A DNA stretch of 64,000 nt, from the NCBI GenBank assembly GCA_027972325.1, contig JAPMOS010000011.1, positions 64,501 through 128,500 on the forward strand, written 5' to 3'. Position numbers and translations under genes: made by a program. Origin of the DNA: Paratrimastix pyriformis (taxonomy: Eukaryota; Preaxostyla; Paratrimastigidae). Each line of letters begins with the position of its first letter. The stretch's first letter is position 1. A model generated the notes under the pieces. The model had not been told where the DNA came from and did not search any database. It saw nothing but the letters and a program-made list of their open reading frames with translations. This document shows positions 1 to 64,000 of this stretch, piece by piece.

Positions 1-20
1 CAGCCCCGGCCTCCCCGCAG

Positions 21-376
21 GCCAGCCGGACCTTCCGGGAGCAGGTCGGCCAGGAGGTCGTGCAGACCCTGAGCAAGCACTACCACCAGAACCGGATCGC
101 CTCCAAGGACGAGTTCAAGCACCTCTGCCGCAAGTACACCCACATCGTCATGGAGAAGGTCTGGTTGACCTCCCCCCGGGGAGGATCCTCCACAGCTAGC
201 TGACTGTTATTTTCCTTCTTGGACCCCAGGAGCATGGCAACACCGCCTGGACCGAGGAGACCCCCATCAAGATCAAGAAATTCGTGGAGGCCAGCTTCGC
301 CAAGTACCTCAAGGCCCATCCCCCACAGAATCCCCTCGCCGACCTTCCCGATTTCGACAACATCCCTCCCATTTAA
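21..376 (+). CDS. SRI-domain protein, probable Set2/SETD2-like H3K36 methyltransferase (3' end only)
   Basis: Two exons are visible, 21-158 and 230-376, joined by a 71 nt intron (159-229, gtctgg...ccccag). The first follows a cag acceptor at 18-20, so the gene begins outside the window. The 94 visible residues form an SRI domain: an FREQVGQEVVQTLSKHY helix, then DEFKHLCRKYTHIVMEKE, then a basic IKIKKFVEASFAKYLK helix. In Set2/SETD2 this domain binds the phosphorylated CTD of RNA polymerase II and brings H3K36 methylation to transcribed chromatin. The catalytic SET domain is not in view, so the Set2 identity is inferred; another SRI-bearing protein is possible. It ends with a natural TAA after an acidic, proline-containing tail. 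Confidence 0.75.
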
Positions 377-542
377 GGCCAATTTTTGGAGTTCATTTTT
401 TTAAATATTTTTTTCCGTGCCGTTGTACAAGAGAGGTAAACAGACGACGCCAGAAGAACGAAGGCCGGACGGGCGAGAAAAGCAGAGTCGGGGACTCAAG
501 CAAGCGCAACGGGAGCAAGCGCGCCCACATGAGAAACTCTGG

Positions 543-957
543 TCGCCACACGCAAGGTGGCCACCACAGTCGAGATTGCCATGCGACGGTCGAAAAAATC
601 GGCCGAAATCCAAGCGAGTTCGCTTTTGCGGATTCCGGCTTCAAAAGACCCGCGGGCAGATGCCGACTGATTCGTGGTCACCGCTATCCGACGAAAGCTG
701 CAGGAAACCGGTGCGAGAAGGCTCACTGCTGCTCCAGCCGTTCTTGGCCGCATCAATCAGGTTGGCCTTAATGGCCACACTGCACGGCAAAAAAGAGAAG
801 GAAGAGTATAAAAAAAAAATGTGGCAAATAACACAAAGCGTCGCAGAGGAACGGGGACGGGGGGGCCGACCTTAGGGCAAACATAAACGACACATCATCC
901 AGAGCGCTGGGCCTGGAGAGCAGTTCCGCAGCGAGGGCACTTGCGTTGAGACATCAT
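543..957 (-). repeat. Left arm of a 415 bp inverted repeat (partner 6308-6717)
   Basis: Read on the minus strand, this arm matches the plus strand at 6308-6717. Two blocks are conserved: 862-957 (mini-gene exon 1, a few substitutions) and 543-709, which appears identical by eye over about 167 nt to 6551-6717. The block between them, mostly the mini-gene intron, has diverged. The arms point outward and enclose the flavin-reductase and PPR-TrmB genes. Confidence 0.75.
768..957 (-). CDS. Zinc-ribbon mini-gene, copy 1, with an in-frame TGA
   Basis: Exon 1 is 871-957 (87 nt) and exon 2 is 768-779 (12 nt), split by a 91 nt intron (780-870, gtcggc...gtgcag). The frame closes exactly to a TAA, giving 32 sense positions with TGA as codon 21. 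The peptide has CPRCGT near the start and CPKCGH at the end, two CxxC knuckles of a one-zinc ribbon. The same architecture, including the TGA, occurs at 6308-6465. I do not recognise the family. It may be a decayed duplicate, a recoded UGA (selenocysteine or read-through), or non-coding sequence that mimics a ribbon. Confidence 0.4.
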
Positions 958-1676
958 TTTCTGAACAAAGGGGATGAAAAGTGTAAGCGAGGAGCAAAAG
1001 GAAAGGGAAAGTCCGGACGGACCGAGAGTGTTTTTCGCGGAGAAATCACCAATGTGTTGGAGAGACCACAACCAGATCTTCGGGATGGCGACCCAGATTT
1101 CGTCTCACGCGCCCCCGTTCGGTCCGGGTGGCAGCAAGATCTGACCGGGCTCTCCTCTCCTCGGAGCTTTCCTCTCTGGGCCGCGCATTACATATATTCC
1201 AAGACCGGGCATTTTTTGAGGTCTCGGCGCGCGGGGAAGGTGGGGCCAGATCCGGCCAGATCGGGTTGGTGCTGGGTGGTGGGGTCGCCGCCGCCTCCGC
1301 CGTGGCGCCGCAGCTCCGCCGGGGCAATCGGGCAGGTGCATCGAGTCGGCGCCGGAGGAGGCGATGGAGTCGACGTCGGTCGGGAGTTGTCGTGGGGGCG
1401 GTGTGGTGGGGCGGCCTTTCGAGAAGTGTGAAAATTCGGAAACTTTCTTTGTCACCCCTCCCTCCGGGCGCTCCCCTTACCCCTTCCTTCCCACTTCTGA
1501 GCACTCTTTCCTTTGACGGGCCCGAGTTTTCGTGGGCACGGGCATGAACGCGACTGGGTGGCGGTGGACAGAGAAAGTGCACCGCGAGTCACAAAAAAAA
1601 AAACAGCAACAAAACGGATGAATACAATAAGAAGAGGTTTTCCGTCCGTACTTTATACAACGTGGTTGGCCCCCTT

Positions 1677-2715
1677 TTAGTCGTGCGAGAGGGAGATCGC
1701 GTTGACGGGGCAACCCTCGATGCACTGAAACCGTTCCATCATGAAGAAGAGCAACCAAACAGGGGTACAGACATGGTGGCAATGGGTGCACTGGGAGATG
1801 TTCTCCATGTCAAAAACCGATTTGCCCTCAGCGTTCAGAGAGTACAGGGACTTCGGGCATGATCCAACGCAGTTGCCGCAGCCTATCGAACCCCTGGTGA
1901 AGCAGCCCGTCGGTTCTGGGACACACAGACCAACGCACAACGCTGTATCGATCCGCGGAAACTCGTTGGAGCGGCGGGCAGGCGCCGCGTCCTTGGGGTC
2001 GAACTCGGCACCAACACTCCAAGGGACTAGAGTAAAGTGATTGCGTATACCACCAGCGAAAACAGACCAGCGTGCGGGGCCAGCAGGCCCATGTACGAAG
2101 GGCCAGAGAAAGAGAACATATTCGCGTGAAGCTTTTGGGTGTCGATCGCGGGACCCTGATGGAAGAAAGGGTGGGCGGGCGAGCCGGTGGATCCGGACAC
2201 AGACGTGGGGACCCTGGACGAGAATGTCGGGGTTCGCATAAACCTTCTCGACCTTCCCCATAAAGACGGTGTGCGCGTTCATATCGTGGTGCTCGATCAG
2301 GGAGCACTCCACGCAGACGGGGCAGATGGGCATCATGGGGGCGGTGTGAGTCACGCCATAAAAGTTGTTGCACAGAGCGCTCTTGTCAACTTCGGCACCC
2401 GAGTTCAGGCCGCACCAGTCCAGAAGCTTCACCTGGTCGACCGAGGGGATGTTGATCGAGAAAGAGCGGTTCTCGATGATGCCCTTGTTGGTGTGGTGGG
2501 TCTTGTTCGCGGCAAACATGAAGCTTGGGGGAGTGTGCCCACAAGGAGCACACCATGCAATGGCCTGTGGAAAAACGATGGAACCAATTTTTTTGACCTG
2601 AAAGATCCCAGACCATATAATTGGCCTTCCCACCGACATTTGCGCCAATCAAGACTGCAGTGGTCGTGATGGCAGACATCAGCTGGAACGGGCCGACTTC
2701 GGTTTTGCCTTCCAT
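1677..2715 (-). CDS. Flavin reductase-like domain fused to a C-terminal 2x[4Fe-4S] ferredoxin
   Basis: Read from 2715 downward, the N-terminal ~200 residues follow the flavin reductase/flavoredoxin fold: GANVGGKANYM, then AIAWCAPCGHTPPSFMF, then NKGIIENRSFSINIPS and LLDWCGLNSGAEVDK. After ~210 residues come two iron-sulfur motifs, GCGNCVGSCPK and CTHCHHCIEGCPV, and a TAA at 1677. Likely introns are at ~2600 (gtctgg...ccacag), ~2230-2175, ~2050-2000 and ~1790-1745 (gtctgt...ttcag); the third is the least certain. Such fusions move electrons between ferredoxin, FMN and acceptors in anaerobes; the acceptor here is unknown. The first cluster lacks the usual first Cys: a Ser (TCG) stands in the CxxC position. 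The ATG at 2715 is the first clear one, but a short upstream exon is possible. Confidence 0.75.
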
Positions 2716-2857
2716 GACTTGATCAATATTGCTCACCTAACCCGATCGGCGGTCGATCTCACCCCCGACTCATTTTCTTTTGCAAGAGTCTCGCCGCCGC
2801 CTGGACAACAACGTTCTTTTCTTATCTTGAAGATAAATGATCATATCCAGTTCGCAC

Positions 2858-5727
2858 TCACTCGGCATCTTCGGCGGTGGGAACCTTGAAGTACTTGAGA
2901 TAGTATCGGGCCACGCGGTTGCCGTTTTTCCAGAGTCTGTCGAAGTACGACGACCCATAGGCTAGGCAAAAAGTTCCAATGAGAAATATGTTGTGGGCTT
3001 CACGCAGACCTTCCGGCAGCCCCTCGCGATAACCCTGGGGTCCGCACCCAGATCGGAAGAGCTTCTTGAGCTGGGGATGCTCCAAGAACAACCGCACCAC
3101 ATCCATGCAGTATGCACGGTCGTCCGAGGCCACCACCACAGCGCCCTGCTCCCCGTCCTTGTCCCAGGGGGCCTGCGGGGTTCCCTCCGGGGCTGGCGGC
3201 TTCAGGATGCGGTGCAGGGCGATCAGGAAGTCGGCATTGAGCAGCCGCTGACGGCTCCCTTCCCACACTGCGCACAGCCGGCGTGCAAATGGCCCGGGTG
3301 AGTGGCGCATCACAGGCCGTGCGTGAGACCGCACCGAGACGCCGAGCTCGAGCGGGTCGAGGGCACGACGGCTGACGGACCGGGGGGGTCGGGGTAGTTG
3401 ACGTAGACGGCGGCGACGGCCTCGGCGGGGAGGCACTGGGTGGCAATGGCCTGTGCCTCGCCCCCCAGAACGGCCAGGTTGGGGAGCCGGTTCAGGGCCA
3501 TCTTGCAGAAGATCTGGTAGACCCGCTCGAAGCGCATCTCCACCCCCACCCAGCGGCACAGCGGGGCCGCGGTGGCAGCCGGGGCCGGGGCTCCCTCGGC
3601 CGTCGGGGTCTGGCCCAGAGCCCGCTGGGCGCGACTGACAAGCCAGTCGCCAAGCCCTGGATCAACCCCAACACGGACGGACAGTCAGGCCGGGCGTGGT
3701 GGTGGTAGTGGGGGGGCCGGACCGGAGCAGATCTCGAGGCAGACGGGGCCCGTGCCTGCCTGGGGCCCGAAGAGCCTGCCAAAGTCGACCAGCTCGCGGG
3801 CGGGCGGGGGCGGGGGCAGGAAGCGCACCCGGGTGCTGTCGGGGAAGGTCCATCGGGTGATGTCCGCCCCCAGGTCTCCGCGTCGGCCTCCTCCGCGGAG
3901 GGGGCGGCGGCGGCGGCGGCCTGCTGCTTGAGCTGCTGCTTCTTCTTGGCCTGGCGGGACTTGCGCCGACCCGCACCGCCCGCCGTCTTCTTGAGGGCAG
4001 CCAGGTAGCCGCTGCATGTGCGGAGAAGGGGTGGTGGGTGGTGGGTGGTGGGTGGTGGGTGGTGGGTGGTGGGTGGTGGGTGGTGGGTGGTGGGTGGTGG
4101 GTGGTGGGTGGTGGGTGGTGGGTGGTGGTCGTGGCAGTGGGATGGCGATGATGCCGGGGAGGGGCATCCTGACCGGATGAGGGTCAGCTCGCGCTGCAGC
4201 TCCTGGTTGCGAGTCCGCATGAAGGTGGCCGCCGAGCCCCGCTGGCGGAACGTGTAGGCGGCCGACCCCCGCGGGCCCCGCGGCCCTGGGGCTGTGCGGG
4301 CTGGTGCTTGGCGGAGGCCAGAGCCTTCTGCGACTCGGCAAGCAGCCTGTGGACAGGCGTGAGACGGCAAGCGTGAGCACAAGCCGTGAGCGGTTGGCGG
4401 GCACCGCGCGCTCGGTCTCCTTGCCGATTGTGCCTCTCCCCGTCCCCCGCCTCGCTCTTGTGGAATCGGGGCAGTCGCGCAGCACATGGCACAGGCGATG
4501 CGTGAAACGGGGCAGCGAGCCCGCGACTGGTGCGTTCGGGGCTGGTGGGCTGGTGGGCTGGTGGGCGGGCGGTGGGCTGGTGGGCGGGCGGTGGGCTGGC
4601 GGGCGGGCGGTGGGCGGGCGGTGGGCGGGCGGGCGGTGGGGCGGGCGGACCGCTGGGCCTCGGACAGGAACCGCTCGGCCTCGCTCAGCCGGCCCGCCAC
4701 GGCGCAGCTCATGGCCAGCGCCACATACACGGCCGGGCTGCGCTGCAGGCGCACCTGTTGCAATTGCTGCTGCTGCTGCTGCTCGGGTTGCTGCTGCTGC
4801 TCGTCGGCCTTGCGGTCGAGCTCCTGGGCCAGGGCGCAGGCCTCGCCGATGCGCAGGTGCTGGCAGAGGGCCTTGACCACGTACTCGTAGGTGGATGTAT
4901 CCGGGGAGATGGACCCGTCCGGGTTGCGGCCCTGGCCCGTAGTCCCGTCCTCCTCGTCGTCCAGGTGGAGGTCCTCCTTCCCGCCCGGGGTGAGAGCCGC
5001 CGTTGGGGCCCCAACCATGTCGGGCCGAGCCACCTGCATATCGGCCAGCAGCCACCTGGCCAGGTCGGCCTCGCCGCACCGGAGGCAGCCGCGCAGCAGG
5101 GTGTTGTAGGTGCGCAGGTTGGGGGCCACCCGCTGAGACCGCATCTCATCCAGCAGCCCCACGGCCTCCACCAGCATCGAGCTGAGCGGCGACGATGCTG
5201 CGGGGATTGCTGCGCCGTCCCGGGGGGCAGGTAGACCGGCCGGCTTCCCTTCCCAGCCACTGTAGCAGCCCTCCTGGGCGAGGCCCTTGATGAGGGCTGT
5301 GTAGGTGACCTCGTTGGGGGTGACTCCTGCAGCGGGCATGTCGACATGCAGGAAGTGAAGGGCCTTTGCGACCTCGCCGCACCTGACGCAGGCGTTGATC
5401 ACATTCTATGGGGTGCGGGATCGAAAATGATGGTGGGGGTGTCGTGGCCGGGTGTGCCTACCCACGGACCGTAAAGGTGTAGACGGTGGGCCGAGCGGCG
5501 TTGGCCGATTTTCGTCCGGCGGTGAGTTTTTGCAAAGCCTCAAAGGCCTCAAGAGCAAGGCCAAGCTGTTTCCGCTGGCCAAAGTCGCCGATCAGCTTAT
5601 TGAAGAACACGACATCAACATCGCCTCTTCTCTTCAAATTTATAGCTCGTTCAATCGCCTGATGCCCCGCATCCAAACGTTGTGCTTGTTTGGGGGTACT
5701 GACTGGTTGTTTCGTTGTTCGGGGCAT
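2858..5727 (-). CDS. PPR-repeat protein fused to a TrmB-like tRNA (guanine-N7) methyltransferase
   Basis: The ATG is at 5727. Exon 1 (5470-5727) and exon 2 (ending 5405) are joined over a 64 nt intron, gtccgt...catag. The N-terminal half has about five pentatricopeptide motifs: FFNKLIGDFGQRKQLGLALE, then NVINACVRCGEVAKALHFL, then TYTALIKGLAQEG, then LRTYNTLLRGCLRCGEADLA, then YEYVVKALCQHLR. A Q-rich linker and an intron packed with a GGGTGGT heptamer (4030-4130) follow. The C-terminal half is TrmB-like: VCLEICSG (SAM loop), GVEMRFERVYQIF, AVYVNYPDPP (family FPDPW site) and GSSYFDRLWKNGNRVARYYL, ending in TGA at 2858. TrmB makes m7G46 in tRNA. PPRs bind single-stranded RNA, so the fusion may add RNA selectivity. 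Middle exon edges are approximate, and two adjacent genes cannot be wholly excluded because no stop or start was seen between the halves. Confidence 0.7.
4030..4131. repeat. GGGTGGT heptamer microsatellite
   Basis: About 14 near-perfect copies of a 7 bp unit lie in an intron of the PPR-TrmB gene. The complementary CCACCCG-type heptamer recurs at 16148-16203 in an intron of the left receptor gene. Confidence 0.9.
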
Positions 5728-6302
5728 CTTTGAAGATGTCGGGGTGGATGCAGCGGGACGACTCCGTTTCGCTGGGAGAACGGACGCCTGACAAGAAAAC
5801 GATGGAAAATGTGCGATCGGTCTCGGGGACAGACCAAAAAAGCGTCCTCATCCTCAACAACGCGAACCAGGCCAGTGCCTTCTTCCATTATTCGATGCGG
5901 AAGACAGGCGGATGCCCCGGGAGAGATCAGACGGCCGCCGGAATTGGAGTGGCGGCGACGCAAGGGGCCTCAGGTTGGCGCCCAGATGAGACTTGAGAAA
6001 ATTCGAATCCAATGGGGAATCGCAAACTCCTCAAACAAATGGCGAAAACAAAAAGAAATATTTTCATCCTTTTTTCGCCCACAAGCAATTAATTGGGATT
6101 GCAATCACGTTTCCCCACAGTTCGGAAACCTCACCCAGTTCGGAAACTGTCCACCGAGATCTTTTCCCCTCACGGTGGCAATGTGCAAGATTCGGTTTTA
6201 GTGGCTTCAACACAGGTAGTTTCTCCTCGAAAACACCTCTCGGTTCGTGCTCCCATTTTTGTTTTTGACTCCATGCTGATCCCCTGATATTTTTTCCACC
6301 TT
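5728..6302. other. Divergent intergenic region
   Basis: AT-richer than its surroundings, this lies between the ATG of the PPR-TrmB gene (minus) and the second zinc-ribbon mini-gene (plus). Short open frames on both strands show no recognisable motif. It probably holds the promoters of both. Confidence 0.4.
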
Positions 6303-6307
6303 AGAAA

Positions 6308-6465
6308 ATGATGTCTCAACGTAAGTGCCCTCGCTGCGGAACTGCTCTCCAGGCCCAGCGCTCTGGATGATGCGTGACCTACGTTTGCCCCAAGGTCGGC
6401 CCAGCTTCCTTGACTCCAATGTTGGCTAATTTTCCCTGTTCCATGTCTTGTAGTGCGGCCATTAA
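6308..6465 (+). CDS. Zinc-ribbon mini-gene, copy 2, with an in-frame TGA
   Basis: Exon 1 is 6308-6394, the intron 6395-6453 (gtcggc...ttgtag) and exon 2 6454-6465, ending CGH-TAA. It has the same 87+12 nt layout, CPRCGT...CPKCGH knuckles and codon-21 TGA as the minus-strand copy at 768-957, while its intron differs in length and sequence. A conserved exon plan with a diverged intron is what a spliced gene would show. The conserved TGA means it is recoded, non-functional or not translated; the sequence alone does not decide. Confidence 0.4.
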
Positions 6466-6717
6466 GGCTTCGGCCTTAATGCGTCCAGGAGGGCGGCAGT
6501 AGCTGTGGGCGCGACCAGCAAAGTGCAAGCGTGGTGAGTTCTTGCGCTCGGGTTTCCTGCAGCTTTCGTCGGATAGCGGTGACCACGAATCAGTCGGCAT
6601 CTGCCCGCGGGTCTTTTGAAGCCGGAATCCGCAAAAGCGAACTCGCTTGGATTTCGGCCGATTTTTTCGACCGTCGCATGGCAATCTCGACTGTGGTGGC
6701 CACCTTGCGTGTGGCGA
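6308..6717 (+). repeat. Right arm of the inverted repeat (partner 543-957)
   Basis: This carries mini-gene copy 2 and, downstream of its stop, a block (6551-6717) that looks identical to the reverse complement of 543-709. The best-conserved part is therefore the region 3' of the short reading frame. An open frame through the block (FRRIAVTTNQSASARG, then SELAWISADFFDRRM) exists in both copies, but I cannot assign it. Confidence 0.75.
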
Positions 6718-6940
6718 TGAGGCGAGAGCGATCCATTTGCTCACTTTGGATTGCTTGAGGACCCCAAGGCCTACCTTTCGCCCGTTCGACCTTCCGATCT
6801 CTCCTGGCTTCTCAAGCTTCGGCTTGCCCTTTTTTTTTCTTTTCTATCTTTTTTTTTTTCCTTTCGAAACCAAGAAATTCCGATGCTGCCCCCCCCGTGA
6901 CGTCCGCTTCGAGTAATGGAAGCCACCAAACACGACGAGT

Positions 6941-9627
6941 TCACTGGTTTGGAGGAAGGGAAGGAGGGACGGTCGCAGGGGCAGCCTGAGGAACCGGAGG
7001 TGCGAGCGCCTCGTCCGGCTGAACCACCAAGACTTGGGCCGCGACGGGGGGAGGAGGAGGAGGAGGAGCGGCCCCGGGGGGTGCGTGCGGGGCCGGAGGG
7101 CGGGCCGCGAGGACCTCGTAGCGGGCCCCGGTCAGCAGATCCACGACGGCCAGGCCCAGGATGCGCTGGATGCCCGGCAGGATGCCCACGAACTCGATGG
7201 GGGGTGACGTGGCCACGACCGAGTTGCCTTCGACGACTCCCATGTACTAGAACGGGTCCAAGGTGAAGGGCACCACCCGGGGCGAGCGACAACAGACCCG
7301 GGAGACACGACCCTGGGTGATGATGCCCTCCATCTCCTCCACCCGGCCCACCAGCTTGAGCCGCATGGGGCGCGTCGTGTGGTTGGTCACCACCACCACG
7401 GCTGCCCCCCACGACAAGCCGCAGATGCGGAGGATGAGAGAACGTGGCCGGGGCAAGGCAGACAGACCGGTGAAGGGGCGCTCCAGAACGGCCGTGGATG
7501 GGAGCGAGGCAAGGGTCGCCGTCACCGGTTTGAGGGTGTCCGCCATGATCTGCGTGCGGGTGCGGGGGAGCACGCGCCAGGGGAGGAGGAGGGAGATGCA
7601 TGACCCGGGCTGTGCGTGGATGTCGGGGGCCCCGTGGCAGACCTTCTTGGAGAGCGGGTTGGTCTGCAGGTGGCCTGGCTCCCCGTAGGCCGAGTACCAG
7701 GCGATCTCCAGCCGCCCCAGGGGAGTCGCAGACTATCACATGCCCCCCATGCGGTCAAGAGGGATGATGATGACGGTGATTGCTGCACTCGATGTTGGGA
7801 CGGGTGCCCGATGCCGATGCTGCTGACGACTGGATGATGAAATGGTGATGGGGTGATAGGGTGACGATGATGATTGGGTGACGGTGACGATTGGATGATG
7901 ATGGGAACTGTGGTTGTCGGGGTGATGGGCGGTGTGGCTGTGTGGCGGTGTGGGGCCGAGACCTGGAGGTCGAGCGGGCTGTTGGTGCACAGCTGGAAGA
8001 TGCACTGGTGCACCTCGCCGGGCCGCAGCACACAGGATGCATCCCGGAGGGCAGGGCTAGAGGCGAGAGCAAGGAGTGGGGGGGGGGGGGGGGGGGGGGG
8101 AGCAATTGAGACGCGTGAGCGAGAATAAGGCGTTGTCATCGGCAAGGGGAAAGACGAATAAGCGCGGCACGGCCTGCAAATTGATGAGGGGAGGGCACGA
8201 GGAAGGGCATGCGCGGTGGTGCGGCGCGAACCTGACCACGTCACCCAAGGCACCCTGCCCAAGGGCCCCCTCGTCGTGTGGGTCCCGCTCCACGGTGGCG
8301 GGGGCGCCCGCCTCAGGGCCGTGTGGCGGCGGCGGGGGGCTCGGGGTGGGTGGGGTGGAAGTGGGAGGGGACCCCGCGGCACCAGCCTGGGGCGATGGGG
8401 GTCGGGCCGCCGAGGCGCAGTGGGCCTGGCGGGCCTGGGCGCAGGAAGGCGAGAGGCAGGTCTCGTTGAGGAGCCTGGTGATGTGGGCCAGGCCCTCGAG
8501 GTGGTCCACCGGGGGGATCGCCACCTCGGAGCTGTGCCCAGCAGAGGGAGGAGGAGGAGGACGCGGTGAGGGATGACGACGCGAGGAGGGGCGGTGGGGC
8601 AGACAGGGCGTTGGTGTTGGAGAGCGGCACGTAGGGGGGGTGGGGCTCGAGTTGCAGCTTGGTCAGGTAGAGCGGCCCCTTGGTCATGTTGCTCAGCTGG
8701 GCCTGCAGGTAGCTGATCTCCTGTGGACCCAGTAGGGATGGAAGGAGAGGAGATGATCGGGGTGTCAGCCACTCATCCGCTCACCCTCATCGCCCGTCGA
8801 CCAGTGAGGCAAGAGGTGGCCCTCACACACCGCGTTGAAGAGACCTCGAATTGCTGAATTCGGGTCTTCACCAGAATCGGGTTGCTCACTGCGAACTCGA
8901 GGTTGTTCCGCGAGGTGCGCGTCTCCCCGTCGGCAGAGTCGACATATGTGACTGTGCAGAGAAACCTGCACACGCGAAGAGAGATATAGTGCGCTGGCGA
9001 GGCAAATCGACGGACCGGAAGAGGCCAAGCTGGTGGGCGTCGTACGTGGCGAAGATGCTCTGGGATTCGTTGGGGCGGAGCGTTGGCCTCGACTAAACCA
9101 AAGTCGCAGGGGCCCCTTCGACATAAAGAGTGAAGCCCCGCAAACCTGAGCCGGCGTTTCAAAGAGAATTTTTTTGCTTTCGGGGACTTCCACCCGGACG
9201 GTGACCCGAGAGACCAGACGAGATAGCGATCGGACGACGACAAGAACGCCAACCGATTGGCCGAAATACACCTTCCTGGGGGAGTGCCAGAAATCGAACG
9301 GAAGGCCAGCTCAAGACAGACCCGACTGCTGTCGGCATTTGCAAGAGATGGGAGATTGAGAATTCACCGCCGCCCTCATACTGCGGGTATAAAGGAAGTG
9401 TACCTTTTTCGGTAAAAAGATTACTGATCAGGGGAGAAGAAAAGAAGAGATCGCAGACCAGGAAGTTCGTGCTCTTCCCATAAAAAAGGGAAATGTGAAT
9501 GAAGAGCCGGACGCCTGAGAGGAAAAACTGCACAAATATAAGGCTCATATACACATCGTTGGTTATTGGAGCACAGACTTCCTATCGATAAAGCCTCTGG
9601 AAGGGGCTCATTTGGAGCCCGAGACAT
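6941..9627 (-). CDS. TRAPPC13: TRAPPC13 homologue, TRAPP complex trafficking subunit
   Basis: TRAPPC13 is a peripheral TRAPP subunit acting in ER-Golgi traffic and autophagy. Segments align in order with it: RRPALHSHFPFLWEEHELPG (family [20 protein letters not shown]), HLLQMPTAVGKVYFGQSVGV, VTVRVEVPE, NESQSIFATYDAHQLGLF, FLCTVTYVDSADGE, EISYLQAQLSNMTKGPLYLT, EIAWYSAYGEPGHLQT, VVVTNHTTRPMRLKL and GIQRILGLAVVDLLTGARYE. The stop is TGA at 6941. The ATG at 9627 gives an N-terminus that fits the family, but the first intron's phase is unresolved. A G-run of about 20 nt at 8079-8100 and CAT/ATG tracts (7760-7950) lie in introns. The C-terminus has a proline-rich extension. No symbol-level proof beyond motif order. 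Confidence 0.75.
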
Positions 9628-9674
9628 CTACCGGCGAACAGTGGATACCACAGAGGGTCTCTCCGCAAGAAGAC
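9628..9674. promoter_or_regulatory. Compact bidirectional start region of TRAPPC13 and RBX1
   Basis: Only 47 bp separate the two divergent start codons. RBX1 promoter sequence probably overlaps the first exon of TRAPPC13; a TATA-like tataaagg occurs at 9389-9396 inside that gene. This depends on both ATG choices being right. Confidence 0.35.
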
Positions 9675-10217
9675 ATGGAAAAGGAAGACGCCCAGCCAAT
9701 GGAGAAGGAAGAGGAGCCGGAGGAGCGCAAGGATGAAGGAGACGACGCTGCAGAGGGTGAGGGCGAGACACCAAAAGGTCAGTCTCCCTTCAAACTCGCC
9801 CCGTTTTCACCTCGCTCCTGAGCAGGGCGCAGGGGGAAGAAGGAAAAGGAGTCTTCCGGCCCTCGTTTTCAAATTAAAAAGTGGAACGCAGTTGGACTGT
9901 GGTCCTGGGATCTTCAAGTCGATACGTGCGCCATTTGCCGCAATCACTTGATGGAACTGTGCATCGAATGCCAGGCCAGCCAAACACAGACAGAAGACTG
10001 CAGCGTTGCCTGGGGTCCGTTACCCTTCGTACATGTCGCCTCACCGCTTTCGAGCAGGAACGTGCAACCATGCCTTCCACTTCCATTGTATCTCTCGGTG
10101 GCTCAAGACACGCCAAGCCTGCCCACTGTGCAACAGAGACTGGGAGTACCAGGTCTGTCTAATATCCTGAAATCTCCCCTTCCCACTTTCCCCCTCCGAC
10201 AGAAATACGGCAAGTGA
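9675..10217 (+). CDS. RBX1: RBX1/ROC1, RING-H2 subunit of cullin-RING ubiquitin ligases
   Basis: Exons 9675-9777, 9826-10014, 10058-10152 and 10203-10217 close in frame to 133 residues. Introns are 43-50 nt and start gtcagt, gtccgt and gtctgt. RBX1 recruits the E2 enzyme to cullin scaffolds. The cullin-binding strand [19 protein letters not shown] is nearly the human sequence; it is followed by [36 protein letters not shown] and [19 protein letters not shown]. All RING zinc ligands are present. The N-terminus has an acidic lysine/glutamate-rich stretch of about 45 residues that replaces the short tail of animal RBX1. One of the most certain genes in the window. Confidence 0.97.
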
Positions 10218-10349
10218 GGCGGCGAGGGCTGCTTTTGCTGCTTTGTGCCTCTTCTTCTCTTTCTTTTTCTCGGCGGTTGAGTGGCTGTGAATACGAAGGC
10301 GCGCTCTGTGGAGCCTCCCCAACGAGGAGGTTCTGCAAATGACTTCATT

Positions 10350-11976
10350 ATCCCCCTTGGACAGTGGCTCCCACCCCGCCTGCTTGACCCAGGGCGCTGG
10401 CGACTTGCACTGCGGCCTCCGTCCCGATCCCTCCTCGTCGCAACGAATCGGCCACGTTGCCTTGCGTCTGCGCCTTGGGGCGGGCGAGCGACTCCCCTGG
10501 AAGGGTGGAGAGTGGAAGAGGGGAAGTTGCAAGCGTCAGTGGAGGCGATCGAGGAGGCGGACGCCACCCCCTTCGGATCCAACCGCCACGGACGGAAGAG
10601 GGAATCGATGTACTGCGGGGCTGTCTGGCCAGCTGGGAGCCGCTCCTGAAGACCCTCACTGGTGGGGGGGGGGGGGGGTGAACAAGTGGGAGGGCCGCCC
10701 TCCAAACACAGACCCTCGGGTCCAGGGGTGTTCCCTGATCTGGTCGAACGAGGGGCGCCTCGCCGGGTCGGGGTCAAGCAGACACCGCACCAGGCCTGGA
10801 AGGAGAACCACTCAGAGTGGTGTCGTGTCGTCACAGGGGCAGCAGCACAGACTGGCAGCAGCCGGCGAGCGCCTTTCCAGGCGTGCCCATGGTTCATGAG
10901 TGTACTGCCCCACCTACACAAAAAAGCGCGGGGTGAGAGCGGGTGATGTGGGCGAGTGGCGGCAGACCCGCACCCTGTCCCAGTCTGCATCCCCCGGGAC
11001 GGCCTGATAAGCGGTGGGGAACGCCGAGGGGCCCGCCAAGAGCTGCATGAGCACCAATCCGAGCCCCCAGATGTCCACAGGGAAGCCGTACTCGACCCCG
11101 GCAAGAACCTGATGGGACATGATGGCGGTCGGGAGGGATTCGGTCGGGAGAAGCAGGCGCGAATACGAACCTCGGGAGGGAGGTATCGATGGTTGCCCCG
11201 TGTTCCGGCAGTTCGTGCCACCTCATCAACGTCTAGGGGGTGGGGGTGGGGGGCGGCGATGAGGAACGAGGTGAAAAGGATGGCGGGCAGACCAGCCGAC
11301 AGGCCGAAGTCGATCAGCTTCACGACAGCGAACGGCTCGCGGCACTTGGCAGCAAGCGGGGGAACATCCAAGAGAATATTGTTCAGCTGAACGATGGATG
11401 GATGGATGGTCAGCAGTGCCGCCGGTGTGGGTGGTGTGCTTGGGAAACCGACCTTCAGGTCACGATGCACGACTCGGTGGACATGGCAGTGGGCAATCGC
11501 TAGGACGGATCCCGGTGTCCACCAGAGGAATACAGTTGCAGTACAAACCGTCAACAATTTGCCGAAAGAGAAAGAGGACAACCTCTTCGTTCAGGCCCTG
11601 ATCGCCCCGTAAATCTATCGACCCCATCTGCATATTCTCGCGTCCATGCAACACGCAGACCAACCAAAGATTGCAGTTGACACCTCGCTAGAGAAAATCT
11701 GAAATAGTAGTGGGTCGAACTCTCGGCCCAGTACAAGAAATCGATGATATTGCGGTGAGGGGTTAGGATTTTCAAATTGTCACGTTCTCTAAGAACATCC
11801 AGCTTCGCTGATTCACCGATGCGCTTTGGGATCTGCTTCAAAGCCACAAAAGCAGGGGGATCTGAGCTGGTGTCACGTAAGGCCACGACTTTGCCGAAGG
11901 CCCCAGAGCCGATACTTCCAACCTCAACAAATGGAGCCAACGCAAATTCGAGATCTGGCTCCAAAAAGCGTTTCAT
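10350..11976 (-). CDS. Serine/threonine protein kinase, family unassigned
   Basis: The ATG is at 11976 (MKRFLEPDLEF). Kinase signatures follow in order: glycine loop GSIGSGAFGKVVAL, the lysine strand VALKQIPKR, HRDLKLNNILL, LIDFGLSA, an activation segment reading RGNHRYLPPE where APE is usual, VDIWGLGLVLMQLLAG, and the final helix LLDPDPARRPSFDQIREHPW near 10760-10690. Introns interrupt HRDLK and follow LIDFGLSA and LPPE. All catalytic residues seem intact, so it should be active. The PPE variant and weak subfamily signals keep me from naming a class. The C-terminal end past ~10690 is uncertain: an open serine/arginine-rich tail continues beyond 10350, but extending it into RBX1 on the other strand seems unlikely. 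Confidence 0.75.
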
Positions 11977-12109
11977 AGCTGCCCGGGGTGACCTGCCGGC
12001 AGGGAAGTCTCTCCGGGGGGGCCGCCGAGGCGACCGCCGGCACTGAGGGGCACCAGAAGCCGTCAAGAGATTCTTGAGATCCAACGTTTTCAGAGAACGT
12101 GACAACTAC

Positions 12110-12748
12110 ACCTCACCATTAGCACGCACAGGGACGAAAGCTCGACCCACATTATTCGGGTGATGGTGAAGGGCCGTCGAACAAAACCAAACAAACCGAA
12201 CAGGAATTCTCTCGCCCAAAAAAACCCACGAGCATCATGAAGTGGGTGGTGGCTAACCGGTAAAGCCGGGGTGGGGAGCATCACAAACAAGAAAAAAACA
12301 TAGTCCTTCCCCCGTAGTGACGCACACGCACAACAACACACGCGGACACTCCGGACAAACGGACAGAAACAACACGAAGGCACCAACCCGCGAAAAAACG
12401 ACACCATGCTGAACAATGGGGGGGAGGGGAGGGAGGGAGGGGAGGGAGGGGAGCGACAGGGTGGTGCCCACATGACAAGATCCACAAACTTGAAACGAAA
12501 AGAAAAAGAAAGAAACGATCTCTGCACAGCCATACACCAGCAACCAAAGAGAAAAAGGAGAGGGTTTTACAGGGGCGGCACGGACCCCGACCGGCACCAC
12601 ACCCTGGATGGGTGGTGCAGGGGGTGGAGACGGGTCGCCCTTCACACGAAGAGAACAGACAAAATATGTCAGCGGACTCTTCAGCTTCCCATTTTTCAGC
12701 TTCCGTTCCATGCTGCTTCGGATTCCCATTCTTCTGCTTCCGCTTTCA
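12110..12748. other. Intergenic: kinase 5' flank and 3' flank of the left receptor gene
   Basis: No conserved coding signal. The minus strand is T/C-rich and includes a GGGA/GGA-rich stretch (12418-12455). It should contain the 3' UTR of the receptor gene ending at 12749 and the promoter of the kinase at 11976, though both lie on the minus strand and the border is not visible. Confidence 0.45.
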
Positions 12749-15700
12749 TCAGACGGCCAGGCCCTGCTGGATGAGCCACTTGGCGAGGTCCCGGTCGCTG
12801 GTGTCCACGTGGGCCACCATCCAGTGGCGGAGGATGTGGTCCAGGGTGAGGTACTCCGTCAGCTGCCCCTTGGCGATCCGGCCCGTGATCCGCTTGATCT
12901 GCACAGGGGGGCACCGGCCACCACCCGCCATCATCCACCATCACAGAGGATGTGTTGAGGCATCGTATCCCATCCAGGGGGAGGGCCGCTGCCGACCTTT
13001 GCGAGGCACTCCTTGTGCTGGGCGGCGTGAGCCAGGCTGCGGGGGAAGCCGTGGTCGGCCATGAGCTGGTCCTCCATGGCGAAGTGGCCCGAGACAATCT
13101 CCCAGAACTGGGCCGTCAGCGCCTCGATCACCTGCCGAGTCAAAGAAAGAACGGGTGGCGTCACGGTCTGCACCCCGTTCGCAAAGGGGCCTCCACAAGG
13201 GACTGATTGCTTTGCGCATTGCGACCTCTCTGCTTCTGTTGTTTCCTACGACCCCCCTTTGACACATACGCTCACACAGAGACATGCTGTGTATTTGCAA
13301 GGACGCAGGCGAAGAGAAACATACACAAGCACAGACGCAGACACAGACACAGGCACAGGCACAGGCACATGCACAGGCACATGCACAGGCACTCGCCCAT
13401 GTCGCACCGCCCATGTCGCACCCACCGACGGACCTCGGTGCGCTCATTGGCGGCGACTGTGGTCAGGAGGTGGGCGCCGATCTCCAAGATGGCCATGTGG
13501 TCGGCATCCAGGGCCGGCACACCCACCGAGTACGCGTCGCGCCACTCCAGGGCCCCGCTCGCTGGACAGTCAAACAGAGAGATGGTGAATGGGTTGACAA
13601 ACAGACGGACAAACAGAGGGGAAGCCAACCAGACGGCCCCCCAAGCAGCCCCTCGCCCACAGAGAGCCCCCCCCCCCCCCCCCCCTGCCCCCCTGCCCCC
13701 CTGCCCCCTGCCCCCTGCCCCCTGCCCCCTGCCCCCTGCCCCTTGCCCCCAGGTCATGGCGGACCCTCCTCCTCGGGGAAGAGTTCGATCATCTTCTTGG
13801 TCTTGTTGGCCGCATCCCACAGCAGCGGCTTCAGCGGCAGCAGCAGCGCCACTGCGGCGGAAAGGGAGATCGTGAGGGCAACCAGATGGTCACTTCCACC
13901 GTGGGCAGGGGGTGGGTGGGTGGGTGGGGGCAAGGGGGGGTGCGAGCGGCGGACCGAATGTGATGAGGATGCTGAGCAGCCCGAAGACCAGCGAGATGAC
14001 GGCAGTCGAGGCGGCTACCTCACGCAGTTCGTACGACTCGCTGCCCCACCACCGCCAAAGAGAGACCACGGAGATTGGGTGGTGTTGATGATTCGGTGAT
14101 GGCGAGATGGGCGCGATGATGGGCGCGATGGGCGGTGCCTCCCAGGCGCGGACTCTTGATAAGTCTCGGTCCATGCCCGCATGCCCGCGCCCAGGTCCCA
14201 CCGGCCGGCCGTGAAGAGGAACTCGAAGTACGGGTTGGCCGGGGTGAGCTCCTCCGCGGGCAGGCTGCTCAGCATCCGGGCCGAGGCCAGGTACCGGGCC
14301 AGGAGCGGCATCAGGCCCACCATGGTCTCGTCCATGCCCTTGATGCGCCCCGGCACGCAGTCGGTCTCGTTGAGCATCAGGCAGGCCCGTGGCTCGTCCA
14401 GCAGGGCCTCCCGGGGCGCGAACCGGCCCACGGCATACTCGAACCAGATGTTGTCGATGATCGTGTCGTTGGTCAGGTAGCCGCTCTGGCTGCCGTACAC
14501 CGTCAGGTACCGGATTCGCTCGATGTACCCCACCTGGCGCTCCATCAGGGCCTGCAGGGCGCGCCGGTCGGTGGACAGGTGGCCTAGGTCGCGCCAGACG
14601 GGGTTGGTGGCGGCCGTGTTGGCGGGGTTGCCCAGCAGGTCCATCGAGTCGTTGAAGAGCAGCTGGGTGCCCATCAGCCGCAGGGCGACCACCTGGTTCT
14701 CGAGCTGCCCGCAGAGGGCCATCTGGTGGCCCAGCACGCCCATCTCGGTCAGGTTCATGACCGACAGCACGGCCGAGCTGCCCACGGCCAGCACGATCAG
14801 CAGCAGGCCGAGGCTGATGCGGATCCAGAGCCGCAGCGAGATGCCCGCCGCGTAGGTCGACCGCACCACCCGCCCAGGCCGGCCGGCCTCCGCGGCACCT
14901 TTGGCCGTCTTGGCGCCGCCCTCATCCTCGGGTGCGCCGCCCGGGGAGGTCGGGTTGGGGGTGGTCGTGGCGGCTCGGGCTGTTGTCGTGGTTGCGGTGG
15001 TTGCGTCCAGTCCGACGTCGAACCGGGCGGTGCTGCCCCGGCCCATGGCGGTCCCCGAGTTCGGGTTGGTGTTCGTGTTCGTGTTGGGGGGGCCCGCGGG
15101 GGTGGCCGTGACCGGCGGGGCGAGGGTCGGCTCGGCAGGCCCAAGGCCACCCGCTGCGTCAGATTAGATAGGCGGTGGTGATGGAGTGATGACTTTTGGG
15201 CGATGATGAATGCTTGGGCGATGATGATGGTTGGGTGGTGGTGACCCATTCCGAGGGACAGGGGAGGGTCGGGGCCCAGACCCTGCAGGACAGCCAACAG
15301 GCCCGCCGTCCCGCTCTCCGCGGTCTCATCAAACTCGCCCGCGTCGCCCAGGGGCGGCTGGTCGCCGGTCGGTGGTGGGGGCGGGGGCCCCGGAGCCATG
15401 TCGCAGGGCGGGTCGGGCGGGGGGCCCAGCACCAGGCTGACGGTCGAGGGGGCCTGCGAGAGGGGCGGCGGGGGCGGGGCGGAGTCGGCGCCCAGGGCCG
15501 GGCACGAGCGCACCCGCGGTTCGTCGTCCATGGGGTCGCTGCTCAGCGCAGCGATCATCCCCTGGATGACTGTGGCGGTGAGAAGGGGGAGGGGTGAGAT
15601 GGGGGGGAGGGGGGGAGGAGCGGGTGGTGGCGCAACCCATTCTGCGTCCCGTGTTGGGGCTCGAGTGCGGGAGGGGCGGACCGTGGGTGGGGATGGTCAT

Positions 15701-18700
15701 GAGCTGGGCCAGGGCCAGCTCGCGGTCACGGCGGAGGGTGACCGAGGTGCGCACGAAGAACGAGTCGATCATCACAATCGCGATGAAGGCCACCGCCCCC
15801 GCCAGCGCCAGAACCGTCACCTGCAAACACACACACCCCGGGGCATGGGGCATGGGGCATGCGTGGGGCATGCACGGGGCACGGGGCACGGGGCACGGGG
15901 CACGGGGCACAGCAGGGCATATGCCAAATCAACCGGCGAACAGCAGTCAACCAGTCGACGGCATCGGAAAGATGCGAATCGAATCGACGACCTGAGCAAA
16001 CAGAAGAGCCCTCCAAGCCAGGAGGGCCGGGGGCGTGGGGGGCGTGGGGCAGGCGAGCCGACCTTGAGGACCTGGGTGCGGTTGGCGATGAAGACCCCAT
16101 AGGCGAAGGCCACCTGCTTGAAGTATTCCAGCCTGCCCCCGCACCGCCGCCACCCGCCACCCGCCACCCGCCACCCGCCACCCGCCACCCGCCACCCGCC
16201 ACCCCACCGTCATCATTCCCGTCGGTGGGTGAATGGGGGAAGGAAGGGAGCCGAGGGAGGGCGGCAGCAAACAGGCCGGACGGACAAGACACCCTCGTTG
16301 GCCAGGGTCATCCGGGCGTCGGCCAGGAAGGGATCCGAGCTGCAGGCCATGCAGGCAGCCGGAGGCCCAGAGGGGACGGCAGGCAGGCAGGCAGGGCATG
16401 ATGGCAGGGCAGGGCATGATGGCAGGGCAGGGCATGATGGCAGGGCAGGGCATGATGGCAGGGCAGGGCAGGGCAGGACACGGGACGGGAAGACGAGGGC
16501 GATGAGGTGACGGTGGTGGCCCCAAAGGCAAGGGGGGCCACGTGGCGTGTCACCCACTCGATGCGCATGCGCGAGGAGTCACGGGGCGGCTGTGTGCCTG
16601 AACTATTCCTGCCACAGGGGCGCGGGGGGGGGGGGGGGTGGCGCGGGGGACGGACTCGAGGTCGAGGAGGCCATGTCGCAGCCGGCCTCCATGTAGCGGG
16701 CCATCATCCCCCGCAGGGTCGAGCCGAGCTGCCCGCCCCGACCCCCCCGCGGCATGGGTGGTGCAAACGCGGTTTGACATGGGCGAGACGGCGGAGAGCA
16801 CATGATGGCCGAGTGGTGATGGCAGCGCACCCTGGGCGAGCCGATTGGGGGGGGGGGGGGGGGGGGGCAGATGGGTGCGGGTCGGGCGGACCTGCCTCTG
16901 GAAGGTGTTGACGCCCCTCATGGTGACAATGTCCGTCACGACCATCCGGTTGTCCTGCGAAGGGGTGGGTGGCGGTGGCGGAGGCGGAGGCGGATGGTTT
17001 ATAAGGCGATTTGCGTGCAACCGGGCGGGGGGTGGGTGGGATGCGATGTGGAAGGGCCGGGGCGCGTGGCGACCTCCCATGCCTCGTGCATGCCGAACTC
17101 GACGGCTGCCGTGTAGACGGAGGCCATGGTCTCGTGCACCTCGAGGGCGCTCTCCAGCATCGACTCGCGGGCCTCCTCCACGCTGGGCAGGACAGTCGCT
17201 GCCCCAGCGCACCACAAGCCAGCCGGGCAACACCACCCACCACCCACCGCATCATCGTTCGTGGTCCTTCCCACTTGGCATCATCGGAAAGGGCAGAACG
17301 GGCCCATCCAGACGTGTGACAGGACGCGGCCGGGTGGTATAGCGGACCTTTCAGCGGGCTGCCCTCGCCGTCCTCGCCGAGGACGACCCCAGAAGCGATG
17401 GCGGCCGCTCGGTGGGCCAGCAGCACCTGCCTCGCAGCAACCCAGCCCCAGCCCCAGCCCCAGCCCAACCCACACGCGCGTGCGCCGAGGTTGGGGACCG
17501 ATCAGTGGGCGGGGCGAGCCGGTGTTGAATGCCCGCCACCCTGCACGTGCTCTCCTCGGACGGGTGGGATGAGCGCCGCAGCGACCTTTGCGTCGATGGC
17601 CATCTGGCGATATGAAGTGACGAGCGGGATGGAGGCGGGGTGGAGGCGGGGTGGGAGGTGGGGGTGAAGCCGCGTCCTCTGGGGCGACCTTTGCGTCGAT
17701 GGCCATCTGGCCGGCCGCGGCCTGCACCTCGAGCATCTCGTCGAGCCCGTCGAGCGAGGCCACGATGACGTTCATGTTGCCCACCGAGACGCAGTACGAG
17801 GCAATCACCGAGCCCAGGCAGATGGCCCCCAGCAGCAGCAGCACCTCCAGGAAGTGCGGCAGCAGGTTCTCCTTGCGCGAGGCCAGCCTGGGAGGCATGG
17901 TGTCGAAGTGTGTGTGTGTGTGTGTGTGTGTGTGTCGAGTAAAGAAGGAACGAAGTAACGGGAAAATAAAACAAGTGCGTGTGTGTGTGTGTCGAGTGTG
18001 TGTGTGTGTGTGGGGGGGGGGAGGGAGGGAGGGGGAATGAAGGAAGGAAGGAACCGTGTGACTTGGGCGCGTTCCCGAAGCAACGAGTTCTGGGCGCCAA
18101 AACGGCATCCATGCGGTGGTGGTGGTGGTGGAGGTTGGGCTGGGTGGGCCGCTTGGCGGGACCTGATCTCGGCGACCTTCCTCTTGCGGCCCCGGCGGTC
18201 CCGCTCCTTGTCCTTCTTCTTGCGGTGCAGCTGGTGCAGCGCCGCGCTGGGCAGCTGGGTGTCACAATTCAACCACGAGGAAGGAATGAGAGGGTGAGGG
18301 GAGACGGGGAGGGACTGGGTGGATGGTGGCGAGGCGCGCCGCGCTGCAGCAGGCCGGCCGTCGGGAGGGATCGGCGGACCAGTGACGACTCCAGAGAGCA
18401 GCTGCCGCCCTCGGAGACCTGCCCCCCCCCCCCCCCCCCCACCCCCCCCGCCCGCCCACGAGTCCACAGTCCAACGACGCAGCAATGAGGACGGTCCGGG
18501 GACCAACGAATGATCCAACTGCTGATGTCAACGCCGCATCACCGAGGGTGGCGCGTGCGTCCGCAATCGAATACGCACGCGTGAAGATGGTTCATCGGCA
18601 CAGGTCACGAGATTTGGTCGGCATTCTCCCCCGCATTGTGGGTTTCTCCGTGGCCCGGCCCCGCTCGCCCCTCCTCCCCTTCCTCCTCCTTCTCCCCCTC

Positions 18701-18948
18701 CTCCTCCTCCTCCTCCTCCTCCTCTCCCGCGGGGCGGACCGACTGGTCGTCCTCGATCTGCTCGGCCCTGCTCAGCAGGATCCGGGCGGCCTCCTCATTC
18801 CGATAGATGTCCCGCTGCAGGGCCGCGTAACCCCTGCAGGCCCACACCACATTGGGGTGTGTGTGAATGGCGCCCTCTTCTAGCACCGCGCCGCAGGCCA
18901 CACCGCTCCATAGGCGCCCGCACAAGGCGGCTGTGGGTGGCGCGTGGA

Positions 18949-19012
<64 letters not shown>

Positions 19013-22000
19013 GCGGACCGGAGCACCTGGATACTGTTGGGGTGTGACTGCAGCAGCAGCTCGTAGTACTCGCGGGCCTTGGCCTCGCTGTCCACCACGC
19101 AGGCCGTCAGCTCGGCGATCCGGCCCTGCTCCACCACCGGCGCCAGCAGTGCCTCGCAGACGTCCCGCAGGGCGGCTGGTGGATGGCGCACACACACCCC
19201 GGGATGGTCAGATGTGAGCGTGGGAAACAGCCGAGTGAAGGGTTCCCGAGCGGGGCAGGGCGGACACTTGGCGGCCTCGTGGTACTTCTGGGCCATGCCC
19301 TGGTGCCGCTTGAAGGTGAACACCGACATGACGTGGGCCGACCGCAGGTCCCCGCCGGCCTGATGGAGGGGCGTGGCGGATGATAGGGAAGGCATTGAGG
19401 GGAGATATGGTGGCGGTGGTGGTGGCCGCCCAAGGGGACGGGTGGCTGGTGGGTGGGTGGGTGGGGGCATGCCGGCGGACGGATGTCTGCTGCTCCCAGT
19501 CCTTGGCCTTGAGGTAGATCACGAACCGCTCGTCGATGGCCGGCTGGCACTGGGTGCCGTGTCCCACACCAGCCCAGCCCAGCAGGGAGAGGATGGAGAG
19601 AGAGAGAGGGGGGGGGGGATGGGAAGGAGAGGGGGGAGGGAGGAGGGGAGGAGGATGGGGGGGGAGGATAGAGGGAGGAGGGAGGGAGGGAGGGAGGGGG
19701 GGGGATGCAACATAAAAGAAACGGGGCGTACGGTGAGCCATGCGCAAGATGGTGACGGGAGGGCGGGCGGAGCAGCAGCTCGCAAATACACAGCATGTTC
19801 TCTCGGGTGGGAGTGCTGGGGCGCCGGATGGAAATAGGCGGCCGATCAACGAGCGCATATTCGGGACGCGCTGAGGGAGAGAGGGAGGGGCGGAGTGGGA
19901 AGGAGGGGTGGAGAGGGAGGCGCGAGGAGGGAAGGGCTGAGAGGGAGGGGGCTGCTGCTGCTGACCCGGCGCGCCTGGAGGAGCTGCTGCATGCACCGGG
20001 CGAAGTTCTTCCGGAAGCTCTGGTGGGCCGAACCGCCGCCCCATCGGCACCACCACCCACCACCACCCACCACAGGGAGCCCGTCACAGTCAGAAAAGCG
20101 AAAGAAGCAGGCGAGCAGCCATCCCGACCGGGGCGGGGGAGGCGCGGGGCCCCAACCAGCAGCAAGGTCGTGTCGCCCATGGGTGCGCGCAAGGCGGGGC
20201 TTTGGGGAGGGCTTCACGTGGAGCCGGGAGCCGCGGACCAGCAGGAAGATGGCGTAGCCCAGGTGCAGGGTGGGGCTGGCCTGCATCTTGTGGAAGCCCT
20301 CGTTGTAGAGCCAGTCCGCGAACATGACGTACTCCGGCCGCTTGCGGAACTCCTTCCTGCCGATCCACAACACCAGGGTGAGTGTGCTGCTTGCGGAACT
20401 CCTTCCTGCCGATCCACAACACCAGGGTGAGTGTGCTGCTTGCGGAACTCCTTCCACGGGTCATCGCGGGCGGGGGGCGGATGGGGGCAGGGCAGCAGCA
20501 ACGGACCGGTGCAGGAAGCGGACGGCCCGCTCAACCTCCTGCGGGGAGCGGAACTTGGGCGGGGGCGGCACGGGGCCTGGGACCAGAGGGGTGGTGGGTG
20601 GGGGTCGGGAGGGTGTGCGCCAGGGGGGATACCTACTGACTCCTCAAAACGCGCCTGCATCATCCCCCCAACCCAACCCAACCCAACCCAACCCAACCCA
20701 ACCCAACCCAACCCAACCCAACCCAACCCAACCCAACCCAACCCAATCCAACCCAATCCAGCCCAGCCCAGCCCAGCCCAGCCCAGTCGAGCGGGTAGGT
20801 GGAGTCTGCCGACCGTCTTCCGTCGCCACTTTGAAGGCAGGGCGGCCGCGACGGTCACCCCGAGTGACCACGGTGGGCATCCGGCCGGGGGAGAGCCGCC
20901 AGCCCCTGGGGCCCGCCGACGAGGCGGGCTCGGTGGTGCTGCGTCGCAGGTAGTACAGCGGTAGCTGGCCCCGAGGGCCCAGCGCCCACAGCCGCCGGAA
21001 GCGGAAACCTGCGCCCGGGGGTGATGGAAGTGGGGGGGGGGGGGGGGGGTGGGGATGAAGGGGAGGCGGCGGCCTTCGAGTGGGTGCTGTATTGCCTGTC
21101 TGTCAAGATGTGTGTCTGCGCGGGTGCGCCCGGGCGACGGACGAGTCAGAAAGACGACGAGCACCCCACGGCGGGCAGGGTCAGGAAGTAGCCCAGAAGC
21201 CGGCCATCTGGCCGGGGCTCGTGCCTACCAGCGGGGCGAAGGTGGCGAAGATGCACGAGAGGCCAACCATCCCATAGAGCGAGCCCATCTGGGAGAGGGG
21301 AGGGTTCAAATGGTGGGCGACCCGGGGGCATGGTCTCCTGGGTCCCTGACTGATGCGCATTCGGAAGGGGCGGACAAGGTGGGCGGCATGACGGACCAGC
21401 GAGTTGCCGCGGGCGGAGCAGTAGGGCTGCGACCAGAGGCACCTGCGCGAGGATGCGAAGAGCGCCATAAGTGGATATTGAGCGTCGGTGGTCTAGTGGT
21501 AGAATATCACGTTGCCATCATGGTGACCCGGGTTCAATTCCCGGCCGACGCATCCTTTTTCTTCTTCCATAACCCTCTGACGACGGACCGGGCAGCCAGG
21601 CCGAGGTAGCCGCAAATGCTGACGACCGCCCGGGGGAGGTGGTACTTGGTCAGCAGTTTGGTGGTGGCCACGATGGCCAGCTTGCAGAGCAGCTGTGGGC
21701 AGGCCGACGAGACGGAGAAGACAGGATCGATTAGATGATAAATGCCGCTCGGGGAGGGCTGGGGGGTGGGACGGACGGCCATGAAGTCGATGCGCCCGTT
21801 GGGCCGGGCCAGCATGCCGCCCTTCTTCGGGTCGTTGTTGAACAGGCTGGTGGGCAGCAGCAGGGGCAGCAGGGGCAGCAGGGGCAGCAGGGGCAGCAGG
21901 GGCAGCAGGGGCAGCAGGGGCAGCAGGGGCAGCAGGGGCAGCAGGGGCAGCAGGGGCAGCAGGGGCAGCAAGGGCAGCAAGGGCAGCAGGAGACAGCGGG

Positions 22001-23219
22001 GGGGACACTATGTGAGTATGCGGCTGTGCGGTCTGTGTCAGAGTCGTGCGCGGGCCCGGACGGACAAGAGGCTGGTGAACTGGGAGAAGGGCACGAAGAC
22101 CACCAGCACCACCAGGGCGATCACGCTGGGGATGATGTGCGGCATGGCCCAGCACTTTACGTTGGGCAACACCGCATGCACGGGCACCTCGATGCCCTGT
22201 GGTGGTGGAAAGGAGGGGCGAGGTGACGGTGGTGGAGTGGGAGCGAGGGGATGAAGGGGCGGGAGATGGGGCTCGGCCTGGCGGACGATGTAGTAGCAGT
22301 CGAGGATGGCCAGCAGGATGCCCACGCAGGGCATGTAGAGGAACGACACCTGGCATCCACCAGCGGCCATGGAGAAGAACAGAAACGGCGAGAAAGAACC
22401 CCATGAGGCGCGGAGGGGTGGGGGGAGGGCGACATCAAGGATCGGCATGGTGGAGGGAGCCACCTCTGGGGGGCACAAAGGGCGACAGACCATCGAGATG
22501 GTCAGGACGCGGAGCACCTTGAGGGGCCACAGGGGCATGGTCTTATTCAGGTGGAAGAGCACAGCCACCAGCAGCGCGTCCACAACCGCCCCCACAATGA
22601 AGACGCTCACCAAGGCGAAGACAATGTCTACAGAACCAGAAGGTCAAGCAAAGAGGCTGGAGTGAGAAGTGGCGCCAGACAGAGGGCCAGTTGGCTGCTG
22701 GAAGATATGCTCAGATCGATGATCGAAAAGCTGGTCCGCACAAAGTTCTCTGCTCGACCGAGGGGCCATTGGATCCCGTTGAATGAGATGGCTGAAAAAG
22801 AGATCATGGGTGCTGCTCGAAGCGAACAGACCGATCATCTATAATGGTTCGAACAAGTCCCAGGCGGTTTCGTCTTCATAGATGCCAGGAAAATCAATCA
22901 GACCTGAAGAAATTGCAAGAGGAGACTTAACTGTGCCGGAAACCGGAAACCGAGGTAAACACGCTGCTTTTCGCGAAGATTTTCAGACCATGTTCAATTT
23001 CTTGAATCCTTCCGACTGGTCCTTACACATGCTATAATAGAGACCAAATACTAGCGGTTGAAGAGGATATAACATAACGGATGCGGGCAGAATTCACCGG
23101 CCTGCTTCATCCCATCTGTTGAAATGAAGAGTGGTCGCCTCATCCATTGAACCGAGCGATTGACTTTCATCTTGTTGCCCCGGCGTTGGAGGAATAGGGC
23201 CCCCACCTTGGGCTTGCAT
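12749..23219 (-). CDS. Giant membrane receptor with TmcB/TmcC-like repeats and C-terminal hemerythrin domain (left copy)
   Basis: The ATG is at 23219 (MQAQGGGP) and the TGA at 12749, with roughly 30 exons. Approximate order: N-terminal membrane block at 22625-21160 (FIVGAVVDALLVAVLF, SFLYMPCVGILLAILDCYY, HIIPSVIALVVLVVFVPFSQ); helical repeats at 20350-18630 (FADWLYNEGFHKMQASPTLH, IDERFVIYLKAKDWEQQ, EAKAREYYELLLQSHPNS), resembling TmcB/TmcC TPR regions of amoeba and trichomonad sensors; membrane-bounded segment 17860-15700; disordered linker; second segment 14850-13950; then hemerythrin from 13560. Ligands are complete: DADH, HFAMED, HAAQH and HVDTSD. Hemerythrins bind O2 or iron at a diiron site, so a redox/O2-sensing receptor is likely but inferred. 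It is a paralogue of the plus-strand gene at 23691-34609. A tRNA gene sits antisense in one intron. Confidence 0.75.
13683..13747. repeat. CCCCTGC heptamer tract
   Basis: A poly-C run (13669-13685) passes into about eight copies of a CCCCTGC-type 7 bp unit in an intron of the left receptor gene, just upstream (gene sense) of the first hemerythrin exon. Confidence 0.85.
18957..19010. repeat. GGCT tetranucleotide microsatellite
   Basis: About 13 perfect copies of the 4 bp unit lie in the intron after the exon ending SHPNSIQVLR of the left receptor gene. Confidence 0.9.
20341..20453. repeat. 49 bp tandem duplication across a splice junction
   Basis: Two identical 49 bp units (20341-20389, 20390-20438) and 15 bp of a third. 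On the minus strand each unit carries the end of an intron (ggcag) and the start of the next exon (GAAGGAGTTCCGCAAG), so three copies of the exon start lie in a row. Only the copy nearest 20350 continues into conserved protein. The right receptor gene has a single junction at the matching place (26421). Confidence 0.9.
20664..20760. repeat. AACCC pentanucleotide microsatellite
   Basis: About 18 copies of AACCC pass into CCAAT/CCCAG variants at 20745-20790, in an intron of the left receptor gene. Telomere-like in appearance, but isolated and internal. Confidence 0.9.
21482..21552 (+). tRNA. tRNA-Gly (GCC)
   Basis: A 71 nt cloverleaf. The acceptor stem GCGTCGG/CCGACGC is perfect over 7 bp, the D arm is GTCT-AGTGGTA-GAAT, the anticodon loop is TTGCCAT with anticodon GCC, and the T arm is CCGGG-TTCAATT-CCCGG. 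The discriminator is A and no CCA is encoded, as expected of a nuclear gene. Promoter boxes match: TGGTCTAGTGG (A box) and GGTTCAATTCC (B box). A Pol III stop of five T follows at 21556-21560. The anticodon stem has one A-C mismatch and a terminal G-T pair. It lies antisense in a 146 nt intron (21443-21588) of the left receptor gene, taking up half of it. Confidence 0.92.
21845..21983. repeat. GGGGCAGCA nine-bp minisatellite
   Basis: About 14 copies of a 9 bp unit lie next to the exon encoding SLFNNDPKKGG of the left receptor gene. The same unit, as CTGCCCCTG, occurs in the matching intron of the right copy at 24935-24995, so the tract probably predates the duplication. Confidence 0.9.
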
Positions 23220-23690
23220 TTCTGGGATTGTATCGGCCGAGGCGACTTGAACCTGGGGCTTTAGCCACCCCAGGCGCCAGCGAAAAGTGGGCTTGCGCAG
23301 CCTTGATTCGGCTTAAATTTTTGGATAGAGCACGCCCTGCGCGTTTGCGCGGGAATTGGCCAGGCGAGCACGAAATACCTGCAGCAGATCAAACATTCAA
23401 AATACATTTTCCCGCAGCAATGTAGGAGGATTGTCGGATTGACGGCGGGCAGTTGTCAAAAAAGGTTGAAGGGGGAAAGGGACCACACCTCCTTCCCAAC
23501 TCGAACGCCTGAGAGTTTTTCCTTCTTCCTTATCCTGAGTCGAACTGGAAAACCTCGTGAATTCCAGGGCAGCCCAAACTACGCGCACATGGAGTTGTCC
23601 GAACTCTCGAAACCGACCTTCTGGTCGTTTGCCCGCTCAGGTCGGAAGTACCCAAGAGCTTGGCTTCTCCACTACAGACCAAAACGCCAG
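23220..23690. promoter_or_regulatory. 471 bp divergent promoter region of the receptor pair
   Basis: This separates the two head-to-head ATGs (23219 minus, 23691 plus). It is less GC-rich than its surroundings, with no conserved coding frame in both directions. No clear TATA box or operator was found. Any shared control of the pair should lie here. Confidence 0.55.
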
Positions 23691-26600
23691 ATGCTGCTCG
23701 CACGTGGCGGTGGTCCTGTCTCGCCTGGAGGAATCACGTCGAGCCACAATGTAACAAACCCAGGGGACGCACCTCTCCCCCCCCCACAACACCATGGTGG
23801 TGGCGATAATGAATCCTTGGGTGGGGGGGAGTCACTCAACAGCACAGTTTTAACGGAAGGGGCTGCCCTACACTTTTCGCGGATCGATGAGGCTGGTCAG
23901 TTCTGGTTTCTTTCCTCAATTGTCTTCGAACAACTATTTCGTTGTTATTTAGTTTTCGGCCTTTACTATTCCATGAGTAAGGATCAGTCAGAAGGCCTCA
24001 AAAAAATAGCAACGGTCTGTGAGAACCCTTCACCACAACAAATCATTCCCCCGGAAATAGATTAATCTACTTGTGCAATTTCTTCAGGTCTGTCGGGGAG
24101 CGACTCACTTTCTCACCACGCCCTTGTTACCTTGGCGCACTTTCTGGGCATCTATTAGATGATCGGTCTGCTGAGATGGGCACTCCTCCCGCTTATTCTT
24201 GGTTTCACAGCGATCTCTTTCCACGGGATTGAGTGGCCCCTTGGTGCGACGGAGGATTATGTCCGGATGGCGTTCTCGGTTATCGACCTCAGCATCTCCA
24301 CTCGCTCTCAAACAGCTCTTTGTCTGCACGTCTCCCACCCCCCGGCAACTGACCCGCTCCCACCACTTCAGATGTCGTCTTCTCCCTTGTGGCGATCTTC
24401 ATCGTGGGAGCCGTGGTCGATGCGGTGATCGTGGCATACCTCTTTCACAAGGTCAGAAGTTGTTCTCACCAGGGTGTCATACCCTCCATCCCCGCTAGAA
24501 CCATTCCCTCCCACTACTCCCCCTGAAAATCCTGAGGCTCCTGACCTGCTCCATGGTGACCTTCCTCTACATGCCCTGTGTGGGCATATTACTAGGAATT
24601 CTGGATTGCACCTACTTTGTCTGTTGCGGCCTTCCCGTTGGGTCTGAAGATCACCCTCATCTCCATCGCCCCGAAACTAGGGCATCGAGGTGCCCGTGCA
24701 TGCGGTGCTGCCCAACCTGGAGTGCTGGGCCATGCCGCACATCATCCCCAGCGTGATCGCCCTGGTGGTGCTGGTGGTCTTCGTGCCCTTCTCCCAGTTC
24801 ACCAGCCTCTTGTCCGTCTGGACTCACACACACAGCGCACCGATTCGGATGCACATGGGGTGGGGGGGGGGGTCACCCATCCTCTCCTCCCCCCCTCCCC
24901 CCCCTCCCCAATCCTCATTGTCTGTCTGTCTGTCTGCCCCTGCTGCCCCTGCTGCCCCTGCTGCACCTGCTGCCCCTGCTGCCCCTGCTGCTGCCCGCCA
25001 GCCTGTTCAACAACGACCCGAAGAAGGGCGGCATGCTGGCCCGGCCCAACGGGCGCATCGATTTCATGGCCGTCCGTCCCACCCCGAGCCGGTCCCATCC
25101 AACTCCCAATGCTCGCCCAGTCACTCGCCTTACAAGAACCCCTCTGCTCTCTGGTTCATCAGCTCCTCTGCAAGCTGGCCATCGTGGCCACCGCCAAACT
25201 TCTGACCACCTACCCGGAGGTCCGGGGGGCCGTCAGCATTGCGGGCTACCTCTTCCTCGCCATCCGGTCTGTGCCCCCCCCCACCCCCCACCCCCACCCC
25301 ACCCCTGCCGGCCGGACTTTTCTTCATCGACCGCGGCATGCATTCCTTCTCCTCCTCCCCCCCCCCCCCCCCGCAGGGTCTTCAGTATCAGCCCTATTTC
25401 ACCTCCCGCGGCAACGCATTGGTCCGGAGCCTCCACGCCCCATTCCATGCCCCGCTCGCCACTCCCTGTCCGCCTCCTCTCCAGATGTCCGCCCTCTACA
25501 CCTTGCATCACCCAATGACGCATGCCACCCCCCCTTCCGCCTCCCCAGATGTCCGCCATCTACAGCACCAGCACCCTCGTGCATCTTCGCCACCTTCGCG
25601 CCCCGGGTGAGCCCGTCCAATGTCGGGGCCACTGTCGGCTTCTGGGTGGGCTACTTCCTGGCCATGACGACCGTGGGGTATCGACCCTGCTCTGGTCCCG
25701 TCCGTCCGCTCTCCTCCTCCTCCATGCTTCTGGTCGGGCGCGCTGCCCGCCCCCCCCTCCCCCTCCCCCCCCCCCCGAAAACCCCTCGCGCCAACATCCC
25801 CCGCCTGCATCGCGGCCTTTCCCGGGTTGGACGACTCAGGATTCCGGACGCGCAAGTTGTGGGCCCTGGGACCCGGGGGCGCCCTGCCCCCGTACTACAG
25901 CGCCCAACGGGCCACCACGGATGGCGAGCCGGACCACACCCGGGCCGCCCGTCGGGGCTCCATGGCTCCGTCCTCTCCCCTCCCGGGGCGCCCCACGGCG
26001 GGGGTGGCGGCGTCGGCCCCGGCGGGGATCCCCGAGCTGTCCAGCCCTGGGCCGGCCCAGACCCCATCGCCCATGCTGCTCCCGGCGGCAGGATCGTGTT
26101 CCTCCCTCGGCATCCCCCCACAGGGCGAGGCCCCCGGTCCGTGCTCATCCCCGCGCCCCTCTCCCCAGTCGCGCCCCCGCGACGACTCTGCCGTCTGACC
26201 GAATCGTGCGTGCCCGGTGGTGTTGGGGGTGTGCGGGGTGAGGCAGGCACCCGTCAGCCCAAGTTCCGCTCGGCCGTTGCCGTCGACTGGGCCACCCGCT
26301 TCCTGCAGCAGTTCCGTCGCGCCCGCCCACCATTCGGCTATCCGCCCACCCGCCGGCCCACCCACCGAGGGCTCGCCCCTCCCCTCCGATCCAACTCACC
26401 CTGTTCCCGTGCCCCCTGCAGAAAGCAGTACCGCAAGCAGAAGGAGTACGTCATGTTTGCCGACTATCTGTACAACGAGGCCTTCCGCAAGCAGCGCAAT
26501 AACCCTGCCCTGCACCTGGGCTACGCCATCTTCCTGCTGGTCCGCGGCGCCACCGCTCTCTCCCGCCACCCCAAAGTCCCACCACCCCCCACCTGAGCCA

Positions 26601-28921
26601 CGCCATCTTCTTGCCCCCGTGGATCCATCGCCCAGCCCACACGCCCATCACCGGCCTCCAAGCCCCCCCCCCCCAGCAAGGCCTCGCCATCGTAACCTCC
26701 CTTTGGGATCCCCCCCCCCGGCAGCGTATCGGAAGAACTTCGCCCGGTGCATGCAGCAGCTCCAGCAGGCCCGCCAGGTCGGTGTGGGCCCACATCCCTG
26801 CTGCTTGCCTCACATACACCCCTGCCTCACACACCCCTGCCTCGCACACCCCTGCCTCACACACCCCTGCCTCACACACCCCTGCCTCACACACCCCTGC
26901 CTCGCACACCCCTGCCTCGCACACCCCTGCCTCACACACCCCTGCCTCACACACCCTGCCTCACACCCCTGCCTCACACACCCCTGCCTCGCACACCCCT
27001 GCCTCGCACACCCCTGCCTCACACACCCCTGCCTCACATACACCCCTGCCTCACACACCCCTGCCTCACACACCCCTGCCTCGCACACCCCTGCCTCGCA
27101 CACCCCTGCCTCACACACCCCTGCCTCACATACACCCCTGCCTCACACACCCCTGCCTCACACACCCCTGCCTCGCACACCCCTGCCTCGCACACCCCTG
27201 CCTCGCACACCTGTTGCTGTTGCTGACCTGCCTGCTGGGCAGTGCTATCCCTCGATCGACGAGCGGTTCGCCATCTACGTCAAGTCCAAGGACTGGGAGC
27301 AGCAGACCTCGGTCCGCCTCGCCTCGCCCCCCACCCGCTCCCCCTCTCCTTCGTCTCCCCCCCTTCATCGCTGGGATCTCCCCCACGCCCCTCCATCAGG
27401 CCGGCGGGGACCTGCGGTCGGCCCACGTCATGTCGGTGTTCACCTTCAAGCGGCACTTCTCCATGGCCCAGAAGTACCACGAGGCCGCCAAGGGTCCGAC
27501 GAGCCGCCTCGCACCACCACCCACCACCACCCCGCACTCCACCCTCACGCGCCACTCCCACGTCATGACCATCCAGTCAGCGCCCTTCTTGTGTCAATCT
27601 CCCAGACTCCAATCGCCCTTCCTCACACCGCCCCCCCCCCCCCCCCCCCCCCCCCTCCCCTGTCCAGCCGGGTTGCGGGACATGTGCTGCTGGCGCCTGT
27701 GGTGGACCAGCCGCGGATTCCCCAGCTGACGGCCACCATCGTCGACAGCGAGGCCAAGGCCCGCGAGTACTACGAGCTGCTCCTCGAGTCCCACCCCAAC
27801 AGCCTGCAGATCCTCCGGTCCGCCCCGCCTGCAGCACCCCACTCTCTGCTGCCTGTCACCCCACCCCAACCCCACCCCCACCCCCACTCCCACCGCCCAG
27901 AGCTTCCGCCTACGGCCCGCTGCCCCGCCGCCCCGAGCTTGCCAGCTCGTGACGCGCGCTCACGCACCCCCACCCTGCCCCCCCCCCCCCCCCCGCCCCA
28001 CCCACCCACCCACCCACCCACCACGCAGGGCCTACGGGGCATGCTGCGTGAGATCTACCACGACGAGGACTCGGCCAAGGTGCTGCTGTCGCGTGCGGAC
28101 CAGCTGGAAGACGACGCGTCCGTCTCGGATGCGGGCAGCTCGCTGGGCAGCTCGCACGTGGTGGGCGGCAACACGCTGCAGTCGCTGCACAACAAGAAGA
28201 AGAAGAAGAAGAAGAAGAAGGGCATCGAGATCAAGTCCGTCGCCACCCCCCTCCCCCCCCCCCCCCCCCCCGCCACCCCGCCACCCCCCCACGCCACCGT
28301 GACCTGCGCAGGTGCGCGCCGCCGTGTGATGTCCGTCTGTCTTCCTGCCCGCCAACCACCTGTCTGGGCCTCTCTCCCCGTGGCTGGGGTGGCTGGGGGT
28401 GGCAGGCTGATGAGCCGCAAGGAGAACCTGCTGCCGCACTTCTTCCTGATCCTGACGGGGCTGCACCTGCTCTGCCTGGCCTCGATCGTGGCCTCCTCGG
28501 TGCTGGCCTTCGTCATGATGGGCTCCCTGCAGGCATCCGTCGTGGGCCTCAACGAGATGCTCCAGATGGAGACCCTCAGCACAACCGTCGCAATCCACGC
28601 AAAGGTCCGCACCCGGTGGGGGAAAGTGCTCTCGGGGGATGGTGGCTGGGAGGCGCGCGATGGGGCGGCCTCTGCCATTCGTATAGGCGTCGCCTCCCAT
28701 CGATCATCCCTGCTGCACTGCCCCGTCGCGCCGTCCCGGGGTGGTGGGGGATGGGGCAGGTGCTGATGTCGCATAACATGGCCCTGCTCGAGGCGGGCGG
28801 GCAGCTGCTGGGCAACGAGACCGCAAGCCCGCTGGACGGTCCGACTGCCCCGCCCCCCATAGTCGGTATCTCCGCCACCATCACCACCACCACCAAACCA
28901 GCATCAACATCATCATCACCC

Positions 28922-28969
<48 letters not shown>

Positions 28970-31900
28970 TCATCATCCATCATCATCCATCATCATCCAT
29001 CATCATCCATCATCATCCATCATCATCCATCATCATCCATCATCATCCATCATCATCCATCATCCATCATCATCATCATCGTCACACTCAACCATGTCAC
29101 CATATCACCATTCATCACCATTCATCACCATTCATCACCATTCATCACCATATCTGCGTTCTTGTTTTCATCGACCCTCCATCCCGACGCATGGCCCCCG
29201 CAGGCACCATCCTGCCCACGATCGCCGAGACCCGCAAGTTGTTGAGCGACGACGCGCTGCTGCTGCGCCGCCTGCAGACGGCCGTCTACGAGGCCACCAT
29301 GAAGGACGGCATGCACACCCACTTCGAGGTCCCTCCGGCCCACTTGACTGGCCCCCGCCCTCCCCGCCCGCTCCACCCTCCCGCTGCCACGCTCGCCGCC
29401 GTCCCGCGCCCAACGTCAGCCGTTCTGCTTTTCTTGGGGGAGGGGGAGGGGGAGTCCACGCGTCTTCTCTCGCCATTCCCCTGCTCCTGGCCTCCGGGTG
29501 GTGGCTCCTGGCCTTGCTGTACGATCACTCACTCACCCACCATCCCTCCCCTCCGCGATCTGACGATCACAGACGAACAACCTCAACGCAACCGACCTGA
29601 TCGTGGGCCGGGGGGCCAACATCGGCCAGCGGGTGGTCCGCCCCCCTCCCACCTCTGTCCCATCTGGCCCTCCCTGTCCCTGTCCCTCTCCCACCTGCCC
29701 CTGGCCGCGACCCGCCACACCCGATCGCTGACCGGACTCCCCTCCCTCCCCATCACCCGCGCATCATTGGGCCGCCCATCGGTTTGTGCAGCTGGGCTAC
29801 ACGCTGAGGGGGCTGCTCGACCGGTTCGTCGAGGTGGCCCTCGACCTGGCCAACAGGCCCTTCGGGTCAGCCCCGGCGCCATCCTTCTCCCCGCCCCCGC
29901 CTTCCCCCTTCGTCGCGAGGCCCGCTTCCTCCCGCTCGCTGCCCTCCTCGCTGCCCTCCTCACGGCTCCGCTGTGGCCATGGGCTGGGTTGGGGTTGGGG
30001 TTGGGGTTGGGGTTGGGGTTGGGGTTGGGGTTGGGCAGATCGGACGTGTTCCTGTCGAACGCCCAGTTCCTGATGGTCAACCACCCGGGGATGCTCGAGT
30101 ACCTGAAGGACTTTGGCTTCCACTACGGCGACACCATCGACTCGGGGGTCGCCCAGGTGGAGGTCCGGCCCCCGCTGCCACCCGCCCCGTCCCACGGCCC
30201 TTCCACCTCCACCGCCATCTCCACCTTCATCTGCCCGATGTGCCTGGTTTCCCTGTGGGCGGGGTGCCCGCCTGCGTGAGAGCGGATGCGTGGCGTGGGG
30301 GTGGGCTGCGTGCTCACGGTTATCCACCTGGTGAATGGGTGCGCGCCTCCCTCTCGGCATGATCCTCGCCGTCCAGCGAGGTGGAGCCACTTCGTTCCCC
30401 CCTCCGCAACCTCACCGCCCGTACCGTGGACCCCCCCCCCCCCCCCCGCCAGGCATTCCTGTTGGTGCTGGGGAACTTCTCGGCGGCGGTGGTGCTGTTC
30501 TGCGTGCTGACCTTCTTCCTGAAGACCTCCTTCCGGCTGGGCCGCGACCGGGATCTGGCCATGTCCCAGGTGCTGGCCATCCCCAGGCCCGGTCCGCACC
30601 CGCCCAGCCCGCCCAGCCCAGCCCGCCCGGCACACGCCACCGAAGACCCCCACGGGACGCCAGTCTCGGCGTGGTTTGCGCAGCAGAGATGGGTGGCTCA
30701 CGAAGATTGGCAAGCGAGATCGACACGGACCGACCCTTTTGCCTTGTGGGCCTCCTGGGGCGGTGTTGTGTGTGTATGCAGCCATCCAGGGGATGCTGAC
30801 CTCGCTGACGGCCGAGCAGCTTGACGAGGCGCCCAAGATCCGCTCCTCGGGGCCCGAGGGGTACTCCTCCTCGGCGGCGGCCACCCCGGCCTCGACGCCC
30901 ACCCCCACCCCCCAGCCCACCCCGCCCTCGACCCCGCCCACCGCCTCCGCCCCGGTGCCGATCCCGACGGGCCTGCCCGGATTGCGCCCCCTGGGCGGCG
31001 GGCGGTCCTCGCCCCGCCCGGTCTCCGTTGCCCCGCCGCCCCCCGCCGCCGCCCCGGGACAGCCGGATGCAGCCGCAGCAACACGGCTGGGCATCCCACC
31101 CTGGGGCGTGCCCATCGATCTGGGGACCGGTGCCGCCCCCGACCCCGACTCCGCCGCCTCCCCCGCGGCCTCGGCCTCGGTGCTGGCCCCGCCGACCCTC
31201 GACCCCCCGGCCAGCGACCGGGCCGGTGAGCGGTCGCCCCTGCTGCGGTCCGTGTCGGGCCGCTCGCCCTTCGTGGGGCCGGCCGACTACCCGCCCCAGG
31301 TCAGCCCCGACATGGGGCCCCAGCTGACCCTGAGCGGCGGCTCGGGCTCGCTGAACTCGCTGGCCGAGTTGGCCACCAGCACCCTGGTCCGCTCGCCCAG
31401 CAGCGAGGGCCTGGTGGCCGTGCAGACCATCCAGGCCCTCCCGCCGGACGACGGGGCCGATGGCGCGGCCGCCCCGCCCGGCAGTACCCTGGTGATCCCC
31501 CTCTCGGGCGGCGAGTTGAAGGCCCCCACCCCGCTGAGCCTGCTCTCCGGCAGTGCGGCGGCGCCCGGGAGCGTCCTGGTCAGGGCCGAGTCGCAGCCCG
31601 GGCCCGCAGAGGCCTTGGAGCGGGGCGACGACATGGGCGGCAGCCCTCCTGGTGATGACGAGGGCAAGGGGGGGCTGCTGAGCTTCTCCACCCGCAATGC
31701 CCGGGCCCCGCCCTACGGGGCCACGGGCGAGCTGCTGGCCGCCCTGCAGGCCGGGCCCGACATCGCCGCCCCGGCCGGGGGGGCCTCCTCCCCGCCTCCA
31801 CGAGTGGCCGCCCGGTACATGGTGGCGAGCGCGGACCGCCCCAGCCACCCCAACGCCAGCGCGGGCACTCCGGCGCCGGCAGGCCCCGCCGGCGCCCCCA

Positions 31901-34609
31901 AGGGCGGGAAATCGCCGTCCGGGTCGGTGGCTGCCCCGGCCCCTCGCGGCCGGGCCCCCTCGGGGGCCCTCAAGGCGGGCGACTCGGGGGGCTCGGCGGG
32001 CGCGGTCCGGTCGCTGCTGCGCCGTGCCCAGGCCATCCCGATGGGGGTCTGGCTGCGGATCGGGCTGGGGGTGCTGCTGATGGTGGCCGCCATCGAGTGC
32101 TCGGCCATCTTCACCACGGTGGCCCTGAACACGCTGGGCTCGATCGGCCACCCGATGGCCCTCTGCGGCCAGCAGGAGGCCATGGCGGCCGAGCTGCGCT
32201 ACCTGGCCACCCAGCTGGTCTTCAACGACACCCTGCCCCTGCTGGCCAACGTGCCCGACGGCCGATCGACCAACCCGGTGCTGCGCGACCTGAGCCACAT
32301 GGCCAACGACCGGCCCAGGCTGCAGGCCATGGTCGACCTCGAGGTGACCTTCGTCGAGCGCATCACCTTTGTCCTGCTGGTTCGTCGCCTGCACCCCCGC
32401 GCCCCGCCCGGTGGCACGGCGACACAGACCACCACACCATCGCCCATCTTCTCATCCACTCCCCTCTCCTCCACTCCCATCTCATCTCTCCTCCACCCCC
32501 CCCCCCCCCCCTGGCACGACCCGTCAGTACGGCAGCAAGTCGACCTTTGTCATGGGGGACGCCCTGCTGGACAGCTACTTCCTGGAGGGCTGCTCGGGCC
32601 GGTTCGCGGCCCGGGAGCGGCTCCTGGACGGGGTCCAGGCGTGCCTCCTCCAGAACAGCACCTTCTGCACGCCCGGCCGCATCCAGGGTCTCGACGGGGA
32701 CTTCGTGGGCCTGATGCCGCTCCGGGCGCGCTTCCTGGCGGCCGGTCGCAAGCTGGGCACCCTGCCGCCCGACCTGCTGGAGCCAGACAACCCGTACTTC
32801 GAGTTCCTCTTCTCGGCGGGCCGCTGGGACCTGGGCGCGGGGCTCGCCCGGTGGACGGATTCCTTCCTCGAGTCTGCCGCCCCCAGCACCCCAGCCCCCG
32901 CAGACCCGCCGACCTCGGCACAGAAGGACGCCCATCTCCTCCAAGCAGGACCTCTTCTGCCTCCTCTCCTCCTGCTCCTGCTCCTGCTCATCCTCCACCC
33001 CGGTCGGCGTCTGATGGTCTTGTCCTTCACCTGGCGGCCGGTATGTGCGCCGCAGGGAGGCGCTGGAGATCGCGAGCCAGTCGAGCACCCTGCTGACCGT
33101 CTGGACGGTGGTCGACGTGTGCGGCATCCTCATCACATACCGTCCGCGGCAGCCGGCACCACCCTCATCATATGCCGCCACCCCCCCCCCCCCCCTGCCC
33201 ATCAGCGGAGGCAATTGCATGACCAACACCCCCGCTATCCCGTTCTCAACGCTTCGCCATCGTCTCTTCCCTCCCTCCCTCCGGTGGGGTGGGGGTGGCG
33301 CAGTTCTGCTGCTGCTGCCCACCAAACCGCTGCTGTGGCACGTGGCGCACAAGACCAAGAAGATGCTCGAGCTCTTCCCCGATGACGAGACAGGTCCGTC
33401 CCGACACCCCCCCCCCCCCCCACCCCCACCCCCCCACCCCGTCGCACAGCCACAGGCGACATCCTGCAAATGCAAACACAGACGCGCCCATACATGAGAC
33501 AGACAGGACACATGACACACATGACACACATGACACACATGACACATGACGACGCATGACACACATGACACACATGACACACATGACACACATGACACAC
33601 ATGACACACATGACACACATGACACACATGACATGACACACATGACACACATGACACATGACACACATGACACACATGACACACATGACACACATGACAC
33701 ATGACGCATGACGCATGACGCATGACACACATGACAACACACATGACGCATGACGACGCATGACGACGCATGACGACGCATGACACATGGCACATGACAT
33801 GACAACACACATGACAACACAACACCGATGACAACACGCATGACAACACGCATGACAACACGCATGACAACACGCATGACAACACGCATGACAACACGCA
33901 TGACAACACGCATGACAACACAACACATGACAACGCAACACACGCAAATCAACACAACACACATGACAACGACAACACAACACACGCATATCAACACAAC
34001 ACACATGACATAACGACACACCACATCCAGGCTGCACGCTGGAGTGGACCGACAGCTACCAGGTGGGCGTGGCTGCCCTGGACGCGGAGCACAAGCGCCT
34101 GGTGGAACTGGGCGCGGGCCTGGTGGCGGCCCTCATGTCGGGCGAGCGGCCCGACCTCCTGCGGTCCCTGGCGAGCGGCTTCATGGAGGCGGTCACGGGG
34201 GCCTTCGGTGCCGAGGAGCAGCTGATGGAGGAGCAGCGCTACCCCAAGGCCGAGACCCACGCCCGCCAGCACAAGGACACCCTGACCAAGGTCCGTCCCC
34301 AGAGAAAGAGAGAGAGGGGAGGGGGGGGGGGGGGGAGGGGGGAAGAAGAAGGGGAAAAAAGGCCGCTTGCACTGTGTGCGCGCTCTCTGAAAAGCATGAC
34401 CACCCCGTTCCCCCCATGCCCTCATTTCCGACTCCGTGCCGCCGCGCCGGCGGTTGCAGCTGAATCGGGCCGTGGAGAACGTGGCCCGGGGGAACGTCCT
34501 CGAGTACGGCACACTCGACCGGGCCCTCAGGCTGTGGCTCAGCGCCCACGTCGACACCAGCGACCGCGCCCTGGCAAAGTGGCTCGCCACCGAGCGCGAT
34601 ATCCACTGA
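23691..34609 (+). CDS. Giant membrane receptor with TmcB/TmcC-like repeats and degenerate C-terminal hemerythrin domain (right copy)
   Basis: A mirror-image paralogue of the minus-strand gene at 12749-23219. Exons match in order: MLLARGGGP at 23691; FGLYYSMSKDQSEGLKK; a 7 nt microexon at 24159-24165; AISFHGIEWPLG; membrane block at 24371-25680 (FIVGAVVDAVIVAYLFH, HIIPSVIALVVLVVFVPFSQ); repeats at 26421-28240 (FADYLYNEAFRKQRNNPALH, IDERFAIYVKSKDWEQQ, EAKAREYYELLLESHPNS); membrane-bounded segment 28408-30570; ~400-residue proline/serine-rich linker 30780-32030; second segment 32040-33120; hemerythrin 34031-34609. There the ligand codons are His 34090, Glu 34213, His 34258, His 34270, His 34547 and Asp 34562, but position 34201-34203 is Ala where the family has His. 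Exon edges in the low-complexity parts are approximate. Role as a sensor is inferred from architecture. Confidence 0.75.
26813..27212. repeat. 13-15 bp CACACCCCTGCCT minisatellite
   Basis: About 28 copies of a CACACACCCCTGCCT/CGCACACCCCTGCCT unit fill an intron of the right receptor gene between the exons encoding NFARCMQQLQQARQ and IDERFAIYVKSKD. The left copy has an unrelated GGA/GGGA-rich tract at the matching site. Confidence 0.9.
28918..29158. repeat. CAT-based compound microsatellite
   Basis: (CAT)n passes into CATCATC-C and CATTCATCAC variants inside an intron of the right receptor gene. Histidine/isoleucine runs read from it are artefacts. Confidence 0.9.
33495..33985. repeat. CATGACACA-type minisatellite
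   Basis: Roughly 50 copies of related 9-12 bp units (ATGACACAC, ATGACGACGC, ATGACAACACGC) form the intron immediately before the hemerythrin exon of the right receptor gene. Long cysteine/valine/methionine frames here are repeat translations. Confidence 0.9.
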
Positions 34610-36052
34610 GGGCCAGCCCCGGTGGTCGCCATGGACCGGCCCCTTGCTGCCAGGGGGACAAGTAGGGTGCGTGTATATGTTAAGCCCCGGTTGATAGTGT
34701 TTGTGTTTGTTTGTTTGTTTGTTTGTTTGGGTGGGCGTTTGCTTCCTGGGGGCAGGCGGGCGTCGCGTCTGTGTGTGTGTGTGCATGTGTCCCCGTTTTT
34801 CCTGCCCGCCCTCGCGTGAGTTGGAATCCGTGAGCGCTTGTTGGCCTGCGTTGTGCATGGCTGCTTCCTGTTTTGTCCCCATGCCCCCTGCTGCCCCCCC
34901 CCCCCCCCCCCCCGAAGTTGCGTGTGGCTGCGTGCGTCTGCCTTCTCTTCTCTTCTGCTTTTCGGTTTCCGGTGTCCCCTCCCGCGCCTTTTTCCTTTCT
35001 TCGCTTCCCCGCGCACCGATTTCCTTTCGTTTCCGACCTCGTTTCGTGCCCGCCCACCAACCAGCTTTCCTTTTTCCAACCACCCCCTTCCGTTTGTATG
35101 GTAGTCCGTGTCCGTCTTGTTGTTGTTGTTTGCGGCCCTCCCTCCTCCGCTGCTGCTCCCCCCCACCCCCTTCCGTGCACAGTCTTCTCTTGGTTTTTCG
35201 TTCATTTTGTTGGAGGTCCCTTAATTTGTGCCCGGCCTTCCCTTTGGGGTGTTTCTTCTGCTCGTCTGTGGCCATAATTTTGTCGGTCGGTTTGTCTGCC
35301 CGCGCTGCCTGTCGTCTCGACCCAACCGGGGCTGTCGTCCGTGCCGCCGCTCTTCGAACCGAACATCATCCCTATTTCGATCGTCCCCCAATTCGTCGTT
35401 TCATTTCTTTCCTTCGTCGCCTCTCCCTTCCCGCCGGTCCTCCGCCAGAGGGGCGGCACCCCATCCCATTCCAACCCAGCCCAACCCAACCCAACCCATG
35501 GCTTTTTTTTACTCGACTACCCCCACTCCCAGCCCCCCAAGCCCTCCCGAGCACACGCGGTCGCCAATCCGATCCCATCCGGTCACGCCACCCATGGTAG
35601 GCCCCCGCCCCGGTGGTGGTGGTGGGGGGGGGTGGGGGGGCAGCCTGGAACTGTCGGGGACGCTCGACCAGGGAGGAGGGGTCGTCGGTGGGAAGTTGAA
35701 CGACGCCCCTCATGTCGCGAGGCGAGGTCTTGCCGAGGCGACCCGAGGACGACCGCCGCTGTGGGAAGCCCATGGGGATCGAGGGAACCCAGCCAGGGTC
35801 GAAGAGAGGAGGAGGGAGGGAGGGAGAGGGGGATCGTCCGACCGTTCGTCGGGCGAGGACAGGGAGGGTCATCGGCGGCGCCATGGGGGGGGAGGGAGGA
35901 GGGGGGGGGGGGGGAGGGAGGGGGCGGAGGCAAGCGCATGCCTCATTTGTCGTTCGCAACGCCATCCTCCGGGCACTTTGGGTTTGTTCTTGTCAGCACC
36001 CCCGTGGCGGGCACACCAAGAAGGAAGGCCGCCCCCATGGCGGCGCACTCTC
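34610..36052. other. Convergent intergenic region
   Basis: Lies between the stops of the right receptor gene and the LRR/IQ gene. It is pyrimidine-rich on the plus strand, with a (TTTG)n tract near 34700, a C-run at 34896-34913 and short AACCC copies near 35480. I find no gene; long frames on either strand are proline/serine composition effects. It should hold both 3' UTRs. Confidence 0.5.
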
Positions 36053-49162
<13,110 letters not shown>

Positions 49163-49268
49163 AAGCCGGGGCTCGTCACAAATCCAAAAAAAGGTTGAAA
49201 ACCAGACGTAATTTCTCTAACCTCGGTGCTCCAGGCAGTGTTACAGGCAAACCAATTCCAGAATAATC

Positions 49269-50714
49269 GTGGCCTCGCACACGCAGTTCTTAGATCAAGT
49301 TTCGGTTGTTCTGGATACTCCCGTTGAGGCACTCGTTTTTCTTGTCCATGCTCTTCTCGTCAGTCAAGGGTTCCGTTGTGTGGGTTTGAGTGATGTCGAA
49401 GATAACCCTGCTGAAGGACTCCGACTCCCTCCAGCATGGAACGCGCAAAAAGATGTATATACATTCTGCTACCAACACCCCCAATGCGGCGGCATTGTCT
49501 TCACTTTTAAGATGCTCCCCATCGGCGAGACGCTTCTGGTTCACGCCACCACCTCCGAGAACCCGCATGCCATTTTTTCAACTGAAGTGAGGTCTGTTTG
49601 TTTGTTTTCTCCGAAGGGAAGATCGCCCCTTTCCGGTCTCTCGGCTCCTAGTGTCGGTGACTTTGTTCGTGCCCGCCCCATGCCGGCGCATCTCGGCGGT
49701 CCTATCGCTGTCCCGGCATCGGGGGAGCCACCCAAGGCATCAGCAACGCCAGTTGCTTCCGCTGCTACCACAGTGGAGACGCCAACATCGCTCTATGACC
49801 ACATCACAGAGCTTCGCGTACGTTTGCAGCGCGAGATTGTCGAAAGGATGGCCCCGGCACTGAAGGCTGTTCCCACTCAGACGCCGGATGTCACAGCCGA
49901 ACCAAGGGCAGCTCCGCCTCCCCTGCCCCGGGGACCGCCACCAACCCGGCCCCAGCCCAGCAGCCCCCAAGTCGATCCATCTCGGTTCGATCCCCTCCGC
50001 GAGCCACCCGTCCGTCTCGCCTCATCAGCCTGCCTTCACCGTCATGTTCCTCTTTTCCCAAATTGTAGCGTCCGGGCTTTATGACAGGGGATGAAGATCG
50101 CTTCCCAATGGGAATGTCTGCACGAGTGTGGGTATCACAAGGCACGCAATTTTTTTTCGCGTTTTAACAGCCACCTTATTTTCACCTTTTTCCACCACTC
50201 CCTTGGCTCATTCATTCCCTCCTATTCTCTCATAGTCGCGGCTTCCGCCCTGTCGGCGGTCCGTACGGGTTCCCCCAGGGCGGGCCCGGATACGCCGGCA
50301 ACCAGATCGGGCCCCGACACCCCGGATTCTTTGGCGGATTTGGGCCTGGGGCTGAGGGTGGCTTTGGCGGCTTTGGTGACGAGGGCGGGTATAACGCCGG
50401 TCTTCCTTTCGGAGAACGCCTTCCCCCGTCTGTTATTTTATTGTCCTTCGTCATTGCTCAAGGCGATCCTGAATTAGGGGGGCCATTCCGCCAGGAGCTC
50501 GGTTCGACCCTTTTGGCACTCGGTCTGGACAATTCTCACCCGAATTCGCCACCACACTTCGTTCTCCAGCCCACCTCCAGATACTGGTTTCCAGGGCCAT
50601 CAACGCCCGAACCCGGACCATTTCCCTCCTCCCGGACCCGGTGGCCCAAATATGGTCCGGATTCATCGGAGACACTTAAGCCCGCTCATTTTTTCGTTTC
50701 TATAGTTTCTGTAA
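49269..50714 (+). CDS. PSMF1: PI31-like proteasome regulator (PSMF1 family)
   Basis: The N-terminal FP domain reads ALVFLVHALLVSQGFRCVGL, then LRLPPAWNAQKDVYTFCYQH (family LLPAGWNNNKDLYVLRY), then FKMLPIGETLLVHATT. The proline-rich C-terminal half keeps the PI31 signatures: VDPSRFDPLREPP, a glycine-rich stretch, GAIPPGARFDPFG and PNPDHFPPPGPGGPNM. PI31 binds the 20S proteasome and modulates its activity and transport. The final intron (50655-50705, gtccgg...tatag) leads to a 9 nt exon coding FL-stop, matching the family's DMYL end. No ATG is found at the open frame start (the first codon at 49269 is GTG), so a short upstream exon overlapping the divergent LRR/IQ gene is likely. One intron near 50560 is unresolved. 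Confidence 0.85.
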
Positions 50715-50939
50715 AGATCTCCCCTTTTCCATCATCCAATTGAGTGGGGAAAAAAAAGATGACTGTCCGAGTTTTCTCCTCGGGGGGAAAGGGCCCTTCA
50801 ATCATAAATTATTCAAATTATCGAAGGAAAAGGGAGCTGAAAGAATACCCCGAACTTCGCAGCGCCTCCAGACCCCGGCAGACACTCCTCTCCCTCAGGC
50901 TCGAGCGACCATCATCCATCAACCCTGCGCTCTGCCGCC

Positions 50940-52280
50940 ATGAAACAAGACGAGAGGATTACTTCAGACTTCAGTGCGCTTCGTCTGAGCCGTGCCCCTC
51001 AAAGCAAAACTGTTTTGACTCCATTGGCTTCGGCCACTGCTGGTGCTGTGGCATCGGTTTCTCCTCCGGCACCCTCGGGCTCTCTTCTCAACACTTCCAC
51101 CAGTGCCCATTCTAGCCCTGCGCACTCAACCACACCCAAATCGCAGAATCGTTCATCATCTGCGAAATTCACTCCCCTTGCGCTTCCTCCTCCGCTTCCG
51201 GAGCTCAACCCAATGCATGGCGAATTCAAGTTCGACAAAAAGCCGACCCCCAACGATTTTGAGATGCTTCAGGTGCTCGGTACGGGGACATTCGGCAAGG
51301 TGCGTTTGGTGCGCCACAAAGCATCCGGCAAGTTTTTTGCCATGAAAATCCTTCGCAAGACCACTGTTTGCCAGCTGAGGCAAGCACAGCACATCCGAAA
51401 TGAACGCCGGCTCCTTCTTCAGTACGCCAATCATCCTCGGATTGTCCACCTCTATGGGACGATGCAGGACGCCGAACATCTCTACATGATTCAGGAATAT
51501 GTGGCTGGTGGCGAAATTTTCAGCCATTTGCGCAAGAAGGGCAACTTTCAGGTACCGACTGCTCGTTATTATGCCGCCCAAATCGTTCTGGTTCTCGAGC
51601 ATTTGCATGCCAACAATGTCGTGTACCGTGACCTCAAACCTGAGAACTTGCTCCTCGACGCCAATGGGCAGTTGAAGATTACTGATTTCGGGTTCGCCAA
51701 AGAAGTCCCTGATGTCACTTTCACGCTGTGTGGGACCCCCGAGTATCTGGCACCCGAGATCATTCTCAACTCGGGTCACAGCAAAGCTGTCGATTGGTGG
51801 GCTTTGGGCATTTTGATTTACGAGATGATCTTCGGGTCTGCCTTTTTCCGACCCTCACCGACTCATCGACCTGAATTGTGCCGCTTTTTGCGCAGGTTCC
51901 CTCCCTTCTTCGACGACAACCCCTTCCGAACTTACGAGAAAATCGTCCAACTCCGGCTGCCCTTCCCCCGGACCATTGACCCCGCGGCCAAGGATCTCAT
52001 CAAGAAGCTCCTCAAGAAGGACAAGACAGAGAGGTTGGGCTGTCTCCATGGCGGAACTGCCGATGTCAAGAACCACCCTTTCTTCCGTGGCGTCAACTGG
52101 GAGGCGCTCCTGCTCGGGACCACACGTGCCCCGATTTCCCCGGTTGTCCGCTCGGAGTCGGACACGCACAACTTCGAGGAATACGCAGAAGAAGACGACG
52201 GCCCCGACCAAGAAATGGTGGCGAACATGAGCTCCGAACCGGGCCCAGACTCTGACCCTTCTTGCTTTGCCGACTTCTGA
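50940..52280 (+). CDS. PKA-type AGC protein kinase catalytic subunit
   Basis: Exons 50940-51835 and 51896-52280 (60 nt intron, gtctgc...gcgcag) give 426 residues. A Ser/Pro-rich leader of about 95 residues precedes the kinase. Signatures: glycine loop GTGTFGKVRLV (residue ~114), AMKIL Lys ~136, VYRDLKPENLLL ~228, DFGFAKEV ~249, activation loop FTLCGTPEYLAPEIIL with the phospho-Thr site, VDWWALGILIYEM, FPPFFDDNPFRTYEKI and HNFEEYAEEDD. It ends CFADF, the FxxF hydrophobic motif typical of PKA. This class is activated by cAMP release from regulatory subunits; no regulatory subunit is in the window. The closest relatives are PKA catalytic subunits; PKG or another AGC kinase is less likely given the tail. 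Confidence 0.93.
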   Translation: MKQDERITSDFSALRLSRAPQSKTVLTPLASATAGAVASVSPPAPSGSLLNTSTSAHSSPAHSTTPKSQNRSSSAKFTPLALPPPLPELNPMHGEFKFDKKPTPNDFEMLQVLGTGTFGKVRLVRHKASGKFFAMKILRKTTVCQLRQAQHIRNERRLLLQYANHPRIVHLYGTMQDAEHLYMIQEYVAGGEIFSHLRKKGNFQVPTARYYAAQIVLVLEHLHANNVVYRDLKPENLLLDANGQLKITDFGFAKEVPDVTFTLCGTPEYLAPEIILNSGHSKAVDWWALGILIYEMIFGSAFFRPSPTHRPELCRFLRRFPPFFDDNPFRTYEKIVQLRLPFPRTIDPAAKDLIKKLLKKDKTERLGCLHGGTADVKNHPFFRGVNWEALLLGTTRAPISPVVRSESDTHNFEEYAEEDDGPDQEMVANMSSEPGPDSDPSCFADF

Positions 52281-53068
52281 CCGCCGTCTCCTTCTGTACT
52301 CAGCATTTTGAATGTGCTGTTGTTGTGTTTTTTTTGTGGATTTGTTGATGTGCTTTGCTTTTCCTCGGACTCTCTCTTTTTTGACCCTTCTGTTGTCGCA
52401 TTCCCCTTCCTTCCCTCGAGGGGCTTGGGGGCTTGGGGGCTGTTGGGTCTTCCCATCCAAACCCACCCTCCCACTTCGCCATCCTGCTCTGGCTGAGCGC
52501 TCGCCCTGTTGGTGTACCGCGTCTTTCTCTTTCCGCTTCCCCCCCCCCCCTCCTCCTCCTCCTCCTCCTCCTCCTCCTCCTCCTCCTCCTCCTCCTCCTC
52601 CTCCTCCTCCTCCTCCTCTCGGCTGTCTTCTCCCGACTTGTCGTTGTATCTTCTGCGTGCGACGATGAAGTTGGTTTGGTCTTGCTCTCCTCCGATTCGC
52701 CATCTCTGGCCCCCCGTCGTCGGCTCTCCATCCCATCCCCTACCCCTATCACCGTCGTCAAAAGGGCTCGGTGTTTTTTGGGAAAAACAAGAAATCTGCC
52801 AGAAAGCGAATGGGCGGGGGTGGGTTTCCTGGGTGGGCGATCTCTCAACAGGTGGAAAAGAAGGGGGTGGGAACAGAGGACGCAAAAGCGGAAATAACTT
52901 CTGGTGGGGCAGGCGGGTCGGGGGAGGGGTCGTCACAACAAAAAAGCAGCCCTCGGGCGGCGCACCCTGGGGAGGGGAGACAGAAGAGGCAGGTAGTCGG
53001 AGTAAAATTACACGAAGTTCCAGAAACCCGAAATTCGCCCGCCACCATCGGCAGCGAGGGTCAGGGCC
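52281..53068. other. Convergent intergenic region with (CTC)n
   Basis: 3' flanks of the PKA and aquaporin genes. Contains a C-run (52541-52550) and about 23 CTC copies (52550-52619). No gene seen. Confidence 0.55.
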
Positions 53069-53971
53069 TCACTTCTGCTTCTTGAAACGCAGCGCGATCC
53101 GCATCAGGTAGAAGACCAGAGAGGCCACGGAGGCCCCCACCGGAGGGGCCACCCAGTAGATCCATTGGTCGGTCCAGTCGTTCCAGATCACCGCGGGGCC
53201 CTAGGGCGGCACATCATTTCAGTATGGGGGACGTCACCGGGGTGTGTGGTGTGTGTGTGTGTGTGTGGGGGGGTCAAACAGACCAAGGATCGAGCAGGGT
53301 TCAGAGACGCGCCGGTCACATCGGCACCGAGCAGAGAAACCATGGTGACGGTGAGCCCGATGATGAAGGGCGCACAGGTCTGGGTGGCCGGGGTCAGTGG
53401 CATCCGCACATCCAGCTGAACGCAGCACCGCAGCACAACCATGACCAAAATGAAAGTGCCCAGCGCCTCAAAGCTGAGCCCGCCAATGATGGTGGCATCT
53501 GAGGCAAGGTGGGTCTCGCCGCTCGAGTGGTTGGAGAAGAGGAAGCGGGCCAGTGCGGCCCCGGCAATGCCGCCCACCAATTGGGCCACCACATAAACCA
53601 GCGATGTGACCCAGGAGGTCGCACCCACCAAAAACATGGCCAGAGTCACGGCCGGATTGATGTGGCAGCCAGTGAAATCTGGGGCAATGGTGTGGGCCCA
53701 CAAGAAGATTGGGAACCCACGGACCTCCGATCGTGAAAATGAGCCCGCAAATGGCCACGAAAACAACAATTGCGGAAGGCAAAAAGTCCTTCGAGCTCAA
53801 ATACATGTCCGGCACAGGAGCAGAGCATGCGGCGAAAGTGAGAATGCACGTTCCGAAAGTTTCCAAAAGAGCTCGCACAACAAGGTTGTGCTGCTCATAG
53901 GAAGCGGGATTTTTGAAAAAGATGGGATTCTTGACGGGGGTGATCGGGAGCAAGCTTTCCTCGTCCTGCAT
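53069..53971 (-). CDS. Aquaporin (MIP family channel)
   Basis: Exons 53725-53971, 53284-53678 and 53069-53200 close to 257 residues with introns of 46 nt (gtccgt...ccccag) and 83 nt (gtctgt...cctag). Six hydrophobic segments are present, e.g. [15 protein letters not shown] and [19 protein letters not shown]. Both NPA boxes are intact, [10 protein letters not shown] and [10 protein letters not shown], with the selectivity-filter Arg after the second. The helix-5 filter position that is His in water-specific aquaporins reads Ser here by alignment to AQP1 ([12 protein letters not shown]), so a wider pore or solutes besides water are possible. It should sit in a cell or contractile-vacuole membrane. 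The lysine-rich C-terminus ends FKKQK. Confidence 0.93.
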
Positions 53972-54475
53972 CGTGTGCGCGTTGTGGGTCCGCCGCAAGG
54001 GAGGGATGATGTGACCATCGGCCGGACTCTTCAAATCAGGGACCAGGGTGGGACCCTCCTGGCAAGGAATTGTTGGCTCTGTTGGCCGTTCTGGTCAGTC
54101 CCGCACAATGTTAGTCGATGTGGAACGATGCATCCACACGCAGAGTGAACAATCGGAGATGACGGACATAGGGAAAGCACGCTTCCCAACCGTTGTGTGA
54201 GGGGCCGGCGCACGAGGGGGCTGCCCCCTGTGACGTCTAACTTCTGTAATGGAAGCCACTGACATACGGCGTCAAATAAGCTGCCCCACATGCAAGACAA
54301 GAATACAAGGCACCAAAGACGACCGAAACATAAAAGGAGGAAGGGGGAGGAGGAGGAGGAGGGAGGAGGAGGAGGAGGAGGGAGGAGGAGGGGGAGGAGG
54401 AGGAGGAGAGGAGGAGGAGGCAGTGAAGAGGAGCCGTTCGGGTCGGTCACCCACAGATGCCGAGGGGCGAGACAT

Positions 54476-55891
54476 TCACATAAACATCCTGCAGACGAGG
54501 AGGAGAGGAAAGCAGTGGTGATTGGAAATGGGGCGGCTGTGGTGTGAGCGCGGAGTGATGGGGGATCGTGGTGGGGGGAGGATGAGATGGAGGGGCGGAT
54601 CAGACCCGCCGGCGACCTCGAGGCAGTTGCCCGTGCAGTACGAGCCGTCCTCGCTTGCGAAGAAGCAGCAGGCCCGCGCGATCTCCTCCGGCTCACCCAG
54701 CCGCCCCAGGGGGGTGTCCCTGATGACGGCTTCCATAACCTGCGGTGGCGACGCGCGAAGGTGGTCAGGGGGGCGGACGGGGAGGGGGGCCGATGGAGAC
54801 CTTTGGGGGCAGGTTGGCGATGAGGGGCGTCATGACAAAACCCGGCAGGACGCAGTTGCATCGAACGTGGTGGCGGCCCATCTCCTTGGCGATGCACTTG
54901 GTAAGCCCGATCACACCAGCCTCTGGCAGGCGCATCGGGTTGGATGATCGGGGTGCGAGTGTGTTTGGCGAATGATGATATGCATGAGAATTACCGGGGG
55001 GGGGGGGGGGCAGGCTGTCCGGCATGGGCGGTGGCGTACGGACTGGCTGCCCCATAGTTGGCCACCCCGATGTTGCCCGACTTGCCGACAATCGAGCTGA
55101 TGTTCACGATGGAACCGGCCCCCTTCGCCCGCATGACGTGTGCGATCGCCTGCGACATCAGGAAAACGCCTGGGGAGAAAGAGACGGATGCGAGGGATGA
55201 GTATGCATGACTGCGGTGGAGGTGTCGAGGGGACGCGGAACCCCGGAATGCGGTGGGAGAGGTGGTGGTGGAGGTGGGAGGTGGGAGGTGGGAGGTGGAG
55301 GTGGGAGGTGGGTGGAGGTGGGTGGTGGCGGAGACCTTTAAGATTCACGTTCAGAACCTAAATGCAATAAAACCTGGGAATGACAGGCGATGATGATGGG
55401 GTGGGACCACAGACCGCGTCCCATTGCGCCTCTTCCATCTTTGTGAACAGATTATCACGTGAGATGCCGGCATTGTTGACCAGCACATCGACCGTCCCGA
55501 AAATCGTAATAATTGAGGCCAGCATCCTGTCAACATCGGCTTTGGACCCAACAGAGCCAATGAAATAAGCGGCTCGACGGCCCTGGGCCTCACACATGCT
55601 CGTTGTTTCGCGAAGGCCTTCATCATTCATATCGATGAGAGCCATGTCACCCCCTTGCTTCGCAAAATAAACGGCAATCGCCCGCCCAATACCCGAGGCG
55701 GCTCCGGTTACAACACACACCTGAAACAAAAACCCGATGCAGCTGAGCACCAGCGAGGAAGGGTGAGACGAGACCTTATGAGCGAGTCTTGGACCAACTG
55801 CTGGAATCAAAGGAGGAGGGGTCGCATCAAGGGTAGCGTTGATCCCATTTGTGGGAGCCAGCGAGAGGTGGCTAACTGGAGCGGACGTCAT
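54476..55891 (-). CDS. Short-chain dehydrogenase, 3-oxoacyl-ACP reductase (FabG)-like
   Basis: Seven exons (55775-55891, 55415-55720, 55336-55357, 55044-55169, 54801-54922, 54606-54739, 54476-54488) close exactly to 279 residues. Motifs: TGAASGIG cofactor loop, a DMND acidic turn after the second strand, VNNAGIS, NISSIVGKSGNIG with the catalytic Ser, YGAAK (catalytic YxxxK, split by an intron), RCNCVLPGFVMTPL and TPLGRLGEPEEIA, with a C-terminus GGMFM like FabG. The Asp after strand 2 favours NAD(H) over NADP(H) by family rule. A ~40-residue leader precedes the domain and could be an organelle signal, but this is weak. Fatty-acid synthesis or another carbonyl substrate is possible. Donor sites are gtctcg, gtctgt, gtctcc, gtccgt, gtctcc and gtctga. 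Confidence 0.93.
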
Positions 55892-56176
55892 TAAATTCAG
55901 AGGCGTGCACACCGGGAACGTGTCATTTGACAAATGAAGCAGCGTGTCACCGCGCAAGAGACGCCGTTGAGGCTCTGGATGGTGAGTTCGGGCAGCAGAC
56001 AACGCGGGTACATCAAGCTGGAACAGAAGCAGGCTCCTCTATCTGAAAAGCTGATCAGTTGCGTTTGGAGCAGCCTGGGACTCGAACTGTCTTTGGGTGG
56101 CGAAAAAGAAGGAAGAATGCCGAGGAAAAAAGATTCAGAAGAAAGCAGCTTTTTTCGTGCACTCAAAAGAATCACA

Positions 56177-59100
56177 TCAAAATTTTGGAAGCCTCCCCGA
56201 GACGACTGGGCGAAACCGTGTTGACCGGGGGGGGGTTGGGGGGGGGACCCCCACAGAATGGCCTGGTGGCCCCTGGGGGGCTGGCGGGAGGATGCCGAGA
56301 AAAAGGCAAGAGGAAGGGGGAGGGAACCGAGCGGAGCGACAAACGATCCCCTGTCGGCCCAACGGCGAAGGTCCTCCACGAGAGCAAACCGAGAAACGAG
56401 AGACGCGCGTCCTACTCTGTGCTGGTCTCCTTGCGCTGGCTGCCCTTGGGTCGACCCGGCGCCCGACGCCGCCGGCTCGAGGGGGGAATCGCCTGGGGTG
56501 ATGGCGACGGGGCCAGCGCCCGGCGTGGGGGCACCATGGGGGAGCCGCTGGGTGGGATGGGGGGCGAGGCGGCCGCCAGGGGAGCGGGTGGTAGTGGCGG
56601 GGTGGGGGGACGGAGACGGGGGCGAGGCCCCAGGCCGGGACGCCGACGGGGCGAGAGGCAAGGGGGGGGAGGCCGCTCCGCCCCCAGGGACAGGCGAGAC
56701 CGCGGGCTGCTGCTGGGGGGGGGGTGGGGGCGGCCGAGACGGAGGGGGCCGGGGAGGCCTCGGGCTGGGGCACGTCGAACTCCTCGTCGACGCCCTCGCC
56801 CACCTCGACCGACCCGTGCAGGGTCTCCAGCAGGTCGTCGATGATGGCCGGCACCAGGGCCGGGGGCGGCGAGACTCCATCCCCACGGGGCGCTGCCGGG
56901 CCGGCGGCGGCGGGCGGCGGGGGCGGAAGGGAGGCCGGCGGGGCGGCGAGGGGCGGCGGCGAGGCGGAGGCCGGGGGCCCCAGCGGGGGCAGCACGGGCA
57001 GGGGGCGCTGCTCCTCGGGGGCCATGGTCGGCGTCAGCGGCTCGAAGGCGCTGAAGTCGGCCTGGCTCGGACTGTCAGGGCAGTGAGGCGTGTGTGTGCG
57101 CGTGTGAGCGAGCGGTGAGGGGGTGCATGCGAACGTGTGCGCGTGTGCGCGTGTGCGTGTGTGCGTGTGTGCGCGTATGTGTCTGTGTCTGTGTGTCTGT
57201 GTAGAAGGAAAGAAGGGAAGAAGGAACGGGGAAACAAATACCTGTGTGTCTGGGGGGGATGAATGCTGCACCATTATCGCCTGTTCTCCGTCTTCGGTGC
57301 ACATTCCGGACCTCTTCAGGTGTTCCTCGGATTCAAGGGGCGGCTGGGCCGTGGGCGTCAGCGGCAGCAGAGGCGCCGCCTGGGGGAGCCGGACGCTGAG
57401 GGGCGCGGGCGGGCTGGCCTCCAGGTGCTGCGGCTGGGCCGGCGAAGGGGCGGGCCCCTGTTGGCGGCCGGCGGTGGGGGTCGGGTGGTGGGTGGGCGTC
57501 ACTCCCACGCAGGGCGACGAGGGCACGGGGGCGATGGGGGCCAGCATGCCGCTCGCCCCGCCGGGGGTGGCGGCCAAGTGGGACCCCAGGGGGCCCGCGG
57601 GGGTGGCGGCCGGGAAGAGGGGCGAGCAGCCGTTGGCGCCGAGGAGGGCCGGCGGGGTGGGGGTGGCCCCGCCCGAGGGGAACAGAGACGAGGCGGCCAG
57701 GGCGGCCTCGGGGGATGCAGGCGGCGGGGTGGGAGCCGCCCCAGCCCCCGCCGGGTAGGGGCCTGGGGTTGGGGGAATGGGGGCCGGCGGGGCCAGGGGC
57801 ACCCGGACTTGGGTGGCTGCGACCGGGGTCGTGTACCCGGTGGGCCCGTGCAGGGCGGGCAGGACGAAGGTGGGCACCGGGGGCGGGTCGGCCGGGGGCG
57901 GGTAGAGGGTCCGGTGGGCCAGCAGCAGCATGTCCACGGCCGAGGGGGGCAGCCCGGCCGCCAGGCCGAGGGTGAACAGCGTCGGGGTCGGGGTGGCCTC
58001 GGGGGGGCTGCCCTCGCCAGGCCGGGGGGGCGGGGACGGGGGGCTCAGCGCAGGCGGGTGGACGAAGCCGCGGGGCGACAGGGTGGCGGGTGTGTGGGGG
58101 CAACGGGGGTGCCGGCAGGGGCGGGGGTGTGGGCGGGGCGGAGGGCCTCGGGCTTGGCGGCCGTCTGGTGGCGATGAGCCGCTTGCAGGTCCGCACTGCG
58201 GGAATCCCGGTCGATGTGCGAAAGTCAACAAGGAAAGTCAAAGGATGAACAACAGCGGTGAGGCCGAAGAGACAGCACCCTCATGCGGTAGCGGTCGGGG
58301 AGGGCGGTGGTGTGTGTGTGTGTGCGTGTGTGCGTGCGTGCGTGCGTGCGTGCGTGTCGTAAAAGAAAAGCGTGTGTGTGTGTGTGTGTGTGGGGGCGGA
58401 CATCTGGGCCGGGGCCGGGGCGCGAAGCCTGCGGAAGGCCTCGGCGCTGGCGTAGGGCAGTCCCGTCCGGGGGTCGCGGTACCGGGCCCGCTGGCCCGTG
58501 ATGACGCACCGGCCCCACCGAGCGTCCGCCGGGGAGGCGGGGGGTGTGTCGAGCGCGAAAGACGATGATGCGGCTGGGACCGTGCTGGTGGTGGTGGTGG
58601 TGCTACTGCTACTGCCGCTACTGCCGGTGGCGGTGGTGGTCGTGGCAAATGTTATTGTGGGGGTGGTGGTGGGGGGGGTGGCGGTGGCGGCGGTGGGGGC
58701 GGGGAAGTCAAGGGGTGTTGTTGTTGGTGCGGCGCTGGACGGGGCAGGGGTCGGGGTCGGGGGCTCCGGGACTGCGGTCGTCAGCTCGATGACAAACCGA
58801 GTGGTGGTGGCGGCGGCGGCGGCGGTGCCGGGACCGGCATATGACGGGGAGGGGCAGCAACAGCTCCCCGGGGATGCGCCGGCCGGTGGCGGGGGCGGCC
58901 CCCCAGAGGAAGGCGGAATGGCCGGGCGGCTGGGGAGTGGCCGGGCGGTTGGGAGGGCTGGGCGGCTGGGGAGTGGCCGGGCGGCGGGGCGGCGAGGGCG
59001 GGGCGGCGAGGGCCGAGGGTGAGTGGTGTCTTTTGGCGGGGCGCGAGGCGAGCTCCCGGAGCAGGGGCGAGGAGACGGCCCCGAGGGACGGGTGCCGAGG

Positions 59101-59925
59101 GGGATGGAGGCTCGGGGTGGCGAGGGGCCGACCCAGCGAGAGGGAAGGAAGGGGCCGGCGGGGAGGGCGAGAGGGCGGTCCGATAACGGATGAACGGGCC
59201 CACAATCCTGGGGTGAGTATGCAGAGTGAGGAGGATGGGGGGGGGGGAGGGGGAGGAATGAGGTGATGTGCGCGGAAAAGCCGGTGAGTATGAGAACCAA
59301 GAACAACCCGAACAAAAAAAAAAAAAAGGGGGGGGGGGTGGAGTGCGGGTCACACGCGCCTGCGAGCAACAGACTCGCGCGGGGCACGACATTGGCGCGC
59401 GGCCTCAAAGGTGCGGCAGAGGGCCGGCCGTGGGAGGAGCCGCGCCTGCTCGTCCAGACCCACGCCAACCCCCAGCAACTCCACCACGCAGCCGTGGGGG
59501 TGCGTCCCACGCGGCCTGCGATCCAGGCGGGCCTTCTTGGGGTTGTGGGCAGCGGGGGCGGCGAGGGACTGGGACGGCAGGAGGGGAGCTGCGGCGATCT
59601 CCGGGGCACTCCGCTTGATGGGGGTGGAGAGCGGGGGAATAGCCGCCAGGCCAAATGGTATCCGGGGAAGGATGAACGGCACGCCCGAGGCAAACGGGTT
59701 GACCCGCGCGACAGGGGGCGGAGGCAACCCCGGGCGGGCAGGGGAAGTTTCTGTGGGGGAGTGGATTTGAGGAATGGTGGCAGGAGCTATAGAGTTCGCA
59801 CAAAAAAGTGAACGGCCGAGAAGAGTTGGCGGCTGACATCGCTCGGTTTGGGGCGTTTCTTTGGAAGAAGACGATTCATGGGCCATTGGAAGGGTCTGCC
59901 GAGCTGGGGCTGGTGGATCGGCCAT
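56177..59925 (-). CDS. Proline-rich protein with a YL1_C-type domain (VPS72/SWC2-like?)
   Basis: The ATG at 59925 starts MADPPAPARQTLPMAHESSS. The first ~190 residues are disordered but include KKARLDRRPRG and HPHGCVVELLGVGVGLDEQA. Near 58540-58415 lies the one recognisable domain: RWGRCVITGQRARYRDPRTG followed by LPYASAEAFRRLRA, the YL1_C signature found in VPS72/YL1 (SWR1/SRCAP chromatin remodelling, H2A.Z exchange). About 600 further residues are Pro/Ala-rich, with a conserved-looking acidic segment (AIIDDLLETLHGSVEVGEGV, then DEEFDVPQPE near 56850-56750). In VPS72 the domain is near the C-terminus, so the long tail is odd. The stop at 56177 is provisional. TG and GTGC microsatellites mark introns at 57100-57230 and 58305-58390. 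Confidence 0.55.
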
Positions 59926-60096
59926 TTTAAGCGGAGTCCTGAAGAAAATTGTGAGACTGGTGTCCTAAAACCGCGCCAAACCGTTTCCGCCCCTTTTCGG
60001 TTTTCATCGACTTTGTTTTAAACGACGGGGCAAAGTCCTCCAGTAAAACACTTTCACCGCAAGCCCAATTTTTTTTACCAGGATTGATTATCGAGA
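59926..60096. promoter_or_regulatory. 171 bp divergent promoter of the YL1_C and GNAT genes
   Basis: An AT-rich gap between two well-supported ATGs in opposite directions. T-runs flank both starts; no TATA box stands out. Confidence 0.5.
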
Positions 60097-60905
60097 ATGG
60101 CGCTGGTGTCGATGACTCCGAAAGACACAGAATTAGCTGCTCGCATCGCCACTGAGTCCTTTAAGGGCGATGCTTATTTTGATGGCAGCTATCCCCCGGA
60201 AGTTTTTGATGACCGCATGATGGAGTATATGCGGGTTTGCTGGGGCCAATGCCTTCAGGCCCGTGTATTTGCCGCCCTCCTCGTTTGCTCATATCGTCTC
60301 CCGCAGTACCCAGGGCACTGCTATCGCATCGGGAACGAAGAAACTGGGTACGGCATTTGTGCTTCTCTACCTCCGGGGGCTGATTATGACGAGAAAGAGT
60401 GGGCATCGTGGCTCGACCGCCATCTGTCCTCGCTCACTCAAGAGCAGCGGCAGATCGCCAGGGACCGTGATCTTTTTTCCGACGGTCTTCACGCGAAGAC
60501 AACTGGCGTTCCGATTGGTCAGGTTTGTGGATACTTTTTGCATCTCCCCTTGATCCACTCCTTCAGAACAACACGCTGTGGGTGACCCTTCTGTGTGTTG
60601 AGAAACGTGCCCGTGGATGTGGGTACGGCGATGTTCTGCTTCGCCGACTGCTGGCTCTCGCCGACGAACATGGCTGGAGTGCCTCGATCGAGACCGCCAA
60701 TCCGATGGCTCGCCTCTGGTACCAGCGGGCTGGGTTCCTCGTCGTGAACCAGGGCATCATCCCTCACGCCCAGGGCGACCCTTGCATGTGGTTCCTGCTG
60801 CGCCCTTCCCGCCCCGTGTCACCCCAGATCGCCCAAGAGCGGATCCGCCCCTTCGCCTTCCCACTGGAAGAACATCATGCTCCCAAACTCATGGGAGTGC
60901 ATTAA
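60097..60905 (+). CDS. GNAT-family N-acetyltransferase
   Basis: Exons 60097-60264, 60307-60522 and 60567-60905 give 240 residues. The first intron (42 nt, gtattt...cgcag) keeps the frame if retained, so its removal rests on the unusual VFAALLVCSYRLPQ insert it would encode. The second is 44 nt. The acetyl-CoA binding region is clear: strand LWVTLLCVEKRARGCGYGDV, helix LLRRLLALADEHGWSASIET, then ANPMARLWYQRAGFLVV, the typical motif A/B layout. The N-terminal half (KEWASWLDRHLSSLTQEQRQ) is family-like but substrate-uninformative. It is divergently transcribed from the YL1_C gene. The acceptor (amine, peptide or polyamine) cannot be told. Confidence 0.88.
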
Positions 60906-61396
60906 TTGCCTTCACAGGTGTTTTTTTTTTGTTTCTGGGCTGACTTCAGATCTCTGTCTCGCCCATTGCATCGTCTCTAATTTGAATTTGCATGTCCGAC
61001 CGCTTGTTCATTGAATCTGTACAGTTTTTCTGATTTTCTCCTGGACTTTCGATGTTGTCATTGTCTGTTTTCTCGCTCTTTTTTCCGCTGTGCTAATTTG
61101 AAGATCTCTCTTTGTTGTTCTGGCAACAAATGCTCACGATTGGAACGACCGTTGTCTGGCAAACAAATAAACGTGCGGAGGGGGGGCGGAGGTTGTCGCT
61201 CTTCCTGGCTCCCTTCTCCTTACTTTTGTGGCACTTTTGTGGCGACATGGGATGGCGCACACCGGACGCATGGCCCAGCGCTGGAGAAGGAGTGACTGAT
61301 GGACGGGCGTGATCGTTCCACATGATCGTCCCACATTTTAAGGGATCGACGATGAGGTGGATCAAGGAAAGGAGGTGCAATTCTCTGTAATTTTAG
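60906..61396. other. Intergenic, 3' flank of GNAT and 5' flank of serine acetyltransferase
   Basis: T-rich downstream of the GNAT stop; no coding signal seen. The first coding exon or promoter of the serine acetyltransferase should lie in its right part: an ATG at 61352 precedes a tttag acceptor at 61392-61396, but a frame-preserving join was not found. Confidence 0.45.
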
Positions 61397-63031
61397 TGGA
61401 TTCGCTTCACACGGGGCTGGACGAACACGAAACGGAAGGACGACGCGCCCTTCCGCGCCCTGTGGGATGTGGTTCTAACGACTACGGAGGCATTTCGGAT
61501 GCGGAAAACGCTCGAAATCTTGGACGGAATCGGGGCCAAAGTTCTCTCCCACCTGATCCACATGGGCGTTTTTCGCCTGTTCCTGTTGGCCCTGCTGATT
61601 ATGGCCTTCATCTACATCTGCACATTCATACCCAGGTCTGGGCGCCCTTCTTTTTGGAAAGACACACCCTTTCGTTCCCCCCATTTTGCAGTGATGTAGA
61701 TGCCATTTTGAAATTTGATCCCGCCACCCGGAACATTGTGGAGGCACTCTTGTGCATGCCCGGCTTGCACGCAGTGTGGGTCCATCGAATTGCTCACATA
61801 ACGTATAAATTGGGGATTCCTCTTTTGCCTCGAATGATCAACTATGCGTCTCGTTTTATGTTCGCCATTGATATCCACCCAGGTCTGCATCTGATCGAAC
61901 AACCGTCCCAACCGTTGTTCCGCAGGGGCCACACTTGGAAAAGGCGTTGTTATTGATCATGCTCTTGGTTTGTGTCGTTTTCTTGGCCCTCCTCATCTTT
62001 CCAAGGCACCGTCATCGGCGAAACGGCTGTTGTGGGTGACTACTGTTTGATCTATCAGGGGGTGACACTGGGTGGCACTGGGAAAGCAACCACGTTCAAA
62101 CGGCACCCCACAGTTGGCTCGCATTGCGTTATTGGTCCGGGACCCCTCTTTACCTTCCACTCTTCATTTTCTGCATAGGCTGCGGAGCCAAAGTCCTTGG
62201 ACCCATCACCATCGGAAACCACGTGCGTATTGGCGCAGGATCTGGTCCTTGTGCCCTGCTTTTCCATCCCCGACATTCATCACCCACGTGTAGTGGTTCT
62301 TCATGATGTCCCCGATAGTTGCACAGCCGTCGGTGTCCCCGCTCGGATTGTTGCCCGGTCCGACCAAGAACGCTCGCTCGATCAGGACATGCTCCAGCAC
62401 CAAAACCTTCCCGTCTGCCGATCCGTTTCCTTTTCGTGGACGTCTCATCTGGCCTCTTTCAGGATGTTGAAGCGGTTGCTCTGGTCGACCTTCACAGGTC
62501 CGTGTGTGCCGGTCAGCACTCCGTCCCAAACGCACGCATCCTTCTCGCAGGCAACAGCAGGCCGTTTCTACCGAGTTCCAGAGGATTATCAGTTTCCTTC
62601 AAACCTTTGCCAACGCCCAGCCCTCCACCGCTTCCACTTCTCAGCAACAACGGCAACTGGCCGAGGCCGAGGCCCTTGCCAAATCACTCGCCCCCGACCA
62701 CTCCGCTGTCCTCCGTGCCGAGGACGGCACAACCAGCCCAGCAAAAACGTGCCTTTTCCAGCCCAGCCCTGCCCTGCCACCGCCACCCGAGATGCGTGCA
62801 ACCCCTCTCCCGCGCGGAGAGTCCCCTCACACGCCGTTCGACTCTCTCGCCCTTGCCGCAACCGATTCTCTCGCGAGTGTTGCTGTGCCTCCATCACCCA
62901 TGTTGAGGCACCGCCGCCGCCCCGTAGCAACCGAGAGTGGTTCTATTGATTGGGTGGCAATGGAAGACAATCTCGCCGCAGAAGGGGAGCAGCCGCCGCT
63001 TCGCGACTCCATGGACTATGCCGCCCTTTGA
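61397..63031 (+). CDS. Serine O-acetyltransferase (CysE/EpsC type) with C-terminal extension
   Basis: Exons: up to 61635, then 61692-61882, 61926-61967, 62006-62134, 62179-62244, 62294-62412, 62463-62497 and 62551-63031, all in frame. The enzyme makes O-acetylserine, the precursor of cysteine. Seen: FRALWDVVLTTTEAFRMRKT (N-terminal helices), DVDAILKFDPATRNIVEALL, GLHAVWVHRIAH, AIDIHPGATLGKGVVIDHAL with catalytic Asp-His, GTVIGETAVVGDYCLIYQGV, TLGGTGK and hexapeptide turns through VGVPARIV. About 200 residues follow the usual end: a Q/A-rich coiled stretch, then a Ser/Pro-rich tail ending DSMDYAAL. Bacterial and plant SATs end in a short Ile tail that binds O-acetylserine sulfhydrylase; that is not recognisable here. 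The start is unresolved; an internal ATG at 61499 would lose the N-terminal helix. Confidence 0.9.
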
Positions 63032-63180
63032 CATTTCCAGACCAGGCGCTCGATCTTTGTCTCTGTTCTTCTGGGTGTCCTTTTTCGCTGTTCTTTGTGG
63101 CGTTCTTGTGGTTGGCTCTGTGCTTCGGGTGTGTCACAAATATTATTCCGGCAAGCGAGCGTCCCCCTTGGCACGGCATA

Positions 63181-63760
63181 ATGTCTCTGGCGTTTCCTGT
63201 GCGCTTCTTCCTCTCGCTCTATGCCCTCACCCTTTTGGGAGGAGTTGCCACGCTCACCGTTGTACATTTTCAAAAGCCCGGTGCCCTGAAGGCTTCTTTG
63301 AACATCGCTTCTTCCTCTCATCTCTATGCAAATCTCAGTTGTGGTACAACTTGCGGGATCGACCTCTGCTACGATATTGACGAATGTGATTGCTGTGTTT
63401 GGGGGACGATTTCATGCTGTTGCGACGATTCTGGGACCGTGCGGGCACAAAAGAGTAAAACAATGGCATTCATTCTGAGGTCTGGTCACACACACACGAA
63501 CCCTCGTTATATCAGGGGTCTCATTAACTTTCCAGTCTTCTCTTGGGTCCGCTGGGCATCGACAGGTTTTATTTGGTCTGCTCTCACCATGTTTTTTTGT
63601 ATGCATAATAATTCTCGCTATCCAGGGGTACGGTACCGCGGGCGTCGGGAAGATGTTGACTCTCGGTGGGGGCGGTCTCTGGTCCATTGCTGATGCCATT
63701 TTGATCGGGGTGGACCAGATCGCAGTTGCACCAAGCGGTTGCCCCCTGCCCGGTTGGTGA
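63181..63760 (+). CDS. TM2-domain membrane protein
   Basis: Exons 63181-63479, 63536-63575 and 63626-63760 give 157 residues; introns of 56 and 50 nt start gtctgg and gtctgc. An N-terminal hydrophobic segment (RFFLSLYALTLLGGVATLTV) acts as signal or anchor. A cysteine-rich stretch (CGTTCGIDLCYDIDECDCC) follows, then the TM2 domain: SLLLGPLGIDRFYLGYGTAG, KMLTLGGGGLWSIADAILIG, with the DRF motif where the family has HRF/DRF. TM2 proteins are small two-helix membrane proteins; in animals some act with Notch or in phagocytosis, but the role in protists is unknown. It lies 149 bp downstream of the serine acetyltransferase, same strand. Confidence 0.88.
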
Positions 63761-63918
63761 CACATCCATCCCCCTTCCCCCCTTCCCCTCGTCCTTCTTT
63801 CTATTTCTCTCTCTCGAATATCACTCCCTTCACAGGGGGCACATCCATTCCTTTCTTTGTTTTTCTCGAGCATTCAAAAAACGAGTCGCAAACTGCGTCC
63901 ACGCAAATGAGCAAATTC

Positions 63919-64000
63919 TCAAGCACGGGTCACCTCGGCCAGCTTCTGCCGAATCTGGTCGCTCTCTTCCTCGGCAAGTGCTTTCCTGTAGGCATCAGCG
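63919..64000 (-). CDS. C-terminal end of an unidentified gene
   Basis: The last 26 codons read ADAYRKALAEEESDQIRQKL then AEVTRA and a TGA at 63919. A charged helix, likely the end of a coiled or acidic protein. Too little to identify; the gene continues beyond the window and is convergent with the TM2 gene. Confidence 0.45.
   Translation of the reverse strand, partial: ADAYRKALAEEESDQIRQKLAEVTRA

Follow-up and report, generated by a model that had tools for sequence, protein, structure and literature searches.

Receptor-like proteins joining TmcB-type repeats to a C-terminal hemerythrin in Paratrimastix pyriformis, with recurrent loss of one diiron ligand

Two inverted genes, A and B, lie in a 64,000-nucleotide stretch of the Paratrimastix pyriformis genome (the window) and look like members of a genome-wide, apparently undescribed receptor-like family. 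Its parts are known (a multi-membrane block, a TmcB-type TPR region, a bacterial-like hemerythrin), their combination appears to be new, and the predicted metal site carries an unexpected, recurrent change at a single position. The function that we infer is that of a lineage-specific receptor family in which a cytosolic diiron hemerythrin would serve as an oxygen, redox or iron input, acting much as in the bacterial receptor DcrH, with A the likelier of the two to read something other than O2. We put the probability of this reading at about one half. To our knowledge, the means by which low-oxygen eukaryotes that lack ordinary mitochondria sense and escape oxygen are largely an open question. 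A receptor-like family of about two dozen with a tail of the non-heme iron type, from a group for which the available text of PMC10703272 reports no heme-synthesis enzymes found, supplies concrete oxygen-sensing candidates. P. pyriformis is a free-living Preaxostyla flagellate from low-oxygen habitats (PMC10703272), and this identity of the source bears out the guess, made from the letters of the window, that the DNA came from an "oxygen-wary protist."

The two genes (Table 1) are colinear, mirror-image paralogues. Stop-to-stop frames on the plus and minus sides match in a single colinear series that starts at 24195/22807 and ends at 34594/12764, and the spliced codon-use models are 58% identical across 1,118 aligned codons, so that the head-to-head, colinear layout proposed earlier is seen both in the frames and in the models. 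The spacing between the two ATGs is exactly the 471 bp that had been described, and the region is presumed to be a promoter region shared by both genes. The size originally given, about 10.5 kb for each gene, is correct for B (10.5 kb) and slightly low for A (10.9 kb). Because introns make up more than half of each gene, the encoded proteins are only about 1,300-1,650 aa long. Exons were called with a codon-usage model trained on conserved A/B segments (91% GC3 in these segments). About 35 exons per gene are well supported; the listed models run to 46 pieces for A and 45 for B, including tiny exons regarded as artefacts of stretches where the frames misfit. A published P. pyriformis protein, P0007, confirms 11 of the 15 splice junctions tested in B, including both joins within the hemerythrin. 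A is 45-53% identical to its best protein matches, four published P. pyriformis proteins that share one contig, taken as C474; no published full-length model of A itself was met in the protein searches. The genome was assembled from Nanopore and PacBio reads with Illumina polishing into 633 scaffolds (56.6 Mb) and annotated with the aid of RNA-seq (PMC10703272). Our own-genome searches covered 495 contigs (56.1 Mb), the window being on contig C13.

Table 1. Features of genes A and B (positions count from the first nucleotide of the window).
Feature	Position	Strand	Basis or remarks
Gene A, TmcB-hemerythrin receptor-like	23691..34609	+	homology to B, spliced model; stop TGA 34607-34609
Gene B, mirror-image paralogue of A	12749..23219	-	homology to A, spliced model, match to P0007
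Region between start codons	23220..23690	.	471 bp, 54% GC
A N-terminal multi-membrane block	23691..25421	+	27-nt exon 24061-24087, 7-nt microexon 24159-24165
B N-terminal multi-membrane block	21397..23219	-	27-nt exon 22904-22930, 7-nt microexon 22832-22838
A membrane-block end, apparent frame break vs B and relatives	25549..25694	+	frame comparison
B membrane-block end, apparent frame break vs A and relatives	21170..21288	-	frame comparison
A TmcB-type TPR region	26422..28238	+	PF25474 22.6 bits, below cut-off 27
B TmcB-type TPR region	18609..20356	-	PF25474 52.5 bits, cut-off 27
A apparent frame break inside TmcB region	27668..27817	+	frame comparison
A TM-ectodomain 1-TM	28406..30591	+	exons; hydropathy peaks at model residues 690, 911
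B TM-ectodomain 1-TM	15682..17887	-	spliced model, P0007 junctions
A long low-complexity linker, predicted cytosolic	30782..31922	+	least certain exons
A TM-ectodomain 2-TM	31975..33141	+	hydropathy; conserved Cys pair around N-glycosylation sequon
B TM-ectodomain 2-TM	13955..14860	-	14156-14860 within one exon, folded alone
A last TM end and juxtamembrane motif KPLLWHVAHKTKKMLELFP	33304..33393	+	exon model
B last TM end and juxtamembrane motif KPLLWDAANKTKKMIELFP	13765..13851	-	exon model, P0007 junctions
A hemerythrin helices A-C	34031..34290	+	His25, Ala at 54, Glu58, His73, His77
A hemerythrin helix D	34460..34609	+	His101, Asp106, then stop
B hemerythrin helix A	13434..13561	-	His25
B hemerythrin helices B-C	12997..13131	-	His54, Glu58, His73, His77
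B hemerythrin helix D	12749..12898	-	His101, Asp106, then two in-frame TGA codons

Both proteins are predicted to run from a multi-membrane block through a TmcB TPR region, a first ectodomain between two transmembrane helices, a linker and a second ectodomain bounded in the same way to a hemerythrin at the C-terminus. Hydropathy agrees with this previously suggested order in A and four published relatives, giving 4-8 N-terminal hydrophobic peaks followed by two pairs of peaks that enclose about 125-225 residues each. The TmcB/TmcC-like repeats are firm in B, which clears the PF25474 cut-off, as do the full-length relatives P0001-P0005; A scores under it, and its model omits part of the domain at an apparent frame break. 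The hemerythrin assignment is accepted by domain searches in both genes, with TIGR02481 (A 75.9 bits, B 79.6, cut-off 51.75) and with PF01814 (A 36.0, B 36.7, cut-off 25.3). The bacteriohemerythrin model NF033749 is just missed (A 75.0, B 83.5, cut-off 84); the two domains are best described as bacterial-like and are not classed as bacteriohemerythrins. Pfam scans of A (in two parts, the linker left out), B (to its stop) and P0001-P0005 find no HAMP, MCP or cyclase domain, and that of P0007 finds no HAMP or MCP signalling domain either. In six of six sequences, ectodomain 2 shows a pair of Cys flanking an N-x-S/T sequon, plus a second sequon, and it is therefore placed outside the membrane; counting segments from there, the hemerythrin would be cytosolic, the basis of the whole predicted topology being hydropathy and sequons. 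The last transmembrane helix leads to the hemerythrin through a conserved KPLLWxxAxKTKKMxELFP-type segment. No relation between the two ectodomains is detected by hhalign (probability 0.9%). Ectodomain 2 has no PDB sequence match at E<=1, and a single fold of B 14156-14860 has no Foldseek match at E<=0.001; sensor ectodomains lead only the VIA-align list for that fold.

Searches of the P. pyriformis genome suggest that A and B are two members of a family of roughly two dozen, and the earlier notion of a "paired" sensing system is not supported as it was put. There are at least 25 TmcB matches at E<=0.001, 22 of them above the family cut-off (A and B are not among these matches), and at least 31 TIGR02481 pieces at E up to 0.1, only one of which exceeds the cut-off because introns split the domain. 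For 20 of the 25 listed TmcB matches, the same strand carries a hemerythrin piece 4-17 kb further downstream, against an expectation of 0.12. Hemerythrins near listed TmcB matches in other arrangements amount to two opposite-strand and three upstream cases, and five of the 25 are partner-less. Two of the 20 need a remark: the hemerythrin partner of one on C135 is also that of another TmcB match lying closer to it, and for one on C474 a closer hemerythrin, belonging to it, was picked up later. Counted from the other side, 22 of the 31 listed hemerythrin pieces sit behind a TmcB match. Among the remaining nine are one piece from A and two from B, whose TmcB exons are probably too short or too diverged for listing.

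Published models show the same union. Both Pfam domains occur within single proteins in P0002 and P0005, P0003 and P0004 have TmcB plus a hemerythrin above the TIGR02481 cut-off, and the hemerythrin of P0001 is partial (31.4 bits, TIGR02481). A free-end parse of one further, unannotated gene (L062, on C48) gives TmcB, then TM-ectodomain-TM, a linker, a stretch resembling ectodomain 2, the hemerythrin and a stop, its second TM pair falling under the hydropathy threshold. The full segment order was thus read by sequence in both A and B, in the published relatives and partly in one more gene; other members would share it, judging from the same-strand placement of TmcB before hemerythrin. Since no divergent TmcB neighbour lies within 20 kb of any of the 25 other listed TmcB matches, the head-to-head arrangement of A and B looks like a local duplication and not a functional unit. 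Exact-word protein searches (best 8,000 candidates each) returned no TmcB-hemerythrin fusion outside P. pyriformis, which is weak evidence; they matched a further TmcB protein, P0006, whose precomputed Pfam list contains no hemerythrin. As far as searched, the family is specific to P. pyriformis.

The predicted diiron sites of A and B differ at a single ligand. B has all seven (H-HxxxE-HxxxH-HxxxxD), aligned in register to the DcrH domain 2avk at E 2.2e-6, while A has Ala at position 54 and the other six intact and is filed as hemerythrin-like with a putatively derived site. By standard hemerythrin numbering, we take position 54 to be a ligand of Fe2, the O2-binding iron. According to PMC9388753, two His are on Fe2, where O2 binds. 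With a full site in B and no His54 in A, it would be unlikely that both perform the same chemistry. Reading 26 hemerythrin loci of the genome with a family profile gave His at position 54 in six, another residue in 17 and no reading in three. After a His on C190 (score 2.8) was dropped as unreliable and a later-read Ala at L005 added, His54 is present in 5 of 23 readable domains and absent from 18 (present in 6 of 24 with C190 kept). Setting aside four hemerythrins (two on C4, two on C79) that have no upstream TmcB match and may stand outside the TmcB family leaves His54 in 4 of 19. The remaining six ligands are nearly constant where read, although many of these readings rest on weak single-exon matches: His25 17/17, Glu58 23/24, His73 24/24, His77 23/23, His101 17/18 (the exception being Glu in P0002) and Asp106 18/18.

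Bacterial hemerythrins fetched by patterns that leave position 54 free serve as a control. They keep His54 in 28 of 28 cases and vary elsewhere (His73 26/28, Asp106 25/26 read). The difference in His54 retention gives a Fisher P of 1.2e-9 if paralogues are counted as independent, which they are not. The substitutes are diverse (Ala, Ser, Thr, Val, Leu, Phe), and with His as the ancestral state a tree of eight members (supports 64-96) calls for three losses or more. Loss of His54 with the other six ligands kept argues for a predicted metal site that is under selection and no longer needed for reversible O2 binding. In four loci (two on C68, one each on C57 and C460) a His stands one residue before position 54; it might compensate for the lost ligand.

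A mechanism can be proposed along the lines of DcrH, for which PMC9388753 describes the N-terminal loop mechanism, as it does the roles of the ligands and redox-gated outputs. The C-terminal, cytosolic hemerythrin would act as an input module whose diiron site reports on oxygen, redox state or iron. A change in its oxidation or metal state would alter the segment between it and the last membrane helix, in the way suggested for the DcrH loop, with the conserved juxtamembrane segment offering a short path from hemerythrin to membrane. The altered segment might then modulate a receptor whose two variable ectodomains also pick up extracellular signals, and output would pass to partners through the conserved membrane block and the TmcB region, which are the best output candidates we have. 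B would carry the complete, O2-competent type of site. Because A has lost His54 of the O2-binding iron, reversible O2 binding is less likely for it than a role in reading redox state or iron, or as a non-binding partner.

DcrH, a methyl-accepting chemotaxis protein of Desulfovibrio vulgaris, is the nearest known counterpart. It likewise is a membrane receptor that has an ectodomain and ends in a cytosolic hemerythrin (PMC9388753), and its domain is the closest PDB match of the B hemerythrin, all seven ligands aligned. A and B are eukaryotic, however, with no HAMP or MCP domain in Pfam scans; they add a multi-TM block, a TmcB region and a second ectodomain, and A, like most hemerythrins of the P. 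pyriformis genome, has no His54. We therefore do not file them as DcrH-type chemoreceptors, and the likeness would be one of working only. The TmcB/TmcC TPR proteins (PF25474) share the TPR region and the multi-TM N-terminus, and differ in that A and B carry a C-terminal hemerythrin; a tmcB family has been reported from another metamonad, Carpediemonas (PMC8516963). Bhr-DGC, Bhr-HD-GYP and the P1B-5-ATPases also fuse a hemerythrin to another module, and in the first two the output is gated by redox state (PMC9388753). A and B, in contrast, show no cyclase, phosphodiesterase or ATPase domain, and the ligand changed in P1B-5-ATPases is a different one (HxE for HxxxH, not His54). The literature searched joins hemerythrin with neither TmcB, Paratrimastix nor metamonads, in agreement with the earlier statement that no receptor of this architecture was known. 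The word is absent from the available main text of PMC10703272 and confined to the reference list in that of PMC6397501, and a search on "tiny macrocysts"/TmcB returned unrelated work.

A bolder proposal is offered tentatively. A bacterial-like hemerythrin set on a TmcB chassis, spread over about two dozen receptors and repeatedly stripped of His54, may represent a new diiron sensing site, retuned so that it reads redox state or iron instead of binding O2; members with the full ligand set, B among them, would be the true O2 receptors. If true, this would amount to a multi-channel oxygen and redox sense in a mitochondrion-reduced, low-oxygen protist. The recurrent, position-specific loss of His54 would also be a natural experiment that predicts O2 binding for some members and another activity for the others.

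Sequence divergence between A and B is uneven. Amino acid identity is 74% in the membrane block and TmcB region and 42-49% in the ectodomains and hemerythrin. Naive dN/dS starts at 0.24 for the membrane block and 0.49 for TmcB, followed by 1.03, 0.80 and 0.77 on the way to the hemerythrin; these are upper values, because codon bias lowers dS. Protein-level selection, which had been claimed for both genes, is only partly borne out, with ectodomains and hemerythrin at 0.77-1.03. The sensory parts evolve fast despite these figures being upper values. Among codons for identical residues, 36% differ in the membrane block (42% expected if independent) and 26% outside it (41% expected). Exons 7-8 are 97-99% identical between the genes, against 58-94% for the 18 other exon pairs compared, and 38 of 40 bp are identical in the intron ahead of exon 8. 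The tract is best read as a recent gene conversion between the inverted copies.

Other explanations must be weighed against the receptor reading. FBXL5, the animal hemerythrin F-box iron sensor, is controlled by its iron occupancy and shows that a eukaryotic hemerythrin can be used as a sensor; P0001 is in fact named FXL5 in its public record. The tails of A and B could by analogy be an iron-responsive stability switch, or else a structural leftover whose six ligands are kept since folding needs metal. This would suit the loss of His54 from 18 of 23 domains with the other ligands kept, as if metal binding were selected and the O2 site were not, and the available text of PMC10703272, which reports that a search of Preaxostyla met no enzymes of heme synthesis, makes non-heme iron chemistry plausible. 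But B and four other domains retain His54, and the best solved match of B is an O2-binding domain, that of DcrH. Pfam scans of A, B and the published relatives find no F-box, and the hemerythrins of A and B are C-terminal and nearest to general and bacterial hemerythrin models. We regard a switch or leftover as rather unlikely. It is most improbable that the hemerythrin exons are separate neighbouring genes and the fusion only apparent, since both domains are found within single published proteins and a hemerythrin follows downstream in 20 of 25 listed TmcB matches.

The end of gene B allows another reading. Its C-terminal 436 aa are 100% identical to P0007, a 1,302-aa protein named as a calmodulin-dependent kinase, which runs past the B stop and unites the hemerythrin (31.4 bits) with a kinase domain (167.6 bits), so that B might be a hemerythrin-gated receptor kinase. 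A GTCTGA donor directly ahead of the B stop would allow the join, and RNA-seq was used by the annotation pipeline (PMC10703272). Against this, two in-frame TGA codons directly follow the hemerythrin, A and P0001-P0005 all stop at or within about ten residues of the same end point, and the acceptor implied by P0007 ends in GAAG, not CAG. P0007 is moreover an imperfect model, starting mid-gene within ectodomain 1 and without the N-terminal half of B. The join is taken as a prediction error, and we give the kinase little credence. We are similarly disinclined to see A or B (or both) as decaying copies kept alike by gene conversion, with the change in the A hemerythrin as drift. The near-identical tract of exons 7-8 and three apparent frame breaks (Table 1), which if real would yield truncated products, speak for decay. 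Yet no further disruption occurs along the 1,118 aligned codons, and the membrane block keeps its 74% amino acid identity despite the synonymous differences given above. Loss of His54 is also seen in many relatives. Residual indels are to be expected in a Nanopore/PacBio assembly with Illumina polishing (PMC10703272), and the frame breaks may be long-read errors of this kind.

Exon structure furnishes a few minor points on the receptor-like pair. A 7-nt microexon and a 27-nt exon are common to both genes, the first intron of B would have a GC donor, and the membrane block has one private intron in each gene; the hemerythrin intron of B is absent from A. Models with GC donors everywhere or with permissive homology bonuses over-split the genes or read introns, and were rejected. 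A candidate zero-length "recursive" splice site before the microexon (CAG/GTCTG, in both genes) proved to be the end of the 27-nt exon, which is matched in the published relatives.

The introns of the hemerythrin-tailed receptor-like gene A and its inverted paralogue B share a donor consensus of GTC[CT]G, not GTRAG. C occupies donor position +3 in 35 of 36 gene-model donors and G position +5 in 34 of 36, in a sample made up of 25 donors from A, picked by a model trained on them, and 11 from B. All 11 B donors read GTC, and each is backed by a published protein.

A search of the P. pyriformis genome for U1 snRNA gave eight full-length candidate matches, the best of which (60.2 bits, E = 3.7e-13) lies under the gathering score of 69.5; run at E <= 10, this search also gave matches below the cut-off in 9 of 14 prokaryote controls. 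The canonical U1 5' end is AUACUUACCUG. The five candidates read (loci L063-L067) all begin with ATACAGACCTTG, which is complementary to GTCTGTAT, and through this pairing U1 and the splice donors seem to have been altered together in P. pyriformis. A literature search for Paratrimastix and "U1 snRNA" together found no paper.

Exons 7-8 are 97-99% identical between A and B (58-94% for the other compared exons), and on sequence comparison this stretch is a gene-conversion tract between the inverted copies. The published protein P0007 fuses the C-terminal half of B to a downstream protein kinase gene, a join that is probably a prediction error. A tRNA gene lies within an intron of B (see table).

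Features of the window
Feature	Position	Strand	Remarks
PPR-repeat protein	3492-5402	-	
Join to downstream kinase gene in P0007	10106-12750	-	
tRNA-Gly (GCC) gene	21482-21552	+	antisense to B
Exons 7-8, B	21777-22196	-	
Microexon, B	22832-22838	-	7 nt, ATGATCG; in both gene models; adjoins 27-nt exon
Microexon, A	24159-24165	+	as in B
Exons 7-8, A	24681-25071	+	
Protein kinase	50841-52277	+	separate; 239 bits

Elsewhere in the genome, a weakly matched hemerythrin with all seven ligands (L034/L045, G000:C79:476952-477646) showed no TmcB match when one was looked for upstream, and it is possibly a stand-alone hemerythrin of bacterial type. On G000 contigs C135, C68, C52, C462, C48 and C57 lie TmcB-hemerythrin genes that form a second group of greater divergence, several of them sitting two per contig. 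At position 54, a diiron ligand, the loci read in this group (none of them on C135) carry Ser, Val or Leu, never His.
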